Shown here: in pieces, positions 1 through 64,000 of the stretch | Position numbering within the stretch: position 1 is the stretch's first letter | Layout of the letters: the number at the start of each line of letters is the position of its first letter | Virus record (IMG/VR): IMGVR_UViG_3300042445_000711 | Location: 1 to 64,000 of that record | Length of the DNA stretch: 64,000 bases | Direction: 5' to 3' (one strand) | Source of the DNA: a virus | The notes under the pieces: generated by a model | The model's database searches: none | Seen by the model: only the letters and a program-made list of their open reading frames with translations | What the model was told of the DNA's origin: nothing | Made by a program: the position numbers and the translations under genes

Positions 1-1419
1 AATTGCCAATGCCATAATTAAGTCGTCATTGTATCCTTTCATTGCTTCTGCTCTACCACTATGCCAAACAAATGTAAACATTTCATCAATCAATCTACCA
101 CTACGAATAAGAATATCTTTCTCATTCATATAAGTGTCTAATGCTGAAATAATTAAAGGTCTTGTTTTAGATGTTGTAGAGAAACCTGCAACCATTTGTT
201 TTTCATCTCTGTAAAATCTATTACTCATTTGTCTTTCAACATCAATATATTTTAAGTCATTACTCATATAGAATAGATTTTGGTATCCTCTATCTATAAT
301 TTGTTGAATACATGCCCAACCTACGTTTGAGTTTTCTACTACTAATAATGCATTGTTGTATTCGGTTGCCAATGCAGTAAGAAAGTTTCCAAAATCTTTG
401 GTATCAATCATTCCTCTATACTCCGCAACTTGCGAACAATCTTCAATATCTAAAACTTGTGCAGTTGAATAATCGGCTGCATCTCCTCTTGCAACGTCAG
501 CTACAACCATATATTGTTTATTATAATTTGGATATTCCCATTTCCATAGGTTTCTATCAAATCCTGCTTTCTCAACAGGTTCCATTACATAAGTACTTTT
601 ATACCAAGTTAATAATTCAGGGTCTATTACTGTATCTCCAGAACCAACAAAGTCGCAATCACATTCTTGTGCCGCTCCCTTTGCTCCCAAAATACGAGTT
701 TGCTCATCTCTCCAAGTTTGATTTCTTTCTGGATGAACTGTCCAATGGAGATTTATAGGATTAAATCCATTTGCACCACTTTCTCCCTCTACCCACATTT
801 TGTGAAACCAGTTACCAACACCATTTGGAGTAGATAATACGATTGCAGAACCACCCGTTGATAAGGTTGATTGAGCAGATAACCAAATTTCATCAATATC
901 TCTAATGAATGCAGCCTCATCCACTACTAATAGGGATAGAGCTTCCGAACGTCCTGCATCGGGTGAAGATGCGATTGCTTTGACCTGAGAACCGTTCTTT
1001 AGTTTAAGTGATAGTTTGTTGTCTTCAACCGAAGAGTTCCCACCATCTCTTAACCAAATTGGTAATAAATCGTGCATTACTCTTACCTTTTCTACCAAGT
1101 TCTTTGCAACTGTTACTTTAGTTGCAATAACCAATGCGTTAAAATCTTCATTAAATAACATCTTCCACAAAATAAAACCCGCAGAAAGGGTTGATAAACC
1201 TAACTGACGGGATTTAAGAATAATATTGAAACGGTTTTCTTTAAAGTCTTTTAAACAATCCTCTTGAAACTCATATAAATGAAAAGGTATCTTACCTCTG
1301 GTTGGGTGTTGAATAACACAATATTTTTTCATAAAGTAAATTGGGTCTAACCCACATTTACGATATTCTTCTGCAATAATCTCTTTTAAAGACTTCTTAG
1401 GTTGCCCTTGAACTGCCAT
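1..1419 (-). CDS. terL: Terminase large subunit, T4 gp17-like (3' part cut by window edge)
   Basis: ATP-driven DNA packaging motor with a headful nuclease. The reading frame runs open from ATG at 1419 to base 1 (473 codons seen), so the C-terminus lies outside the window. Visible parts in order: an N-terminal segment RGKIPFHLYEFQ (about residues 41-52), as in T4 gp17; a P-loop variant SRQLGLST at residues 70-77, in which the usual Walker A lysine position is Leu and the Arg of SRQ is the likely substitute, a form common in T4-like terminases; Walker B LLVVDEAA with D167/E168; a coupling motif LSTPNG; the first nuclease aspartate in VVADVARGDAADYS; and a late acidic pair in NDDLIMALAI at the edge. 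Its ATG overlaps the stop of the preceding gene (TAATG), indicating translational coupling. Confidence 0.95.
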   Translation of the reverse strand, partial: MAVQGQPKKSLKEIIAEEYRKCGLDPIYFMKKYCVIQHPTRGKIPFHLYEFQEDCLKDFKENRFNIILKSRQLGLSTLSAGFILWKMLFNEDFNALVIATKVTVAKNLVEKVRVMHDLLPIWLRDGGNSSVEDNKLSLKLKNGSQVKAIASSPDAGRSEALSLLVVDEAAFIRDIDEIWLSAQSTLSTGGSAIVLSTPNGVGNWFHKMWVEGESGANGFNPINLHWTVHPERNQTWRDEQTRILGAKGAAQECDCDFVGSGDTVIDPELLTWYKSTYVMEPVEKAGFDRNLWKWEYPNYNKQYMVVADVARGDAADYSTAQVLDIEDCSQVAEYRGMIDTKDFGNFLTALATEYNNALLVVENSNVGWACIQQIIDRGYQNLFYMSNDLKYIDVERQMSNRFYRDEKQMVAGFSTTSKTRPLIISALDTYMNEKDILIRSGRLIDEMFTFVWHSGRAEAMKGYNDDLIMALAI

Positions 1420-2045
1420 TATTTTTTGAGTTTAATCTTCCAACCAACCGATACACCAAAATACTTATTTCCGTTTCCGTCTATAAGTAAATTTGCTCCG
1501 TATAAATTATCTTTTTTAGTTTTAAGAGTAAGTTGTGGTCCTATCAATACAGATGAGTTACCCACTATACCATTTACTCCTATATAAACTTGGTTTTTTG
1601 GAAGTTCTTTAACAATTTTAGTATCAGTAATGGTTCTCTCTTTAATTTGAGCATTCCATTTTCTACCAATAATTTTATTTTTACTAATGGTATCAGTTAT
1701 ATCTATAATACCCAATCCATCATTTAATACTAATCTATCTTTATACAAAACTTTTGAGTGATACTCTTTTACAATTCTTTCACTATCTGCTTTTATATAA
1801 ACAGGTACTTCTACTTTCTTTTCTTTTTCTACAATTGTTTCGTGATAAATGTCTTGTCCTTTTTTGTATTTTATCTGAGTACGCTCAACAATAAAGGTAT
1901 CTATTTTATGTTTTAACAATTCGTATTTTTTACCATCAATTTTAATAGTTTCAATAGATTTATCCTCACTACTACATTGTTTAAATACAATAAATGCAAC
2001 TAAACCAATTATTAAAATATTTGTGAATGAGAATATCTTTTCCAT
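1419..2045 (-). CDS. Unknown membrane-anchored protein upstream of terminase
   Basis: I do not recognise a family. The 208-residue product begins with a hydrophobic segment (about residues 7-22) followed by KQCSSED. This looks like a signal anchor; the cysteine is not in a good lipobox. The middle (about 30-140) is highly charged and probably helical. The last 55 residues alternate glycine and hydrophobic residues (GVNGIVGNSS, YFGVSVGWKIKLKK), like short beta-barrel or beta-hairpin strands. An inner-membrane anchor, charged spacer and beta-rich end could suit a spanin-like or envelope-associated role, but no lysis gene is next to it. It ends inside the terminase start codon and begins 3 nt after the next upstream gene. 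Confidence 0.6.
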   Translation of the reverse strand: MEKIFSFTNILIIGLVAFIVFKQCSSEDKSIETIKIDGKKYELLKHKIDTFIVERTQIKYKKGQDIYHETIVEKEKKVEVPVYIKADSERIVKEYHSKVLYKDRLVLNDGLGIIDITDTISKNKIIGRKWNAQIKERTITDTKIVKELPKNQVYIGVNGIVGNSSVLIGPQLTLKTKKDNLYGANLLIDGNGNKYFGVSVGWKIKLKK

Positions 2046-2048
2046 AAT

Positions 2049-2717
2049 CTATTGTTTTACAAGTTCTGAATGGTTTAATTCAACCAATTTTTCTTCTAAT
2101 GCTAATTTTCTTTCTAAAAGTGCTTCGATTGCATCGTATGCACCGTTTATATCTGTTCTAATATCTTCTTTTACTTTCTCAATATCAATATCCCATTGCC
2201 AATTTGAAATAGTACCATTTTCATTTACCATTTCAACCTGTTGTTTGATACCTTCTAATGCTTCTTCGTATTGAGTTTTTAAATCTCTAACATAACCTAA
2301 TTTATTTAATGTTATTTTGTAATCCTCATAAAACGGCCAAGTACCATCTACTCTTAACTTAGTTTCTTGCTTTGCTAAACAATCTATACAAAGAGTTGTT
2401 TTAACAATTGCCTTTTTATCAGCAGTACTATATTTTATAGTTTTACATTCGGATGAAGAACATTTACTAATTTTTTGTAAGAATTCTCTTACCTTATCCA
2501 TCTTAGTTAGGTTTGTTCTAAACCCATCTTTTTGTTCCCACTCTACACCTTCACCATCAACCCATTTTTCACCAACTTCTCTTTTTTTATCAGCTTCTTT
2601 TTCATAACCAAATGTTGTTTGATTATCATCTGTTCTTCCAAATACTGTATCTATAACTAATTGACGAGATTTGTGAATATTTTTGTTTTTTTCTTCAAAG
2701 GATTTTCTCTTTGCCAT
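2049..2717 (-). CDS. Unknown protein with a possible four-cysteine zinc site
   Basis: The 222-residue protein has a basic N-terminus, then C86 and C91 (KCSSSECK) and C110/C113 (LCIDCLAK), spaced as a possible zinc ribbon, and a long charged C-terminal helix (about 140-220) likely to form a coiled coil. It sits two genes before the large terminase, where T4-like phages often carry the small terminase gene 16, but I see no helix-turn-helix or other feature that would support that call. Virion assembly or DNA binding are both possible. The leader (2718-2761) is A/T-rich, has no Shine-Dalgarno, and contains GATATATATA (2758 to 2749 on the coding strand), one base off the putative late motif but 31 nt from the ATG. 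Confidence 0.6.
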   Translation of the reverse strand: MAKRKSFEEKNKNIHKSRQLVIDTVFGRTDDNQTTFGYEKEADKKREVGEKWVDGEGVEWEQKDGFRTNLTKMDKVREFLQKISKCSSSECKTIKYSTADKKAIVKTTLCIDCLAKQETKLRVDGTWPFYEDYKITLNKLGYVRDLKTQYEEALEGIKQQVEMVNENGTISNWQWDIDIEKVKEDIRTDINGAYDAIEALLERKLALEEKLVELNHSELVKQ

Positions 2718-2761
2718 AATTCTATATTAATGTAACTAATTGATTTATTATATATATCAAA

Positions 2762-5700
2762 CTATTCGTAAAAAATACCTAAAATCTGATTTAATGGTGC
2801 AAAAGTTCCTGTAAGTTTATATGTGTTTCCTTTATAAATGAATACAATGCCCTCATTTGGAACTATTTTTTCTAATCCACCAATCGATTGTAATCTTGCT
2901 AATTCTTGTTTTAATTTTTGAATTTTAGTTATATCTCCACTACCTCTTACCTTATCAGCAGTATCTTTTAATCTTTGTTTCATACTAGCAACTGCTGCAT
3001 TTGGATTTGCAGTTAATACCGAATCCATAAATGATAATACATCTGCTCCAACTCCTAAAAATATCTCCTCAAATGGTCTAATGTTTTCTTTTTGTTGTTT
3101 TGCAACATTTACTTTATCATTATCTATTGCCCACTTTTGAGCATCTTTATCAGTAATAGTATTCAAACGGAATGATTTATCACCAAATGCCCATCTGTTA
3201 ATTAAAGCATCTCTTTCTAACTTTTGTAATTTAACTTTACTCTTATCTATAAAGTTTGCCCACCAGGCCTGATGATATTCCGCAACACCATCTCTATTAC
3301 TTAATTGGAATTCAAATTGTAATTTTTGTAATTGTGTTAAATATTTAGTTTGTTTAGAAGCCAATTCTTCATTATTTGGTAATCTAGTTACAGGAGGTCC
3401 TTGAATTGTATATTTTGATTGAACATCTCCATTAACTTGCTTAATCATTCCTGCTAACATCGTTGCTGCCCCTTGATTTGCTCCAACTGCTACACCTTTC
3501 TCATCATAGCAAGTTGTATTGTGGAATACCAATAGGGGTTGTCCGTAAGGTATCACATTTACCGATGTAGGCCAGATAACTTCTAAGTTCATAAAACACT
3601 TACCTTCATCAAATATCTTTTTTCTCTGTGGTTCTGATAACGAACTAATTGCTGCTGATAAATCTTTCATAGCAAAATTGTAAGCATCGGTTAATCCACC
3701 TCTACCTGCAAACTTTGATGCAACATCTTCTATACCCATTGCATTTGCACCCGCATTAGCTAAATTACCTTTGTTTCTTGCTGCAATTAATCTACCATTT
3801 TTCCAACTGATTGCCAGAGCTTGTCCATCGGTTTTTTCTCTAGTCAATTCTAATTTACCAGTTAATGCTCCTGTAATAATATTTTTTAAATCACCAAAAG
3901 TTAATTTCATATCATCAAACGGGTGAGACATGTGTCCGTATGCACCACCTTCTGATATTACAGATTTGTTTACCGATTCATTCATAACTTTACCACCATT
4001 ATTATTAATAAAGTTTTGAATATCAGCCTCATTCTTTGCAACTTCTACATTTTTGTATTTTTGCTTTATTTTATCTATTTCGTTTTGCCTATCACTTGGA
4101 CTTTTCTGGCTTTCTAACCATTTATTTGCATCCGCTCTACTTTTAGATAATTCTATTTCTCTATGTTTCTTTTGAATATTCCAGGGATAATCTTGTAAGA
4201 GAGTTTTATCTTGGATTACTAAAATCTTTTCAATTTTAATGTTTGTAAGAACTACTTCATTCCAATCTGCTTCCCAATGTAATCCATTTGAATTTGAGTA
4301 TGTTTCTTGAAAATCTTTTTTCTTACTCAACATATATCTTTCAGCAGCTTCATAATATTTTTTTATGAATTCAGCTTTTTCTGCATTTGTAATTGTACCA
4401 TCAAAATAATGCTTATTAAACTTTTCTTTATATGGTTGTAATTCAGGTGCAAAATTAAAAACTACATCTTGTTCTCTTCCCAAATTTGCTATTACAGTTC
4501 CAGGATTTACCCATCTTCTACCTTGTTTATCAGGCTCTGTCCACAAATCCATTATACTTTGTGCCAAAATTGTACCTGATAATGCTACCATTACACCACC
4601 TTCTGTCCACAATCCTTTACCTTGTGCAATTTTTCCCCATTTAGTAGTTTTATTGAATGTAGAAATTGATTTTTTAGTTCCTTCTAATGCTGCAACTTTT
4701 GATAAATTTGCAATATCAGTTATGTGTAATGTAGTTGCTTTAATTGGGTTTACTAATTTCTGAACAATATTAAGTGAAAGTGGTAATTTACCAAGCATAC
4801 ATTTTCTAAAAGTGTCTTCTTCCCATTTAATTGCTTCGTTTAAAGATTCTTTTAAAGTTCTTTTTTTAAGAATTATTTGTTGAATTTGTGAAAATATAGA
4901 TTGTATATCTTTATCTAATTGTTTTTCATCTGCACTCATTGGTGATTCAATATCAACATTAGAGTAAAGTTTTTTCTTTTTAGCAATTAGAACATCTACT
5001 TTTTTAATTAAATCATGTCTTACTTTATCTAAATCTTTTATGATTTCTGATGGAGTTTCTTCGTTTACGATTGTAGGAGAATTGGTTTGAAAATCACCTT
5101 TTCTCATTACGGTTTTAGCAATAACTTTATTTGCCATCTTTACAAATGGAATGTTGATATTACTTCTATCGTCTTTAACTACGATTTGATTGTATTTGTC
5201 TAAAAAATCTATGAATTGTTTTTTGTGTCTTCCTAATCTCTTAAAGAAACCAGTTAGTTCTGGTTCGGATATTTCTTTACCATTACGAGTATCATTTACT
5301 CTATCAAAAAAGTGATTACTAAATTCTATGTCAGCAGGGTCTAACTCTCTATCTGCGTATCTTTCAACACTATCCAAATTAGATTGTGTTAATTTTTCAG
5401 TTTTAACAGGTTCGTATCCTCTATCCTCTGTATCTTTTGTAGTTACTTGGTGTCCTGGTTGTTTAGTTCTTTTATCATCAAAATCTATTGTATCTAACTC
5501 AGCAGGATACCCATAATCAGGTGCGTATGCAGATGATTTATGGTGATGATTAAAATTATGGTCAAGAGTTCCGTGAGGTTTGTGATTTTTCGTATTAACC
5601 GATTCACCAATTTTATTTAACTTTTTTTTTTCGATATATTCTTTTAATCCCAATTTATCGGTCATATCAGTTACCTCTTCGTAATCAGTATCTCTTAATT

Positions 5701-8563
5701 GGGCTTCGATTTCTCTTTTACTTGCATTTGGGTCATTACAAACTGCTACTCCAATTTTCTTTTTACCATATGAATTTGCTTTATCCCACAATTTCATAAT
5801 TGCTTTGAAGTGCCAATCGTTTGAACCAACTTCATCAAATACAGATTGTGGATTTGGTTTTGCTTTTTCTCCTCTTGGTATTCTAAATGTAGTTGCAACT
5901 TTACCGTTGATTGTTGGCATTCCGTGGTCATCAGTACCAAAATCTTTTGCTACAACTTTTTTGTTTTTGAATTTACCCATTAAAACAGTATCACCCTTAT
6001 CAACATCTATATTGATGTCTTCATTGTAAATTGTTTTATTTAACTTACCATATTCTCTTAATAATATGGCTGCTATTGAATTTGCTTTGTTTTCAACAGT
6101 TGAACCAGTTGCTCCATCTCTTACTGAATCACCAATCAATCCCATTTCATCTTGCTTTCTATGAACCATTTCATGTGCAATAGTTCTTAAAATATCAGCA
6201 GTTAATCTGCCTTCGGTTGCTACAAATATTTCTTTAGAATCAACATTGTATCCACCCAATGAATGGTTTTGTCTTGAAAACTCAGGGTCTTCTACTAATG
6301 TTACTTTTGGTTGTTCTTTTAATTTTAATCTTTTGGTTGCATATTCTACAAAATTACTTACATTTTCTCTTTTTAATGGAGAAATTTGTTCTTGTATTGG
6401 TTTTAATAATTTTGCCGTTTCAAGTCCTTTTTGTTTTTCTTCCTTTTCTTTTTTAGCTTCTGAATATGATTTCATTGTTTCAAACATCTGTTGTGATGTT
6501 GGTTTGAAATCTTTCATTTTTTCCAAAATAGTTGCCACCAAATTCATAAGTAAATCTGCGTTTTGTTTTGTTTCATCTTCCGGCTTAGCATCTTCGGACA
6601 TAACATAACTCATTGCATTGTGGAATAATTTACCTATATGTGGAACAACTCCTACGGTTGCAACACCAGCTCTTGCTGCTATTTTTTCAGCTTGCTCAAA
6701 CTCAAATCCTGCACCTAATCCTAATGCTTCAAATCCGCAATGTTTTGCAAAATCTACTCCCATATGGCTTACAAATCCAGTAACTCCATGAGAAAGTGTT
6801 TCTCCCGCACCACTAAGTGCAGCTTGCCCCAAACCACCAAGTGCTCCTCCTCCCGCTAAATGACCCATCACTCCACTAACTGCTCCACCGGCAATAACTG
6901 CTCCTGCTATTTTAGCTGCATCAATTGCCGTTGCTTTTGCTGCTTTTTTCTGTTTTTCTGCTGCATCTTTATTAATTCCCCACTTTCCATCTTTACCCTT
7001 TTCGTAACCAAATTGCAATCCTTTACCATGTGATAAAGAAGTTGCTAATGATTTTATACCTTTTCCAGTATTTTTAAGTTGATGATATTTGTGCTTTGCA
7101 ACATCATATGCACCTTTTACCATATTATCTGGAAACTCTGCCATAAAATCCGCAGCACGGTCTACAAATCCTTTTCTAGTTTCAGATTCAGGGTTTGCCA
7201 TTTCATGTGCATCGTGGTGTTCTTCTGTATTAAAATCTTTCCAAAGTGCCGATGCTTCTTTTTTAATAGAATCACTTGCATCATTAAAAAATTCTTTGAA
7301 TGAAGCATATTTTTCAGCTTTTTTATCTTGTGGTGTTTTTTCAGCTGATGATTTTAATTCATCACCACTTAATGTTTGTGCAGGTGGTGTTTGTTCTGCT
7401 CCTTGTGGTGTAGGAGTTCCTCCTTTTGCCTTATCTGCTTTACCTTGTTGGGTTTGTCCTTGTTTAACTGGTTGACCAGGTTCAGAAGGTTTTGCCGATT
7501 GGGTTGCTGCTTTACCTGGCTCAGCAAGTTTTTTTGGTTGATTTGCAGGTGCATCTGTTGGTCCTTTTGCCATTGCATTAGGTTTATCACTACCAACCAT
7601 TTTAGTAGCTTGAACGTGTGCAGGATGGTCTTTTGCTAATCTTAATGCACTCTTAACTTTAATTTTCTTTTTAGTTCCATCTGAAGCAGTATAATCAAAC
7701 TCCTTATCCATAATAGGATTTGGTGCTTCTGTAAAGTATGAATCTACAAACTCTTTAAACATTTCTTCTGCAAGAACTCTATCAATTATATGTCCAATTG
7801 GGTCATATAAACTTTCATTCTTATACCAATCTGGTTCGTCCGATGGGTGTTCTATTTGATGTCTTGTTGGCTTTGGTTCAGGTCTTAATGCAGAAGATGG
7901 TTCTGTGTTATTTGATTCGTTTGCAGAACCAGTTGGTGCTCCATTAATATATCCACCTGGAAGATTTAATCCTGTTCCGATTCCTCCTGGAAAACCATCT
8001 TCATTTAATTTGTTTGTTATCATTTTAAAAATATCTGCATTAAACTTTGGATATGCTTTTAAGAATCCTTTCTTTTTAGATTCATCATCTCCACTACCTA
8101 ACCAATTACGAACATCCGTTCCACTAATTGGACTTGATTCGGCAGGAACTGCGTAAGTATATCCTATCTCATCATAACCATATCCCGTTTTACCTTTATA
8201 TGGTTTAAAATATTTACCACTTAATCTACTTTCATCTTTTTCCCCAACTGCCGCAATATAAGCAGTAGTTTTACCATCAAAAGATGATAATATTTCTTTT
8301 GGAGCATATGGGTTTGATACTTGAATAAATTTATCAGATGGAACATTAAACATTTTAGTTGCAATTTCCTTCTTTTCTTTAAAATCAAATGGAGATTTTG
8401 GACCAGATGTACTATTAGATGTTGCAATATATACATTCTCCTTACCAAACTTTTTAGCAAGTTTTAGATAGGATACATAGTGTCCAGCATGGAATGGTTG
8501 GAAACGTCCTGAATATACTACAACTAAATCCGTTACTTCCGGCTTATCTACTTCTAATTTCAT
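2762..8563 (-). CDS. Giant multidomain protein: nucleotidyltransferase, HExxH metallopeptidase, RNA-ligase fold
   Basis: A 1933-residue fusion. Residues 12-160 are a cytidylyltransferase/NMN-adenylyltransferase-type fold: GRFQPFHAGH (19-28, the HxGH site) and ISGTDVR (146-152). Residues 320-415 are a Pro/Gln/Lys linker. Residues 545-600 are a Gly/Ala-rich hydrophobic stretch that could insert in a membrane. HEMVH (797-801) with Glu824 in a following helix is a zinc metallopeptidase signature. Residues 1080-1155 (SNHFFDRVNDTR) resemble a small toxin-like or DUF4258-like domain, weakly. A second hydrophobic patch lies near 1322-1340. Residues 1540-1925 are an ATP-dependent ligase fold: KTDG (1577-1580) as motif I, MNLEVIW near 1658 as motif III, EGIVF (1904-1908) as motif IV and YKLTG (1915-1919) as motif V. 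Length, linkers and mixed enzymes resemble phage polyvalent proteins. Co-ejection with DNA is an inference from this and from the neighbouring terminase. Confidence 0.8.
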   Translation of the reverse strand: MKLEVDKPEVTDLVVVYSGRFQPFHAGHYVSYLKLAKKFGKENVYIATSNSTSGPKSPFDFKEKKEIATKMFNVPSDKFIQVSNPYAPKEILSSFDGKTTAYIAAVGEKDESRLSGKYFKPYKGKTGYGYDEIGYTYAVPAESSPISGTDVRNWLGSGDDESKKKGFLKAYPKFNADIFKMITNKLNEDGFPGGIGTGLNLPGGYINGAPTGSANESNNTEPSSALRPEPKPTRHQIEHPSDEPDWYKNESLYDPIGHIIDRVLAEEMFKEFVDSYFTEAPNPIMDKEFDYTASDGTKKKIKVKSALRLAKDHPAHVQATKMVGSDKPNAMAKGPTDAPANQPKKLAEPGKAATQSAKPSEPGQPVKQGQTQQGKADKAKGGTPTPQGAEQTPPAQTLSGDELKSSAEKTPQDKKAEKYASFKEFFNDASDSIKKEASALWKDFNTEEHHDAHEMANPESETRKGFVDRAADFMAEFPDNMVKGAYDVAKHKYHQLKNTGKGIKSLATSLSHGKGLQFGYEKGKDGKWGINKDAAEKQKKAAKATAIDAAKIAGAVIAGGAVSGVMGHLAGGGALGGLGQAALSGAGETLSHGVTGFVSHMGVDFAKHCGFEALGLGAGFEFEQAEKIAARAGVATVGVVPHIGKLFHNAMSYVMSEDAKPEDETKQNADLLMNLVATILEKMKDFKPTSQQMFETMKSYSEAKKEKEEKQKGLETAKLLKPIQEQISPLKRENVSNFVEYATKRLKLKEQPKVTLVEDPEFSRQNHSLGGYNVDSKEIFVATEGRLTADILRTIAHEMVHRKQDEMGLIGDSVRDGATGSTVENKANSIAAILLREYGKLNKTIYNEDINIDVDKGDTVLMGKFKNKKVVAKDFGTDDHGMPTINGKVATTFRIPRGEKAKPNPQSVFDEVGSNDWHFKAIMKLWDKANSYGKKKIGVAVCNDPNASKREIEAQLRDTDYEEVTDMTDKLGLKEYIEKKKLNKIGESVNTKNHKPHGTLDHNFNHHHKSSAYAPDYGYPAELDTIDFDDKRTKQPGHQVTTKDTEDRGYEPVKTEKLTQSNLDSVERYADRELDPADIEFSNHFFDRVNDTRNGKEISEPELTGFFKRLGRHKKQFIDFLDKYNQIVVKDDRSNINIPFVKMANKVIAKTVMRKGDFQTNSPTIVNEETPSEIIKDLDKVRHDLIKKVDVLIAKKKKLYSNVDIESPMSADEKQLDKDIQSIFSQIQQIILKKRTLKESLNEAIKWEEDTFRKCMLGKLPLSLNIVQKLVNPIKATTLHITDIANLSKVAALEGTKKSISTFNKTTKWGKIAQGKGLWTEGGVMVALSGTILAQSIMDLWTEPDKQGRRWVNPGTVIANLGREQDVVFNFAPELQPYKEKFNKHYFDGTITNAEKAEFIKKYYEAAERYMLSKKKDFQETYSNSNGLHWEADWNEVVLTNIKIEKILVIQDKTLLQDYPWNIQKKHREIELSKSRADANKWLESQKSPSDRQNEIDKIKQKYKNVEVAKNEADIQNFINNNGGKVMNESVNKSVISEGGAYGHMSHPFDDMKLTFGDLKNIITGALTGKLELTREKTDGQALAISWKNGRLIAARNKGNLANAGANAMGIEDVASKFAGRGGLTDAYNFAMKDLSAAISSLSEPQRKKIFDEGKCFMNLEVIWPTSVNVIPYGQPLLVFHNTTCYDEKGVAVGANQGAATMLAGMIKQVNGDVQSKYTIQGPPVTRLPNNEELASKQTKYLTQLQKLQFEFQLSNRDGVAEYHQAWWANFIDKSKVKLQKLERDALINRWAFGDKSFRLNTITDKDAQKWAIDNDKVNVAKQQKENIRPFEEIFLGVGADVLSFMDSVLTANPNAAVASMKQRLKDTADKVRGSGDITKIQKLKQELARLQSIGGLEKIVPNEGIVFIYKGNTYKLTGTFAPLNQILGIFYE

Positions 8564-8566
8564 ATG

Positions 8567-8576
8567 TATAAATATC
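8567..8576 (-). promoter_or_regulatory. Putative late-promoter motif GATATTTATA before the giant protein gene
   Basis: The coding strand reads GATATTTATA from 8576 to 8567, only 3 nt before the ATG at 8563. The same 10-mer precedes several other structural transcription units. The spacing here is the shortest of the set, so transcription from it would give an almost leaderless message. No -35-like element or Shine-Dalgarno is visible. Confidence 0.4.
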
Positions 8577-8589
8577 TCAAAATTTAAGA

Positions 8590-8715
8590 TTAGAAAGATT
8601 TATATACAAAAGGGTCTCTTTTTTTAAGTTCTTCTAATTTTTTCTTAAATCTTTTCTTTCTTTGGTAATCTTCGTATAATTTTACGAAAAATGAAATTAT
8701 AGGTAAATTCTTCAT
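8590..8715 (-). CDS. Small basic protein of 41 residues, unknown function
   Basis: A short ORF fills most of the gap between the divergent gene blocks. It starts with ATG at 8715 and ends at TAA 8592-8590. It reads MKNLPIISFF followed by a Lys/Arg-rich helix (YQRKKRFKKKLEELKK) and ends RDPFVYKSF. The compact layout, a putative late motif exactly 15 nt upstream and the protein-like composition (amphipathic N-terminus, basic helix, defined tail) support a real gene. Short basic proteins ending in a similar DPF(I/V)Y tail seem familiar to me from T4-like marine phages, but that is memory and not a search. Function unknown. It is co-oriented with the giant protein gene that follows. Confidence 0.6.
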   Translation of the reverse strand: MKNLPIISFFVKLYEDYQRKKRFKKKLEELKKRDPFVYKSF

Positions 8716-8730
8716 ATTTTTTTCTTTGTG

Positions 8731-8747
8731 TATAAATATATAAATAT
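8731..8747. promoter_or_regulatory. Divergent regulatory region with two overlapping late-type motifs
   Basis: The plus strand carries TATAAATATATAAATAT, two overlapping 9-mers (8731-8739 and 8739-8747). On the minus strand this gives ATATTTATA twice, ending 15 nt before the 41-residue ORF, the spacing seen at other late-type sites. Read on the plus strand the same bases contain TATAAATA, the T4 late core, about 40 nt before the ATG at 8780. The site lies in the only divergent intergenic gap of the window (8716-8779), so it probably serves the minus strand and possibly both. A near-match to the Bacteroidota -7 box (AATATTTG, 8743-8750) has no correctly spaced partner. Confidence 0.45.
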
Positions 8748-8779
8748 TTGATATATATAACTATATAAGTTACATAAAA

Positions 8780-9751
8780 ATGAAGATATTAATTACAGGT
8801 GGAGCCGGTTATTTAGGTTCTGTTATAGTTGGTAGAATGTTGCAAGAAGGGCATTCCGTTATAGTTTTAGATAAACTATTATTTAACCAAACTTCTTTAT
8901 TACAATACACACACCATTCTGAATTTAAATTTATCTACGGAGATGTTCGTAATGAAAAACTATTGGAAAAACTTTGCAATCAAGTAGATGTGATTATTCC
9001 ATTAGCAGCAATTGTAGGATTTCCTGCTTGTGATGCCGAACCTCAATTGGCAAAGGAATTAAATTTGATTCAAATTCAAAATATAATAAAATTTACAAAA
9101 GGTAAAGGTAAAAAGATTTTATATCCAAATACAAATAGTGGATATGGAATTGCAGAAGGTCAATCAGAATGTACCGAAGAATCCCCATTAAATCCAATAT
9201 CAGTTTATGGTTCTACTAAGGTTGAAGCAGAAAGACTTCTAAAAGAACATACAGATGCAATCATTTTTAGATTAGCAACCGTCTTTGGAGTATCTGCAAG
9301 AATGAGAACTGATTTGTTAGTAAACGATTTTACTTATAAAGCAATTACTGATAAATACATCGTAGTATTTGAGAAAAACTTTAAAAGAAACTTTATTCAT
9401 ATAGAAGATGTAGCAAATGCTTTCTTATTTATGTTACACAATTACGATGAACACAAAGGTGAAGTATTTAATGTTGGTTTAAGTGATTCAAATTTAAATA
9501 AACAACAATTATTGGAAAAGATAAAATTACAAGTTCCAAAATTTGCAATTGTTTATGATGATTATTACGAAGACCCTGATAAAAGAGATTACATTGTTTC
9601 TAATGCTAAAATTGAAGCAACAGGTTGGAAACCAACTTGGAGTTTAGATGAAGGTATTGAACAACTTATAGAAGCATATCAAATGATAGTACCAAGAATG
9701 GGAGCAGAATTTAGAAACGGATTTCCATTAGGTTACGCAAACAATACATAA
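8780..9751 (+). CDS. NAD-dependent sugar-nucleotide epimerase/dehydratase (extended SDR)
   Basis: A 323-residue extended short-chain dehydrogenase that should act on a nucleotide sugar. The Rossmann motif TGGAGYLG is at residues 6-13, an acidic residue follows beta-2 (VLDK), and the catalytic YxxxK is intact as Y143-GST-K147. RNFIHIEDVANAF near residue 210 is the usual C-terminal substrate-domain motif. It opens a ten-gene plus-strand operon; the next ATG follows its stop by 1 nt. UDP-glucose 4-epimerase-like and dTDP-glucose dehydratase-like activities cannot be separated by eye. The leader is A-rich without a Shine-Dalgarno sequence. Confidence 0.9.
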   Translation: MKILITGGAGYLGSVIVGRMLQEGHSVIVLDKLLFNQTSLLQYTHHSEFKFIYGDVRNEKLLEKLCNQVDVIIPLAAIVGFPACDAEPQLAKELNLIQIQNIIKFTKGKGKKILYPNTNSGYGIAEGQSECTEESPLNPISVYGSTKVEAERLLKEHTDAIIFRLATVFGVSARMRTDLLVNDFTYKAITDKYIVVFEKNFKRNFIHIEDVANAFLFMLHNYDEHKGEVFNVGLSDSNLNKQQLLEKIKLQVPKFAIVYDDYYEDPDKRDYIVSNAKIEATGWKPTWSLDEGIEQLIEAYQMIVPRMGAEFRNGFPLGYANNT

Positions 9752-9752
9752 T

Positions 9753-10289
9753 ATGAGTTCAAATTGGAAAGAGTTCGAAGTAACTCCATCAAAAAAATTC
9801 GGAAACGAAGTAGAAATATACACACCATCAATTTATAGAGAATACAGAGGTGAGATATTTACAACATTTCATTCAGAGGAACATCCTGTAATGTTAAAAC
9901 TTACACCATATGTTTCGGTACATGGTAGATTTTCAAAATCATACAAAGGTGTATTAAGAGGATTACATTATGATACTAAAACTTGGAAATTAGTCCAAGC
10001 AGCAGTTGGTGATATATACCTCATTGTTTTGGACGTAAGAGAAGATTCTCCTACCTATGGGGATTGGGAATCATTCATCATATCTGAACGTAACAGACAA
10101 CAGGTATTAGTTCCTCCTGGGTTTGCAAATGGTCACTATGCACTTACTGATTGTATGTTTCATTATAATTTATTTTACGATGGTCAATATGTAGATGCAA
10201 ATGAGCAAGGTGTTGTTAAATGGAATGACCCGGAGTTTCAAATGGAATGGCCAACAGATAAACCAATATTACAAAAAAGAGACAGATGA
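9753..10289 (+). CDS. RmlC-like dTDP-4-dehydrorhamnose 3,5-epimerase family protein
   Basis: A 178-residue cupin of the RmlC family, the usual size. It has KGVLRGLHYD (about 69-78), containing the catalytic His of RGLHY, and VPPGFANGHY (about 122-131), the family's second signature. In the classical pathway RmlC converts dTDP-4-keto-6-deoxyglucose to the rhamnose precursor. Here the exact sugar is unknown because no RmlA or RmlB is evident nearby. It starts 1 nt after the preceding epimerase and overlaps the next gene by 4 nt (ATGA), so it is part of one translationally coupled sugar operon. Confidence 0.9.
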   Translation: MSSNWKEFEVTPSKKFGNEVEIYTPSIYREYRGEIFTTFHSEEHPVMLKLTPYVSVHGRFSKSYKGVLRGLHYDTKTWKLVQAAVGDIYLIVLDVREDSPTYGDWESFIISERNRQQVLVPPGFANGHYALTDCMFHYNLFYDGQYVDANEQGVVKWNDPEFQMEWPTDKPILQKRDR

Positions 10290-10915
10290 TAAAAAACATA
10301 GAAAATTTCCCAATTGTTAAGGAATCATTGTGGGATAAAGATGGATTGATTGATTTTGAAAGAAGAATAGCAGATGCATGGGAAGGTGGTAACATACGAG
10401 GTCCTATACATTTGAGTGGTGGAAATGAAGAACAAATAATTGAAATTGGAAAAAGAATCAAATCAACCGATTGGGTATTTAGTACCTGGCGTTCTCATTA
10501 TCACGCATTAGTAAAAGGAGTTGATTCAAAGTGGTTAGAAGATGAAATTCTTGCAGGTAGAAGTATCACTATTGTAAATAAAGAAGAAAAGTTTTATTCA
10601 TCGGCAATAGTTGGTGGAACTATTTCAATTGCAATGGGTGTTGCTATGGCAAATAAAAGAAGTGGTTCTACAGACAAAGTTTGGTGTTTTGTAGGAGATA
10701 TGGCATTTGAAACAGGTGCTTTTATGGAAAATTATAAATATGCAAAAAACTTTGATTTACCAATTACATTTGTAGTAGAAGATAATGGTGTTTCAACTTA
10801 TACGCCAACAGTTGAAACTTGGAATGTTAAAAGTGAAATTCCAAATGATGTTATTTGGTATGAGTATGAAAAAGTTTGGCCACACTATGGTACTGGAAAA
10901 TGGGTAGTATTTTAA
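10286..10915 (+). CDS. Thiamine-diphosphate enzyme, E1-alpha/PP domain (compact)
   Basis: A 209-residue TPP-binding half of a dehydrogenase E1 or transketolase-like enzyme. The HYHALVKG segment (71-78) matches the E1-alpha active-site loop region. The TPP/Mg motif is FVGDMAFETGAF (135-146, D138), followed 29 residues later by N167 in EDNGVSTYTPT. Classical E1-alpha subunits are over 300 residues; this one stops soon after the TPP motif. The partner Pyr domain is encoded six genes downstream at 16779. Such pairs could make or cleave C-C bonds during branched or modified sugar synthesis. The substrate is unknown. Confidence 0.85.
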   Translation: MIKNIENFPIVKESLWDKDGLIDFERRIADAWEGGNIRGPIHLSGGNEEQIIEIGKRIKSTDWVFSTWRSHYHALVKGVDSKWLEDEILAGRSITIVNKEEKFYSSAIVGGTISIAMGVAMANKRSGSTDKVWCFVGDMAFETGAFMENYKYAKNFDLPITFVVEDNGVSTYTPTVETWNVKSEIPNDVIWYEYEKVWPHYGTGKWVVF

Positions 10916-12129
10916 ATTTAGTTTTTGATAAGTGGGATGGGGATTCTCCTATTAATAATCTTGCGCATGTAAATGAAAAATTAGGATACAATGGTATAAT
11001 GATGGATTTGTATTTTTTTGGAATAGATGATAATCTTTATAAAAAACATTATTGTAAATTATCAGATATACATCCAGATGAAAATTATTATTATTTGATT
11101 TCACACTATTGTTCCTATGATAATTTATTTAACGAAAACGAATGGGAATTATCAGATGAAGTTGAATATTATGTTAGACATAAAAATTTAAAAGTAATTT
11201 TTTTAAGTGAACATGAAAGCTATATGGACTTTGATGTTGATGTAAAAAAATTATCAGTTTTAATTGATAAAAAAAAATTAAATCTAAAACAATTTTATCT
11301 TATAAATAATAATTCATTAATTAATGATATACAAGATACTACTTCAATTAATTTGTATAAATCAAATTTTTTATTAGGTCAATTTTCGGATTCGGTATTA
11401 AAAAATGAATATAAATTTTCTTTTATAGAAGATAAACCTTTTTTATTTTTATGCCAAAATAGAAGACCAAAAAGTCATCGAATTGCTTTATTAGCATTAC
11501 TCAAAAATAATGGATTATTAGATTCTGGATTAATAGATTGGTCTTTAACATATGGTTTAATGAATCATCCTTTATTAAATGTATATGAACATCAGGATTT
11601 TATAAATGGTGCAAATGATAAAAAATTATTACACAGTTATTATGAAGTTTGCTCTAAACCAAAATTAAATTTTTATGAAACAAATTTAGATTGGTTTGAT
11701 AATCCAAATAATTATTTACATTTTAGACATATAGAATGTAAATCTTATGAGAATAGCTATATTAATATTGCTACCGAATCTCACTATGAAATAAAAGATA
11801 TTCATATAACTGAAAAATCATTTAAACCATTTTATTTTTATCAATTTCCAATTTTTTTAGCATCTTACAGACATGTTGAAAAATTAAAAAAAGAACATTC
11901 TAATTTAGATTTTTTTGAAGATATTATTAATTACGATTATGATTTAGAAATTGATGATAAAAAAAGATTATATATGGTGTTTGATGAAATTGTAAGATTA
12001 TCAAAATTAGAAAAAGAAATAAAAAGTTATTATATAAATAATAAGGATAGATTTATAAAAAATCATGAATATGTTAGTAAATATGGTTTAAATGAAACTA
12101 CAGAAAGATATTTTTACAATTTAATATGA
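10900..12129 (+). CDS. Putative glycosyltransferase-like protein, TEKxxKP family
   Basis: The 409-residue product is counted from ATG at 10900. An in-frame TTG at 10876 is possible but would deepen the overlap with the preceding gene. Near residue 300 it has HITEKSFKPF, followed by a hydrophobic strand (FPIFLASYRHVEKLKK) and a helix-rich tail. This arrangement resembles the C-terminal donor-binding part of GT10-type fucosyltransferases, where a TEK motif is followed by a strand and a small residue. Related sequences are encoded at 12126 and on the minus strand at 19193. The assignment to a glycosyltransferase is inference; no acceptor or donor can be named. The gene is markedly AT-rich, full of Asn, Lys and Ile codons, unlike the flanking epimerases. 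Confidence 0.6.
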   Translation: MGSILNLVFDKWDGDSPINNLAHVNEKLGYNGIMMDLYFFGIDDNLYKKHYCKLSDIHPDENYYYLISHYCSYDNLFNENEWELSDEVEYYVRHKNLKVIFLSEHESYMDFDVDVKKLSVLIDKKKLNLKQFYLINNNSLINDIQDTTSINLYKSNFLLGQFSDSVLKNEYKFSFIEDKPFLFLCQNRRPKSHRIALLALLKNNGLLDSGLIDWSLTYGLMNHPLLNVYEHQDFINGANDKKLLHSYYEVCSKPKLNFYETNLDWFDNPNNYLHFRHIECKSYENSYINIATESHYEIKDIHITEKSFKPFYFYQFPIFLASYRHVEKLKKEHSNLDFFEDIINYDYDLEIDDKKRLYMVFDEIVRLSKLEKEIKSYYINNKDRFIKNHEYVSKYGLNETTERYFYNLI

Positions 12130-13313
12130 TGAAATTTTATTATGAAAATATTGATTTTAAAAATGTGCCAAACGGAAATGGTGTATGTAAAATTGCAGAG
12201 TTTGATATTAACTATGGATTTAAATTTCCAATATTTGAATTAAATGAAACAGATTCTATAATTTGGAATTTTTCATTTAATCAAGAAATGCGATACCATA
12301 TATTACAAGACAACATTGATTATTTTAACAATGTATTTAAATTGGTTTCAAGTAAACCAAATGTAAAATTAGTTTTTTCTTCTACTCAAGAAGGAGACCA
12401 TATGAACAAATTTGTTTTAAAATTAATAGAATTAAAAAATTATTATAATTTAAAACCAAATCAAATTGTTTTAATTACAATTAATAACTATTTTAAAAAA
12501 GTTACAAATGAAATATTAGTCATATCAAAACCATATTTGTTGGGGTGGTGGTCAACTCATTATAAAAAACTATCATTACCAAATGTATTTGATGAAGGAA
12601 CTCAAATAGCAAGTGTAACTTCTGGAGTAAATGACTATATAATGAATAAAAAGGATTCATTTTTTTTATTATATAATCGCAATTCTACAAAAACATTTAG
12701 AGTTCAAGTTATGTTATGGTTATTAAAAACAGGATTAATAAATGATACAAAATTTTCACTTTTAATAAAAGAAAATGATATTGATTTAAATTTATTAATT
12801 TCAAAAAAAGAAGAATTAAAAGATTTGTGGAAATATTATTCTAAATTTAATGATTTACCACATACTACTTTAGATTGGAATTATCCAACCGATGAACACG
12901 AACCATTATCATCTAAACCAAATTATTTTAAAACAAATTTTAGTATAGTATTAGAATCAAGTTTTAATTCTGAAAGTTTAAATTTAACAGAAAAAAGTTT
13001 TAAACCTTTTGCAAATTGTCATCCATTTTTAATAATAGGTGATGTGTTTGTAAATACTCAATTAAAAAATTATGGATTTACATTATACAATGATTTAATA
13101 GATTATTCATTTGATAAAATATCTAATAATGAAGAAAGATTAAATCAAGCATTAATTGAATTAAAAAGAATACACTCATTGGGTGAAGAACACATAACAG
13201 ATTGGTATAAAAATAATATAGAAAAAATAGCAGAAAACCAACAAGTATTTTTTACATATGGATACAAAAATATAATTAACGATACAATAAGAGATTTAAA
13301 AGTAATTTTTTAA
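12126..13313 (+). CDS. Putative glycosyltransferase-like protein, TEKxxKP family (paralogue)
   Basis: A 395-residue protein overlapping the preceding stop by 4 nt. Near residue 285 it carries LNLTEKSFKPF, followed by CHPFLIIGDVF and then LKNYGFTLYNDLIDYSFD, the same order as in the neighbouring gene: TEK motif, buried strand, GF turn and an acidic Tyr/Asp patch. The similarity suggests an old tandem duplication with strong divergence in the N-terminal half. A GT10-like or related GT-B C-terminal domain is the best guess. The gene is very AT-rich. A 10-nt gap separates it from the next epimerase. Confidence 0.6.
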   Translation: MMKFYYENIDFKNVPNGNGVCKIAEFDINYGFKFPIFELNETDSIIWNFSFNQEMRYHILQDNIDYFNNVFKLVSSKPNVKLVFSSTQEGDHMNKFVLKLIELKNYYNLKPNQIVLITINNYFKKVTNEILVISKPYLLGWWSTHYKKLSLPNVFDEGTQIASVTSGVNDYIMNKKDSFFLLYNRNSTKTFRVQVMLWLLKTGLINDTKFSLLIKENDIDLNLLISKKEELKDLWKYYSKFNDLPHTTLDWNYPTDEHEPLSSKPNYFKTNFSIVLESSFNSESLNLTEKSFKPFANCHPFLIIGDVFVNTQLKNYGFTLYNDLIDYSFDKISNNEERLNQALIELKRIHSLGEEHITDWYKNNIEKIAENQQVFFTYGYKNIINDTIRDLKVIF

Positions 13314-13323
13314 AAAATATAAT

Positions 13324-14259
13324 ATGAAAAAAATTTTAATAACAGGATGTAGTGGTTTAGTTGGTATTCATTTAGTAAAAAAATGTTTAGATAAAGGTTA
13401 TAATGTAATTGGTGTTGATATTAATCATTCAAATAATTTACCAATATCTGATAAATTTACATTTTATGAATTAGATTTAACAATAGAGGAAAACATAAAA
13501 AATTTATTTTTTTATGAATCTCCTGATGTTGTTTTTAATTGCTTTGGTATAAAAGGTTCTCCAATTAGAGCAAAAGAAAAACCAGTTGATTTTTTATATC
13601 CATCATTTAAAATTAATACCGAAATAATCAATCAATGTTCTAAAAATAATATATGGTTAATATTTGTCAGCTCCGTTGGTGTATATTCTCCTGCAGAAAA
13701 GTTTGTTGAAGGTGATGTGTGGAAATCTTTACCAAGTGAATCCGATTGGTTTCCATCTTGGTCTAAAAGAATGGGTGAAATATTATTAGAAGCATACAAA
13801 GTTCAATATGGTTATGATAAATGGTCTATTATAAGACCTGCTAATATATTTGGTGAATATGATGATTTTAGCGGTAGTGGTACAGTAATTGCATCAACTA
13901 TAAAAAAAGTATATGAAGCAACAGATTCAATTGAAGCATGGGGTGATGGTTCTCCTATTAGAGATTTTGTATATGCTGGTGATGTTGCCGATGCTATTTT
14001 AAGATTGTATGATGATAAGATTCATACTATAATTAATTTTGGCGCGGGTGAGGAAATTACCATAAAACAAATGATTGAAACTTTAATCAAAATAAGTAAA
14101 AAACCAATATCTATAAATTGGGATAGTAGTAAACCAAATGGAGATTTAAGAAGACAAATGGATATTACTAAACAAGTTCAAATAGGATTACTTCCAGTTC
14201 TTGGTTTTGAAAAAGCATTGGAAATTACATATGATTATTATATAAATAAGTTATTATGA
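13324..14259 (+). CDS. NAD-dependent epimerase/reductase, GDP-fucose-synthase-like, atypical active site
   Basis: A 311-residue extended SDR. The Rossmann motif TGCSGLVG is at residues 7-14, an acidic D32 follows beta-2, a VSSVGVYSP strand near 115-123 carries the active-site Ser region, and IIRPANIFGEYDDF and GSPIRDFVYAGDVADAI are typical of GDP-fucose-synthase/epimerase relatives. The YxxxK site is odd: Lys is K148 in SWSKRMGE, but the position four residues earlier is Pro144, with Trp142/Phe143 beside it and no Tyr. It could bind nucleotide sugars without the usual proton relay, or use another residue. It overlaps the next gene by 4 nt. Confidence 0.85.
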   Translation: MKKILITGCSGLVGIHLVKKCLDKGYNVIGVDINHSNNLPISDKFTFYELDLTIEENIKNLFFYESPDVVFNCFGIKGSPIRAKEKPVDFLYPSFKINTEIINQCSKNNIWLIFVSSVGVYSPAEKFVEGDVWKSLPSESDWFPSWSKRMGEILLEAYKVQYGYDKWSIIRPANIFGEYDDFSGSGTVIASTIKKVYEATDSIEAWGDGSPIRDFVYAGDVADAILRLYDDKIHTIINFGAGEEITIKQMIETLIKISKKPISINWDSSKPNGDLRRQMDITKQVQIGLLPVLGFEKALEITYDYYINKLL

Positions 14260-15029
14260 TGTTACACGCATACGGTGATAGTTGGACGGAAGGGCAAGGA
14301 TGTAATAGAATAGTTGAAGATTCCTTATCTAAAGAAGAAAGACCATCCTATCGTAAAGAAAATAGTTGGGTTAAATTTTTAGCAGATAAACTAAACATGC
14401 CGTTTATAAATAATGCAGTTAGTGGTAATGCTAACAATAAAATATTTAATCAAATCGTTTTAGATATTCAATCTGAAAAAATAAAAAGCAATGATTTTGT
14501 TACAATAATGTGGAGTTCTTCTTTAAGAGATTATGTTCCCTTTTTACCAAATGGTGAATGGGTTACGTGGTCTATTAAACATTTAATTGAAGAACCTCAC
14601 AAGTTTATTAATTCTTATAATAGTAGTAATTCATTATACGATTCTTTTTTTACAGAATATAAACAATTTTTTATAGGAGAGATGTTTAATCAGAATTATT
14701 ACAATATTGTAAATCAAAATTACATAATTTTTATCCAAAAACTATTTAAACATTATAATATAAATTATATAATGTGTGACAGTTTTGAAAGTATGCTAAT
14801 CAATTTGAATAAAAAGGATGATATTACCAATTTAATAGATAATTCAAAATATTGGGAATTTAATAAACAAACATTTAGAGATTATTTAAATAAAATTAAA
14901 CGATTGGATATTTGGGAAAACCAAAATGAAGAATTTGAAACGAGAGCATCTCAACATCCAAATTTACAAGGTTATAAATTAATAAGTGAAGAGTTATACG
15001 GTTATATAAAAAACAATAAAATATTATGA
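14256..15029 (+). CDS. SGNH/GDSL-type hydrolase or acyltransferase-like protein
   Basis: A 257-residue protein with block I GDSWTEGQG at residues 7-15 (nucleophile Ser in GDS), a glycine/asparagine block AVSGNANN near residue 58 and a C-terminal ASQHPNLQGY (His of block V). The Asp normally two or three residues before that His is missing (Ser/Gln/Ala there), so catalysis may be altered. SGNH proteins in glycan clusters often remove or transfer acetyl groups on sugars. The gene is sandwiched between two epimerases and overlaps both by 4 nt. No signal peptide is visible, so action is probably cytoplasmic. Confidence 0.75.
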   Translation: MMLHAYGDSWTEGQGCNRIVEDSLSKEERPSYRKENSWVKFLADKLNMPFINNAVSGNANNKIFNQIVLDIQSEKIKSNDFVTIMWSSSLRDYVPFLPNGEWVTWSIKHLIEEPHKFINSYNSSNSLYDSFFTEYKQFFIGEMFNQNYYNIVNQNYIIFIQKLFKHYNINYIMCDSFESMLINLNKKDDITNLIDNSKYWEFNKQTFRDYLNKIKRLDIWENQNEEFETRASQHPNLQGYKLISEELYGYIKNNKIL

Positions 15030-16003
15030 TAAATAAAAATTCAAAAATCCTTATCACAGGTGGTTCTGGTTTAGTTGGTCAAAATTTAACAAATAGATTA
15101 ATCAAAGAAGGTTATACAAACATTAGAGTTAATTTACACAAAAGAGGTGTAAGAAACTCTATAAATTCTGTAGAATATACACATTTTGATTTACAAACAT
15201 ACGATGGATGCTTAAATGCAGCAAATGGAGTTGAGGTTGTCTTTCATTGTGCAGCAACTACATCAAACGCAGTTGATACAGTAGATGACCCATTGGCACA
15301 CGTTACACCTAACGTATCGATGAACAATTTTTTAATTGATGCTGCATGGAGAAACTTTGTTAAACATTATATTTTTATTTCTTCAAATACTGTATATCCA
15401 CCAAAAGGAGATGAAGCGGTTATTGAAACTGATTTCTTATTTGATGAACCATATCCTGTATATTTTCCAGTTGGTTGGATGAAGCGTTATGCAGAAGTTC
15501 AATGTGAGTTATATGCAAAACATCTACCTCGTACTATGAAAACAACTGTAATAAGACCTGCTAATTTATACGGTCCTCACGACAAATATGATTTTAATAA
15601 ATGCCACGTTACTCCTGCAACCATTAGAAAAGTTGCAGATGAAATGAATCCTATTCCTGTTTGGGGAGATGGTTCTGAGTTAAGAGATTTACTTTATATT
15701 GAAGATTTTGTTGAAGCATTGCAAGTTGTTTTAGAAAAAGAAATCAAAAATGGTTTTGAAGTTTACAATGTTGGTTCTAATTCTGTGCATTCTGTATTAG
15801 AAGTTTTAGATATTATGAAAGAAGTTGCAAACTATGATGCACCTACTGAATTTATTAGTGGTAAACCATCTATGATTCCAACAAGAAAAATAGATTCTAA
15901 TAAAATTTATAATAATTTAGCATGGAAATCTACAACATCGTTAAAGGATGGGTTAAAACTTGCTTATGATTGGTATTTGGAACATAAAAACGAATTTAAA
16001 TAA
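15026..16003 (+). CDS. NAD-dependent epimerase/dehydratase, atypical active site
   Basis: A 325-residue extended SDR similar in plan to the gene at 13324. Motifs: TGGSGLVG (11-18), FHCAATTS (73-80), ISSNTVYPP (118-126), VIRPANLYGPHDKYD and GSELRDLLYIEDFVEAL. The catalytic Lys is K153 in GWMKRYAE, but the expected Tyr four residues before is Val149. Tyr146 is seven residues before the Lys and not in register. Two genes in one operon with the same loss suggests a subfamily feature and not a sequencing error. GDP-fucose-synthase-like or mannose 4,6-dehydratase-like chemistry is the nearest guess. It ends at TAATG, sharing one base with the next start. Confidence 0.85.
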   Translation: MINKNSKILITGGSGLVGQNLTNRLIKEGYTNIRVNLHKRGVRNSINSVEYTHFDLQTYDGCLNAANGVEVVFHCAATTSNAVDTVDDPLAHVTPNVSMNNFLIDAAWRNFVKHYIFISSNTVYPPKGDEAVIETDFLFDEPYPVYFPVGWMKRYAEVQCELYAKHLPRTMKTTVIRPANLYGPHDKYDFNKCHVTPATIRKVADEMNPIPVWGDGSELRDLLYIEDFVEALQVVLEKEIKNGFEVYNVGSNSVHSVLEVLDIMKEVANYDAPTEFISGKPSMIPTRKIDSNKIYNNLAWKSTTSLKDGLKLAYDWYLEHKNEFK

Positions 16004-16782
16004 TGAACGGTATTATTTTTGCCGGTGATTCATTTACTTGGGGGCAGGGTTTGTATTTTTATTCAAAATTACCAAGATTAGTAGGTCCACCATTCAATGA
16101 ATACATTGGTGATAATGTAACAAAATCACATAGGTTATTTAAAAATTCAAAATCTTTTGCAAGATTAGTTTCAAATTACTTTAACACATTTGAAGTAAAA
16201 AAAGAATCAAATGGTGGAAGTGATGAAGAATCTTTACAATTTATTGATGATTTATTTAAAAATGATTTTACATATAATGATTTTGATTTTGTAATATTAC
16301 AAACAACTCAACCATTTAGAACAAAATTTGATTTTGTTTATGATGGGATAGAATATAATTTAAATTTAAACCCTTGGATAAAAGAATTTTATGAACATCA
16401 AGATATTTTTTTAAAATGGTTAGAAAGTAATAACTACACATATGAGGATTTTGAAAAAATACATATAAAACAAATAGTAAATAAAATAAAAAATAAATTT
16501 ATAGAATTAGAATCAAATGGAATAAAATGCTTATTATTTTGTTGGACAAATGATTATATAAATGATATAAAATCTAATTTGTTTTTAAATGATAGATTTG
16601 TCCAAATAAATTATAATAATGAATTATTTGATTGTTTAGACCATTTAAGTTCAAAGTATAATCAATTTACAATAATAAATGACCCATATTTTGAAGAACC
16701 ACCAAAAGATTTACACACAAGTTTAGAAGCACAAACTTTAATTGCAAATAGTATAATTAAAAAAATAAAAACATTGTTATGA
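16003..16782 (+). CDS. SGNH/GDSL-type hydrolase-like protein
   Basis: A 259-residue protein with block I FAGDSFTWGQG (6-16) and a C-terminal PKDLHTSLEAQ in which Asp lies two residues before His, as in block V of the SGNH family. The middle is AT-rich and poorly conserved. Of the two plus-strand SGNH proteins this one has the more complete catalytic set. A sugar O-acyl hydrolase or transferase would suit the operon, but the substrate is unknown. It overlaps the following TPP-enzyme gene by 4 nt. Confidence 0.75.
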   Translation: MNGIIFAGDSFTWGQGLYFYSKLPRLVGPPFNEYIGDNVTKSHRLFKNSKSFARLVSNYFNTFEVKKESNGGSDEESLQFIDDLFKNDFTYNDFDFVILQTTQPFRTKFDFVYDGIEYNLNLNPWIKEFYEHQDIFLKWLESNNYTYEDFEKIHIKQIVNKIKNKFIELESNGIKCLLFCWTNDYINDIKSNLFLNDRFVQINYNNELFDCLDHLSSKYNQFTIINDPYFEEPPKDLHTSLEAQTLIANSIIKKIKTLL

Positions 16783-17327
16783 GCCAACCAGAATATACAC
16801 CATACAAAGATGCACTTACAAATTCAATGAAATTTTTAGGTGAAAAATATAACACCACATTTATAGGGCAACAGGTTCTATGGGCAGGTAATCCTATGAG
16901 TACAACATTAGGAGAAGTTCCTAAAGAAAAAATGATTGAAGTTCCAGTAATGGAAGAATCTCAAATGGGAATGAGTTTAGGATTAGCAATGACAAATGAA
17001 TTTGTTATTACATTTTATCCTCGTTGGGATTTTATTATATGTGCTGCAAATCAACTTATAAATCATGTTGATAAATTACAACTAATGAGTGGTGGAGAAT
17101 GGAAAGCAAATATGATTATTAGATTAGGCAAAGGTAGTGATAAACCATTAGACCCAGGTCATCAACATAAAGGAAACTATTTTGAGCAATTCAAATCTAT
17201 GTGTAATAATATAAATTTTGTTGATTTAACTAAATGGGAAGATATTGAACTTGCTTATAAAAATGCTTACACAAATGGGGGTATCCATTGTTTAGTTGAA
17301 TACCCCGAATTGTATTATATTAATTAA
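16779..17327 (+). CDS. Thiamine-diphosphate enzyme, E1-beta/Pyr domain (compact)
   Basis: A 182-residue pyrimidine-binding domain of an E1-beta or transketolase-like enzyme. The segment EVPVMEESQMGMSLGLAM (54-71) matches the E1-beta strand and helix bearing the glutamate that activates TPP (E59 or E60). YPRWDFIICAANQLINH and PGHQHKGN follow the family pattern for the substrate channel. The C-terminal transketolase_C domain of normal E1-beta (over 320 residues) is absent. It should pair with the PP-domain protein at 10286; the two genes flank the middle of the operon. Its stop overlaps the converging minus-strand gene by 4 bp with no visible terminator. Confidence 0.85.
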   Translation: MSQPEYTPYKDALTNSMKFLGEKYNTTFIGQQVLWAGNPMSTTLGEVPKEKMIEVPVMEESQMGMSLGLAMTNEFVITFYPRWDFIICAANQLINHVDKLQLMSGGEWKANMIIRLGKGSDKPLDPGHQHKGNYFEQFKSMCNNINFVDLTKWEDIELAYKNAYTNGGIHCLVEYPELYYIN

Positions 17328-18097
17328 ATTTCCCAATGTTTTTCACGTAGTTCGTAAATATTAATTGGTTCTCTTTTCATATGATTACCTTGATTAAAGT
17401 ATGCTCCTTGTTTTAAATAACCCCCTAAAAAGTTTCTTCTAAATCTATTTGAGTTATTTGGTTCTGAACCATGTACACAATGTGAATGTAATAATACAAC
17501 TTGTCCTTTTTTAATTATACCTTCCGATTTACGAAAATTATGACCCTCAGGCATTACACAAGGTTTACCCCGTTCGTTTCTCCAAAATGATGGATTAGTT
17601 TTTGTCCTTTCCTCATCAACTTCAATGGGTAATACAGGCAATCTATGTGAACCCTCATAGTTCCATACTGCACCATTTTGAGAATCATGATTATCTAATG
17701 CTAATGCAGTATTGATTATTTCATTGTGTCCACATCCTGTGTAAAATGCATTTTGGTGCATATCTCTTCCTAATTGTCCAGGTGGTTTAAAATACGCCCA
17801 AGTTTGTAAACCATGTATCTTACCTTCCATTAGAAACTCACATGCTTCTATAATTTTTGGATGAACAAATAGCTTAGCCAACTTATCGGATAATTTATGT
17901 GGATAAGCAAATGGGTCATAATCTCCCCAAAGTTTACCATCATCTGTTGCAGTACCAATTCTTGCTAATCTTAATGTATCCAATTCTGCATTAATTTCAT
18001 CACATTCATCTTCAGTTAATAATTCCAATGTTGTAAATCCTCTGTATCTCCAATCAAATGTAATTTGTTGGATTTCTTCATTTGTAAGATGTTTCAT
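17324..18097 (-). CDS. Phytanoyl-CoA dioxygenase (PhyH)-like protein with altered iron site
   Basis: A 257-residue double-stranded beta-helix protein of the Fe(II)/2-oxoglutarate oxygenase superfamily. The core reads YFKPPGQLGRDMHQNAFY (102-119), then NGAVWNYEGSHRLPV (about 141-155), then VLLHSHCVHGSEPNNS with H209, and Arg218/220 for 2-oxoglutarate. In PhyH enzymes the first iron motif is HxD; here it is H114-Gln-N116. Asn could weaken or alter iron binding, so hydroxylase activity is uncertain. It is the last gene of the long minus-strand modification operon and converges on the plus-strand TPP-enzyme gene. Confidence 0.8.
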   Translation of the reverse strand: MKHLTNEEIQQITFDWRYRGFTTLELLTEDECDEINAELDTLRLARIGTATDDGKLWGDYDPFAYPHKLSDKLAKLFVHPKIIEACEFLMEGKIHGLQTWAYFKPPGQLGRDMHQNAFYTGCGHNEIINTALALDNHDSQNGAVWNYEGSHRLPVLPIEVDEERTKTNPSFWRNERGKPCVMPEGHNFRKSEGIIKKGQVVLLHSHCVHGSEPNNSNRFRRNFLGGYLKQGAYFNQGNHMKREPINIYELREKHWEI

Positions 18098-19200
18098 AAT
18101 AACTTTTTTTGTTTAAAATTAAATATTATATTTTTACAATTATCGTTTAAATAAATTAAAAATTCTTTTATATTTTTTTTAGTAAATTCTTTTTCGTTTA
18201 AAAATTTATGCGTTTCTGATTGTATTTCATGTATATTATCACTTGTATAATTCCATAAATTAATATACCTATTGTATTCAAAATATAAAACAGTTTCTAT
18301 TAGATTTTCATTAAATTCATCCAATTTTACGTCATTTATTATGTTTTTTTCAATAAACCATTTTTTTAATAATTCATTATAAAATAAATTATAAGCAGTA
18401 GTACTTGGATGTGGGTCTTTATCAAAAAAATATCTTTCGCCGATTTTTAATCGTTCTCTAGTATATTCCGTAAGCCCACCATAATTATCAGGTGGAGTAA
18501 TATATAATAATTTTCCACTATCATCTTTAATCGATTTTAATTCTTTTTCTCCTGCACAATAATGGCCAATTTCATCATTAATTTCTTTGTATGGGTAAAA
18601 ATTTACAATTTTCTGTAATCTTTCTATTTCATTTTTAAATCCATATTTAGTTATATCGTATGTAAATATATTTGCCCAACCAAAAAACATATAATTTTCA
18701 ACATCATTTTCCTTACAAAAATTTGATATATTTTCTATATTTTGGAAGTGTTTTACAAATATATCTCTATAACCTAAATTTGTAATTGTAATGGTATCAT
18801 CCATATAATCGTATGGATAATCTTTTATATCAATATCTACACCGTATTGAACACTATTATTTGGGCTTCTTCTTAAAAATGCACTTAGTTGTATAACTGC
18901 ATATATTTTTTCATTTGGATAATCCCTTTTTAATTCATTTATTTTTTGTTTTAATTTATCGTGTATAACATGATTTCCATATGAACCCCTTGCTATTGGG
19001 TGTATTTTTACATTTGATATATTTTGATTAATTAAATCCAATGCCAAAAATTTATGCATTTTTATAGCATTTGGTAATCCCAAATGTTGCACATAATGTG
19101 GATTTTCTTTATTTAAAGAATTTATATCAAATTTACCGTCTCTGCTTCCATCATCGGAAAAAGAACATCCTGCAAAAACAATATGTATTTTATTATCCAT
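18094..19200 (-). CDS. SGNH-like protein with GCSF block I
   Basis: A 368-residue protein beginning with IVFAGCSFSDDGS (8-20). This is an SGNH block I in which the Asp of GDS is Cys but Ser is retained. ARGSYGNH (about 99-106) resembles the Gly and Asn blocks, and DPHPSTTAYN in the last third is a good block V with Asp and His. The C-terminal 110 residues are Asn/Lys-rich and helical, without recognisable motif. A sugar acyl-esterase or acyltransferase role is inferred from context. The gene overlaps its neighbours by 4 and 8 nt and is strongly AT-rich, like the flanking TEKxxKP gene. Confidence 0.65.
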   Translation of the reverse strand: MDNKIHIVFAGCSFSDDGSRDGKFDINSLNKENPHYVQHLGLPNAIKMHKFLALDLINQNISNVKIHPIARGSYGNHVIHDKLKQKINELKRDYPNEKIYAVIQLSAFLRRSPNNSVQYGVDIDIKDYPYDYMDDTITITNLGYRDIFVKHFQNIENISNFCKENDVENYMFFGWANIFTYDITKYGFKNEIERLQKIVNFYPYKEINDEIGHYCAGEKELKSIKDDSGKLLYITPPDNYGGLTEYTRERLKIGERYFFDKDPHPSTTAYNLFYNELLKKWFIEKNIINDVKLDEFNENLIETVLYFEYNRYINLWNYTSDNIHEIQSETHKFLNEKEFTKKNIKEFLIYLNDNCKNIIFNFKQKKLL

Positions 19201-20284
19201 TATTTAATACATTTAAAATATGGTTTTTATTATTATTAAAATAATTTAAAAATTTATTTGAGTTATTATGATATTCGTGTAAATACCTATAATATATTTC
19301 ATGCAATTCATCTATACTTTTTTCAGTATATTTTTTAACATGCTCCAATCCTCTTTGAGTATCTTCTTCATCTGTTATATCATAGAATCCATACAAAGGT
19401 GAGTAAAATGTCATTCCTATTTCTTCTAAACATTTTTTTAAATTAGAAGAGCCAAAGTGTATAAATGGTAAAAATGAAGCAATTGGTTTTAATATTTTTT
19501 CAGTAACTGGACAATGTTCATTAATGTTTTTTACATCTTTAAAAAAATAAGATTCTGTAACTATTTCAAAATATGCCAAAAATTGAGAAATATATGTGTG
19601 TTTTAATACTATTGTTTCTTGATTAAATTTATCATATGAAAAAGGAATTATACCTTCATTTTCTTTAAAAAATTCATCAAGATTATGTTTTTTATCTGAA
19701 TAATATTCTTTTATTCCAGTAAAAGACCATATATTATTTTTTAAATTATCAGTTTCTTTTAAAATATTAAAAATATCAATTCTAACAGGACTAATATGAT
19801 TTGAATAAAATACCAATTTATGAGGTTTTCTAAATTCCTTATATACAGTATTCATTCTTTCCAAAAAAGATTTGGCATTTAAATAATCAGTTGATAATAA
19901 AAAATCAATTTGAGAATATAAAGAAGATGGTATGTAAAATTTATTTACACCATTAGAATGTATCATATCAAAATTTGAATAATAACATTTTTTATTTACA
20001 ATGTTAGCAAATGAAATTACACCCATCTCATCTACCATAGTTTCATTAAAATCAATTAGTATTTTATCTACTTTATTATATTTTAATTCATACTCATTTA
20101 TTACTTTACAAAATTTTTCTATATTTTTAAATTCTGTAAATGAAAATCCAAATGAATTTACCGTATTAACTAATAATACATTATTTGGTATATTTCTAAA
20201 AATATCATTTTGAGGCATATGATATTGAATATCTTCAATAATTTCTATACTTTCACCATCATTTTCGTATCTTATTCCTACCAT
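19193..20284 (-). CDS. Putative glycosyltransferase-like protein, TEKxxKP family (third copy)
   Basis: A 363-residue protein with CPVTEKILKPIASFLPFIHFG near residue 255, followed by LEEIGMTFYSPLYGFYDITDEED and a helical tail. The order of TEK motif, hydrophobic strand, G-aromatic turn and acidic stretch is shared with the plus-strand genes at 10900 and 12126. The N-terminal half shows no motif that I can name. A GT-B-type glycosyltransferase fold is the most likely reading, at moderate confidence. It shares one base (TAATG) with the preceding gene. Confidence 0.55.
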   Translation of the reverse strand: MVGIRYENDGESIEIIEDIQYHMPQNDIFRNIPNNVLLVNTVNSFGFSFTEFKNIEKFCKVINEYELKYNKVDKILIDFNETMVDEMGVISFANIVNKKCYYSNFDMIHSNGVNKFYIPSSLYSQIDFLLSTDYLNAKSFLERMNTVYKEFRKPHKLVFYSNHISPVRIDIFNILKETDNLKNNIWSFTGIKEYYSDKKHNLDEFFKENEGIIPFSYDKFNQETIVLKHTYISQFLAYFEIVTESYFFKDVKNINEHCPVTEKILKPIASFLPFIHFGSSNLKKCLEEIGMTFYSPLYGFYDITDEEDTQRGLEHVKKYTEKSIDELHEIYYRYLHEYHNNSNKFLNYFNNNKNHILNVLNNG

Positions 20285-21309
20285 TATTTAAACATTTCCC
20301 AATTTAAAACTATTTCTTCTGTAAATTTTTTATAATTACAACTACTAACGTGCCCCCAACAACTCGCTTCTCCTTCTCTTAATTTATTTTCAATTTCCGT
20401 TTGAGTACCATATTGTTCATATTCTTGAAATAACGGATTAAATTCCTCATCTGAACTTTTTAGTTGGTTTCTAACTGCCCATTCTAATACACCACCATTT
20501 CGATGTAATTGTTCTTCATTATAAAACCAACAATATTTTTCCCAATCAATTCCTTTATATAAATGAGCGGCCCATGGAAATTTATTTATTATCATATCTT
20601 CGGTATCATTCCAAGTATTGTGAATTTTTCTCTGTATAAATAAACCTTCTACCATTTCTTCTGGAGTTTGGTAATTATGTGGGACCATTCCATATTCATA
20701 TTCTAATGAAAATGGATTATGCATAAAAAAAGATTTTAATTTTATTTTGTGTAATTTACAAAATGTTATTAAATAATCAAAATATTCTAACCATTCTATA
20801 AATCTTTCTTCATCATTGTATAATGTATTTAAATAAATTTTAGTATATTCATATACTTTTCTGTTTAATTTTACAAAAGAAGATTGACTCATATCTGGAT
20901 TTGCAAAAGTTAACCAGTATCCTTTTTCTCCTGGATATTTTTTTTCATTTATAAAATCTATTGCATAGTTATCATGTTTATCCAACGGTATTCTATCTAT
21001 AATATCTTTAGATACAAAATTACTTTTTCTATGAAAGTTAGACCATTCTACTATAATTGATATATCTTCTCCTTTAATTCCTGATTTTAGTAATTGTTTT
21101 GCTTTATATATTACAGACCTTGCAATTAATAAATTACCACTACCAGGACTTCCCATATTAAATACAGTAAGTTCTGGTCTTAAAGTTTTAATCCAATGTG
21201 TATAATACCAAAATTCAGGCTTATCTGTTAAAAATTCGTCTTCTTTTCTATTAATATTTACTCTATAATGTGATGTAAATGAGCAACCAGATGTGATTAA
21301 ATGTGTCAT
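20284..21309 (-). CDS. SGNH-like protein with GCSF block I, degenerate block V
   Basis: A 341-residue protein starting MTHLITSGCSFTSHYR: a GCSF-type block I at residues 8-11. NMGSPGSGNLLIARSVIYKAK (about 55-75) resembles the Gly block, and IIVEWSNFHRKS corresponds to the block III region. The expected DxxH or DxH near the end is replaced by EEQLHRNGG, lacking the Asp. It may be an SGNH-fold protein with altered or lost hydrolysis, possibly acting as a transferase or binding protein. It lies directly before the radical SAM genes' 3' end and is probably co-transcribed with them. Confidence 0.6.
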   Translation of the reverse strand: MTHLITSGCSFTSHYRVNINRKEDEFLTDKPEFWYYTHWIKTLRPELTVFNMGSPGSGNLLIARSVIYKAKQLLKSGIKGEDISIIVEWSNFHRKSNFVSKDIIDRIPLDKHDNYAIDFINEKKYPGEKGYWLTFANPDMSQSSFVKLNRKVYEYTKIYLNTLYNDEERFIEWLEYFDYLITFCKLHKIKLKSFFMHNPFSLEYEYGMVPHNYQTPEEMVEGLFIQRKIHNTWNDTEDMIINKFPWAAHLYKGIDWEKYCWFYNEEQLHRNGGVLEWAVRNQLKSSDEEFNPLFQEYEQYGTQTEIENKLREGEASCWGHVSSCNYKKFTEEIVLNWEMFK

Positions 21310-21312
21310 AAA

Positions 21313-22527
21313 CTATATTTGTTCTTTAAAATAAATATCCCATTCTTTTAAATAATCCCCAATATAGACATTTCTTTTTTTATCTAATAATTTAATAAAA
21401 TTAATAAATTTATCCATTCCGTTTTCTTCTTCATTAGAATATAATTCCGTTTTTAATCGTTCTAATTCAAACTCATTTAAATGATTAATATTATTTAAAA
21501 GTTGTTCTTTTAATTCATCTGATAAAATAGAAACGTGTTGAAAAGATGGGTGATGAACATAATTATGAGCTACAACTAAATTATATTTGTTCGTAAATTC
21601 TTTAAATTTATCTATGTTAAAAACATTCAAACAACTAACAGTTTGACAAACTTCTAATTTAAATATATTTCTATATTTTATAATTTTTAAAAAGTTTTTA
21701 TATATTATATCCCATTTTGCACCATATCTAATATAATCATTTCGTTCTTCCAAATCATCAATAGATAAATGTAATCTTACTTGTTTAAATTGTTTCCATA
21801 TTTTAATAAAATCATCTGGAATATCCGTCATATTAATAGAGTAGTGTAAATTTATATCTTTAGACCTACCACTATCAATTAATTTTTGTAGAAAATAACC
21901 ATGCTCTCTAATTAACGTTGGTTCACCACCATTAATCCAAACTTCTTCTAATTTAGAACACTTTTCATATAATTCATCATAAAATCTTGTACTTCTAAAC
22001 CATTCGGTTCTAATATCACATTTAAAATAATTTTTTTCAAATTCAGTTCCTTTAAATACGGATACATCTTGATTCCATCTATTACTACTAAACGGATTAC
22101 AAGTTACACATTTCAAATTACAAACAGTACCCAATCTTAATTCAATATATCGATAATCTAATTCTTTTAATGAACCATCTTCATTTGTATTTGCATATGC
22201 ATGGTCTATTAAATGTTTAAATTTAAGATTACTTTCCATTCGTTTACTGTACACATTATTTTTTTCGTGGAAATAACACGTTTTGCATTGTGATGGAAAA
22301 TCTCCATTAATCATCTTCTTACGAACATCATTAAAATTTTCAGAATTTGTAATATCTGATAGTGAATCTTTATCTAAAAATAAATTAAATCCATCTTTTT
22401 TAGCAGTACTCATATCATTTGTCATATCGGTAATACAACAAGGAGTTGATGTTCCAATTGGATGTGTAGCCAAATGTATAAATGGTAATGTACAAAACGG
22501 TTTACCGTCAAATTCTGGATTTTTCAT
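21313..22527 (-). CDS. Radical SAM protein, twitch-type (copy 1)
   Basis: A 404-residue radical SAM enzyme. The [4Fe-4S] motif CNLKCVTC gives C136, C140 and C143 in the RLGTVCNLKC strand. WINGGEPTLIREHG is the GGE(P) SAM-contact motif and LHLSIDDLEERNDYIR the later beta-strand motif. N-terminal cysteines (C12, C30/C31 in STPCCITD, and C81-x2-C84 in QCKTCYFHE) could bind an auxiliary cluster placed before the barrel, as in the other four copies. Substrate unknown. Proteins of this type are known from T4-like marine phages, without an assigned reaction. Confidence 0.85.
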   Translation of the reverse strand: MKNPEFDGKPFCTLPFIHLATHPIGTSTPCCITDMTNDMSTAKKDGFNLFLDKDSLSDITNSENFNDVRKKMINGDFPSQCKTCYFHEKNNVYSKRMESNLKFKHLIDHAYANTNEDGSLKELDYRYIELRLGTVCNLKCVTCNPFSSNRWNQDVSVFKGTEFEKNYFKCDIRTEWFRSTRFYDELYEKCSKLEEVWINGGEPTLIREHGYFLQKLIDSGRSKDINLHYSINMTDIPDDFIKIWKQFKQVRLHLSIDDLEERNDYIRYGAKWDIIYKNFLKIIKYRNIFKLEVCQTVSCLNVFNIDKFKEFTNKYNLVVAHNYVHHPSFQHVSILSDELKEQLLNNINHLNEFELERLKTELYSNEEENGMDKFINFIKLLDKKRNVYIGDYLKEWDIYFKEQI

Positions 22528-23876
22528 TACACTAACGGATTTAATTCTATACTATTCCACCATTCTAATAAAGGTGGATATTGAGCATATATTTCTTCAA
22601 TTTTACCTAAATTATTTCTGTGTTTATCAATTTGTTGTAAACCTTTTTTTCCTCTAATTAAACCTTCTTTCCAATCAGGATACTGTTCTTGAAATGTTTG
22701 TTTATTTTTAATATCTTCAAAACAAGTAACATAATTTTGTATTTTTGGATTATATTTTGCTTTTCTTTTTGCGTATTCAATAATATCATCCAATATTGGA
22801 TTTAAAATATCTCTTGGTATTACCATTGGAGACATCATAATACTACTATCAAATGCAAATGTTGTTTTAATTAAAGTATGCACATCTAATTTTGCCGTAA
22901 TATCAATCATTTCTTTCATTGAAAACAAACCAGGAGCAGTTACTGTTAAATCAAATGCAATTGCGTAATCTCCAAATTGTTTATTTAAAAACAAACCATT
23001 TTTAAAATTTTCAAACCATTGCTCCCATTTTATACCATGTCTTACATATTCAACTATATCACCAATACCATCTATACTTGCGCATATCTGAACACCTTTA
23101 AAATGTGGTAGTAAATCGTACAGGTTAGTACCTTTAAACGATGTTCTACTTAAATTGGTGTTATACCTTACTATCACATCTTTTGATTGACCAGAATCAA
23201 CAAGCTGCTTCATAATATCCCAATGAATATCCCACATCAATGGCTCTCCTCCAACCCAATAAATTTCTTCTATTCTTTTTTCATTTACGGCATCCCAAAG
23301 TTCTTTCTCCGCAACTTCTGTTTGAAATTTTTCTATTATTGGTTTGAATTGCTTTTGTGCCCAAGCATCACCACCTTTATCATAGTTTCCTAACATTCTA
23401 TTTTCAGCTTCCCATGAAGATGATAATTGGTCACCACACATTCTACATTTAAAATTACAACGATTACTGATTCTATAATCAAATGATATTGGTTTCATTT
23501 CAGTATATCCTTCATCATTTGTTTTTTCAAATGCTTCTTCAATTTTATTAGGAAATAATGTTTTAGTAAAGTAATCTCTATAAATGTGTATGTTTAGTAA
23601 TTTATTATTACAAACCGCGCATTGTGGTATTTCTTCACCTGCCATTAATTTTTTACGAATATCCATCATATATGGACTGTTCCAATGTTCATCTAATGTT
23701 GCAGGTGAATACTCTGAATTAGTATCTGCTTTTTCTGAATCAATATATTGAGTTGCCCAAGTTGCTTTTTCACGACTTGCACAACACAACCTTCTTTCAC
23801 TTTGAGGAGAAAGATAGGTATGTGTAAATGGTGCTATACAAAAAGTCTTATTACCCTCTGATGGTTTTATTTTCAT
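22527..23876 (-). CDS. Radical SAM protein, twitch-type (copy 2)
   Basis: A 449-residue radical SAM protein. The cluster motif is C140-x3-C144-x2-C147 in ISNRCNFKCRMCGDQ. WVGGEPLMWDIHWD is the GGEP motif and CASIDGIGDIVEYVRHG the following strand. N-terminal cysteines C13, C31/C32 (RRLCCASR) and C86-x2-C89 (QCAVCNN) repeat the pattern of the neighbour at 21313, with which it shares its end/start bases. The pair looks like an old duplication. It may modify a peptide or a sugar; nothing nearby looks like a small ribosomal precursor peptide. Confidence 0.85.
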   Translation of the reverse strand: MKIKPSEGNKTFCIAPFTHTYLSPQSERRLCCASREKATWATQYIDSEKADTNSEYSPATLDEHWNSPYMMDIRKKLMAGEEIPQCAVCNNKLLNIHIYRDYFTKTLFPNKIEEAFEKTNDEGYTEMKPISFDYRISNRCNFKCRMCGDQLSSSWEAENRMLGNYDKGGDAWAQKQFKPIIEKFQTEVAEKELWDAVNEKRIEEIYWVGGEPLMWDIHWDIMKQLVDSGQSKDVIVRYNTNLSRTSFKGTNLYDLLPHFKGVQICASIDGIGDIVEYVRHGIKWEQWFENFKNGLFLNKQFGDYAIAFDLTVTAPGLFSMKEMIDITAKLDVHTLIKTTFAFDSSIMMSPMVIPRDILNPILDDIIEYAKRKAKYNPKIQNYVTCFEDIKNKQTFQEQYPDWKEGLIRGKKGLQQIDKHRNNLGKIEEIYAQYPPLLEWWNSIELNPLV

Positions 23877-25225
23877 ACTAAATTATTTTCAACTGACATA
23901 TCTCTAAAATTATCTAACATATCTATTATATCTTCTTGTTTTTTTACAGTTTTAATATCAGATAAATCAACAGATGGTAAAGAATGAACATCTTCTTTTA
24001 TACATATATCATTTAGCCAGGGATATAATGATTTCCAATCCGTTTTTCTCCTTATATCAATTTTATCTAAATAATCACTTAATCGTTTTAATCTCTGTCT
24101 ATCAACACCAAAATTTTCAACTTGCGTTTTAAATCCTTTTAAATATGCTTTTCTATGGTCATCTTCTGGTATAGTTGATAATAAATCATCAAAGAAATCA
24201 GAAGCATAGTGACCCAATATTTCTGGATTCATAAATGTAGGATTTGCAACAGTATTCCATCCAAAATCAACAGTTCTGATTTTTCTCCATTCTATTATTT
24301 TTCTATACAAATCACCCATTGTTGGTAATGTGACCGGTGTAATAGTTGAATGTATAGAAATACTTACTTTTGGTGAATTTAATAAAATATTAAAGTTTTG
24401 TTCCCATTCTTTTAAATCCATACCACTTCTTGCAAACTCAGCTTGTGGTCCCCAATTATCCATACTACATACAATTTCAAAAGATTGTAACTTTTTTAAA
24501 TAAATAAGTTTAGATATTCTATCTATCTTTTGTTTAAATTGTTTTGGATTATGTTTTAAATTACTAAATATTTTCCAATTTGTATTTGGATGTTCGTGTC
24601 TTTCAAAAAATTCCAAACATTCTTCAAACTCAGGTTGATACATTGGTTCTCCACCCAATATTTGAAATTGATATAAATCTCTTGAATTTTTTTCCATCCA
24701 AACCCAAAAATCTGCTTTTAATTTTTCATATTTATCTCCTGCTCTAAATCCCATTAAATCGTATTCCGTTTCCATAGGTCCGTGTTTTTCAATTTCATTT
24801 TGAATTAACGAACTGAAAAATGGAGAACAATATACACATTTTTGATTACAAACATTTGTAAAATATACCTCCAATATTCTTGGAGTTACTCTAATTTCTT
24901 TTGGGTCTATTGCCAATTCTTTTGGTGCTACTAACAAATCATTTATGTAACTTGTTCTTTCACTCTGTCCACCAGAATCTTCAATTTTTTTACAATATTC
25001 ACAACCGTTACCAGGCCATTTACCATCTAACATTTTTTTTCTATCTTCCAATTTACCAGGATGATTATGAAAATCTTGCATATGGTCTGTAACATCCCAC
25101 CCTTTGCATCTATGGCAACTTGATGATGTACCAACCGATAAAAACAATGTACTCCAAGTCCATTTAAATTGGCATGAAGTATTTGTTTTTATTGGGAATA
25201 TACTTTTACTATTATTATTTTCCAT
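23873..25225 (-). CDS. Radical SAM protein, twitch-type (copy 3)
   Basis: A 450-residue radical SAM protein with C126-x3-C130-x2-C133 in FTNVCNQKCVYCSPF, ILGGEPMYQPEFE as the GGEP motif and EIVCSMDNWGPQAEFARSG after it. N-terminal cysteine pairs SSCHRCKGW (C37, C40) and GCEYCKKIED (C75, C78) form the likely auxiliary site. The C-terminal region (about 370-450) is charged and lacks cysteines. It overlaps the copy-2 gene by 4 nt and follows copy 4 after 0-1 nt, so expression is tightly coupled. Confidence 0.85.
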   Translation of the reverse strand: MENNNSKSIFPIKTNTSCQFKWTWSTLFLSVGTSSSCHRCKGWDVTDHMQDFHNHPGKLEDRKKMLDGKWPGNGCEYCKKIEDSGGQSERTSYINDLLVAPKELAIDPKEIRVTPRILEVYFTNVCNQKCVYCSPFFSSLIQNEIEKHGPMETEYDLMGFRAGDKYEKLKADFWVWMEKNSRDLYQFQILGGEPMYQPEFEECLEFFERHEHPNTNWKIFSNLKHNPKQFKQKIDRISKLIYLKKLQSFEIVCSMDNWGPQAEFARSGMDLKEWEQNFNILLNSPKVSISIHSTITPVTLPTMGDLYRKIIEWRKIRTVDFGWNTVANPTFMNPEILGHYASDFFDDLLSTIPEDDHRKAYLKGFKTQVENFGVDRQRLKRLSDYLDKIDIRRKTDWKSLYPWLNDICIKEDVHSLPSVDLSDIKTVKKQEDIIDMLDNFRDMSVENNLV

Positions 25226-26794
25226 TTAGTTGTTTTTTATATAATCTAACATATCATCTTGAATATCTGGTTCTACATAATCTTGTGCTCCAGGATTTGC
25301 CCATTGTGGGTTTAACACCCAACCTTCTTTTTTAGCAGTTGCCATCACCTCATCAACATAACGATTCGATTTAGCATCATCACCATCTACTACCGTTGTA
25401 AGTGGTTTAATAACAGTTTCTGGAATAGAATCCCACCATTCTTTTAATTGTGGAAATGTTTCAACAAAATTCTTTTTCCTTCTAGTATCATATTGAGTAT
25501 AAAAAGATTTAAAATCTCTTTCTCTAGTTTGTAAAGATGAAGTATGTGCATGACCTGTTTCTATTTGTCTGATATATGTAACTAATCTTGTCATACTATC
25601 TTTTTCCCATTCAATAAATCCGTTCTTTTCATCATCCCAATTTTTATTAATCCATGCTTCAATTGCATCTGCTCTTTCTAAACGGATTTCTTTTGGTAAA
25701 GTTACGATTGCTTGAAATGATGGAAATCTTAAAATATTAAATGAACAAACAGGTGATTGTGTTTTATATTTAATTTTTAATTTTAACATCTCATCCATAA
25801 ATTCAGGTAAGGTAAATAAACATAATGAGTTAATTGTCATCATACAGTTTATTGATTGTACATTACCTTCGGATAACATTCGTTCTATATTTTTTAACCA
25901 ACCTTCCCAAACTAACCCATCTCTAATATATTCTGCATCTTTACCAGTTGCTTCACAAGATGTGTATAAATGAAATGATTTAACGTTATGACTTGCTTTT
26001 AATAGTTGTTCAAACAATTCTTGTTTTTGACCTAAGTTTGAATTAACTGCAAATTCAACTTCACAATCTTTATTATTTTCCCACCACTTCATTAACTTCC
26101 AAAAATCTTGTGACATGGTTGGCTCTCCACCTGTAACTCTTAATTCTCTTAATGAGTATTGTAGTTCTCCTTCCCACCATTTCCAAAATGCAGCAACGTA
26201 TGGATTACCTTCATTCTTTTTACCATACGGCATTGCATGCGCACCATCGTGTTGAAACGCACCTGCTCCATCTGATACTAAATTCTGATAAGGTCCGTTT
26301 TTCTTTATATCATTTTGCCAACTTGTAGAAAAAGATGAATTACAATATGAACAAGCAAAATTACAATTCGGGTCAAATGCAATTTCTAATGTTTTTAAAT
26401 CAACATCTTTTTCCCAATTAAATGCAGATTTACATTCAGCCAATTCCTCATCTGTATAAATTACAGATTTATGAACTCTATCTGAGATATTATCCTTACC
26501 TAAATCTTCTATCTTCCAACAATATTCACACTCTTTTGGTCTAACCCCTTCAAGCATTTGCTTTCTGATTAGCTTTTTATATTGAGTGTTGTGAATTGCT
26601 TTGTAATTCATAGCAACTTCATTTAATGGAATCTTATGTGCAGGGGGGTGATGACAACTTGCAGTTGTTCCGTTCCCTAACCATATCGTAGCGTTATACC
26701 ACTTTGCTCCACAAAATGCGGGAGAAATTGGATTTACAACTCTATCTCTATATTCTTGATAAGACTCTTCTGGTTTTTTAGCAATTATGCCCAT
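25226..26794 (-). CDS. Radical SAM protein, twitch-type (copy 4, longest)
   Basis: A 522-residue radical SAM protein. The cluster motif is C144-x3-C148-x2-C151 (DPNCNFACSYCNS). RVTGGEPTMSQDFWKLMKWW is the GGEP region, and FHLYTSCEATGKDAEYIRDG follows. N-terminal TASCHHPPAHKIP (C47) and KECEYCWKIED (C89, C92) are nearly identical in pattern to the copy at 27443, which marks these two as the closest pair. A C-terminal extension of about 60 residues (TVVDGDDAKSNRYVDE onward) is unique to this copy. A small LamG-like gene lies between the pair. Confidence 0.85.
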   Translation of the reverse strand: MGIIAKKPEESYQEYRDRVVNPISPAFCGAKWYNATIWLGNGTTASCHHPPAHKIPLNEVAMNYKAIHNTQYKKLIRKQMLEGVRPKECEYCWKIEDLGKDNISDRVHKSVIYTDEELAECKSAFNWEKDVDLKTLEIAFDPNCNFACSYCNSSFSTSWQNDIKKNGPYQNLVSDGAGAFQHDGAHAMPYGKKNEGNPYVAAFWKWWEGELQYSLRELRVTGGEPTMSQDFWKLMKWWENNKDCEVEFAVNSNLGQKQELFEQLLKASHNVKSFHLYTSCEATGKDAEYIRDGLVWEGWLKNIERMLSEGNVQSINCMMTINSLCLFTLPEFMDEMLKLKIKYKTQSPVCSFNILRFPSFQAIVTLPKEIRLERADAIEAWINKNWDDEKNGFIEWEKDSMTRLVTYIRQIETGHAHTSSLQTRERDFKSFYTQYDTRRKKNFVETFPQLKEWWDSIPETVIKPLTTVVDGDDAKSNRYVDEVMATAKKEGWVLNPQWANPGAQDYVEPDIQDDMLDYIKNN

Positions 26795-27453
26795 TAATAA
26801 ATTATTTTATGTAAAAAGTTGCAATTATGTGAATTATCAAAAACTTTATAATCGGTATGTTTTTTAAAATTATATAAACCAATTATAGATGTATCTAAAT
26901 TACCATCTTCCTTAATATTATATATCTGATTATAAGATTTATATTCTTTTGAAATCATTAAAAAATCTAATTCGTAAGAACAATAATTTAAGTTAAATCC
27001 ATTATGTGGAAAATTACCACCACCAAACAAAATATGTGGTTCATATCCAACACTTAACTCTTCATCATATTCTAACTTATATTCTATAGCAGATATGTCA
27101 TTAACTAAAAAATCTAATATACGATTTACTTTATTATATCTAAACGATAATAAATTAAAATCATAACCAATTTCTGTTTCAGAAAATAAATATTTCCATT
27201 CGGTTTCTCCGTTTTTATTTAAATTGAGAATCAACATTAAATTATTGTTTTCTTTCTCAATATCTAACCCCATATAATTTGGAAGTTTTGCAAATACTGT
27301 TTTTTTTTCTGATGATTTTGTTAATATTTTTATGTTCATAGATAACGTAAAATCAGTATCACCCTCAAAAGTTTTACCAATCTCACCCGTATTTATTCCA
27401 TATGAAACCATATTTGGCCATAACAACCAAGGTTCTCCTTCTTTAATTATCAT
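26794..27453 (-). CDS. LamG-like (concanavalin A-fold) beta-sandwich protein
   Basis: A 219-residue protein composed mainly of alternating beta-strand patterns: FTLSMNIKIL, LLSFRYNKVNRILDFLVND, then HILFGGGNFPHNGF and YELDFLMISKEYKSYNQI. This order (ligand-facing strand, WxHVA-like middle strand, and a G-rich turn before a final strand and helix) is that of LamG or laminin-G-like sandwiches and resembles the C-terminal domains of the two GT7 proteins encoded upstream at 28835 and 30247. It has no catalytic motif. It may bind the glycan or peptide handled by the adjacent radical SAM proteins. It overlaps the copy-5 gene by 11 nt. Confidence 0.55.
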   Translation of the reverse strand: MIIKEGEPWLLWPNMVSYGINTGEIGKTFEGDTDFTLSMNIKILTKSSEKKTVFAKLPNYMGLDIEKENNNLMLILNLNKNGETEWKYLFSETEIGYDFNLLSFRYNKVNRILDFLVNDISAIEYKLEYDEELSVGYEPHILFGGGNFPHNGFNLNYCSYELDFLMISKEYKSYNQIYNIKEDGNLDTSIIGLYNFKKHTDYKVFDNSHNCNFLHKIIY

Positions 27454-28834
27454 ATTTGATTTTTTTATAAAACTCCTCTAATTCTGGAAATGTTTTTAAG
27501 AAATTAGTTCCTCTTCTTTTATCATGCTCATCTACAAATTTTACGAAATCTTTTCTATTTGTTTTTAAAATATTTGCATCCGTTTTTGATAATGACCAAT
27601 CATATATTCGTTTTATCTTTTCGGTTTCAACTTCGGTCATTCCCATATGAGTATTTGTAAAAATTGGAACACCTAAATATAAAGCAGTTTTAGCATTATC
27701 TAATATAAGTTCTTTTTGTTTATCAAATAATAATTTAACACTTTGGTGTTGTGGAAATCTTAAATAAGATGTATCTAATAATATAGGATGTTGCCAATAT
27801 CTTTCTAAATTTTGATGTTCTTTTTTGGTTTCCCAAACTTTTTCTATTAACTTATTATAACTAAATGGACTTAAAATATTATAAGTAGACATTATGGTTA
27901 TTGTAACTTTTGGTAATTTATAAAGTACTTTGTTTACATTATCCCAAAATTTATTAAAATTCAAACCATTACGAATATATTCAGCTTGTTCACCATATGC
28001 ATCAACTGATGTAAAAATAATAACTTCTTTAATTCTATCTTCCGAAATTATTCTGTCTAATTTTTGAATTAATTTATCAATTAGTTCATCGGTAACTCCT
28101 AAATTTGAATTAATTGCCAATTTTAATTCTTTGTTTGGATTTGGGTGTTCTAATATATAATCCAAAACTTTCCAAGTATCTTTTGATAAAAGTGGTTCTC
28201 CACCGGTAATTCTAAATGTATTTAAATCAGAATATAATTCAGGCCACCATTTCCAAAATGCTTCAACAAAAGGATTGTATTCACTTTGTAATATTGGCAA
28301 TCTATTTTTTTCAATTAACTTACCGTAACTGTTAAATGAATCTGTAGTTGGATACCCTCCTAATTGTTTTACTTCTTGCAACCATTGTGATGAATATTCA
28401 GGTCCACAATATGAACACTTAAAATTACAAGTATTAGAAAAACTAACTTCAACATATCTTGGATTAAAATCCGCTCTCCAATCTGATTGTATAATTTCAT
28501 CTAAATGTGGTTTAGACCAGGGTTCCGATGATTTATAAATTCTATCGGAATAATTATCCGAATTATCTTCAATATTCCAACAGTAATCACATTCTTCTGG
28601 TCTTTTACCATCTAACATTTCTTTTCTCTTATACTTTTTAAATTTAGTATTATGAAGTGCGGATGGATTTCGTTGTATTTCTGCTATTGGAATTTTATGA
28701 GCAGTTGGGTGGTGGCAAGAGTGATTAAGACCAGTTTGTAAGTGCATGGTTACCTGTGTCCATTTTGCTAAACAAAACCCACAACCTACTGAATCTAAAC
28801 TTTTTTTTGTTTCTTCAAATATATTATTTTGCAT
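27443..28834 (-). CDS. Radical SAM protein, twitch-type (copy 5)
   Basis: A 463-residue radical SAM protein. The cluster motif is C136-x3-C140-x2-C143 (SNTCNFKCSYCGPEYS), FRITGGEPLLSKDTWK is the GGEP motif, and IIFTSVDAYGEQAEYIRNG follows. N-terminal HSCHHPTAHKIP (C40) and ECDYCWNIED (C82, C85) match copy 4 closely. It is the first of the five to be transcribed, immediately after the GT7-LamG genes. The five-copy run with alternating auxiliary domains suggests an ordered multistep modification, though no substrate is apparent. Confidence 0.85.
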   Translation of the reverse strand: MQNNIFEETKKSLDSVGCGFCLAKWTQVTMHLQTGLNHSCHHPTAHKIPIAEIQRNPSALHNTKFKKYKRKEMLDGKRPEECDYCWNIEDNSDNYSDRIYKSSEPWSKPHLDEIIQSDWRADFNPRYVEVSFSNTCNFKCSYCGPEYSSQWLQEVKQLGGYPTTDSFNSYGKLIEKNRLPILQSEYNPFVEAFWKWWPELYSDLNTFRITGGEPLLSKDTWKVLDYILEHPNPNKELKLAINSNLGVTDELIDKLIQKLDRIISEDRIKEVIIFTSVDAYGEQAEYIRNGLNFNKFWDNVNKVLYKLPKVTITIMSTYNILSPFSYNKLIEKVWETKKEHQNLERYWQHPILLDTSYLRFPQHQSVKLLFDKQKELILDNAKTALYLGVPIFTNTHMGMTEVETEKIKRIYDWSLSKTDANILKTNRKDFVKFVDEHDKRRGTNFLKTFPELEEFYKKIKYDN

Positions 28835-30250
28835 CTATAATTTTACATTTATCATAACCGAATTTTCATCCAATTGTTCTATATTAACTAATTCGTATTT
28901 TAATGTACTCAAACCATCGTTTTTATAATCAATTTTATCTTGTTGCATTTCTAAAACATATCTTCTTTCGTTTCTGGCAGTTGTTTCTCCCTTTGCCCAT
29001 TTTTCAATACCACCCACATTAATTAACCCCTCTGTTCTATGTGGTAAACATAAGAATTTTCCATTTCTTCTATGCGGTAATATGGTGTGAGGAATTTCAA
29101 TGAGTTCATTTTTATATTCAACATTTGTAGATTCTCCAAAATCTAACGCCATAGTACAAATATCCAATACTAAATTTTCTTCTGGAGTATTAGTGTGTAG
29201 ATTTTTTATTTCTATTGGAGATAAACATCTATCCCATAATTTTATTTCAGCAATAGCACCTTTAAAATATGATTCGGTAGGGGATTTAGAATATCCAATA
29301 CAAAACGGCTCAAACCCATATCTTTTTAAATTTTCAGTAAAATGCAATGGAGATTGAGTACCAGTACCTAATCTTGCATCACTTTCTTTTCCGTTTAAAT
29401 AAAAATGTATTTTTTTATTATCATTATCAACTGCCATTGTTACCCAACTCCATTGATTTTCATATCGTTTAATCCATTGATATAAATGTTGTTTGGTTCT
29501 ATCCCAAAGTTGCATTGTATATGCTCTACTATTATTAAATGATAATCCCCAATCGTAACCAGGTTTTCTGAATATTGGATACTCTACAAATTGTCTTTCA
29601 GAATCTCCAATTAACCAAATAGGAACTTTTTCTATTTGTTGGTCTGCCTTTACTAATACAGAAATTGTGTGAGATTTTGATAAACACTCTCTTTGTTCAA
29701 TTGAAGGTCTGAATTTTATTTTTGAATCAATACCATTAAAATATCCTACAACTCTTTCCTCACTATATTCTAATTTTGTTTTATTAGCATATCCTTCTTT
29801 TACACATCTCCAAAATAAGTCATCATCCTCCATACCCCAATCCCAATAATCGTTAGAATAACCATTTGTTCTTTCTACTTGTTCTTTTGAGAATATAACT
29901 GCACCACCGAAATACTCTTCGTATTTTAGTTGATAATCTGATTGTGAGATACGAACTGCTATGTGTTGGGGGTTATCATTAGGAAACGAATAATCGCAAG
30001 TGTCATCCTCTGGAACCATATCTATATCGTGCCATACAATGTAATCACATCCATCTTCAAATGCGTGTTTAGCTGCTATATTTTTCATAGCACCTCTGTT
30101 AAACAACTTATCATCTACTTGATGTGCAAAATATATTTTAAAATCAATATTGGCTTCTTTTAAAAATTTAGAAACCGTTGGTATAAATTGTTTTAAATGT
30201 TGTTCTCTATTTCTATATGGAACACATACACCTAATTTATGTTTCGTCAT
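28835..30250 (-). CDS. GT7-like glycosyltransferase fused to a LamG-like domain (copy 1)
   Basis: A 471-residue two-domain protein. Residues 1-165 form a GT-A domain of the beta-1,4-galactosyltransferase (GT7) type: LGVCVPYRNREQHLKQF, FNRGAMKNIA, the metal motif HDIDMVPED (D75-x-D77), YFGGAVIFSKEQ and DWGMEDDDLFWR (137-148), the last being the family's WGGEDDD signature. From about residue 170 (GYFNGIDSKI) to about 390 follows a LamG-like beta-sandwich with SHTISVLVKA, WVTMAVDNDNKKIHFYLNG and GAIAEIKLWDRCLSP. This lectin-like domain may hold the acceptor. The gene overlaps its paralogue at 30247 by 4 nt. Confidence 0.85.
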   Translation of the reverse strand: MTKHKLGVCVPYRNREQHLKQFIPTVSKFLKEANIDFKIYFAHQVDDKLFNRGAMKNIAAKHAFEDGCDYIVWHDIDMVPEDDTCDYSFPNDNPQHIAVRISQSDYQLKYEEYFGGAVIFSKEQVERTNGYSNDYWDWGMEDDDLFWRCVKEGYANKTKLEYSEERVVGYFNGIDSKIKFRPSIEQRECLSKSHTISVLVKADQQIEKVPIWLIGDSERQFVEYPIFRKPGYDWGLSFNNSRAYTMQLWDRTKQHLYQWIKRYENQWSWVTMAVDNDNKKIHFYLNGKESDARLGTGTQSPLHFTENLKRYGFEPFCIGYSKSPTESYFKGAIAEIKLWDRCLSPIEIKNLHTNTPEENLVLDICTMALDFGESTNVEYKNELIEIPHTILPHRRNGKFLCLPHRTEGLINVGGIEKWAKGETTARNERRYVLEMQQDKIDYKNDGLSTLKYELVNIEQLDENSVMINVKL

Positions 30251-31680
30251 ATTCCTACATTAATATGCATTATTTTATTACTATGATGAAATTTACTATG
30301 TTCAATAAATTCCAAAGTTGATAATCCATCGTTTTTTATTAATTCATAATTGTGAAAAACTTCATTTTGAAATCTTAACTGATTCCATCTTGTAGACTGG
30401 TCTTTCCACCCATTTCCTAAAAATCCATTTTCTTCGTGTTTTAATAATCTAAAAGTACATTGTCTTCTATGAGGTATTTTAACTTCTGTAAATTCTGGAT
30501 ATTCCTCATCAACTATTTCACAATTTACAATTTTACCTTCTAATCCACTATTTGTTATATCTAATAAAGTATAATATTCTATTACATTTGCATCAAAATA
30601 CGTTTTTAAAGAATTATTTGATTTATAATTACCAAAAGGTTTCATTAATGATTTTGTTTCATTTGTTGAAATTTCTAATATTTCTTCATCTGATAAAACA
30701 TCATCAAAATATGCAAAAGTAGATATTGTACCTTTAAAATGATTTGGTATAGTTTCTCTTCCAGGTTTACCTGCTCCTAAATAAAATTTTGGTTCTTTTC
30801 TATAAAAATGTAATCTTTTAAACTTTTCAGTTTTGCCAATAAAAACACCATCCTGATATAATCTAATTGTATTTTCGGTTTTATCTAATACTACTGCAAT
30901 AGTTGTTTTGTATCTTGGTTTTATTTCTGAATTTATAAAATACGAATTATGTTCTGTATCGAATGCACAAAAATTATACCTAGAAAATGAATTATAACAA
31001 ATAGCAAAATCCCAACCAGGAATACTAAATACAGTAAACTCATCGGTTGGTTTTGTATGGTCTAATGGTTTTTCTTCTGGATAAAAATTTATAAAAAAGG
31101 TTGCATTATTATTTAAGTTAATAACATTATTACATTCAATATATGAATCGATACCATTAAACTTTAATGCTTTTCCCTTTCTACCTATATTACGAATTTT
31201 AAATGTGTCTAAATCAACTTTATTAACTTTACATCTTAATAACAAATCAGTATCTTCAAATCCCCATCCCCAATATTTGTTAGAGTAACCATTTATTTTT
31301 TCAAAATCTTTTACTGGAAATAATGTAACTCCACCAAAATATTCTTGAAAAGTATCTCTTTTTTTCTCATTGTTTTCTAACACAAAATTAGTTGCAAGAT
31401 GTAGTGGTTTATCCGAATACGAATAATCTACATCAACTGGCAACATATCAATATCGTGGAACACTACATAATCACATCTAGCTTTTAAAGCATAATTAAA
31501 TCCTATATTAAGTAATGTTCCTCTATTAAATTGTTTTGCATCATCCTGGTCAACTATGATGATTTTATGTTCTATATTACGAGAGATTAGGTAATTGGAC
31601 ATATAATCCAAAAACACCTTTAATTGAGTTTCTCTTCTTCTATATGGAACAATAACACCAAGTCTATGTCTATCCATCAA
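30247..31680 (-). CDS. GT7-like glycosyltransferase fused to a LamG-like domain (copy 2)
   Basis: A 477-residue paralogue of the gene at 28835 with the same order. The GT-A domain has LGVIVPYRRRETQLKVF, FNRGTLLNIG, HDIDMLPVD (D76-x-D78), FGGVTLFPVKD and YWGWGFEDTDLLLR (136-149). The LamG-like domain begins near residue 172 (KFNGIDSYIECNN), with NNNATFFINFYPEE, TIAVVLDKTENTIRLYQDG and GTISTFAYFDDVLSDEE. The second acidic site is EDTD, not EDDD as in copy 1, so the two may differ in donor or acceptor. Tandem duplication is likely. Confidence 0.85.
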   Translation of the reverse strand: MMDRHRLGVIVPYRRRETQLKVFLDYMSNYLISRNIEHKIIIVDQDDAKQFNRGTLLNIGFNYALKARCDYVVFHDIDMLPVDVDYSYSDKPLHLATNFVLENNEKKRDTFQEYFGGVTLFPVKDFEKINGYSNKYWGWGFEDTDLLLRCKVNKVDLDTFKIRNIGRKGKALKFNGIDSYIECNNVINLNNNATFFINFYPEEKPLDHTKPTDEFTVFSIPGWDFAICYNSFSRYNFCAFDTEHNSYFINSEIKPRYKTTIAVVLDKTENTIRLYQDGVFIGKTEKFKRLHFYRKEPKFYLGAGKPGRETIPNHFKGTISTFAYFDDVLSDEEILEISTNETKSLMKPFGNYKSNNSLKTYFDANVIEYYTLLDITNSGLEGKIVNCEIVDEEYPEFTEVKIPHRRQCTFRLLKHEENGFLGNGWKDQSTRWNQLRFQNEVFHNYELIKNDGLSTLEFIEHSKFHHSNKIMHINVGI

Positions 31681-31858
31681 TTGTTGGGTCTTTTGGTTTT
31701 GCTACTTTATGCCATTCAGCTAAATAATATTGTGCTCTATCACTCCACTCTTGTTTGTCAATTTCTTCAAACCAAACTGTAAGCGCATCTAATGTAGAAG
31801 CAATTTTTTCTAATGCTTTTACTTTCTTTTTTTCTAATTCAAATTGTTCTTCTGTCAT
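31670..31858 (-). CDS. Small hypothetical protein (62 residues)
   Basis: A short helical protein: MTEEQFELEKKKVKALEKIA, then TLDALTVWFEEID and QYYLAEWHKVAKPKDP. It overlaps the GT2-like gene upstream by 4 nt and the GT7 gene downstream by 11 nt, a packing typical of genuine genes in this operon. No motif is recognised. An accessory or coiled-coil partner for one of the flanking glycosyltransferases is possible, but nothing shows it. Confidence 0.6.
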   Translation of the reverse strand: MTEEQFELEKKKVKALEKIASTLDALTVWFEEIDKQEWSDRAQYYLAEWHKVAKPKDPTIDG

Positions 31859-32703
31859 ATTGATATTATTTGTTTAATTAATTGTTCCCACTTTGAATAC
31901 CCTAAATAATGATAAGTTGGTGATAATTCAAACCCAAACCTTTCATCATCTAATGGTAATTTAAATCTATACTTTGATAATGCTCTATACATAACTCTGT
32001 ATTCTTCCGAATATGAGTAATCTTTATTTTGATTTGCAACGTGCCTAATTCTACCCGCGCAAGTACTATCCCATTTAAAATGATGAACTTGTACATTATA
32101 CATTTCAATTGGTGCAATTAAAGGATGCTTCCAACCTTGCCATTTCCAAGTTGTATGTCCATCTATCTTTGCATAATGTTGTCCGTTTGTAATCTCAACA
32201 TATCCTTTTGCAATACAAATCTTATTAGGATTTGCACCACTTAATGGGTGTCTAAAAAATCCAGCATATGGAAACTTTTCGAATATATCATCTGTATCTA
32301 ATAACTCAACCATCTCCCCATCTACACCAATTCTATCTACGAATCCACCTCTAACCATATCCCATCCATTCATATCGCAAGCTGCTATAATAGATTTAAG
32401 TGAATACGAATAAGAGTGAAACTCATCATCATCTGATATTACCCACCAATCATTAGGATGCGAGGATTTAACTTCGTTGTAAAGTTTAGTTACTTTTTCC
32501 CAATTATATAATTCTTCAACTACTACTTTTACTATTTTAGCATTTCGAAATTGAGATACGATATTTTGAACCTCTGCTAAATTGGATTGCTCTTCCCAAT
32601 CATACACAACGATATGCATTTCATCCACCATATCTGTATAGTGGTTTAACATATGTTTTAATGTTGTTGTTCTAGAACCTGTTACTGTAACTAATCTAAT
32701 CAT
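31855..32703 (-). CDS. GT-A type glycosyltransferase (GT2-like)
   Basis: A 282-residue protein that starts MIRLVTVTGSRTTTLKHMLN, a GT2-like first strand and helix, and carries WWVISDDDEFHSY with D91-D93 as the metal-binding DxD, plus a later HHFKWDST segment with a His that could be the second metal ligand. The sugar donor cannot be inferred. It is coupled by 4-nt overlaps to the methyltransferase upstream and the 62-residue gene downstream. Confidence 0.75.
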   Translation of the reverse strand: MIRLVTVTGSRTTTLKHMLNHYTDMVDEMHIVVYDWEEQSNLAEVQNIVSQFRNAKIVKVVVEELYNWEKVTKLYNEVKSSHPNDWWVISDDDEFHSYSYSLKSIIAACDMNGWDMVRGGFVDRIGVDGEMVELLDTDDIFEKFPYAGFFRHPLSGANPNKICIAKGYVEITNGQHYAKIDGHTTWKWQGWKHPLIAPIEMYNVQVHHFKWDSTCAGRIRHVANQNKDYSYSEEYRVMYRALSKYRFKLPLDDERFGFELSPTYHYLGYSKWEQLIKQIISI

Positions 32704-33467
32704 TTTCTTCTAACTAATGTAAGACCTGTTGATGATGGTTTATTTTTTACTATTCCAAAGTTAAATAAATCAAATGTTTCCCATTTTGGATTTTCTTTTA
32801 ATTCTTTTACAAACTGAATAGGACCATTCCAATCTTCGTGGTCATTTCTATCTTTAACTTCGTTTGTAACTAAGTAACTATCCGCAAAATTAGGGTCAGT
32901 ATCGTGAATAGAAATAATTCCATTTCGGGATAAGAGTTGGGAATATAATTCAAAATCTTCTTTAACATTTTCATAACTGTGTCCTGCATCTATATGTAAG
33001 TAATCAATTTTAATATCATTTAATACAAAAAAATTATGGAATGCTTCTTCTGTAGTAGTTCCTAAAATACGAGGATGAAAGGTTCTTCTAAAAAATGATT
33101 CTTCTTTGAACCAATCTACCTTACCACCAATGCCATTCATAGCATCAACTACATAAGTAACCCCAATATCTCCCCAATTTAAGTTAGCATCACCTTCAAA
33201 TATACCTTGTCTGTATAAATCATATCTTGCCTGAGTCATTAATCTAGGCACAAAACCCCCACCACTACCTAAACAAACGCAAACTTTTGCTCTCATATAC
33301 TGAATAAGAGAATAAATAATTAAACCATCTCCTAAATGAGTATCAGTTGCTCCATGTGACCATCTGTATGGAACTGGTATTACTTCTTCTTCCTGATGTT
33401 CATTGAATTCTAAATTATTTGTTAAGTAACTTTTTAAGTAGTGTATATCTTGTAGTACTGGTAGCAT
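32700..33467 (-). CDS. Class I SAM-dependent methyltransferase (Methyltransf_24-like)
   Basis: A 255-residue protein with a Rossmann-type motif I VCLGSGGGFVPR (about 64-75), YLHIDAGHSYENVKEDFE (156-173) and NGIISIHDTD (182-191). The last two segments are the motifs of Methyltransf_24/cephalosporin-hydroxylase-like enzymes, where Asp and His near DxxHSYE and HDT line the active site. O-methylation of a sugar is the natural guess. A host-type promoter candidate lies 35 nt upstream (33502-33533), so this gene may open an independently expressed modification operon running to 17324. Confidence 0.85.
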   Translation of the reverse strand: MLPVLQDIHYLKSYLTNNLEFNEHQEEEVIPVPYRWSHGATDTHLGDGLIIYSLIQYMRAKVCVCLGSGGGFVPRLMTQARYDLYRQGIFEGDANLNWGDIGVTYVVDAMNGIGGKVDWFKEESFFRRTFHPRILGTTTEEAFHNFFVLNDIKIDYLHIDAGHSYENVKEDFELYSQLLSRNGIISIHDTDPNFADSYLVTNEVKDRNDHEDWNGPIQFVKELKENPKWETFDLFNFGIVKNKPSSTGLTLVRRK

Positions 33468-33500
33468 TGTCAGTTTTTTAGCTTGGTAATTAAAAGTACA

Positions 33501-34490
33501 TCAAATATACGAAAAAAAATTCAGATTAACAACTGTTTCTATCCATTTATTTTTATCAGTAAATTTTTCCAATCCTTTCTTTAATCTATCAAATTGTTTT
33601 TTATTTTTTTCAAATCCATCTTCTAATATTCGTAGATACTGATAATGAAATTGTTTTTTATTCATTGCTCTGTATCTGTATTTAATATCTTTCATCCAAT
33701 CAGAATGTATTATAGGTAATTTGCCATTATCTATTGCATCAAATATTGCATATCCAAATGGTTCTTTGGTATAACAACCGTGAAATATCTTGAATTGTTT
33801 TTGAAAAAATGTGTTGTGGAAACGATAATCAAATTCTATAAAAGTATGCACATCTGTATTTATCTTACTACCCTCCAACATTCGTTTATAATCGTATTTG
33901 TTTGAAAATATGAAAGCAGGTATCCCATCTAAGTAATGAGCATTTTTTCTTGTTTCACATCTTGCAGCATAACCAATCTTATTACTTACTACCTCTGTAT
34001 ATGGTTTGTTTTGTTTCCATTCATAGTAGTTTGGTATTGTAATTGTATTTGGATAGTATGTATGTATTGTATCTTTTTCATAACCTATCCATACGATATT
34101 TTTAGAATTGTCCAAAATATCCTTTTGCCAATGCCAATCCATTCTTGTCATTAGATTTTCGTACTCATCATTTAATCCCAACATATCAGGAATAAATGCA
34201 TGAACAAACGTTGTGTGAGTTTTGTGAAGATACTTTTTGATTATAGGATTTGGTTTGTAAGAATGGTGTAAAAAAACTATTTTATCACATTCATCTAATA
34301 TCCTATCTATTTCTTCATCATTTCCAAAAGTGTAGATTGCATCTTTTTCTGGCAATAGGGGTCTACCATCAACTACAATTTTATAATCTTCTGTAACTAA
34401 TGGTAAGATGCTCTCTACAAAGTTGTTACACCATATATCAGAACCACCTACTATATTTTTTCCGTAACCAGTTGTAATGAATACTATCAT
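33501..34490 (-). CDS. Putative GT-B glycosyltransferase
   Basis: A 329-residue protein beginning IVFITTGYGKNIVGGSDIW, the first strand and glycine loop of a GT-B N-terminal domain. A second Rossmann half follows NKIGYAARCETRKNAHYLDG. A donor-site-like segment, CYTKEPFGYAIFDAIDNGKLPII, recalls the E-x7-E helix of family 4 transferases, with Glu followed by an acidic residue further on. It directly follows the tail fibre gene with a 4-nt overlap, so it is co-expressed with a virion protein. The sugar is unknown. Confidence 0.7.
   Translation of the reverse strand: MIVFITTGYGKNIVGGSDIWCNNFVESILPLVTEDYKIVVDGRPLLPEKDAIYTFGNDEEIDRILDECDKIVFLHHSYKPNPIIKKYLHKTHTTFVHAFIPDMLGLNDEYENLMTRMDWHWQKDILDNSKNIVWIGYEKDTIHTYYPNTITIPNYYEWKQNKPYTEVVSNKIGYAARCETRKNAHYLDGIPAFIFSNKYDYKRMLEGSKINTDVHTFIEFDYRFHNTFFQKQFKIFHGCYTKEPFGYAIFDAIDNGKLPIIHSDWMKDIKYRYRAMNKKQFHYQYLRILEDGFEKNKKQFDRLKKGLEKFTDKNKWIETVVNLNFFSYI
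33502..33533 (-). promoter_or_regulatory. Host-type (Bacteroidota) promoter candidate
   Basis: On the coding strand GTTG (33533-33530), a 20-nt spacer, then TATATTTG (33509-33502), preceded by TTCG. Bacteroidota vegetative promoters are described as TTTG near -33 and TAnnTTTG near -7. Transcription would start near 33498 and give a leader of about 31 nt to the methyltransferase ATG at 33467. The element overlaps the 3' end of the GT-B gene. A second site with the same 20-nt spacer and the shared run TCGTATATTTG lies at 42270-42301. Confidence 0.5.
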
Positions 34491-37400
34491 ATAGAACCAC
34501 TAATTCTTGCTTCTAATTCTTCTACTCTTTTATTTAAGTCTTGTACTACCTTCACCATAGATGAAAATATAGATTGATAATATACACCATCTACACTTCC
34601 AGAATTATCATGAATTACCCAATCGGTATATCCCAAATCAGAAACTTCTTCTGCTATAAGTCCTGAGTGCAATGCATTTGAAACTGTTGTATCTTTATCT
34701 TTAAAAGATACAATATTTAAATCTAAAATTCTTTTTGCAGATTCTAATGGTAGGGGGTTTATTTCTTTTTTATATTTTCTGGATGATGACACCTTTTTTA
34801 CACGTCCACTGGTATCAACACCTAAAGTAGTTAAACCAGATGCTGAATATAAAAAATCAAATGTTAATGAATCCGAATGACCACCTTGATTGGTATCATT
34901 TTGATATAATCTGATTCTCTGTGTAAACATTGAATAATCATACACCAAACTACCAAATCCAGAACCTACAAAGTCTATACCACTTGATGTTAATCTTAAT
35001 TGACCAAATGTTATACCTAAACTATTTAAAGTAGCACTACCTGCCGTTACATCTCCTGAAAATGAACCACCTGTAGCAGTAATATTTCCTCTAAATGATG
35101 CGTTACCACTACTATCTATAAAAAAGTTTTTTGCAGAAATCCATCCACCTGAACCTAATCTAATACCACTTGTTGTGAAAGAACCATCACCACCACCTGC
35201 TGCATTTGCGGTTAATTGTGAAGCCGACATTGACCAACCACCAATTGTTCCCGATGTTGATTTCAAAATACCAGCGGGTGTTACACTAAATGGTGCATCA
35301 GCAAATGTTGCATTACCCAAATAAATACCATTACTATCTGCTTTAAAAATGCTATTACCACTACCGATTGCAATACCTCCTGTAAATGTGCCAGTTGCCG
35401 CTGATATATCTCCACTAAATGTTCCACTTCCGTTTATTGAAAGTACACTACCATTAAATGAAAGTTTATCACCTAATGAAAAATTACCAGTACTATCCAC
35501 ATAAAATCCAGTATTTGAATTTCCGTATGTACCACTACCTATATAAATTCTTTTATTTACACCATCTAATACAATACCCGCATCACCTACTCTAAATTGA
35601 TTACTAAAATATCCAATAGTTCCACCAATTACAGGTGCAAAAATTGTTGTAGAACTTATGAATGCTCCTGTATAACCGCCATCTGCTAAAGATTTAACTT
35701 GTGCCGCTGCGGAAGCAAATGCCGCATTTGATTTGGATGTAGCATCAGATGAGGCAGTTGCTATTGCATCATTTTTTGCATTATTTGCTTTAGTAGTTGC
35801 ATCACTAGCTGCAGTTGCTATTGCATCATTTTTTGCATTATTTGCTTTAGTAGTTGCATCACTAGCTGCGGTTGATATTGCAGTATCGGCTTTTGATTGG
35901 GCACCAGATGTTGTTTCTGCGTTACCACCGGTTACTGTTATAGAACCATTTACTGATAAGTTTGTTCCATCGTAAGATAATTTATTACCTAATGAAAATT
36001 TACCCGTACTATCTAAATAAACATTTGTATTTGTATTATTAAATGCTCCTGAATATTCATTATACACCGTATCAGATGGATTTACTATTCCACCAATAAA
36101 TATTTTTCTAGGGTTTTGTCTTGCATCTAAATAAATTGATGGGGTTGTACCAACTTTAAATAATTCACTAAAGTATCCAAGTTGTCCACCAATAACAGGA
36201 GAATAAATTGAATCATTTTCTATAAATGTTCCTGAATATCCACCATTTGCTAATTGTTGTACTCTTGCAAAAGCATCTGCTTTTGCATTACTAATACTTG
36301 TACTTACACTACTACTTAAAGATGTAATTGATGCAGATACCGAACCACTTAGTACTCCGATTGTACCACTTACAGAACCACTTAACACTCCAATAGTTCC
36401 ACTTACAGAACCACTTAGTGTTACTATAGAACCACTTACAGAACCACTTAAAGTAACTACACTACCACTAACTACCGATAAACTACCACTAACAGATGAA
36501 CTATTATTTGTAACCGTTCCACTAATAGAAGATGATACTCTATTTAAATCTGCTAAAGATTGAGATGTAGATGAACTAATTAAAAGTATAGTACCACCAA
36601 TATTTGTATTACCACCAGTAAATGTTGCACTCTGAGTTACTTCAACGGGTACATAATTATTATTTATATCGTAAAATTCAAATTTAAAATTAAATGTTTC
36701 ATTACCCAATACTGTTGGCATTGTTGTAATAAATCCAATTTCATCAGGTGAGAATGCCGTATCTTCTGATAATTTTAAACTAATATTACCCAAATGCCAT
36801 TCTCCTTGTGATTGTGAAAAATATAAAGATGCAGTTGGGAAATCTCTATCTATTTTAAAAGGTATAGTTGTATCTAATAAATTTTTAGTTGGTTGTGTTC
36901 CTGCTAAAGTTGCAATACTACTACTTGTTGAACCTGATACTAAATAAATTCCTAAATTACTATCTATTGATGATGAGTAAAATACATCTAAATTTAATTC
37001 GTAAGTATTTGTACTTTTTAAATCTAAAGATTGTGTATATGTAAATAAACCACTACCTGTCAATCTAACACCCGCTTCAACTCTACTCGATGTAAGGAAC
37101 GCATTTAATGAACCTGTATTCCATTGAGTTTTTAAAACTTCAGATGTAAATATACCTGTATTACCAACTACACTACCTGTAAGTTCATCTGTTGTTAATA
37201 ATTCTTTTGATTCAACTAATATATCTTGTATTAAATCATAATCGGAAATATCACCAATTGATGTTCTAAAAACTTTTACTCTTTTTACATCACCCGCAAA
37301 TGTTTCTAAATTTGAAAGTTTTATATTAGCAAAAGATTGAGTAACTGCCGATGCAACTTTTGTATCACCAACAAATGAATAAATTGGATTTAATATTTCA

Positions 37401-37921
37401 CTAATGGAAGCAGTTGGTCTTCTATAAAACCTAATTCTTGTATCATTTGCTAAAGATGGTACTACGTTAATTTCTTTTTGCCACTTAACGTTATAACTAC
37501 CTTCCCAATTTGCAGGTATAGGAGTATTTATTCCATTATTATCATATGATGCCAATTCACCTAATATTGTAATAGTAGATGGACCATATGCAGTATCCGG
37601 ATATATGTAAACCGAAACTACTTTAGAAACACCTTCATAATATTCAGTTACAATTGGTTCTCCGTTTACTGATGCTGAAACTATACCTTCACCTGGTTCG
37701 TGGTATATTATATCACCTTTTGAATCTTTTAATTCAATTTTTATTAAACTATCGGCAACCAAATATTCTGAACCTTGTATAAGGAATGCGTTTTTACCAC
37801 CAGTAAATGTATCGGGAAGTTCTGTTAATTTAAAATATTTGCTTAACGGGTCTGTATCTGTAACAAATGTATTATATTTGTCTAAATTATCAGCAAATAA
37901 TGTTTTTTTAATGATTGCCAT
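34487..37921 (-). CDS. Tail fibre protein with C-terminal S74 endosialidase-type chaperone
   Basis: A 1144-residue fibre. Residues 1-450 are beta-rich with a lectin-like stretch (SLYFSQSQGEWHLGNISL). Residues 480-545 are hendecad repeats of the type SGSVSGTIGVL. Two similar modules follow (about 549-670 and 734-840), each with GGYxGxFI, SPVIGG or APVIGG, GYFSxxF and YxDSTGxFSLGxKL, joined by a helical linker with two copies of a 19-residue repeat (about 685-722). The last 100 residues (SSRKYKKEINPL, HSGLIAEEVSD, YYQSIFSSMVKVVQDL) are an S74 intramolecular chaperone, which normally cleaves itself off after trimer folding. It probably binds the host receptor. A late-type motif precedes it by 15 nt. 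Confidence 0.9.
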   Translation of the reverse strand: MAIIKKTLFADNLDKYNTFVTDTDPLSKYFKLTELPDTFTGGKNAFLIQGSEYLVADSLIKIELKDSKGDIIYHEPGEGIVSASVNGEPIVTEYYEGVSKVVSVYIYPDTAYGPSTITILGELASYDNNGINTPIPANWEGSYNVKWQKEINVVPSLANDTRIRFYRRPTASISEILNPIYSFVGDTKVASAVTQSFANIKLSNLETFAGDVKRVKVFRTSIGDISDYDLIQDILVESKELLTTDELTGSVVGNTGIFTSEVLKTQWNTGSLNAFLTSSRVEAGVRLTGSGLFTYTQSLDLKSTNTYELNLDVFYSSSIDSNLGIYLVSGSTSSSIATLAGTQPTKNLLDTTIPFKIDRDFPTASLYFSQSQGEWHLGNISLKLSEDTAFSPDEIGFITTMPTVLGNETFNFKFEFYDINNNYVPVEVTQSATFTGGNTNIGGTILLISSSTSQSLADLNRVSSSISGTVTNNSSSVSGSLSVVSGSVVTLSGSVSGSIVTLSGSVSGTIGVLSGSVSGTIGVLSGSVSASITSLSSSVSTSISNAKADAFARVQQLANGGYSGTFIENDSIYSPVIGGQLGYFSELFKVGTTPSIYLDARQNPRKIFIGGIVNPSDTVYNEYSGAFNNTNTNVYLDSTGKFSLGNKLSYDGTNLSVNGSITVTGGNAETTSGAQSKADTAISTAASDATTKANNAKNDAIATAASDATTKANNAKNDAIATASSDATSKSNAAFASAAAQVKSLADGGYTGAFISSTTIFAPVIGGTIGYFSNQFRVGDAGIVLDGVNKRIYIGSGTYGNSNTGFYVDSTGNFSLGDKLSFNGSVLSINGSGTFSGDISAATGTFTGGIAIGSGNSIFKADSNGIYLGNATFADAPFSVTPAGILKSTSGTIGGWSMSASQLTANAAGGGDGSFTTSGIRLGSGGWISAKNFFIDSSGNASFRGNITATGGSFSGDVTAGSATLNSLGITFGQLRLTSSGIDFVGSGFGSLVYDYSMFTQRIRLYQNDTNQGGHSDSLTFDFLYSASGLTTLGVDTSGRVKKVSSSRKYKKEINPLPLESAKRILDLNIVSFKDKDTTVSNALHSGLIAEEVSDLGYTDWVIHDNSGSVDGVYYQSIFSSMVKVVQDLNKRVEELEARISGSI
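35757..35870 (-). repeat. 57-bp tandem duplication inside the tail fibre gene
   Basis: Copies at 35757-35813 and 35814-35870 agree at 56 of 57 bases (only the last differs). They encode the 19-residue helical unit AASDATTKANNAKNDAIAT in the linker between the two fibre modules. Near identity at the DNA level points to recent duplication or ongoing homogenisation, and copy number could vary between isolates and change fibre length. Confidence 0.9.
36301..36470 (-). repeat. 33-bp (11-residue) hendecad repeats in the tail fibre gene
   Basis: Codes for about five consecutive 11-residue units of the form SGSVSGTIGVL, ending with SGSVSASITSL and SSSVSTS. Hydrophobic residues sit at fixed places (V, I, L), as expected for a right-handed trimeric coiled coil or beta-stalk. 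The DNA units are similar but diverged, unlike the nearly identical 57-bp repeat in the same gene. Confidence 0.8.
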
Positions 37922-37936
37922 TCGTAATATCTTTAA

Positions 37937-37946
37937 TATAAATATC
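37937..37946 (-). promoter_or_regulatory. Putative late-promoter motif GATATTTATA before the tail fibre gene
   Basis: The coding strand reads GATATTTATA (37946 to 37937), 15 nt before ATG 37921, and is followed by TTAAAGATATTAC. The site before the structural gene at 46381 continues with the nearly identical TTAAAGATAATAC, so similarity extends beyond the 10-mer. Confidence 0.5.
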
Positions 37947-37974
37947 CTAAAAAAATATATTTTACATAATTATA

Positions 37975-38009
37975 TAAAGAAAACTAATAATTACTAAAGA
38001 AAACTAATA
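37975..38009 (+). repeat. Direct repeat, possible operator of the small RHH gene
   Basis: TAAAGAAAACTAATA occurs twice, at 37975-37989 and 37995-38009, exactly 20 bp apart, so both copies lie on nearly the same face of the helix (about two turns). The second copy ends on the A of the ATG of the ribbon-helix-helix gene. Such proteins bind short direct or inverted repeats as dimers, so autoregulation is a reasonable inference. Confidence 0.6.
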
Positions 38010-38179
38010 TGAAATATGCAATGTTACAAATAAAAAAAGAAACCCACGAACTTCTCAAAGAATATTGTGAAGAACATGGGTTCAAAATGGGTAGTTTGGT
38101 TGAAAATTTAATTAAAAAACACGTCGGTGTCCATAAACCATCTGTAAATATTTTAAGAGTGGATAAGATTAGAAATTAA
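38009..38179 (+). CDS. Small ribbon-helix-helix-like DNA-binding protein (56 residues)
   Basis: ATG 38009 to TAA 38177-38179. The protein starts with a beta strand KYAMLQIKKE, then helix 1 THELLKEYCEEHG, a turn FKMG, helix 2 SLVENLIKKHV and a short tail ending ILRVDKIRN. This is the strand-helix-helix layout of Arc/MetJ/CopG repressors, in which the strand contacts DNA. It is the only plus-strand gene in the right two thirds of the window. Its 3' end overlaps the converging gp47/46 gene by 11 bp. A 15-bp direct repeat at its start is a candidate operator. Confidence 0.8.
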   Translation: MKYAMLQIKKETHELLKEYCEEHGFKMGSLVENLIKKHVGVHKPSVNILRVDKIRN

Positions 38180-41100
38180 TCTTACTAAACCCATCTACTT
38201 TTTTAATTTCAATTAAACCATCTACAATATCTCTCATTTGTTCTAAGTGTGATATAACCCATATAAAATCAAATTGAGTTTTAAGATATTGCATCATCAT
38301 AAATAAAGATGATAGATTATCCGAATCTAATGTTCCAAATCCTTCATCTATAACTAAGAAGTTTGGACGGGGTAAATTACATATGTTAATAAGAGCAACT
38401 CTAATTGCCAATCCACTAACAAACTTCTCCATACCACTACACATTTCTAATGGCCATTCCTGGTCATCATAAACTATTTTAGCATTGATTGATTTACCAT
38501 CCATTTCCATTACACATCCAAAATCAACTACTTGTGCAAGAATATTATTTACTTCATTTTCAATAACAGGTAAGGCTTTAGAAATTAACTCATAAGGTAT
38601 TCCATCTCTCTTTACAGAATCCAAATAGTAGGTGTATAAACGATTCTTTTCCTCCAAGTCCTTAACTTCATTCATTCTACCTTTTATCCCCTCTACAAAC
38701 GAAGATATGGAGGCAATAACACCCTTCGTATCACCAATCTTTCTACTCAATTCAGATACTTCCAATTCTATTTCTTTTTTGGTTCTTTGTAAACCATTTA
38801 TAATAGTTTCTATCTGAGTATTACGTTTGATTGTTTCTTCATTTACATAATATTTACGGATATTTTCTTCAACTACTTCTAATTGATGCTTTGCTAATTC
38901 TATTTTAGTTTTTAATCCGTTTAATTCTGCTTTTTCGGTTTCTATCGTAGAATATCCTTTTTGATATTTTAACTTTAATGTTTGTAAATTTTTGTATTGT
39001 TCTTTGGATGTTTCAAAAAGACTCATTACATTTAGAGAACCATTTACATCATCTAAACTATAATCCAAACTATCTTCTAATCCTTCTAATTCTTCTTTTG
39101 CTTTTAATGCATCTTTCACAAATACATTATCACAACAAAATTTACAATTAGGGTCATATTCATGCTTTTCTAAATGAGCAATCTTATCTTTAATAGATTG
39201 AATCTTTTGTTTTAATAATTGGTGTTTAGTATCTGCTTCACTAAAATCTTTTTCTGCTTGAACATAATTAGAGTGTGCTTCTTCAATATCAATATGTTCT
39301 TCTTGTGAAACATAAAACTTTTTAGTATCTTCCATTGATTGAGAAACTTCCCCAACTAATTTACTATAATCGGTAATAGTATTTTCTTTTGTTTCAAATG
39401 AAGCAGTATATCCATTTAATGTAGATTGTAATTTGGCTTTAGATTGGTTTAAATCATCTATATTTAAATTACCATCCATTGGAACTAACTGAGAACTTAA
39501 TCCAACAATCCTTTCTCCCAAATCATCCCTATCATATGTTCTATCACCTAATGTTTTTTCTAAATCTTTAAGTTCAGCAGTTTTACTAATAAATTCAATT
39601 TTCTTTTCAGCTAATTCAGATGTAAAATCTGTTTTCTTAAAGTTTTTAATTAAGATAGAAACTTCTTTAACATCTTCACTTGCAATATCATATAACTTGT
39701 CAAAGATATTAATACCCATAAACTGTGCTAATAAATCTTTTCTTTCAGATTGGGATTTATCAATGAATAACGCGTTGTTACCTTGTAAAGATAATGCAGT
39801 TAAAATAAAATCTTCATATTTTCCTACATATTGTTCAATAATTTGATTTGTATCTCTTCTTTCGTTTCCGTTTAGGATAGTATTTAATCCACCCTCTTCT
39901 TTCCAAAACTGAACATCAACTTTAACATTCTTTCCTTTGTTAATTGTTTTAGCAGTTCTTTCAATATGGTAATCTAATCCATCAATTTGAAAATGTAAAT
40001 GACAAACAAAATCTGTTTTACGATTATTTAGAATATTAGATGCTTTAAATGCTCTACTACATTTATCGTATAAACAAAATGATATTGCATCAAATAAAGA
40101 AGATTTACCTGCTGCATTTGGTGCAAACAATCCCATCAATCCACCTACTTTGGTAAAATCAATTTTGTTATTTTCCCCATAAGAGAACATATTTGAAAAC
40201 TCAAACTTAACTGGTTTCCAATGTATATTTCTATGAGTATCTTCGTGGGTAATTCTACTATTAATATCTCTATTTATTGCTTCTAACCCATCCAAATCTT
40301 CTTTACTAACGAATGGCATCATTCTGTTAATATAATCGTTTATAAGAGAGTTCTGATAGTTTACATCCGTTATATCTTCAAAATCTAATCTATTGTTTCT
40401 ATTACCAGTTTTTGATTTAGAAAAAGAATCGGTTCTAATAATTGTAAAATCTTCAACACCATATAATTGTTTTATTTCAGCAATTACTTTCTTTGTATCG
40501 GCAGTATCGGTATTGGATAAACGAACTCTTAAACGAGGATTCTTTGGCATATCGGAAACCTTTGGAACATTTCCATTATCAATATCCATTGTGTAATATC
40601 CATAATCATTTTGAATATCAATTTCCTCATAACTCATTTTATCCAAATCCCAAACAAGCAAACCATGTTTCTCTAAAGTTTCACCAAAGTTTTGTTGAAC
40701 CAATGAACCTGCATACGCAATCGTACATCCTTTAGGAGATGTAATAATTTGTCGTTTATGAATATCACCTAATAAGGCTAAATCGTATCCATCAAACATA
40801 TCTGGTGTAAAATGACGAGATGAAACTACATACCCAATATCTGTTTGAGATGTATCCAAGGGTCCGTGAAAAAGAGCAATCTTTTTATTACCAAACAATT
40901 TATTTGCAGGAATCCAATTATCTCTTTTGTCAAAAATAGAAAATACTGAAAAATCTACTGCACCAATAGAATAAACTTGAGTATCTCGTAGGTATGTAAA
41001 GTTTGGTAAGTTCAATGCTTCTACAATTGGAGTCAATACATCCAATCTATCGGAGTTATTCATATTACAATCGTGATTACCTGTAATAAGAATAGTTTCA

Positions 41101-41327
41101 CACAATTTAGAACATTCTGTAAATAACCAACTAATCTCTCTCACTAATTCAGGAGATAATTCTAATTTAGCATGAGCAATATCTCCTGCTAAATAAATAA
41201 TTGAATCCTCTGTTCCTCTTTTACGAATCTCATCAAACATTTTATTAAATACTTGACGATACTCATTATGTCTTTTCACATTACGGATATGAACATCGGC
41301 AATGTGATAGATTTTCTTTAAACTCAT
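38169..41327 (-). CDS. Fused gp47-gp46 (SbcD-SbcC/Mre11-Rad50-like) recombination nuclease
   Basis: A 1052-residue single chain. Residues 1-345 are the Mre11/SbcD phosphoesterase: D11-x-H13, D49 in YLAGDIAH, N84-H85 in ITGNHDC, H154 in LFHGP and H190 in LLGDIH. Residues 370-1052 are the Rad50/SbcC ATPase: Walker A FAPNAAGKSS (401-410), a Q-loop-like ALSLQGNN, two coiled-coil arms, a zinc hook NCKFC (C728, C731), the signature CSGMEKFVSGLA and Walker B NFLVIDEGFGTLD (989-1001). In T4 these are separate genes 47 and 46, which process DNA ends for recombination-dependent replication. The fusion fixes a 1:1 ratio. The ATG overlaps the primase stop. Confidence 0.95.
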   Translation of the reverse strand: MSLKKIYHIADVHIRNVKRHNEYRQVFNKMFDEIRKRGTEDSIIYLAGDIAHAKLELSPELVREISWLFTECSKLCETILITGNHDCNMNNSDRLDVLTPIVEALNLPNFTYLRDTQVYSIGAVDFSVFSIFDKRDNWIPANKLFGNKKIALFHGPLDTSQTDIGYVVSSRHFTPDMFDGYDLALLGDIHKRQIITSPKGCTIAYAGSLVQQNFGETLEKHGLLVWDLDKMSYEEIDIQNDYGYYTMDIDNGNVPKVSDMPKNPRLRVRLSNTDTADTKKVIAEIKQLYGVEDFTIIRTDSFSKSKTGNRNNRLDFEDITDVNYQNSLINDYINRMMPFVSKEDLDGLEAINRDINSRITHEDTHRNIHWKPVKFEFSNMFSYGENNKIDFTKVGGLMGLFAPNAAGKSSLFDAISFCLYDKCSRAFKASNILNNRKTDFVCHLHFQIDGLDYHIERTAKTINKGKNVKVDVQFWKEEGGLNTILNGNERRDTNQIIEQYVGKYEDFILTALSLQGNNALFIDKSQSERKDLLAQFMGINIFDKLYDIASEDVKEVSILIKNFKKTDFTSELAEKKIEFISKTAELKDLEKTLGDRTYDRDDLGERIVGLSSQLVPMDGNLNIDDLNQSKAKLQSTLNGYTASFETKENTITDYSKLVGEVSQSMEDTKKFYVSQEEHIDIEEAHSNYVQAEKDFSEADTKHQLLKQKIQSIKDKIAHLEKHEYDPNCKFCCDNVFVKDALKAKEELEGLEDSLDYSLDDVNGSLNVMSLFETSKEQYKNLQTLKLKYQKGYSTIETEKAELNGLKTKIELAKHQLEVVEENIRKYYVNEETIKRNTQIETIINGLQRTKKEIELEVSELSRKIGDTKGVIASISSFVEGIKGRMNEVKDLEEKNRLYTYYLDSVKRDGIPYELISKALPVIENEVNNILAQVVDFGCVMEMDGKSINAKIVYDDQEWPLEMCSGMEKFVSGLAIRVALINICNLPRPNFLVIDEGFGTLDSDNLSSLFMMMQYLKTQFDFIWVISHLEQMRDIVDGLIEIKKVDGFSKINF

Positions 41328-42283
41328 AAACTATTAATTTTTGTTAATAACAACTCCTCTATTCCAAACTCTTTTGTATTATTTAATTCTTCGTAAAACT
41401 TATTATACCCCATATCGGCAGCATCTTTATCTTTTAGATTCATAAACTTAACATTTATTCCTTGCTTCCTAAAATATTCGGATGCTTTCAATGCTTCTGT
41501 TTTTGCATCATTATCCAATGAGATAACAATATCACTAACCCCATTCATAAAGATTTTCTCAACTAATGTTTTAGATGGAAACTTACCTAATAGTGGAATT
41601 GCGTTTCTTCTGATTGTAATTGCATCAAATACTCCCTCACATAAGATAATAGGTTCATTCCAATTTATTTGTGAATCAAAACAAATTACATTCTTACTGA
41701 TTGGTGGGTTTTTGTATTTCATCTTCTCATCTACATAATAAGAACGAGAAACAAAGTAATTTAACGAACCATCGCAATTGTAAGATGGGATAATTACTCT
41801 TCTACTATATAAACCTTCTTTACAATACCCAATACCATACTTTACAATTTGTTTTTCTGTTATACCTCTTTGAATAAGGTAGTTCATTGCCTGTTTATAT
41901 TCTGGATTGAATCCTTTTGGTTGTTCTGCTAATGAAATAAACTCTTTTGGTAATGATATGAATATTTTAGCATCACCATCTTCGTTTTGTGGGTTATAGT
42001 GTGAATCACCATATATCTCCCTAATAACTGCAATAGTTTTTCTATCAACATCTAATTTCTTTAATAAGGATGTAAGTTTCTTACCACCACTATTACACGT
42101 CCAACAATGCCAATTCTGTGTTTCGGTATTTACTTGTAATTTTTGTTTGTGATGGTGGCAAAATGGACAGTAGAATGCTAATTCGTTTCCCCTTAAAACG
42201 GAAAAACTCCCTAACGTATTAGATAGTGTTGTAGTAATCTTTGTCTTGTCTGTATTATTCAGCATGATACAAATATACGACAT
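41324..42283 (-). CDS. DNA primase, DnaG-type (T4 gp61-like role)
   Basis: A 319-residue primase. The zinc-binding site is C39-x2-C42 (YCPFCHHH) and C60-x2-C63 (HCWTCNSGG). A basic middle segment RRVIIPSYNCDGSLNYFVSR is the usual RNA-polymerase-domain strand. The TOPRIM core has ILCEGVFDA (E216) and ISLDNDAKTEA (D257, D259). It makes RNA primers for lagging-strand synthesis; the helicase is not in this window. The second Met, at 42265 (MLNNTDK), could be the true start: the first codons overlap a host-type promoter whose predicted transcript begins near 42266. Confidence 0.93.
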   Translation of the reverse strand: MSYICIMLNNTDKTKITTTLSNTLGSFSVLRGNELAFYCPFCHHHKQKLQVNTETQNWHCWTCNSGGKKLTSLLKKLDVDRKTIAVIREIYGDSHYNPQNEDGDAKIFISLPKEFISLAEQPKGFNPEYKQAMNYLIQRGITEKQIVKYGIGYCKEGLYSRRVIIPSYNCDGSLNYFVSRSYYVDEKMKYKNPPISKNVICFDSQINWNEPIILCEGVFDAITIRRNAIPLLGKFPSKTLVEKIFMNGVSDIVISLDNDAKTEALKASEYFRKQGINVKFMNLKDKDAADMGYNKFYEELNNTKEFGIEELLLTKINSL

Positions 42284-42301
42284 TTATTTCAAATTTCCAA
42301 A
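42270..42301 (-). promoter_or_regulatory. Host-type (Bacteroidota) promoter candidate before primase
   Basis: On the coding strand TTTG (42301-42298), a 20-nt spacer, then TATATTTG (42277-42270), a full match to the Bacteroidota form TTTG/TAnnTTTG. The site fills the 18-nt gap after the endonuclease gene and extends over the first codons of the primase ORF. If used, the message would begin about 1 nt before the internal ATG at 42265, nearly leaderless. It should allow expression of primase and gp47/46 by host RNA polymerase early in infection. Confidence 0.55.
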
Positions 42302-42718
42302 TTATTTAAACCATTCTTCTGGAATAAATTTATCTGCATACAAAAATCCGTTCTTATCACACCAATCTGCGTAAGATGTTTTTGAATTTTTTGAAATTTT
42401 GTTTTTGGATGATGTGAATACAAACCTAATATCAAATTCAGGATGTTGTTCTTTTATAAATAGATGTTTCTTTCTATCAGCAGGAACAAACCTACCTTTA
42501 GTTTCTACAAAGATACCATTTGGTAATTTAAAATCTGGATTGTATGTATGTTTTGAAGCAGGTATAATGTACGGAATCTTTTCTGATTCGTATTGTACAG
42601 GAATACCTTTACTATCTATTTGAATTGATATTGATTCTTCTAAGCCTGATTTGAAACCATGCTTCCTTGCTACCCAACCTTTTTTGGTTGGTTTTTTTAA
42701 TGTAACCTTTTTAGCCAT
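42302..42718 (-). CDS. T7-type endonuclease I (Holliday-junction resolvase)
   Basis: A 138-residue enzyme closely resembling T7 gp3. The shared text includes IPASKHTYNPDFKLPNG, IFVETKGRF, DRKKHLFIKEQHPEFDIR and YADWCDKNGF. Catalytic residues of the PD-(D/E)xK fold are visible: E27/E28 in SGLEES, D62 in NPDF, and E72-x-K74 in VETKG. It cuts branched DNA before packaging and during recombination. In T4 this task belongs to the unrelated endonuclease VII (gp49). It begins 2 nt after the stop of the small gene before it. Confidence 0.95.
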   Translation of the reverse strand: MAKKVTLKKPTKKGWVARKHGFKSGLEESISIQIDSKGIPVQYESEKIPYIIPASKHTYNPDFKLPNGIFVETKGRFVPADRKKHLFIKEQHPEFDIRFVFTSSKNKISKNSKTSYADWCDKNGFLYADKFIPEEWFK

Positions 42719-42720
42719 TA

Positions 42721-42927
42721 TTATTTAAAAGTATCAGAATACTTTTTTTCACTTATTGCACCACCTCTACCTGTTTTGAATTTTTCAGCAGTTAAGATTT
42801 GCTCATCTGCTTTTTTCAAATCATTTGTAGTGTATGGAGTTTTTGCATTAACTCCTGCATCAAATCCAATCTTATCAACACCTAATGCTGATTGTTGTGC
42901 TTTGTATAATTCTTCTATTGTAGGCAT
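42721..42927 (-). CDS. Small hypothetical protein (68 residues)
   Basis: MPTIEELYKAQQSALGVDKI, then NAKTPYTTNDLKKADEQIL and FKTGRGGAISEKKYSDTFK. It is hydrophilic and lacks cysteine or a membrane segment. The proximity to endonuclease I (2-nt gap) suggests the two are expressed together. A minor virion or regulatory role cannot be distinguished. Confidence 0.6.
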   Translation of the reverse strand: MPTIEELYKAQQSALGVDKIGFDAGVNAKTPYTTNDLKKADEQILTAEKFKTGRGGAISEKKYSDTFK

Positions 42928-42939
42928 AGTTTATATTGT

Positions 42940-43185
42940 TTATTTTAATGTTACTATTGGGTATCCACCAGAATCCTCTGGTATTTTATTTTTTATATCT
43001 TCTGCATTTGGATAATCATCTGTTAAAAATATGTGAACATATTTATTAAAATTTTCTTCTAATATAAATTCTTTTAGTAATTCTCCATTTTCTAATAAAA
43101 GAATACCAAATAATTTATCATCAATTAATTGAGCATTAGCTTCATTAATTAAAAAATACTCAAATGCTTCTAGTTGTAGTTCCAT
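42940..43185 (-). CDS. Small acidic hypothetical protein (81 residues)
   Basis: The product is rich in Glu, Asp, Leu and Phe (MELQLEAFEYFLINEANAQ, LLENGELLKEFILEENF, FLTDDYPNAEDIKNKIP). No motif is recognised. Acidic small phage proteins can mimic DNA or inhibit host factors, but nothing specific supports that here. It has its own late-type motif 14 nt before the ATG and is separated by 12 nt from the 68-residue gene, so it may head the operon leading to the resolvase. Confidence 0.6.
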   Translation of the reverse strand: MELQLEAFEYFLINEANAQLIDDKLFGILLLENGELLKEFILEENFNKYVHIFLTDDYPNAEDIKNKIPEDSGGYPIVTLK

Positions 43186-43199
43186 AATATTATTTTATA

Positions 43200-43209
43200 T
43201 ATAAATATC
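43200..43209 (-). promoter_or_regulatory. Putative late-promoter motif GATATTTATA before the 81-residue gene
   Basis: The coding strand reads GATATTTATA (43209 to 43200), 14 nt before ATG 43185, in a 26-nt gap. The spacing agrees with the sites before the tail fibre (15), the 41-residue ORF (15) and the gene at 51340 (13). Confidence 0.5.
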
Positions 43210-43211
43210 AA

Positions 43212-44417
43212 TTAAGTATCAAAACGGACAATAAAGTTTACGGGAATTTCCGGGTCTGATTTAATTGGCTTTGGTAACTTTGCTACTGCAACCAAATCAC
43301 AATCATCATCGTATAAACCAATTGTTGTTATAAATGGTGCTAAGAACGAACCAGTTGAATCCACAGAACCACTTAAATCATAATGTTCAAATCCTGCTAA
43401 TTTATTTCCAACTGAACCTGAAAATCTATGGTCTAAAATATTTCCATTTTCTAATGTAGTTAATTTTTTAATATATTTTACAGGTTGCTCCGTATATACT
43501 CGCTTAGCTTTACCATAATCATCAATAAATGTTTCATATGAACCACCTACTGATTTTACTGCTGATGGGTTTGTAGATACATTATAATCAGATTCATTTA
43601 CAATTAAAAGATACTCGTGTTCGTAAATAGTTTCAGTTGATTTAAATGTTAAATCCCATGTATTAATTAATCGTATATCCGAATTTCTAGTTAATGTAAC
43701 CAAACCATGATTATAAAAAACATTACCAATTTTAATACCACTTGCTTCTTCAGGTAAGAATGTAAAATTATCTGCAATCATTCTACCCGTTTCTAAATCA
43801 AATGTATCAACTAAAGCAGAATAAGAATTTCCACTTACAGAAATTGTTATTTCATTATTTTCTACATCAAAAAAATAACTATTTATTGTAGCAGAGTAAG
43901 TATTTCCAACTACATCTTCAAATACCATAACACCCGCAGCAGGTTCAATTCCGTTATTTATTAAAGAAATTATTATTTCATCTCTTACATCAAATAAATT
44001 ACCATTACTATCATCAGTAAATGCAGTATTATTTTCATTTAAAGTTACCGAACCTTTTTTAATACCTTCACCAACGTATATATTTGGTATTGATATAACT
44101 TTTGCAGACCCACTTAAAAATCGTTCTGTTGCGTTTATAGATTCAATATAATTTTTACTCTTATTACCAATTCTAACAAACGGATTATCTTCGTGTCCAT
44201 TATAAAATTGTGCTCTTAATTGCCCATAAACAGAATGTTTATTATATGATGACCCACTTAAACTACCAGAAGTTAATACATTTGAATCGGTTGATGTATA
44301 ATCCCCACTAACTGCTTCTAATACAGTAATTTCTGTAGAGTCATTATCAAACGCCCATTGTTTGTAAGCTTTGAATGGTCTTACACTAATATCTGATTTT
44401 GGTATTCGTTTTAACAT
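43212..44417 (-). CDS. Virion structural protein (tail/baseplate region)
   Basis: A 401-residue beta-rich protein beginning MLKRIPKSDISVRPFKAYK. The middle contains strand pairs typical of tail proteins (SGSAKVISIPNIYVGEG, GNVFYNHGLVTLTRNSD). The last 38 residues, TTIGLYDDDCDLVAVAKLPKP through VNFIVRFDT, match in pattern the end of the neighbour at 44489, so both share a C-terminal domain. I cannot give a T4 gene number. Lying in the tail gene block with its own late-type motif, it is most likely a baseplate or neck component. Confidence 0.65.
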   Translation of the reverse strand: MLKRIPKSDISVRPFKAYKQWAFDNDSTEITVLEAVSGDYTSTDSNVLTSGSLSGSSYNKHSVYGQLRAQFYNGHEDNPFVRIGNKSKNYIESINATERFLSGSAKVISIPNIYVGEGIKKGSVTLNENNTAFTDDSNGNLFDVRDEIIISLINNGIEPAAGVMVFEDVVGNTYSATINSYFFDVENNEITISVSGNSYSALVDTFDLETGRMIADNFTFLPEEASGIKIGNVFYNHGLVTLTRNSDIRLINTWDLTFKSTETIYEHEYLLIVNESDYNVSTNPSAVKSVGGSYETFIDDYGKAKRVYTEQPVKYIKKLTTLENGNILDHRFSGSVGNKLAGFEHYDLSGSVDSTGSFLAPFITTIGLYDDDCDLVAVAKLPKPIKSDPEIPVNFIVRFDT

Positions 44418-44423
44418 ATCAGT

Positions 44424-44433
44424 AATAAATATC
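44424..44433 (-). promoter_or_regulatory. Putative late-promoter motif (variant GATATTTATT)
   Basis: The coding strand reads GATATTTATT (44433 to 44424), 6 nt before ATG 44417. It follows directly on a rho-independent terminator, as expected if a new transcript begins here. One base differs from the GATATTTATA form, and the spacing is short. Confidence 0.4.
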
Positions 44434-44441
44434 TCATAAAC

Positions 44442-44464
44442 TAAAAACCCACCAAAAGGTGGGT
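44442..44464 (-). terminator. Rho-independent terminator after the structural gene at 44489
   Basis: On the minus strand ACCCACC (44464-44458), loop TTTT, GGTGGGT (44453-44447), then TTTTTAG. This is a 7-bp, G/C-rich perfect stem followed by a T-run, standing out in an otherwise A/T-rich genome. It lies 25 nt after the stop of the 419-residue structural gene and just before the next late-type motif. Confidence 0.85.
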
Positions 44465-44488
44465 CAGTAGTTTATAAATTACTCTAAA

Positions 44489-45748
44489 TTAAAAATCTAA
44501 TTTAACTTTGATTGCCACTTCTTTATCAAATGATTTCTCAACAGGTTTAGAAGTTTTTGCTACTGCTAATAATTCGTTAGCATCATCGTATAAACCAACG
44601 GTTGTTATATAAACTCGTGGGTCTCTTTCAAATGTTGCTTGAACAAATTCACCAACAGAACCAGTTACGAATGTTGGGTTGTTTGAAAAATTAAATTCTC
44701 TGTTATTTGCTCTTACAAAATAATGAGAAGTTGAAACATTTTCTGTTCTACGAACTTGAAAATCACCACCACTTGCTAATGCTTTTAATAATGCAATTGA
44801 ACCGGATGATGCATTTTGAATTGATGCTGATGTTGAATTATTATGATACACACCTGTAATTGAACCAGTTGCTGCTGATAAGTTTGCATTAACGTTAGCT
44901 GCTAATGCTGCAGGATTTAACAATATAATACCCATATCTGGATAAAATAATCCCCACCCTTGTCCGTTTGAAGATGTATATGTATTAATTGATGCCGATA
45001 ATGCAGAACCAATATTTAATGAACCACTAACTAAGTTATAAACTCTACCTGATGTAGTTACGTTTTCATCCGTTCCACCACTATCATCAATTAAAGTAAC
45101 AGTTCCTAACGAACCTACTAACTTAATTGAAATATTACCTGGATCTAATCTTTCTTTATATCTTGCTCTATTAATGTTAATTGCATAAAAGTTTTCTAAA
45201 TCATGAGCTCCCGCAGTTGAACCACTATATACACTAAAGTATGAATCAGCAGAATCTAATAAAATATTACGATATTGATTATAAGTTGCTTTTGTAGGTA
45301 AAGTAGATGAATCATCTTGTGTTAATGTAGGTGCTCCATTTCCACTCTTATCACCATATGCAATTGAGAATTGAACTTCAGATGCCGTTGATGATGTTAA
45401 TCCGTTATAAACATCTATGTAGTATTTACCACTAACACTTTCAATTTGTGTAGATGATGTGTAAGTTGCATTAATTGCTAATGAACCCGTATCACCACTC
45501 CATATTCCAGAAGTTACAATTTCTGTTCTGTTGGTTACTTTATCAATTGCTCCAAACTTTTTATAAATACCATTTGTAATAGTAGTTATATCGGAACTAA
45601 TTTGTTCTCCAGTTCCTAAAAATTGATTTACAATTCTAACTAATTCGCTAGAATCTACGGGAGTTCCTGCGGTGTTAGCAGCACCTGCCAAATATTGTGA
45701 TATTTGACTTGCTAAAAGTGCTCCTCTATTGTCTCTAATTATTGCCAT
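44489..45748 (-). CDS. Virion structural protein (tail/baseplate region)
   Basis: A 419-residue protein starting MAIIRDNRGALLASQISQYL. Mid-region strands and Ser/Thr/Gly-rich loops are typical of tail proteins. The C-terminal segment TTVGLYDDANELLAVAKTSKP through AIKVKLDF is shared with the gene at 43212. No enzyme motif is present. It is followed by a strong terminator and is only 9 nt from the gene at 45758, so these two are the end of one transcript. Confidence 0.65.
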   Translation of the reverse strand: MAIIRDNRGALLASQISQYLAGAANTAGTPVDSSELVRIVNQFLGTGEQISSDITTITNGIYKKFGAIDKVTNRTEIVTSGIWSGDTGSLAINATYTSSTQIESVSGKYYIDVYNGLTSSTASEVQFSIAYGDKSGNGAPTLTQDDSSTLPTKATYNQYRNILLDSADSYFSVYSGSTAGAHDLENFYAININRARYKERLDPGNISIKLVGSLGTVTLIDDSGGTDENVTTSGRVYNLVSGSLNIGSALSASINTYTSSNGQGWGLFYPDMGIILLNPAALAANVNANLSAATGSITGVYHNNSTSASIQNASSGSIALLKALASGGDFQVRRTENVSTSHYFVRANNREFNFSNNPTFVTGSVGEFVQATFERDPRVYITTVGLYDDANELLAVAKTSKPVEKSFDKEVAIKVKLDF

Positions 45749-45757
45749 TTTTCTTTA

Positions 45758-46381
45758 TTATTGAACGTAAGTTACGGTAATTGGAATAGTTTGTGAACCT
45801 CCTGTTTCATTACCATAAACTGTAATAGTAGTTCTAATGGTAGATGTTAAAGATGGGTTTGGTATAAATTTAAATGTTAATCCTTTAGATACTGCCGCAG
45901 TTGCAGATACATCATCTCCGATAAAGATAGGTACTGAACCTACTTCCGATGTTACACCCGAACCAATAATATCACCTGCGTTTTTGTTTGATAATACAAT
46001 AGTATATCCTAAACTTCTATTTCCCGCTGGAGATGTTGTTGGTGATAAAGCAACTTCACCACTTTTTTGATTAACTGCAATATTAGGAACTCCAAATTCA
46101 ACAATCGGAATACGAGTTGTATTTTTTGGAAGGGTTACTAACTTATACTTCATTACCTGTGTTTCATCAGGATTTGCTTCCAATACAGGCATATTTTTAA
46201 TTGCTGCATCGTAGTAAGATGAACCAAGTGGATGAGCCGGCTCATATAATGAATAATCAATCTCATCATCTGCTAATGCAAATTGAGTGATGTTTAAACC
46301 TTGTCCCGCTGCCAGTTTTTCTCTACCTTTTTTTGTAAGGATTGCATCTACTGTTAATTCGGTATTACTTAAATATCCCAT
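45758..46381 (-). CDS. Virion structural protein (207 residues)
   Basis: Begins MGYLSNTELTVDAILTKKGR and continues EKLAAGQGLNITQFALADDE and IDYSLYEPAHPLG. This opening (an LTKKGRE helix followed by FALADDEIDY) is a recurrent form in tail proteins of large myoviruses, as far as I recall. The C-terminal half (about 100-207) is a beta-sandwich with Val/Thr/Ile alternation ending TTITVYGNETGGSQTIPITVTY, resembling an Ig-like domain. It is the first gene after the late-type motif at 46404 and pairs with the gene at 44489. Confidence 0.65.
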   Translation of the reverse strand: MGYLSNTELTVDAILTKKGREKLAAGQGLNITQFALADDEIDYSLYEPAHPLGSSYYDAAIKNMPVLEANPDETQVMKYKLVTLPKNTTRIPIVEFGVPNIAVNQKSGEVALSPTTSPAGNRSLGYTIVLSNKNAGDIIGSGVTSEVGSVPIFIGDDVSATAAVSKGLTFKFIPNPSLTSTIRTTITVYGNETGGSQTIPITVTYVQ

Positions 46382-46403
46382 AGTCTTAATGTATTATCTT
46401 TAA

Positions 46404-46413
46404 TATAAATATA
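46404..46413 (-). promoter_or_regulatory. Putative late-promoter motif (variant TATATTTATA)
   Basis: The coding strand reads TATATTTATA (46413 to 46404), 22 nt before ATG 46381, followed by TTAAAGATAATACATTAAG. The continuation TTAAAGATA matches the tail fibre site at 37937. Confidence 0.45.
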
Positions 46414-46429
46414 GTTTTTTTAAAAATTA

Positions 46430-49400
46430 TTACTCTACTTCCAAAATTGGTTCGTTTGCACTTCTACCTGCTTTATTAACCTTTAATGTATTAGGATTAG
46501 ATACAAATGTTTCAACTGGTGAAGAACCATCTAATGTAGTTGCTGCCGTATTTTTTGAACCATTATAAAAAGAATTTTGCAATCCTCTTGTCAAATCCGT
46601 TGTGTTTCTATAATGTGTTGGTAAATATCCATTTAAAGGAATTACTTCAATAATACTACCCGTCCCTGCGTTTATTGTTTTAGAACCTGAGAATGGTTGT
46701 ATATTTAAATTGGTTTCATAATAAACAGATGAGGTTAAAACAAAACCGTCTTTTATATCACCAATACCATTTACTGTTGTTTTATATTTTAAAGTTTTTC
46801 TTGTTTTTTGTTCTTTAACTAAATCAACTTTAACTCTTTCTTTTACTCTTCTATTGTTTTTATCAAAATATGTTCTAATCGCGTGTCCATCTTGTGCGTA
46901 TAATCCAAATCCAATACTTTCATAATCAGTTTGACCAACTATAATACTACTATTGATTAAATCAATTTCAGTAACTATTGTTGGGTCTTCTAATCCTGCA
47001 TCTATTGTAACTTCTTTTTGATAATATTCTGCACCTACTAATGTAGTTTCTGTATTTTGGATTTCAGTATCATATTGATAATTTTCAGCAATTAAATTTT
47101 CACTTAAATTTGCATCAATTACAGTTTCTTTTTGATTATTTTCTCCAGTTAATAAATATTGAGAATTTGCATCTAACGTTACTTCTTGTTGAAAATTTTC
47201 AGAAGTCAATACAGTTGAATCATCATAATGTATTACAGATTCGTATTGATTATTTTCTCCAGTTGGTTTCTTTTGAGCAATTTTACTTCTTTCTAAAAAA
47301 TGTGGTTCAATTAAAAGACCTGTTGTTGCTTTAACTCTAGCAGGCAACATATTTTTAATATCTTCAAACATAGATTTCTCATACAACTTAATTAAGTTAA
47401 TATAAGCATATATGTCTATGTTATTAAATCTTTTAAAATAATATTTTCTTAAATCATCTAAACCTCTATAATTTGTTTTGTATCTATCCGATGGGTCACC
47501 AATATAATTATCTAAATTAATACCACCAAACGATTTAGCAATATCAATATTCAACTCTTTTGTAGGAGAAAAGAATAAACCAACTCTATTAGAATCCGTT
47601 GGTGCTTGGTCTAATGATTTTCTAGTAGCTCTACTATTAACCGATAAATCTGTTACTAATGTTTGTTCTTCAAAACGAATTTTATTAGTTGAATATCTCG
47701 ATGAACCAACATCTGGTATATCTAACACAACTGTTCTATCTATTGCTTCAAAATTATATGGATACGATACTGCATTTGAAAAACCATAAGCACTTGCCGA
47801 ATATGATGCAGAAGGATTTTCTGAAAATAATAAAGAAGTATTTCCATCTTCGTAATTATTTCTTGTTAAACTTCCACTAAAATAAATATTAGTATCAACA
47901 TTTGGTAAAGATGCAGATGGGTATAAATTTTTTGGATATTCAAAATCTAAACGGAAAAACAAATCATCAGTAGATGCCGAAACGTGATTACCATTAATCA
48001 TTTCAGGAAACGAAACGTGCTCAAAAAATCTTTCTCTTTCCAATGGTGTACTCCATAAACGGAATTCATCGATACTACCACTAAAGTTTCCACCTAGTGT
48101 AATTAAAGAACCATTATTCCAATTAGAACTACCACTTGAAATACTTGCAGATATAGTATTTTGAAATAAAGTTCTTTCTTTATCTGATTGTCTAACATTT
48201 AATTCAAAATTATGAAAACTACCAGTAACTTCTCTACTTACTGATATACCAAAAAATGAACCATTAAATATTGGTAAGATAGAAGAACTAATTCCGTTTG
48301 AACCAGAATAATCAAATATTACATACCCATTATTACTATTAGCAGAACCACTTACTTTTACATCCCAACCACTACCTGAAATTAAAGTATATTCTCCACT
48401 TGTTGCAGGTTTTACAAAAAATTCAATGGTATCGGGTTTTCTATTTCTTTCAGTATCTTTCCATTGAAAATCAATTTTAGAACCACTTGTCATTTTAAGA
48501 GCAGTTGTAATGTTATCCATTATCAATTTACTCCTATTAGTATCCGTTACTTCCGGTCCTCCAAATTCTAAAATAGAAAGATTTGATGATGGAATACCAT
48601 AGCAACTTAATAAAGCATATATACCTCTTCTTGTACCTTTGTGTTTTAATAAATAAGGTAAGTTATTTACAATTCTTCTCCAAACTTCATTTGTTCTTTC
48701 TTTACCAGGTGAAGCATTTACAACACTACCATCTATATTTTTTCCAAATACATAATTCCAAAGTTTAGAATCGGAAGCTAAATTCTTAGCATTCCAATCA
48801 AAAGATTTAAGTGTTTCAAATAAAAGTTTATCTGAAATACCATTTTTTGATTTATAACCCAAACCTCTACTTTTTTCAATTGATTTTGTATAAAAATATA
48901 TGTTGTCAAAATGTTGTCCAATCATTGATAAAAATAATAACATACTTTCATTTTCTGTATTATTTACAATAAATTGTGGAATGTTGTTTTGAACCCAATT
49001 TGGATTTTCTATATCAAAATCTTCGGATAATGTTATAATAGTTTCATACCAATCAGTTACTTCCGTTGTACTACTTAATTTTCTAATACTACCGTTATGT
49101 GGCCAACTTAATGAAGATGATGTGTATAAGAATTTTTCAAATCCATCAAATCCATTTACTAATTGATTTTTCTTTAATAATTGTTTATCACGTTCTTGTA
49201 TTGCAGATAATGAACCAGTATGTCCAGATAAGTATGGGTCATAATAAGATGCAGATATTAAAGATTCATAATTTTCAATTAATTGAACTTTATAAACAAA
49301 ATTATCTACTCTTTCTTTTGCCGAACTAAAGTGTACAAAATTATCCCAAGCATATGTAGAACCTGTTACATATTCAATATTCAAATCATCTGTACTAACT

Positions 49401-51340
49401 AATGAAGAACTTAAATACAAACCAACTAATTGTGCAGATGATGTATTTGTTAATATTAAATCATCTAATGATTCATAATTAGTAGAACTACCTTTTATAT
49501 AATCAACTTCAATTGAAAAGTTCGGTCCTTTTATTGGAGGACAGGATAAATTATCTTGCTCTGTAAGGATTACCGTTTCAATTAACGGATTTGTCAATAA
49601 TTTAGTAACCCAAAATGTTGAATTTGGTGTTACAGATGCCGGTATTGGTGAATATAATTTTAATATTATAGATTCAACTTTGTCCGTTTCTTGAACAAAT
49701 TCATTACCTAATTGGTCTACCGATTTTTTAGATAAAGACCAATCATCCGTTTCCCAAGATGAAATTAATACTTGCTCATCATTACCAAAATTAGCAAGGT
49801 GAGTTAAGTTTTTACTTTCTTTTTCTGGTTCAATTATTTGTAGCTTTTCAATAAAAGCATCAAACATTGCTTTACCAAAAATCTCTTCATTAATTTCTAA
49901 TAAAGGTAGTATTAATTTAGTAACAATTTCATAATCATTACCAATAAGTGATTCAGCACCACCTCTATTGTATGGTATTAGTTTTAAAGTTACATTATCA
50001 CTACCTGTCCAATTGGGGAATCTATCTCTTAATGTTTTAAGATGTATAGTTACTCTTCCATTTGTAGGTTGATTTACGAATAATGGAACAAACGAATTAT
50101 CTTTTAATTTTAAATGTATATCTACACTCGTTGCTGCAAATGTATTCCAAATTACATCATATGATAAATTGTAATCTGAAAAAGATGGAACATCTATTAA
50201 TTCTGCAAATGTTGTTTCTGTAATAGATGGAAAATCATTAATAGCAGTAAATGTTACATTAACTTCTACTCTACCACCAGTACCAAAATTATCACTAACT
50301 GCTACTAATATTATTTTTTTAGTACCATATACTTCCGCAAAATCTTTTTGGAAATAAATAATTGCCTGTCTATCGGATGCAGGAACTTCTATTGTATTAT
50401 TAGGTCCTAAATATACAATTACTCTATCAGCTTGTTCTGTATTAAATGGAATTGCAATTGTTTTTTCTAAATCCGAATCTTTTACAGAAACATTAAATTG
50501 ATTACCATTTGGTAAAATAATCTTTGGTTCTGCGTATTTAATTTCTTTTTGAAAATTTGCAATAACAACAAAACTACTGAATAATTTATTTGCAGGAACT
50601 GAAAATACAGTACCACTAACTTGAGTTAATGCTGATAAATCTCTACCTTCATTTTTTACTAAAGATGAATTACCTTCGTATACACCACTAAATGTAAACC
50701 CATCTGGTAAATTTCCTTCTATTTTAAATAAAACAGTACCATTTTGTAAAACATCCTTTGGTAATTGTTTTTTAGCAAAACTTCTTGTACCATCTAAAAA
50801 TAAAACACCACTATCATGTGTATAATCATTTGATACTATACTATATGTTAAAGATACATTCCCACCTAATTCATTTCTAAAGTTACTACCAAATGAAATT
50901 TCATATTCACTATTTGGATTTGGAGTTACAATTTCTTGTCTATCTACTCTTTTTTTGGCAGCAGGTGGTTGAGGAACAATAACATCTGCAATTTTTGGTA
51001 TTTCTAAATCTTGTAATGCTTTTAATGTTTGTTCTACATTTGTAGGATTTCTTTCATTAATAGTAATTGGGTCACCATTAACATCTGTAAACGTTAATGG
51101 TTGATATATAGGTCCGATTGTATCAGAACCCAAAAATGTAAGTGGATTTATAGGTCCTATATTTGCAGCAATAGCAGCTGATAAATCAGCCTGCCCGGCG
51201 GGAGTATTAATTTGGGCAAGAGTTTCACTTAAACCTGAAAGAGCATTTGGGTCAATTGTTATATTGCTTAATGCTTCATACAATTCGTATGTCATACCAA
51301 GCTTATCTGCTTCTTTCTTTTGTTCTTCCGTTAATGCCAT
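46430..51340 (-). CDS. Large baseplate/tail protein with P2-gpI-like and LamG-like segments
   Basis: A 1636-residue structural protein. N-terminus: MALTEEQKKEADKLGMTYEL and a Pro-rich PQPPAAKKRVDRQE (about 123-136), then several Ig-like beta segments. Around residues 880-930, EVWRRIVNNLPYLLKHKG, TRRGIYALLSCYGIP and SILEFGGPEV resemble the phage tail protein I family (P2 gpI), a baseplate component. A LamG-like sandwich follows (about 960-1090: DTIEFFVKPATSGEYTL, GSIDEFRLWSTPLERE). Residues 1362-1456 are five 19-residue repeats. It probably joins the baseplate wedge to fibres, comparable in place to T4 gp7, although homology to gp7 is not shown. A late-type motif is 13 nt upstream. Confidence 0.75.
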   Translation of the reverse strand: MALTEEQKKEADKLGMTYELYEALSNITIDPNALSGLSETLAQINTPAGQADLSAAIAANIGPINPLTFLGSDTIGPIYQPLTFTDVNGDPITINERNPTNVEQTLKALQDLEIPKIADVIVPQPPAAKKRVDRQEIVTPNPNSEYEISFGSNFRNELGGNVSLTYSIVSNDYTHDSGVLFLDGTRSFAKKQLPKDVLQNGTVLFKIEGNLPDGFTFSGVYEGNSSLVKNEGRDLSALTQVSGTVFSVPANKLFSSFVVIANFQKEIKYAEPKIILPNGNQFNVSVKDSDLEKTIAIPFNTEQADRVIVYLGPNNTIEVPASDRQAIIYFQKDFAEVYGTKKIILVAVSDNFGTGGRVEVNVTFTAINDFPSITETTFAELIDVPSFSDYNLSYDVIWNTFAATSVDIHLKLKDNSFVPLFVNQPTNGRVTIHLKTLRDRFPNWTGSDNVTLKLIPYNRGGAESLIGNDYEIVTKLILPLLEINEEIFGKAMFDAFIEKLQIIEPEKESKNLTHLANFGNDEQVLISSWETDDWSLSKKSVDQLGNEFVQETDKVESIILKLYSPIPASVTPNSTFWVTKLLTNPLIETVILTEQDNLSCPPIKGPNFSIEVDYIKGSSTNYESLDDLILTNTSSAQLVGLYLSSSLVSTDDLNIEYVTGSTYAWDNFVHFSSAKERVDNFVYKVQLIENYESLISASYYDPYLSGHTGSLSAIQERDKQLLKKNQLVNGFDGFEKFLYTSSSLSWPHNGSIRKLSSTTEVTDWYETIITLSEDFDIENPNWVQNNIPQFIVNNTENESMLLFLSMIGQHFDNIYFYTKSIEKSRGLGYKSKNGISDKLLFETLKSFDWNAKNLASDSKLWNYVFGKNIDGSVVNASPGKERTNEVWRRIVNNLPYLLKHKGTRRGIYALLSCYGIPSSNLSILEFGGPEVTDTNRSKLIMDNITTALKMTSGSKIDFQWKDTERNRKPDTIEFFVKPATSGEYTLISGSGWDVKVSGSANSNNGYVIFDYSGSNGISSSILPIFNGSFFGISVSREVTGSFHNFELNVRQSDKERTLFQNTISASISSGSSNWNNGSLITLGGNFSGSIDEFRLWSTPLERERFFEHVSFPEMINGNHVSASTDDLFFRLDFEYPKNLYPSASLPNVDTNIYFSGSLTRNNYEDGNTSLLFSENPSASYSASAYGFSNAVSYPYNFEAIDRTVVLDIPDVGSSRYSTNKIRFEEQTLVTDLSVNSRATRKSLDQAPTDSNRVGLFFSPTKELNIDIAKSFGGINLDNYIGDPSDRYKTNYRGLDDLRKYYFKRFNNIDIYAYINLIKLYEKSMFEDIKNMLPARVKATTGLLIEPHFLERSKIAQKKPTGENNQYESVIHYDDSTVLTSENFQQEVTLDANSQYLLTGENNQKETVIDANLSENLIAENYQYDTEIQNTETTLVGAEYYQKEVTIDAGLEDPTIVTEIDLINSSIIVGQTDYESIGFGLYAQDGHAIRTYFDKNNRRVKERVKVDLVKEQKTRKTLKYKTTVNGIGDIKDGFVLTSSVYYETNLNIQPFSGSKTINAGTGSIIEVIPLNGYLPTHYRNTTDLTRGLQNSFYNGSKNTAATTLDGSSPVETFVSNPNTLKVNKAGRSANEPILEVE
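46973..47257 (-). repeat. Five tandem 57-bp (19-residue) repeats in the large baseplate gene
   Basis: Exact 57-nt periodicity over 285 bp. The units read ENNQYESVIHYDDSTVLTS, ENFQQEVTLDANSQYLLTG, ENNQKETVIDANLSENLIA, ENYQYDTEIQNTETTLVGA and EYYQKEVTIDAGLEDPTIV. The constant positions (E1, aromatic or Asn at 3, Q4, alternating V/T/I at 7-9, D10) suggest stacked beta-hairpins or a beta-solenoid. The DNA copies are diverged, so the array is old and kept in length by selection. Confidence 0.9.
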
Positions 51341-51353
51341 TTAATACTTTTAT

Positions 51354-51363
51354 TATAAATATC
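51354..51363 (-). promoter_or_regulatory. Putative late-promoter motif GATATTTATA before the large baseplate gene
   Basis: The coding strand reads GATATTTATA (51363 to 51354), 13 nt before ATG 51340, in a 29-nt gap whose only other content is the A-rich leader ATAAAAGTATTAA. Confidence 0.5.
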
Positions 51364-51369
51364 TTATTA

Positions 51370-52926
51370 TTAATAATCTCTACCTGTTGGGTCGTTCTCT
51401 ACATAGAATAAATCATTATTAAACCCTGAGTTTGTACCATTTAATCCCGCTGGTACATATTTAGTAGAGCTACCACCACCACCTATTCCTAATCCAATTT
51501 CTTGTTGAGCAGCAGTACTAAATTCGGTATCTACTAAATTTGGTTTAGTTTGAGTAGTAGGTGTTATTTCTTTTGAATTAGTTGGAGTAGTACCACAAAT
51601 ACTACGTTTATCTATGTTACCATATCCACCCTCCGCAATACTCACACTATTTTCAATTGCACATACAGTTCTTTGTTCACCTGGTGCTAGTATATAAGAA
51701 ATAACTCCATTTGTACCCAATTGACGTAAAATAAATGTTCTATTATCCGATGGGTGGTAGTTACTTAATATATATTCATATGCAACTTCTGATGGTGCAG
51801 ATGGTGATGGTTTAGTTGGTTGTTTTGGTGGTCTGGTTGGTTCGGCTATCTTTTCTATAATTTCAACTTCTCTTATAGTTTTAATTGGTGATAATTGGTT
51901 TATTCCAGTAACCGTTACATCAACTTTATCTGGCATATAAATATTTCTCTTAATATCTATTTTAGTACCAAATGAATCTAAATTATTTTGTATTTGTTTT
52001 CTTAATTCAACTATTCCAAATTCTTTTGGTAATTGTTTAATATCAACTTGTCTTCTTTGTAATGCTTTTGTATTAAAACTAATGCAATTATTTAATATAC
52101 TTTGGATTTCTCCTAACAACATATTAAAATCATATTGACCACAACTTTCAAATCTTATTTCGGATGGTTTACCAAATGTAGATTGAGATATATCGTAGTA
52201 TCTATTGTTTACCCAATTTTTTATACTATCTCTAAAATTATCAAATATTCTTTTATGAAAAATATCTAAATCTCTTAATCCAAAATCTTTTCTTAATACA
52301 CTTCTAAAATCATTTCCAAATTTAGCAACCAATGCATCATCTATTACAGATAAAGAACCTGTTTCAAACTTATCTAATGCATCTAATATATTTTTTTTAT
52401 AATATTTAAAATCTTTACTTAAATTGTGAATATTTTTAAATTCAGTATTTGTAATATGATTTATATTACCATTATTAGTTTTTAATGGAACTATACGAAC
52501 TTCTTCTCTTGATGGTGATATTTCTTGAACCCAAACTCTTGTTAAATTATTATCAGTTCCTATTTTGTTTCTAACAAAATTTATATTAACTTTGAGAATA
52601 CCATTTGAATATCCTAAATCTTTTAAAAGTCTTTCAACATTTATAGCAAGTTCTTTTTGACCTCCTGCATTAACTATATCGTACATATAGTTTTTCATAT
52701 CATTTGGTTTAATATATGCAACGTTGTTTCCTGCTTTATTTGGTAATAAAACATTATTAACATCATATATAGAAACCTCCATAACATCGTGTTTACAATC
52801 ACCAAAATCTGCTTCTTCTATTTCAGTTTTGGATACAATAAACAAATCGTCCTTTAAAAGAAAATTACCTTTATTTTCTTTTCTAGAATCAATTTCTTCA
52901 AAGTTGGTATATTTTGTAATACTCAT
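51370..52926 (-). CDS. Virion structural protein (518 residues)
   Basis: No family recognised. It begins MSITKYTNFEEIDSRKENKG and has a mixed alpha/beta N-terminal half, a helical centre (about 165-300) and a Pro-rich hinge PTRPPKQPTKPSPSAPSE (about 374-391). After the hinge a small domain with two cysteines (VCAIENS, RSICGTTP) resembles a short beta-rich module. The C-terminus is Gly/Ser-rich (GLGIGGGGSSTKY). Its place between the large baseplate protein and the coiled-coil gene at 52933, all in one tight operon with gp6 and gp25, argues for a baseplate part. Confidence 0.6.
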   Translation of the reverse strand: MSITKYTNFEEIDSRKENKGNFLLKDDLFIVSKTEIEEADFGDCKHDVMEVSIYDVNNVLLPNKAGNNVAYIKPNDMKNYMYDIVNAGGQKELAINVERLLKDLGYSNGILKVNINFVRNKIGTDNNLTRVWVQEISPSREEVRIVPLKTNNGNINHITNTEFKNIHNLSKDFKYYKKNILDALDKFETGSLSVIDDALVAKFGNDFRSVLRKDFGLRDLDIFHKRIFDNFRDSIKNWVNNRYYDISQSTFGKPSEIRFESCGQYDFNMLLGEIQSILNNCISFNTKALQRRQVDIKQLPKEFGIVELRKQIQNNLDSFGTKIDIKRNIYMPDKVDVTVTGINQLSPIKTIREVEIIEKIAEPTRPPKQPTKPSPSAPSEVAYEYILSNYHPSDNRTFILRQLGTNGVISYILAPGEQRTVCAIENSVSIAEGGYGNIDKRSICGTTPTNSKEITPTTQTKPNLVDTEFSTAAQQEIGLGIGGGGSSTKYVPAGLNGTNSGFNNDLFYVENDPTGRDY

Positions 52927-52932
52927 AAATTA

Positions 52933-54096
52933 TTAAGTTTGATGATTTTGATAATCAGCTTTAGTCTTTTTAGATAATTTAATTCCGTAAGTTTTTATTT
53001 CACTTTTTCCAGCTGCGTTAGTTACGGTTATTTTCATTGAACCACCTGTATAATCTGAAGAATCGCGTTCTGTTAAATTACCCCAACCATTTCTTCTCCA
53101 ATGAGAACTCTTTCCCTCTGTAGCTTGTGTATTTAAATTTAAAGTTATATCTTTTGAACCACCTGCAGGAACTTGAAATGATGTTTCTGGAACATTAAAG
53201 AATCTGACATCTTGTGGGTATGCAACAGATATTTCAACTTTAATAGGTTCTTTATCGTTATTTGTAAATTTAATATTCTGTCCATTAATCCATTTACCAA
53301 TTAATTCAGAACTTATATTTGCTTTGATTGGTGGTTCTGATTTAGCAGTTGATGGTTCTAACTTAATTAATGCAACATCTAACACCATATCTGCCCCACT
53401 TGCTAATGCAGTTGCCCTTGTTCCTTGTACAATTGCTTGTTGTTGTTGAGATGCACCTAATTGAGCCTGTAAACCTTCAATTATAGAGTTTAATGAATCA
53501 ATTTGTTTAATCAATGCAGTAATTTGTGCAAAGAAACCTTTATTTTGTGCTTGTAAGGATGCTCTTAAAATTGATTCATCAATGGATTTTTGAACCGCAG
53601 TAGCTATTTGCATTGCAAAATCCGAAATGGTCTTAGCTAATACATTTAATTGATTCGATAAAACATCATTAGTTTGTTCTATTACCAATCTTTTATTTAT
53701 CTCTACTTGAATTTCTGCTTTTAAAGCTGCAACTTGCTGAGTTAAATCTTGATTTTGAATAGTTAAATCTGCTACTTGTTTTCTTAAATCTTCATTGGTT
53801 GCAACTTGCTCATCATATAAAGGTTTTGGAACTAAATCTAAATTTGGTACGGGGATATTTGGTTTTAATTCTTTAACAACCGTATCAATTGCTTTTTGCA
53901 ATTCTACATTATCGTATTTATCTTTATTTAAAGATTTAAAAATTAAAGAAGATGCTGAATCATTTTCATCAACAATTGTTATTCCATATTCATTTTTAGT
54001 AATTGCAGCAGAACCAGACACTTTTAGAATTTCTTCTAATTGTGCAGTTTTTATATTTTGTATTTTTTCAGAAATTGTTTCTGTAGATGTATTCAT
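52933..54096 (-). CDS. Coiled-coil virion structural protein
   Basis: A 387-residue protein. Residues 95-230 are a long heptad-rich coiled coil (NEDLRKQVADLTIQNQDL, LKAEIQVEINKRL, SLNSIIEGLQAQLGASQ). Residues 265-387 form a beta-sandwich with IKVEISVAYPQDVRFF and a C-terminal GGSMKITVTNAAGKSEI, resembling Ig-like or carbohydrate-binding modules. Such a rod with a terminal sandwich would suit a baseplate pin or fibre connector. It shares one base with the stop of the gene at 54096. Confidence 0.6.
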   Translation of the reverse strand: MNTSTETISEKIQNIKTAQLEEILKVSGSAAITKNEYGITIVDENDSASSLIFKSLNKDKYDNVELQKAIDTVVKELKPNIPVPNLDLVPKPLYDEQVATNEDLRKQVADLTIQNQDLTQQVAALKAEIQVEINKRLVIEQTNDVLSNQLNVLAKTISDFAMQIATAVQKSIDESILRASLQAQNKGFFAQITALIKQIDSLNSIIEGLQAQLGASQQQQAIVQGTRATALASGADMVLDVALIKLEPSTAKSEPPIKANISSELIGKWINGQNIKFTNNDKEPIKVEISVAYPQDVRFFNVPETSFQVPAGGSKDITLNLNTQATEGKSSHWRRNGWGNLTERDSSDYTGGSMKITVTNAAGKSEIKTYGIKLSKKTKADYQNHQT

Positions 54097-55181
54097 TAGG
54101 ATACTATTTCAAATATATATTTATCATCTATGATTGTAGTTATTCCACTTTCAATTATTTTTATTTTTAATCGGTATGTTCTATTAATAGGTAGTGTTGA
54201 TAAATCCATTATAAAATAATTAGATGTAGAATCACAACTTACTTTAGTATAATCACCGAATGGGAATATTACTTCTTCTGTTATATAATCTTCTATTTGA
54301 TATTGAGTTGAACCAGATGGTAAATATTTAACTTGGTCATATGAGAATGTTGTTCCAAATGTTTTTAATGGATACATATCTCTACCTTTTAATCTAATTT
54401 TTACTTTTGTATTAGTAACATACTGATTTTTTAAATTACTAACAACAACTTTATATTCATCTTGTGCCGAACCAGTTACAGGTGTTAAACTTCCAGTTGA
54501 AAAAGAACTATCATCCCAAACTAATTCTAATTTTGGTTCGTAAATAGTACCAGTTTCTTTTGAAAAGAATTTAACAACTCCATAATCTAATTCATCATTT
54601 TCTGCATCAATACTATGTCTAATTATAAATCCATTATTCTTTAAAGAACCACTAACCCATTGATGCATTATGTTGGTAACATTCATTCTAATATCATCTG
54701 GCTCATTACTAAACGATTGTGTTGCTGAACCTGTAATGAACCAAGTTCCACCTTCTGCGTTTGCTGAACCTGTTGTTCCTGCTACAAATACTGCCGTACC
54801 TGCCGTTACATTATCTTGCCATGTAGCTATACCATTTCTATATTTCCAACTAACACCATCAGATGTTATATTATCAAATTTTGTTCCCGTACCCATTGTC
54901 CAACTTTGAGAAACTGCATTTGCATAAATTGAATACTCTAATGGGATTTCTTCAGAGTTAGCAGAACGCAATACTAAATATGTTTCCCAACTACCTGTTC
55001 CTATTGATTGTATTTCTGACTTAATTGAACCTGTATCAAATTTAATTAAAGTTCTAGCTATATCTTTTGTAGAACCATAATATAATTTACCAACTTCCAA
55101 CATTTCATCCCTACCTGCGTTCTGGTCTGGTTGTTGTAAGTATATACTTGCGTCAAATGATGATGTGAAAAATTTATGCAT
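54096..55181 (-). CDS. Virion structural protein with DNRLRE-like beta domain
   Basis: A 361-residue protein. The N-terminal 220 residues (SFDASIYLQQPDQNAGRDE, LYYGSTKDIARTLIKFD, DIRMNVTNIMHQWVSG, NNGFIIRHS) follow the pattern of DNRLRE/disaggregatase-related domains: an opening DAxIxxxxPxxNxG, then R-x-L-I-x-F, a TxxxxxW helix and a GFxI strand. The C-terminal part (about 225-361) has two beta modules. This fold often occurs in surface-binding proteins. It lies directly after gp6 in transcription order, so it probably attaches to the baseplate. Confidence 0.65.
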   Translation of the reverse strand: MHKFFTSSFDASIYLQQPDQNAGRDEMLEVGKLYYGSTKDIARTLIKFDTGSIKSEIQSIGTGSWETYLVLRSANSEEIPLEYSIYANAVSQSWTMGTGTKFDNITSDGVSWKYRNGIATWQDNVTAGTAVFVAGTTGSANAEGGTWFITGSATQSFSNEPDDIRMNVTNIMHQWVSGSLKNNGFIIRHSIDAENDELDYGVVKFFSKETGTIYEPKLELVWDDSSFSTGSLTPVTGSAQDEYKVVVSNLKNQYVTNTKVKIRLKGRDMYPLKTFGTTFSYDQVKYLPSGSTQYQIEDYITEEVIFPFGDYTKVSCDSTSNYFIMDLSTLPINRTYRLKIKIIESGITTIIDDKYIFEIVS

Positions 55182-57211
55182 TATAGTGCTCTTCCTTTAA
55201 TATCTTTATTTGGGTACTTAACTTCAAAAACACAAGGGTCTAATGATGGATAAATCATCTTATCTTTAGTTGCTTGGTCTATATTGTATTTGTTTGTAGA
55301 ATAGTTTCCATCACCACCACATAGGTTATATATTTTAACCGATGGAACACTCATAACTCCTTCTACATTTGCAAGAATTAATTCCATTTCTGAAATATTT
55401 ATTGGTTTATTAAAAGTCCAATTTTCTATATTAAAATAATCTTGCATTTGTAATAAACAATTTGCTATTACTTCATTTTTATTATAATTAGAATAACATA
55501 TTACTTCAAAATCACATCCAACATTTACAATAAATCCATTTAATAAATTTACTGAATCTGTCATCAAACGATATTCTCCTAAATAAGTTTTTAAATTTTG
55601 TTTAACTGCCGTATTTAAATTTGTAAGTTTTTTATTTTCATCATAACCTAAAATATACATATTAATTGCAAATGGATTATTTACTTCCGATATTGCAGAA
55701 CGTTTTTGTGAAAGGTATTTAACTAATTCTTTTTGAACTTCGGATTGTGGTTTATCTTTTAACCCATCTACCAACCCAACAAATTCAGTAATATATTTTG
55801 GATTTGCTAAAATAGATGATGGTGAATTATTATCAATCTCCCCATCAGGTGAAACATATACTTTTGCAATTGAACCATATCGTTCTGGCATAGATAAAGT
55901 TCTTACAACATAATCTTGTCTAGTTACTGCTCTATTTTGAGAACCAAACGAACCCAATGCGTTTTGTCTAATCTCTTCAATCGATTCACTACTTCTACCA
56001 CCAACTGCGGGTTCTAAATTTTCAACCGCAATAGTTGTTTTGGTATCATTATATCCACTTAATATATCCAATGGAATTGATAGAACATCTTCTTCAAATT
56101 CAATTTTTCTTATTGTAGTTAAATCACCAGTATTTACGTTTGATTCAATACCCCCACCAACTAAATAATTTATTAAAAGAGTTTTGCCCGCAGGAGATAT
56201 TCCAAATGTATTTGTTTTTAAAAAATTAGATGGGTCAATACCTTGATTTAATCTTTGTATTGAATTTGCTAATCCTAATCCTATATTTTTTGTATTTGGT
56301 AAAATTTGCTCGTCTGTTAAACCAGTACCTCCACCATTTCCAAATTGTAAATCTATAGTATTATTGGAATTTACTTTTACAGAAAATCTGCGAGGTACTT
56401 TTTGTACTTCTAAAATATAAGGAACGGAGCCAGAAAATTCATTTAAATCTGAATTATATGATGTATTTTGTTTTTCAACAAAAATAGTTTCCTGAGCTAA
56501 ATAAGGAACTTCATAAAATATTTCATTTGTATTTGAATCTACAATAGAAGTTATTCCTATAATATTGGTATCCGATAATGTTGCGGATGGGTAATCGGTA
56601 TCTGTTTCTTGAAATGTAATTGAAGTAGAAATTTGCCTTGCAGATATTGCCTTTACTGTTTTTGAAATTAAATATCTAGTAGGATTTCCGTTGGGGTCTC
56701 TTTCAAATACACTAACAGAATTACTACCCGTATCTGCAAAATTAACAGAATCAGTTGTTCTAAATACTATTTCCGCATTCGTTGAAGATTGAATTTCCAT
56801 TCCCTCTTTTACTCTTAAATAAAATCTACTATCTGGTACACTCTGCACTCCAACTCCAACCGATGGAACTAATTGATGAACTGTCATCGTAGTTACTGCA
56901 GGTGTTGTTACTTTTGGTTTATAACCCATTGTTTGTGCCAATGCTATAACGTTTTTACGTTCAGTAGCATAAGCTAACATAGATTCTTTTAATTGAACAT
57001 CTTGATAGAAAGATAAAATATCACCAATGGCAGCTGCATGTTCTATAAATATTGTTCCTGGTGATGAATCTGAAAAATCAGCATAGGAATTTGGAAAATA
57101 AGTTTTAGTATATTCTATTAGGTTTTGCTTTAAAGTAGCAAAATCTTTACCAAGATAACTTATCTTTTTATTATCGTTTCCCCAATTTTTATCTATCGGT
57201 TTAATTGCCAT
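55181..57211 (-). CDS. 6: Baseplate wedge protein, T4 gp6-like (baseplate J family)
   Basis: A 676-residue protein, close to T4 gp6 (660). The N-terminus has SYADFSDSSPGTIFIEHAAA, GDILSFYQDVQLKESML and ERKNVIALAQTMGYKP, the hallmark helical entry of gp6. Middle: beta-rich module (NTIDLQFGNGG) and AVGGRSSESIEEIRQNALG, FGSQNRAVTRQDYVVRTL, matching the baseplate_J core. C-terminal: dimerisation-type region with NGFIVNVGCDFEVI and NISEMELILANVEGV. gp6 forms the inner ring of the wedge and transmits the sheath contraction signal. It lies next to gp25, its partner in T4. Confidence 0.93.
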   Translation of the reverse strand: MAIKPIDKNWGNDNKKISYLGKDFATLKQNLIEYTKTYFPNSYADFSDSSPGTIFIEHAAAIGDILSFYQDVQLKESMLAYATERKNVIALAQTMGYKPKVTTPAVTTMTVHQLVPSVGVGVQSVPDSRFYLRVKEGMEIQSSTNAEIVFRTTDSVNFADTGSNSVSVFERDPNGNPTRYLISKTVKAISARQISTSITFQETDTDYPSATLSDTNIIGITSIVDSNTNEIFYEVPYLAQETIFVEKQNTSYNSDLNEFSGSVPYILEVQKVPRRFSVKVNSNNTIDLQFGNGGGTGLTDEQILPNTKNIGLGLANSIQRLNQGIDPSNFLKTNTFGISPAGKTLLINYLVGGGIESNVNTGDLTTIRKIEFEEDVLSIPLDILSGYNDTKTTIAVENLEPAVGGRSSESIEEIRQNALGSFGSQNRAVTRQDYVVRTLSMPERYGSIAKVYVSPDGEIDNNSPSSILANPKYITEFVGLVDGLKDKPQSEVQKELVKYLSQKRSAISEVNNPFAINMYILGYDENKKLTNLNTAVKQNLKTYLGEYRLMTDSVNLLNGFIVNVGCDFEVICYSNYNKNEVIANCLLQMQDYFNIENWTFNKPINISEMELILANVEGVMSVPSVKIYNLCGGDGNYSTNKYNIDQATKDKMIYPSLDPCVFEVKYPNKDIKGRAL

Positions 57212-57213
57212 TA

Positions 57214-57651
57214 TTAATTATTTACATTTATTTGTACTGAATCACCTAAATTTGGGTTTGATGCCAATGAAAACTTAATATCTAAACCAATTGTATGATT
57301 ATCTATATCAATATCATCGTAATCAAAAATTATTTGGTCTATGTTCAAATATGGTAACCAGATAGATACTGCATCTATTATTGTATTTTCTATTTTTGAA
57401 TCAATATCACCTTCAATGATTGGTTCAAATAATAATTTCCAAATATCACATCCAAATTCTGGATTCATTATTCTTTCACCTTTATGTGTAAGAATTAAAT
57501 TTTTTAAATTATCTTTTGCCTGAGTTAAAGTTGTATAGTTGACAGAAAATATACCATTAGAATTAGAACTTTTATTGATTCCAATTCCTATTATTTTATA
57601 ATCATTTTCCGTTAAATCTTGTACTTTTACTTTACCTAGTTCTAAAGCCAT
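57214..57651 (-). CDS. 25: Baseplate wedge protein, T4 gp25-like
   Basis: A 145-residue protein of the GPW/gp25 family, the usual size. Motifs: LTQAKDNLKNLILTHKGER, then IMNPEFGCDIWKLLFEPI, which contains the conserved R-x(3-4)-P-E-F-G-C and a following W/L helix, and a C-terminal strand with IGLDIKFSLA. It joins gp6 and sheath to the wedge. It is 2 nt from gp6 and shares one base with the previous stop. Confidence 0.95.
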   Translation of the reverse strand: MALELGKVKVQDLTENDYKIIGIGINKSSNSNGIFSVNYTTLTQAKDNLKNLILTHKGERIMNPEFGCDIWKLLFEPIIEGDIDSKIENTIIDAVSIWLPYLNIDQIIFDYDDIDIDNHTIGLDIKFSLASNPNLGDSVQINVNN

Positions 57652-58193
57652 TATTTAAATCTTTTTACTAATTCAGAATAATCTCTCGTTAATGCTTTCA
57701 TAGTTGCATCTTGCAATGCATCACCCGTTGATTCTATTTGTTGTGGCATATTTTGTGGAACACCCGAATCTCTATAATCCATAGTTTCCCAACCATCTTC
57801 TTCAACACTCATTTGTGGTTGTAACATATCTAATACACTACCACCACTACCACCACCCTCTGCTCTTTGTGCTGCGGTAAATGGAGTTGTCATATTAAGA
57901 ATTTCGTTTAATGCAGAATTCTTTGTATATTCCTTTTGTGGTTGTTGAACTCTTTGTTGTTGTGGTACAGATACTCTACTCTTTTGTAAAGCAGCACTTG
58001 CCGCTGCAAATGGGTCTGTAGTTCCAATTGCCTCCTTTAATGTAGGAGCTTGTGGTTTTCTGTTAGAATTTAATGTAACTGCACCGGATTTAATAAGCTT
58101 TGTTATTTCAGAAATAACCTGCTGTCTAACCTGTGTCTTAACTTCATTCTTAACCACTTCTTTAATAAGTGATAATAAAATGTCTGATTTCAT
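57651..58193 (-). CDS. Hypothetical virion-associated protein (180 residues)
   Basis: The N-terminus is an amphipathic helix (ILLSLIKEVVKNEVKTQVRQ). The middle is a disordered Gln/Pro stretch (VPQQQRVQQPQKEY) with a Gly patch (EGGGSGGS), and the C-terminus is TMKALTRDYSELVKRFK, probably a helix that docks on a partner. No catalytic motif. It is transcribed just before gp25 and gp6 and may be a minor tail or chaperone component. A late-type motif lies 23 nt before the ATG. Confidence 0.6.
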   Translation of the reverse strand: MKSDILLSLIKEVVKNEVKTQVRQQVISEITKLIKSGAVTLNSNRKPQAPTLKEAIGTTDPFAAASAALQKSRVSVPQQQRVQQPQKEYTKNSALNEILNMTTPFTAAQRAEGGGSGGSVLDMLQPQMSVEEDGWETMDYRDSGVPQNMPQQIESTGDALQDATMKALTRDYSELVKRFK

Positions 58194-58216
58194 AATAAAA
58201 ATATGTTCGTTATGTT

Positions 58217-58226
58217 AATAAATATA
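58217..58226 (-). promoter_or_regulatory. Putative late-promoter motif (variant TATATTTATT)
   Basis: The coding strand reads TATATTTATT (58226 to 58217), 23 nt before ATG 58193, in a 62-nt gap. Two bases differ from the best form. It is the weakest member of the set, kept because of its place at the head of the gp25-gp6 operon. Confidence 0.35.
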
Positions 58227-58255
58227 ATAAGTTCAAATTTATCCATTGTTTATAA

Positions 58256-59275
58256 TTAACCAGGTAAATCAACTTGAACAATATTTGGATTTAATATAGA
58301 AGCAAGTCCTTCTTGTTGAGATGGTGTTAAATTTGGGTTACTACCCGCATCAATAAATCCAGAAATAATACGGTTTCCAAAAGCATCAACACTAACTTCA
58401 CCTTTACCAATTAAAGCTTCGGATGATACTGCTAATAAAGTTGAACCAGCCACTTCTAACCCAACTTCTTTTACTCTAGTTGCCCCTGCTCTTCCCGTTG
58501 TTTGTAATATTTGTTTCCAAGACCTGCCAGTAAATAATGTTGGAGATACTGGATATGTAAAATATCCCAACCAAGGTAATACCCCAGGTCCAGGAGGAGC
58601 CGGTGGCGGATATTGACAATTACAAAAAAACATACCACCAACTGTTAATAAATGTAAGTTTGCACTAATTATAAAATTTAATAAAAATGGTGCAGGTTCT
58701 GCATTTGGTGTAACAACCAATGGTGTCCAAATACCAGGTGAGAAATTAAAACCAATTGTTGTTGTTAAGTTTGCAAGAGAACCTATACATGGTATAGATG
58801 GTGTTGGAAAAGATTTTGAATTTGGTATTGGTAATGGTGAATGAGTTGCACCTGTCCAATATGCTTGAATTGCAGGTCCTATATCTCTTAATAAATCACC
58901 ATTTTTATCTAATTTTGTTTTATTTAAAATACCTAATAAAGTAATACCCATTAATTTCTGATTTCCACCTTCAAACGGAACTCCGCCCACTATGGTAAAC
59001 CCCGCTTTTATAACTTTATCGTATTCTTCTGATAAGTTTTTTGCAAATACGGCATTAGAAACTATATTTTCTATACTTTCTATATCCGTTCCAAGAGCAG
59101 ATGTAATATCAATTCCAAAGTATGTATTAAGACCTTCCGTAGCTTGAACCGTTGCCTGTGAATACAGAGTTGCTTCTAACATATCAACTGCCATATTAAA
59201 ATAAAACTCAGCCCAACTTTTGGATGGTTTAGCAATAAATGGATTAATACCAGGTTTAGCTAAATTAATTGCCAT
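58256..59275 (-). CDS. Virion structural protein (339 residues)
   Basis: Begins MAINLAKPGINPFIAKPSKS, with a helical N-terminal part (about 25-135) and a Pro/Gly-rich central region (FCNCQYPPPAPPGPGVLPWL, about 218-237) containing CNC. The C-terminus ends LTPSQQEGLASILNPNIV. No enzyme motif is seen. It overlaps the gp5-like spike gene by one base, so the two are translated together. A baseplate hub or hub-spike adaptor is likely from position. Confidence 0.6.
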   Translation of the reverse strand: MAINLAKPGINPFIAKPSKSWAEFYFNMAVDMLEATLYSQATVQATEGLNTYFGIDITSALGTDIESIENIVSNAVFAKNLSEEYDKVIKAGFTIVGGVPFEGGNQKLMGITLLGILNKTKLDKNGDLLRDIGPAIQAYWTGATHSPLPIPNSKSFPTPSIPCIGSLANLTTTIGFNFSPGIWTPLVVTPNAEPAPFLLNFIISANLHLLTVGGMFFCNCQYPPPAPPGPGVLPWLGYFTYPVSPTLFTGRSWKQILQTTGRAGATRVKEVGLEVAGSTLLAVSSEALIGKGEVSVDAFGNRIISGFIDAGSNPNLTPSQQEGLASILNPNIVQVDLPG

Positions 59276-60492
59276 TATGTTTTACTTAAATAATTATTGG
59301 CAGATAATATTGTTTTTAATTTATTTGAAATTTGAACAAAATCACTTGCATTCATAGGTCCAAGTCCTGTTGTTCCAGAGTTTGTTAAATATTGTTGATT
59401 TAAAATAGCAAGTATTAATTCTTCCATCAAATCAACCAACTCACCACCTAATACCATTTGTTGTACCGCAGCTCCTACTTGTCCTGCCCCTTGATTTTTA
59501 CCTAAAAATATTTTACCACTATTTGAATTTAAAAATATTTGATTGCCACCTTCGGATTCAACTGTAACGTTGTTGGATGAAAGTAAATGAATAGGTTTAG
59601 CAGCATCTACTGAAAACGTTCCATCGGTTATAATACCCGTATTACCTTTTCCAAATATAATAAATTCTTTTGCTTTTGCAGATAATATAATTCTATCTGA
59701 ATTTACAAATAACTGGTCTCCACTAAAATCCGATGGATAACCTGCAAATGCTTTCTTTGATTTACTAATTGTTTCTTTAAATGGAACTTTTGTTTTACCT
59801 GATACAAAGTAAACAGATGAACCATCTTTGTTTATATCCTCATCAACCGTTTCACCAATTTTTTTACTATCTAATTCAGGATTTTGTTTATTACGGATGA
59901 ATATACCAGGATACGATTTACCATCGGATGATAAAAAGAATTCAGACATTCTAATTGTATTACCAACTCTACCACTTAAAATAGTATCACCATTTTTTGG
60001 TTTTAAAAATTTAATCTTTTCGTTTACATTATAACCAATATCATCATCTTTTGGCGTATTGGTTTGGGTAATTCCACCGGCAGCACTTACTTTAGTAGGG
60101 TCTAAACCTTTACCGGTATCACTCTTAGTATCTGGTTTAGTATTTTTATCAGCTGAATAATCTTTTCTATAATTTGGATATGGTGTATTAGTATATGGTA
60201 ACCAGAATGTTTGACTATATGTTCCAAACATTTTTAAAATTACAACAGTTTCACCTTTAATTGGAAATGTAAAATTATTTCTATCAAAAGGTCTAGCGAC
60301 AATATTTTGTTGAACACTATCCTCATATCTATAAGTTATTGCACCATACAAACTTGCATCTAAATCACTAAAATTTGTATTTTTGTTATAAACAGAAACA
60401 GTATCATCTATTGAACTTCCAGATTTTTCGTATTTATCAAATTTTTGATATGTTGGATAAACCGTTTCTACTGTTGCTAAAAATGTTTCCAT
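59275..60492 (-). CDS. 5: Baseplate central spike protein, T4 gp5/VgrG-like
   Basis: A 405-residue protein. Residues 1-110 fit an OB-fold (ATVETVYPTYQ, ITYRYEDSVQQNIVARPFD, FPIKGETVVILKMFG, FWLPYTNTPYP), as in gp5 and VgrG N-termini. Residues 130-270 form a linker and beta segments. Residues 280-340 have short repeated strands (LFVNSDRIILSAKAKEFIIF, SSNNVTVESEGGNQIFL, NSNSGKIFLG) of the triple-stranded beta-helix type that forms the membrane-piercing needle. The lysozyme domain of T4 gp5 is absent. It forms the tip that penetrates the outer membrane. Confidence 0.85.
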   Translation of the reverse strand: METFLATVETVYPTYQKFDKYEKSGSSIDDTVSVYNKNTNFSDLDASLYGAITYRYEDSVQQNIVARPFDRNNFTFPIKGETVVILKMFGTYSQTFWLPYTNTPYPNYRKDYSADKNTKPDTKSDTGKGLDPTKVSAAGGITQTNTPKDDDIGYNVNEKIKFLKPKNGDTILSGRVGNTIRMSEFFLSSDGKSYPGIFIRNKQNPELDSKKIGETVDEDINKDGSSVYFVSGKTKVPFKETISKSKKAFAGYPSDFSGDQLFVNSDRIILSAKAKEFIIFGKGNTGIITDGTFSVDAAKPIHLLSSNNVTVESEGGNQIFLNSNSGKIFLGKNQGAGQVGAAVQQMVLGGELVDLMEELILAILNQQYLTNSGTTGLGPMNASDFVQISNKLKTILSANNYLSKT

Positions 60493-60896
60493 TATAATTT
60501 AGTTTTTATATCTTCTATTTCAACTTGAATATCTAATAATTTCTCATCATTCTTTTTATCAATCTCATTAACAGTATCTTCCAATTCCGTTAATAATTGT
60601 GCTTTCTCATGCTCACTCAACCAACCATCTTCACCAATTCCCTTTGCTTCAGCTGCTGCCAATCTTTGTGCAATGGTTGCTAATTTAATTAAATGGTCAT
60701 CATTTTTAATAGATGAATCAATTAAATCTCTAATAATAGGTGCAAGGACTGTTGCTTCACCTACATTACGAATCAACTTACGAAGAGATTCAATCATATC
60801 CGATATATTCTTCTTTTTTACTTGTTGATTATCGTAAATATCTTTAAATAGTGATGATAAGTTTTTACCATCAAATAACTGAAATTCAGATGCCAT
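60492..60896 (-). CDS. Hypothetical coiled-coil structural protein (134 residues)
   Basis: A mostly helical protein (FKDIYDNQQVKKKNISDMIE, LIRNVGEATVLAPIIRDLID, LLTELEDTVNEIDKKNDEKL). No motif recognised. The last 30 residues are a short coiled coil. It shares its terminal base with the spike gene and follows the carbamoyltransferase by 20 nt. A baseplate accessory or assembly factor is plausible. Confidence 0.6.
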   Translation of the reverse strand: MASEFQLFDGKNLSSLFKDIYDNQQVKKKNISDMIESLRKLIRNVGEATVLAPIIRDLIDSSIKNDDHLIKLATIAQRLAAAEAKGIGEDGWLSEHEKAQLLTELEDTVNEIDKKNDEKLLDIQVEIEDIKTKL

Positions 60897-60916
60897 ATTT
60901 TATTCTTTATTAATAA

Positions 60917-62611
60917 TTATTTACTAATCAAATAATTCTCTATTATAAGATAATCCATTTCTGAATTTAAGAAAGTCCAGATTGCTTTCTTTGGGTCATT
61001 TGTTACTGTATGCCCTCTTAAATTAAATGATGTGTTTAACAAAATGGGAGTACCACTTACTTTTTCGAATTCTTTTAATAAATCGTAGTATTTTTCGTTT
61101 TGTTCTCTCCTAACCGTATGTATCCTTGCTGATTTATCTACATGAGTTACAGATGGTATCTTTTTAAAATCACTAACCTTAACTACTTGATTCATATAAG
61201 GAACTTCACTTTCTGAAACAAAATATGTTTGATAATCTTCAACTGTAACAGATGGAGCAAATGGTCTAAACATTTCCCGCTTCTTTACAACTCTATTTAT
61301 CTTATCTCTAATATCTGATATATGAGGATTTGCTAAAATAGAACGATTACCCAATGCTCTTGCACCAAATTCAGTTCTACCTTGAAACCACCCAACAATT
61401 GAACCATTGTTAATCATTTGTGCAGTTTCTTTTAATATTTCGGAATCAGATAACTTACGAACAACTATATCATCTAAATTTTCTCTAATTGCAAGTTGTA
61501 TATCGTAATCAGTATAAGATGGACCTAAATATGGAGATATATTATTACCACCTTCTACTTTTTGGTGAGCAAGTATATCATGCCAATAGTATAAACAGGC
61601 TCCAATAGCAGAACCCGCATCCGATGGTGCATATGGAATCCATACGTTCTGTATTTCGGTGTTTGCTTTGATTTTGCCGTTAGCAGTTCCATTATATGCG
61701 CAACCACCACCCAACACTAAATTCCGTTTGTCAGTACCCTTACATTCGTTTCTTATTAAGAAGTATAATTGAGATTCGTACCATTGTTGTAAGGCAGCTG
61801 CCAAATCCATATGTTCTTGCTCAATCTTTGATTCGGATGGTCTTGGTTCAAACCCAATTAGTTCAACCAAATCAAAATTGTACATATCTGTATTAGATGT
61901 TCTCCAAGTAAAATACTTTTGTCTTATATCAATTGTACCATCTTCATTAACTTTTGATATTTTGTTAAATATATGTGAGTACTTCGTTGGATTGCCATAA
62001 GGTGCTAACCCCATTACTTTATACTCACCACCATTTGGTTTGAACCCTAAATAAGCAGTTATGCTAGAATATACTAATCCTAATGAGTTTGGAAATTTGA
62101 TTGAATGTTTTTCTTTGATACCACTCTTATCACAATCTGCTACAACCACCGAATCCCACTCACCTACTCCATCAATAGACATACCAATGGCTTCCTCAAA
62201 AGGGGAAGTGTAAAAAGATAGTGCTAAATGTGATAAATGGTGTTTTACATACGTTATTGGTCCTGTATAACCAATTTGTGTTTTAAAGTAATCTTTTAAG
62301 TTTCCTTCACCGTTTGAAAATTCCTTTTTAAATGTTGTCCATTTTTTAAAGTTCTTCAACCAACTTTTACCTAAAGTAGCTTCAACCCTATCGTATTTTA
62401 GTTTTGGTTCTTCGTACCAACAAATCATATCAACTTTATCAATTGTTATTTTTGCTGATTTTAAACACCATTCTATTGCTTGTAAGGGAAATGAATTATC
62501 ATGTTTGATATTTGTAAACTTCTCCTCTTCTATTGCTGCTATTACTTCACCATCTATTACTATTGCTGCTGCTGAGTCGTGGTAAAAAGCAGATATTCCT
62601 AATTTAATCAT
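60917..62611 (-). CDS. NodU/CmcH-type carbamoyltransferase
   Basis: A 564-residue full-length enzyme. N-terminal YrdC/Kae1-like fold: LGISAFYHDSAAAIVIDGEV (4-23), HHLSHLALSF (124-133), with the two metal-binding His of HxxxH, SIDGVGEWDS and EYKVMGLAPYG (196-206). RNLVLGGGCAYNGTANGKI supplies the nucleotide loop. C-terminal: GRTEFGARALGNRSILANP and KKREMFRPFAPSV, both family signatures. It carbamoylates a hydroxyl from carbamoyl phosphate and ATP, in the known cases on a sugar or antibiotic. In phage it might modify the virion or host glycan or a nucleotide. It is separated from the other modification genes and lies between the late sigma factor and structural genes. Confidence 0.92.
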   Translation of the reverse strand: MIKLGISAFYHDSAAAIVIDGEVIAAIEEEKFTNIKHDNSFPLQAIEWCLKSAKITIDKVDMICWYEEPKLKYDRVEATLGKSWLKNFKKWTTFKKEFSNGEGNLKDYFKTQIGYTGPITYVKHHLSHLALSFYTSPFEEAIGMSIDGVGEWDSVVVADCDKSGIKEKHSIKFPNSLGLVYSSITAYLGFKPNGGEYKVMGLAPYGNPTKYSHIFNKISKVNEDGTIDIRQKYFTWRTSNTDMYNFDLVELIGFEPRPSESKIEQEHMDLAAALQQWYESQLYFLIRNECKGTDKRNLVLGGGCAYNGTANGKIKANTEIQNVWIPYAPSDAGSAIGACLYYWHDILAHQKVEGGNNISPYLGPSYTDYDIQLAIRENLDDIVVRKLSDSEILKETAQMINNGSIVGWFQGRTEFGARALGNRSILANPHISDIRDKINRVVKKREMFRPFAPSVTVEDYQTYFVSESEVPYMNQVVKVSDFKKIPSVTHVDKSARIHTVRREQNEKYYDLLKEFEKVSGTPILLNTSFNLRGHTVTNDPKKAIWTFLNSEMDYLIIENYLISK

Positions 62612-62614
62612 AAT

Positions 62615-63304
62615 CTACATAGTTAAGTCTCCTGTTCTGTCAAATTCACTATATAACTCCATTTGCTTGTCTTTCATTTTATTGACAATTTTGGTTATGT
62701 AATGTGTTGGATGACCAGTCATCTCTCTAATAAGTAGGTATAAAGATTTTTTATTGAAACTTTCTATGTATTCCGCTCTTCTGAATAATTCTAAAACTGC
62801 ATCTGCAATTTGCATATCACGTTTCTTTGGGAAATGATTTTCTAAATGAATATCCCAATATGCTAACATTCGTTTATTAAATGTACGGAATTCATCATTA
62901 GTATTTTCTTCTTCCCAATTGTTTTCTGTATCCCAATGGTCAGGTAAGTTTGATATAATATCGGTATCTTTATATCGTTTATAATTTGCGTTGTTATTTA
63001 AAATCAAATAATTTCTTGCAACAATAGTAAAGTAAGAGAATGCTTTACCTTTACCTGCTTTGTACATATGAATCTTTTCAATCATAAATGTAACAACTTC
63101 AGACATTACATCTCTGGGTTCATCATCAAAATAACTAAACTTCCATTTGTTATAAACTATTTCTGCAAGTTTGTCAAATGCAGGTTTAATTCTATCTTTA
63201 TAAACTTTATCTTTAACACGTTGGTCTTCGGTTAAATTGTACTCTATAATAGCATCTTCTGTATCTTTTGTGAAATACTGTTTACTTTTGGCTTTTCTAG
63301 GCAT
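62615..63304 (-). CDS. 55: Late-transcription sigma factor, T4 gp55-like
   Basis: A 229-residue sigma-70-type factor, a little longer than T4 gp55 (185). The sigma-2 core is DEPRDVMSEVVTFMIEKIHM and GKGKAFSYFTIVARNYLILN (about 85-104), with the aromatic and basic residues that contact the -10 element. The C-terminal helix region (YIESFNKKSLYLLIREMTGH) looks like a reduced sigma-4. It should direct RNA polymerase to late promoters, and its target may be the GATATTTATA motif found in this window. It begins 1 nt after the stop of the small membrane protein. Confidence 0.88.
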   Translation of the reverse strand: MPRKAKSKQYFTKDTEDAIIEYNLTEDQRVKDKVYKDRIKPAFDKLAEIVYNKWKFSYFDDEPRDVMSEVVTFMIEKIHMYKAGKGKAFSYFTIVARNYLILNNNANYKRYKDTDIISNLPDHWDTENNWEEENTNDEFRTFNKRMLAYWDIHLENHFPKKRDMQIADAVLELFRRAEYIESFNKKSLYLLIREMTGHPTHYITKIVNKMKDKQMELYSEFDRTGDLTM

Positions 63305-63305
63305 A

Positions 63306-63557
63306 TTAGTTAAATTGTTTGAATCTTTCGATGGTTTCTTTTATTTGGTAAAATATTGAACCTACATCATCATCCTTCTCAAACATCTGACGTTCATCTA
63401 TTTGTCTTAATGCCTCCAGTAATGCTTCGTTTCTCGTAATTTCTTTTTCAATGAAATCTTCGTAACTTTCTATTTTTTGTAAATTAATAATAATAACATA
63501 TCCTAATGTTATAATCAATGCTAATAAAACTGTAATTGTTATGTATAATCCTATCAT
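63306..63557 (-). CDS. Small single-pass membrane protein (83 residues)
   Basis: Residues 2-24 (IGLYITITVLLALIITLGYV) form one clear transmembrane segment, followed by a charged helix with heptads (IESYEDFIEKEITRNEALLE, IKETIERFKQF). It resembles other short membrane proteins encoded near late genes in large phages, but no function is known. It sits 1 nt from both neighbours, between deformylase and sigma factor. Confidence 0.7.
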   Translation of the reverse strand: MIGLYITITVLLALIITLGYVIIINLQKIESYEDFIEKEITRNEALLEALRQIDERQMFEKDDDVGSIFYQIKETIERFKQFN

Positions 63558-63558
63558 A

Positions 63559-64000
63559 TTAAACTACTTCGTATCCTTGTAAAAAGAATTTATTTGAATT
63601 TTTATATTTAACTTCAACCATTTCACCATCTGGTGATTTCATTACAACTAAATCGTTTCTACCATAATTTTTACGAACAGTACGAGTAGTTGAATAAATT
63701 CTATCTTTAATTGTAATTCCATCTAAATGGTCAATTTCATGCTGAACAATAACCGTCATCATAGTTTCAGCAGAAACTCTATCATTTGCTTTATCTCCTT
63801 CTGGATTAATTTCAAATGTCAATTCTCCTAAATTATCAGTTTGTACAATAACTTTTGTAGAACGAATGGTTCTCAAAGGAGCAGTTACTGTTTTTGGAAT
63901 AGATAAACATCCTTCGTAAAATAAAAACCCGTCTTTACTACGTTCTTTGATAATTGGATTTAATAAGAATAATTCCATTCCACTTACATCATCCCCAAAT
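63559..64000 (-). CDS. def: Peptide deformylase (5' part cut by window edge)
   Basis: The frame is open to base 64000 (reading FGDDVSGMELFLLNP), so the Met at 63978 is internal and the gene starts outside. Visible motifs: YEGCLSIP (motif 2 with the metal-binding Cys) and VIVQHEIDHLDG (motif 3, HExxH). Motif 1 (GxGLAAxQ) should be just beyond the edge. A short C-terminal extension rich in Arg/Lys ends KFFLQGYEVV. It removes the formyl group from new proteins; phage forms probably sustain protein maturation late in infection. Confidence 0.95.
   Translation of the reverse strand, partial: FGDDVSGMELFLLNPIIKERSKDGFLFYEGCLSIPKTVTAPLRTIRSTKVIVQTDNLGELTFEINPEGDKANDRVSAETMMTVIVQHEIDHLDGITIKDRIYSTTRTVRKNYGRNDLVVMKSPDGEMVEVKYKNSNKFFLQGYEVV

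What the first reader, a model, noticed from the sequence alone, without database searches (positions are those of the whole stretch)
21313..28834. Five consecutive radical SAM proteins with conserved N-terminal cysteine pairs
Seen: five products with CxxxCxxC, GGEP and a shared set of earlier cysteines (SCHHP or CC pairs, and CxxC 45-60 residues before the cluster). Two copies (25226 and 27443) are close relatives and enclose a LamG-like gene. Known: single phage-encoded radical SAM proteins of this kind occur in marine T4-like phages; their substrates are unknown. Inference: a stepwise modification of one target, with the N-terminal cysteines for a second cluster or substrate binding. No small precursor peptide was found nearby, which favours sugar or protein substrates.
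Basis: partly seen in the sequence, partly recalled or inferred. Interest (0 to 1): 0.68.

Follow-up and report, generated by a model that had tools for sequence, protein, structure and literature searches.

The report
Phage radical-SAM and glycosyltransferase gene cassette
A marine T4-like phage carries five different radical-SAM enzymes in one operon with its tail-fibre and sugar-transferring genes; related phages keep the same enzymes in the same order, which suggests an assembly line that chemically edits a surface sugar chain, but the target and the reaction are still unproven.

Summary
Five intact radical-SAM genes lie at 21313-28834 on the minus strand: four in a row, then a LamG gene, then the fifth. 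All five pass the curated cut-off of one NCBI family, NF033640 (N-terminal twitch radical SAM). The early cysteines form a C-X18-C...CX2C twitch motif, kept in 223 of 225 viral relatives, so the 'second cluster' idea is supported. The array is not unusual: IMG/VR phages carry 1-7 such genes in a row, and Bdellovibrionota carry up to 20 per genome. Earlier papers noted multiple radical-SAM genes in T4-like phages. What appears new is the organisation. The five are old, distinct orthologues kept in a fixed order across phages. They sit directly behind glycosyltransferase genes in the tail-fibre operon, and LamG modules are fused both to glycosyltransferases and to the first radical-SAM enzyme. 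Best reading: an assembly line in which transferases build a glycan (on the tail fibre, or on the host surface) and the radical-SAM enzymes oxidise or otherwise edit its sugars. Substrate class is inferred; the reaction is unknown.

The parts
27443..28834 (-). Radical-SAM enzyme 1 (orthogroup H, 'position 1'), N-terminal twitch
   Evidence: NF033640 351 bits; AF2 model pLDDT 95.1, pTM 0.92; L016 orthologue 76% identical
26794..27453 (-). Free-standing LamG-like (ConA-like lectin) protein between radical-SAM 1 and 2
   Evidence: No Pfam hit alone; hhalign 99.2% / 1.3e-19 to the LamG part of the GT7 fusions and 98.8% to the LamG part of LamG-rSAM fusions; orthologues at the same place
25226..26794 (-). 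Radical-SAM enzyme 2 (orthogroup A)
   Evidence: NF033640 304 bits; follows position 1 in 45 of 45 ordered pairs; dN/dS 0.03 against L016
23873..25225 (-). Radical-SAM enzyme 3 (orthogroup Q, the most divergent)
   Evidence: NF033640 223 bits; orthologue in L068 51% identical
22527..23876 (-). Radical-SAM enzyme 4 (orthogroup E)
   Evidence: NF033640 316 bits; 80% identical to L016; downstream of A in 19 of 19 pairs
21313..22527 (-). Radical-SAM enzyme 5 (orthogroup K)
   Evidence: NF033640 328 bits; Pfam SPASM on residues 12-85, E 1.2e-5
28835..30250 (-). GT7 (beta-galactosyltransferase-like) glycosyltransferase fused to LamG, directly upstream of rSAM 1
   Evidence: Glyco_transf_7N/7C and Laminin_G_3 above cut-off
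30247..31680 (-). Second GT7-LamG fusion
   Evidence: Glyco_transf_7N/7C and Laminin_G_3 above cut-off
31670..31858 (-). Conserved 62-aa protein, part of the core cassette
   Evidence: Matches in 22 of the rSAM-baited viral loci plus L091; as bait, 58 of 58 assessable loci carry the rSAM
31855..32703 (-). Cassette protein c8, possibly a GT2-like transferase (DDD motif); no family match
   Evidence: No Pfam or significant PDB sequence hit; conserved place
32700..33467 (-). Methyltransferase (Methyltransf_24)
   Evidence: E 1.5e-10; conserved place
33501..34490 (-). Probable GT-B-like glycosyltransferase (by inspection only)
   Evidence: No library hit; conserved place in part of the class-1 loci
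34487..37921 (-). Tail-fibre-type structural protein with S74 chaperone domain, head of the operon
   Evidence: Peptidase_S74; PHROG minor head / tail protein
20284..21309 (-). SGNH-hydrolase-like protein by N-terminal motif, downstream of the array
   Evidence: Motif only; no Pfam family above cut-off
17324..18097 (-). PhyH-type 2-oxoglutarate dioxygenase, last gene of the apparent operon
   Evidence: PF05721 E 4.3e-18

Best explanation
The array is a glycan-tailoring assembly line in the phage's host-recognition operon. Glycosyltransferases (two GT7-LamG proteins here; a GT-A enzyme plus GT8 enzymes in sister phages) build a short glycan, most likely on a phage tail-fibre or other virion protein, otherwise on the host envelope. 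The radical-SAM enzymes then act one after another on sugar units of that glycan. Position 1 is part of the basic cassette; A, Q/D, E and K/C are add-on steps. Each uses its CX3CX2C cluster to cleave SAM and abstract a hydrogen, and a second 4-Cys cluster in the N-terminal twitch domain as electron acceptor, giving a two-electron oxidation (alcohol to ketone, as in BtrN) as the likeliest chemistry. LamG modules, fused or free, would hold enzymes on the carbohydrate. Shown: family, cysteine motif, intact reading frames under constraint, order, operon-like packing, GT linkage, LamG fusions. Inferred: glycan substrate, virion target, oxidation.
For: (1) Order: position 1 precedes A in 45 of 45 pairs, A precedes D 21:0 and E 19:0, D precedes E 13:1. 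Window genes group with their counterparts in L016, L019, L049 and L068, not with each other. (2) GT link: the gene directly upstream of the first rSAM is GT7-LamG or the cluster-1 GT in 66 of 80 loci. Cluster 1 folds as a GT-A enzyme; its best PDB match is the PBCV-1 capsid-glycosylating transferase, with weak TM-scores. The GT8-like neighbour matches glycogenin at E 7e-8. (3) Bait control: starting from the 62-aa gene, all 58 loci with enough sequence carry GT7s followed by rSAM. (4) LamG is fused to GT7 and to position-1 rSAM in L021, L025 and L028. (5) In Bdellovibrionota the same GT family abuts a twitch rSAM at 3 places (G034:C85, G043:C15, G038:C183). (6) Genes from the tail fibre to 17324 overlap or nearly touch. 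(7) Exactly seven cysteines are invariant, four twitch and three SAM, so no conserved cysteine is left as H-donor; BtrN has a fully ligated auxiliary cluster and oxidises a sugar alcohol (PMC9012708).
Against: No substrate is shown. Fold search is non-committal: AprD4 (sugar) and SuiB (peptide) come out level at E 2e-4 to 5e-4 with TM-scores near 0.3. In most Bdellovibrionota the nearest relatives lie in housekeeping neighbourhoods without a GT. Published authors read such GTs as host O-chain modifiers (PMC7029224).
Confidence: 0.5

Rival explanations
1. Same enzymes, but the target is the host envelope glycan (O-chain): the phage remodels the receptor to block superinfection or re-adsorption of progeny.
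For: Authors of the pelagimyophage study read GT8 genes in this island as O-chain modifiers (PMC7029224); genes 8780-17327 encode sugar epimerases and a dTDP-sugar isomerase.
Against: The cassette is packed with tail-fibre genes in one apparent operon; no membrane polymerase or flippase was recognised among the genes scanned.
Confidence: 0.28
2. The enzymes modify protein side chains directly, e.g. epimerise or cross-link residues of the tail fibre.
For: SPASM/twitch enzymes commonly act on peptides; SuiB is among the top folds; a tail-fibre-type gene heads the operon; one Bdellovibrio relative sits between flagellin genes.
Against: Does not explain the tight GT and LamG coupling; no conserved H-donor cysteine is left over.
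Confidence: 0.13
3. RiPP-type system: the conserved 62-aa protein (31670-31858) is the precursor modified by the radical-SAM array.
For: Small, conserved (invariant W38, R41, Y45; W29 in 99%), always in the cassette.
Against: Conserved in the middle and variable at both charged ends, no conserved Cys, no leader/core pattern; absent from class-2 arrays with orthologous rSAM genes; no protease or exporter was recognised among the genes scanned.
Confidence: 0.07
4. Neutral paralogue expansion without a joint function.
For: Copy number varies from 1 to 7 per array.
Against: Deep orthologous lineages, fixed order, intact motifs, low dN/dS.
Confidence: 0.02

Closest known systems
NF033640 N_Twi_rSAM (NCBIfam subfamily, twitch domain-containing radical SAM protein)
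   Same: All five score above the curated cut-off over nearly the full model
   Different: The model's name gives no reaction or substrate; the fixed-order multi-member array with GT-LamG partners is not part of its name or description as shown here
Pelagimyophage host recognition cluster with radical-SAM cassettes (Zaragoza-Solas 2020, PMC7029224)
   Same: Tail fibres, GT8 glycosyltransferases and radical-SAM genes in one variable structural island; class-2 loci here look like it
   Different: The window phage's baseplate wedge protein is closest to Flavobacterium phage immuto (39%), with GT7-LamG instead of GT8; gene order, orthology and LamG-rSAM fusions were not found described in the passages read
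T4-like TARA_ERS488813_N000010 with 12 radical-SAM genes and an A-type Fe-S carrier (Nishimura 2017, PMC5332604)
   Same: Many radical-SAM genes plus a phage Fe-S carrier; this phage also has one, at G000:C1:66480-66794
   Different: That paper counts the genes as Fe-S users; the passages read give no twitch subtype, order or glycan link
BtrN (twitch radical-SAM sugar-alcohol dehydrogenase)
   Same: One auxiliary cluster site with four cysteines and comparable motif order
   Different: BtrN's twitch is C-terminal (own knowledge); here it is N-terminal, and sequence similarity is below detection
PBCV-1 capsid glycosylation (transferase of PDB 2p6w)
   Same: Virus-encoded transferase that decorates a virion protein; best fold match of the cluster-1 GT
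   Different: PBCV-1 infects algae; weak TM-score (0.28-0.40); no radical-SAM enzymes in the comparison

Membership tests
NF033640 N_Twi_rSAM | Score above the curated 170-bit cut-off over most of the model | tested here: met
   328, 316, 223, 304, 351 bits; models covered 1-4 to 391-398 of 398
Radical SAM superfamily | CX3CX2C SAM-cluster motif and GGE motif | tested here: met
   All five; 224 of 225 viral paralogues have CX3CX2C, 219 of 225 GGEP; three of five pass the Pfam PF04055 cut-off, two fall short of it
Twitch domain (half-SPASM) | Cys before a beta-hairpin, Cys after it, then CX2C after helices, giving one auxiliary cluster | tested here: met
   C-X18-C-X34..53-CX2C in 223 of 225; model: strands 27-31/36-38 between C21 and C40, helices 50-74, C82/C85 in helix 80-91; topology as in PMC6231123
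Twitch domain (half-SPASM) | Cysteines actually bind a [4Fe-4S] cluster near the active site | not testable with these tools
   No coordinates or protein available; needs EPR or Mossbauer
BtrN-type sugar-alcohol dehydrogenase | Detectable homology and dehydrogenation activity | tested here: inconclusive
   No BtrN hit by sequence profile or among the listed fold hits; the listing follows sequential alignment and is handicapped by the permuted domain order; activity not testable
Viperin-type antiviral enzyme | NF038283 curated cut-off 180 bits | tested here: not met
   25.5 bits at best
RiPP maturation system | Precursor peptide with conserved leader and variable core next to the maturase | tested here: not met
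   62-aa protein conserved in the middle, variable charged ends, absent from class-2 arrays
GT7 glycosyltransferase (28835, 30247) | Pfam Glyco_transf_7N and 7C above gathering score | tested here: met
   67-77 bits against cut-offs 27 and 23
Pelagimyophage host recognition cluster | Pelagibacter T4-like phage, island between VrlC and gp14 genes | tested here: inconclusive
   Tail fibre and GTs adjacent; nearest baseplate match is a Flavobacterium phage; VrlC and gp14 not located

The most novel reading that the evidence does not exclude
Marine phages, with Bdellovibrionota as cellular relatives, run a previously undescribed radical glycan-editing assembly line. Ordered N-twitch radical-SAM enzymes tethered by lectin modules carry out successive C-H activations on one glycan displayed on the phage's receptor-binding protein, producing sugars not made by nucleotide-sugar pathways.
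Probability: 0.27. Interest if true: 0.85.

Novelty: new variant of a known kind. Interest (0 to 1): 0.6.

Why it matters
NF033640 carries no assigned substrate. A fixed gene order, GT partners, LamG fusions and a defined minimal cassette (methyltransferase, c8, 62-aa protein, two GT7-LamG, one rSAM, LamG) give a testable substrate class and a seven-gene expression set. If the enzymes act on glycans attached to a fibre, they would be a rare case of radical chemistry on a polymer-bound sugar, and a new way for phages to alter adsorption or mask their surface.

Tried and rejected
Isolated phages: no relative of enzymes 1 or 2, of the cluster-1 GT, of GT7-LamG or of the 62-aa protein in 50,697 records; enzymes 4 and 5 only match Vibrio phages of about 250 kb and one marine contig at 23-28% identity. 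Viperin-like antiviral role: scores far below cut-off. RiPP precursor: small-ORF clustering found one cassette peptide, judged not precursor-like. T4 late promoter TATAAATA: 18 sites against 21 expected, 17 on the strand opposite to most genes, so no promoter claim is made. PDB sequence searches for c8 and the GT-B-like protein gave nothing. Model coordinates were not returned, so cluster distances could not be measured. Literature linking radical-SAM enzymes with tail-fibre glycosylation or LamG transferases: nothing on point found in the library.
Full report
WHAT IS THERE. The window is bases 1-64000 of a 75.6-kb IMG/VR virus record, 29% GC, T4-like (SbcC-like nuclease subunit, primase, baseplate wedge). 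Five radical-SAM genes lie at 21313-28834 on the minus strand, with a LamG gene at 26794-27453 between the first two in transcription order. All five pass the curated cut-off of NF033640, 'twitch domain-containing radical SAM protein', and no sixth exists in the record. A second contig is 99.99% identical over 9.3 kb (window 32977-23673), covering the GT7 genes, the first two radical-SAM genes and nearly all of the third.

CYSTEINES. Besides CX3CX2C and GGEP, every window copy has C-X18-C, then CX2C, then about 50 residues to the SAM motif; the same holds for 223 of 225 viral paralogues collected here. In 55 aligned position-1 and A proteins exactly seven cysteines are invariant: four early, three SAM. 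Pfam SPASM matches residues 12-85 of the 21313 product. The AlphaFold model of the 27443 product is confident (pLDDT 95.1, pTM 0.92) and shows a beta-hairpin between C21 and C40, then helices, with C82/C85 at the start of a helix, the twitch layout described for BtrN and SkfB in PMC6231123. The second-cluster reading is therefore supported; cluster binding itself is not shown. With four cysteines the auxiliary site would be fully ligated as in BtrN, which oxidises a sugar alcohol (PMC9012708), and no invariant cysteine remains as an epimerase H-donor; oxidation is thus the likeliest chemistry, by inference.

THE ARRAY IS WIDESPREAD AND ORDERED. A scan of IMG/VR gave at least 562 encoding stretches; 80 loci were kept. 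Arrays hold 1-7 members. A tree of 225 proteins and a 66-row maximum-likelihood tree split the five window genes into old lineages: H and A are related, Q stands far apart on a long branch, E and K belong to the other half. Each groups with its counterpart in other phages. Order strings give window H-LamG-A-Q-E-K; L019 H-LamG-A-E-K-C; L049 G-A-E-K; many others B-A-D-E-C or B-A-D-C-E. Pairwise, position 1 precedes A 45:0, A precedes D 21:0, A precedes E 19:0, D precedes E 13:1. dN/dS against the nearest orthologues is low where measurable (A 0.03, K 0.21, Q 0.32); H and E have saturated synonymous sites with pN/pS 0.21 and 0.15. This speaks against a recent, neutral expansion.

NEIGHBOURS. In 66 of 80 loci the gene directly before the first rSAM is one of two unrelated glycosyltransferase families. 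Class 1, like the window, has GT7-LamG fusions. Class 2 has a 308-aa protein whose model (pLDDT 85.8) matches mostly GT-A glycosyltransferases, first the PBCV-1 capsid-glycosylating enzyme (E 5e-4, TM 0.28-0.40), preceded by GT8-like genes (glycogenin, E 7e-8). Tail-fibre-type genes lie further upstream in 44 of 53 loci with 8 kb or more of upstream sequence. In the window the genes from 34490 down to 17324 overlap or are at most 33 bp apart, except a 174-bp gap filled by the 62-aa ORF, and the tail-fibre ORF (34487-37921) overlaps the first of them by 4 bp.

LAMG AS A LINK. LamG modules occur at the C-terminus of both GT7 proteins, as a free gene after position 1, and fused to the N-terminus of position-1 rSAM in L021 (two copies), L025 and L028; profile comparisons join all three kinds (hhalign 98-99%). 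One module shared by transferase and radical enzyme argues for one carbohydrate-containing substrate. L069 fuses two radical-SAM enzymes in one frame.

THE MISSED SMALL GENE. ORF 31670-31858 (62 aa) is conserved in the class-1 loci. Used as an independent bait it gave 68 loci; 58 hold the radical-SAM gene downstream of the GT7 genes, and the other ten appear to stop at a contig end before that point. The core cassette is methyltransferase - c8 - 62 aa - GT7-LamG - GT7-LamG - rSAM, usually followed by a LamG gene, with further rSAM genes optional. The protein is conserved in the middle and variable at its charged ends, unlike a leader-plus-core precursor, and class-2 loci lack it, so it is not the general substrate.

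CELLULAR RELATIVES. One scan of genome contigs found close relatives mostly in Bdellovibrionota MAGs; 19 genomes carry 1-20 copies each. In most, the neighbourhood is ordinary chromosome, but at three places the cluster-1 transferase family abuts a twitch rSAM (G034:C85, G043:C15, G038:C183), which repeats the GT link outside phages. Position-1 and A types co-occur in L107 and L108. One Bdellovibrio MAG has a two-rSAM fusion between flagellin genes, a single case.

WHAT WAS KNOWN. Nishimura et al. 2017 reported a T4-like genome with 12 radical-SAM genes and an A-type Fe-S carrier (PMC5332604); this phage too has such a carrier at 66480-66794 of its record, and 7 of 25 related contigs do. Zaragoza-Solas et al. 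2020 described radical-SAM cassettes in a host-recognition island with GT8 genes (PMC7029224). Neither text, in the passages read, gives the twitch subtype, the orthologue order, the LamG fusions, the 62-aa gene or the Bdellovibrionota link.

VERDICT. The function proposed here, glycan tailoring in the host-recognition operon, rests on gene linkage and fusions; the target (virion or host surface) and the reaction are inferred. Fold searches do not decide between sugar and peptide substrates.

Noticed in passing
window 31670-31858 (-): 62-aa conserved gene (invariant W38, R41, Y45) always in front of the GT7-LamG pair; not found in 50,697 isolated phage records.
   Followed up: yes
G000:C1:66480-66794 (outside the window): A-type Fe-S carrier (PF01521, 58 bits), which may serve the radical-SAM enzymes.
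   Followed up: partly
window 10286-10915 and 16779-17327 (+): Split E1/transketolase halves flank two NAD-dependent epimerase/dehydratase genes and SGNH-like genes; together with an epimerase and a dTDP-sugar isomerase at 8780-10289 this looks like an unusual nucleotide-sugar pathway. Bdellovibrionota locus L105 has E1-like and epimerase genes next to twitch rSAM genes.
   Followed up: no
window 60917-62611 (-): Nol-like carbamoyltransferase (PHROG 1601), recurring downstream of rSAM arrays in many loci.
   Followed up: partly
L129:4142-8629 and L130:4116-8951: Giant Bdellovibrionota ORFs (1495 and 1611 aa) with an N-terminal twitch rSAM and a long C-terminal part of unknown nature.
   Followed up: no
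L131/L132 (G034:C192): Cellular array of about 13 twitch rSAM genes mixed with Asp/Asn beta-hydroxylase and other 2-oxoglutarate oxygenase genes.
   Followed up: partly
L095:8695-13514: Two-rSAM fusion gene between flagellin genes in a Bdellovibrio MAG; possible flagellin modification.
   Followed up: partly
L016:8551-9708: A radical-SAM gene of another family (cluster 13; the L034 member has C-terminal cysteines) takes the slot that Q has in the window.
   Followed up: no
L006:20784-20903, L020:16734-16850, L049:16037-16141: A 34-39-aa basic ORF ending ...KLxELRKRDPFIYK recurs in 18 viral loci.
   Followed up: no
window, 18 sites: TATAAATA occurs 17 times on the + strand and once on the - strand although most genes are on the - strand.
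   Followed up: no
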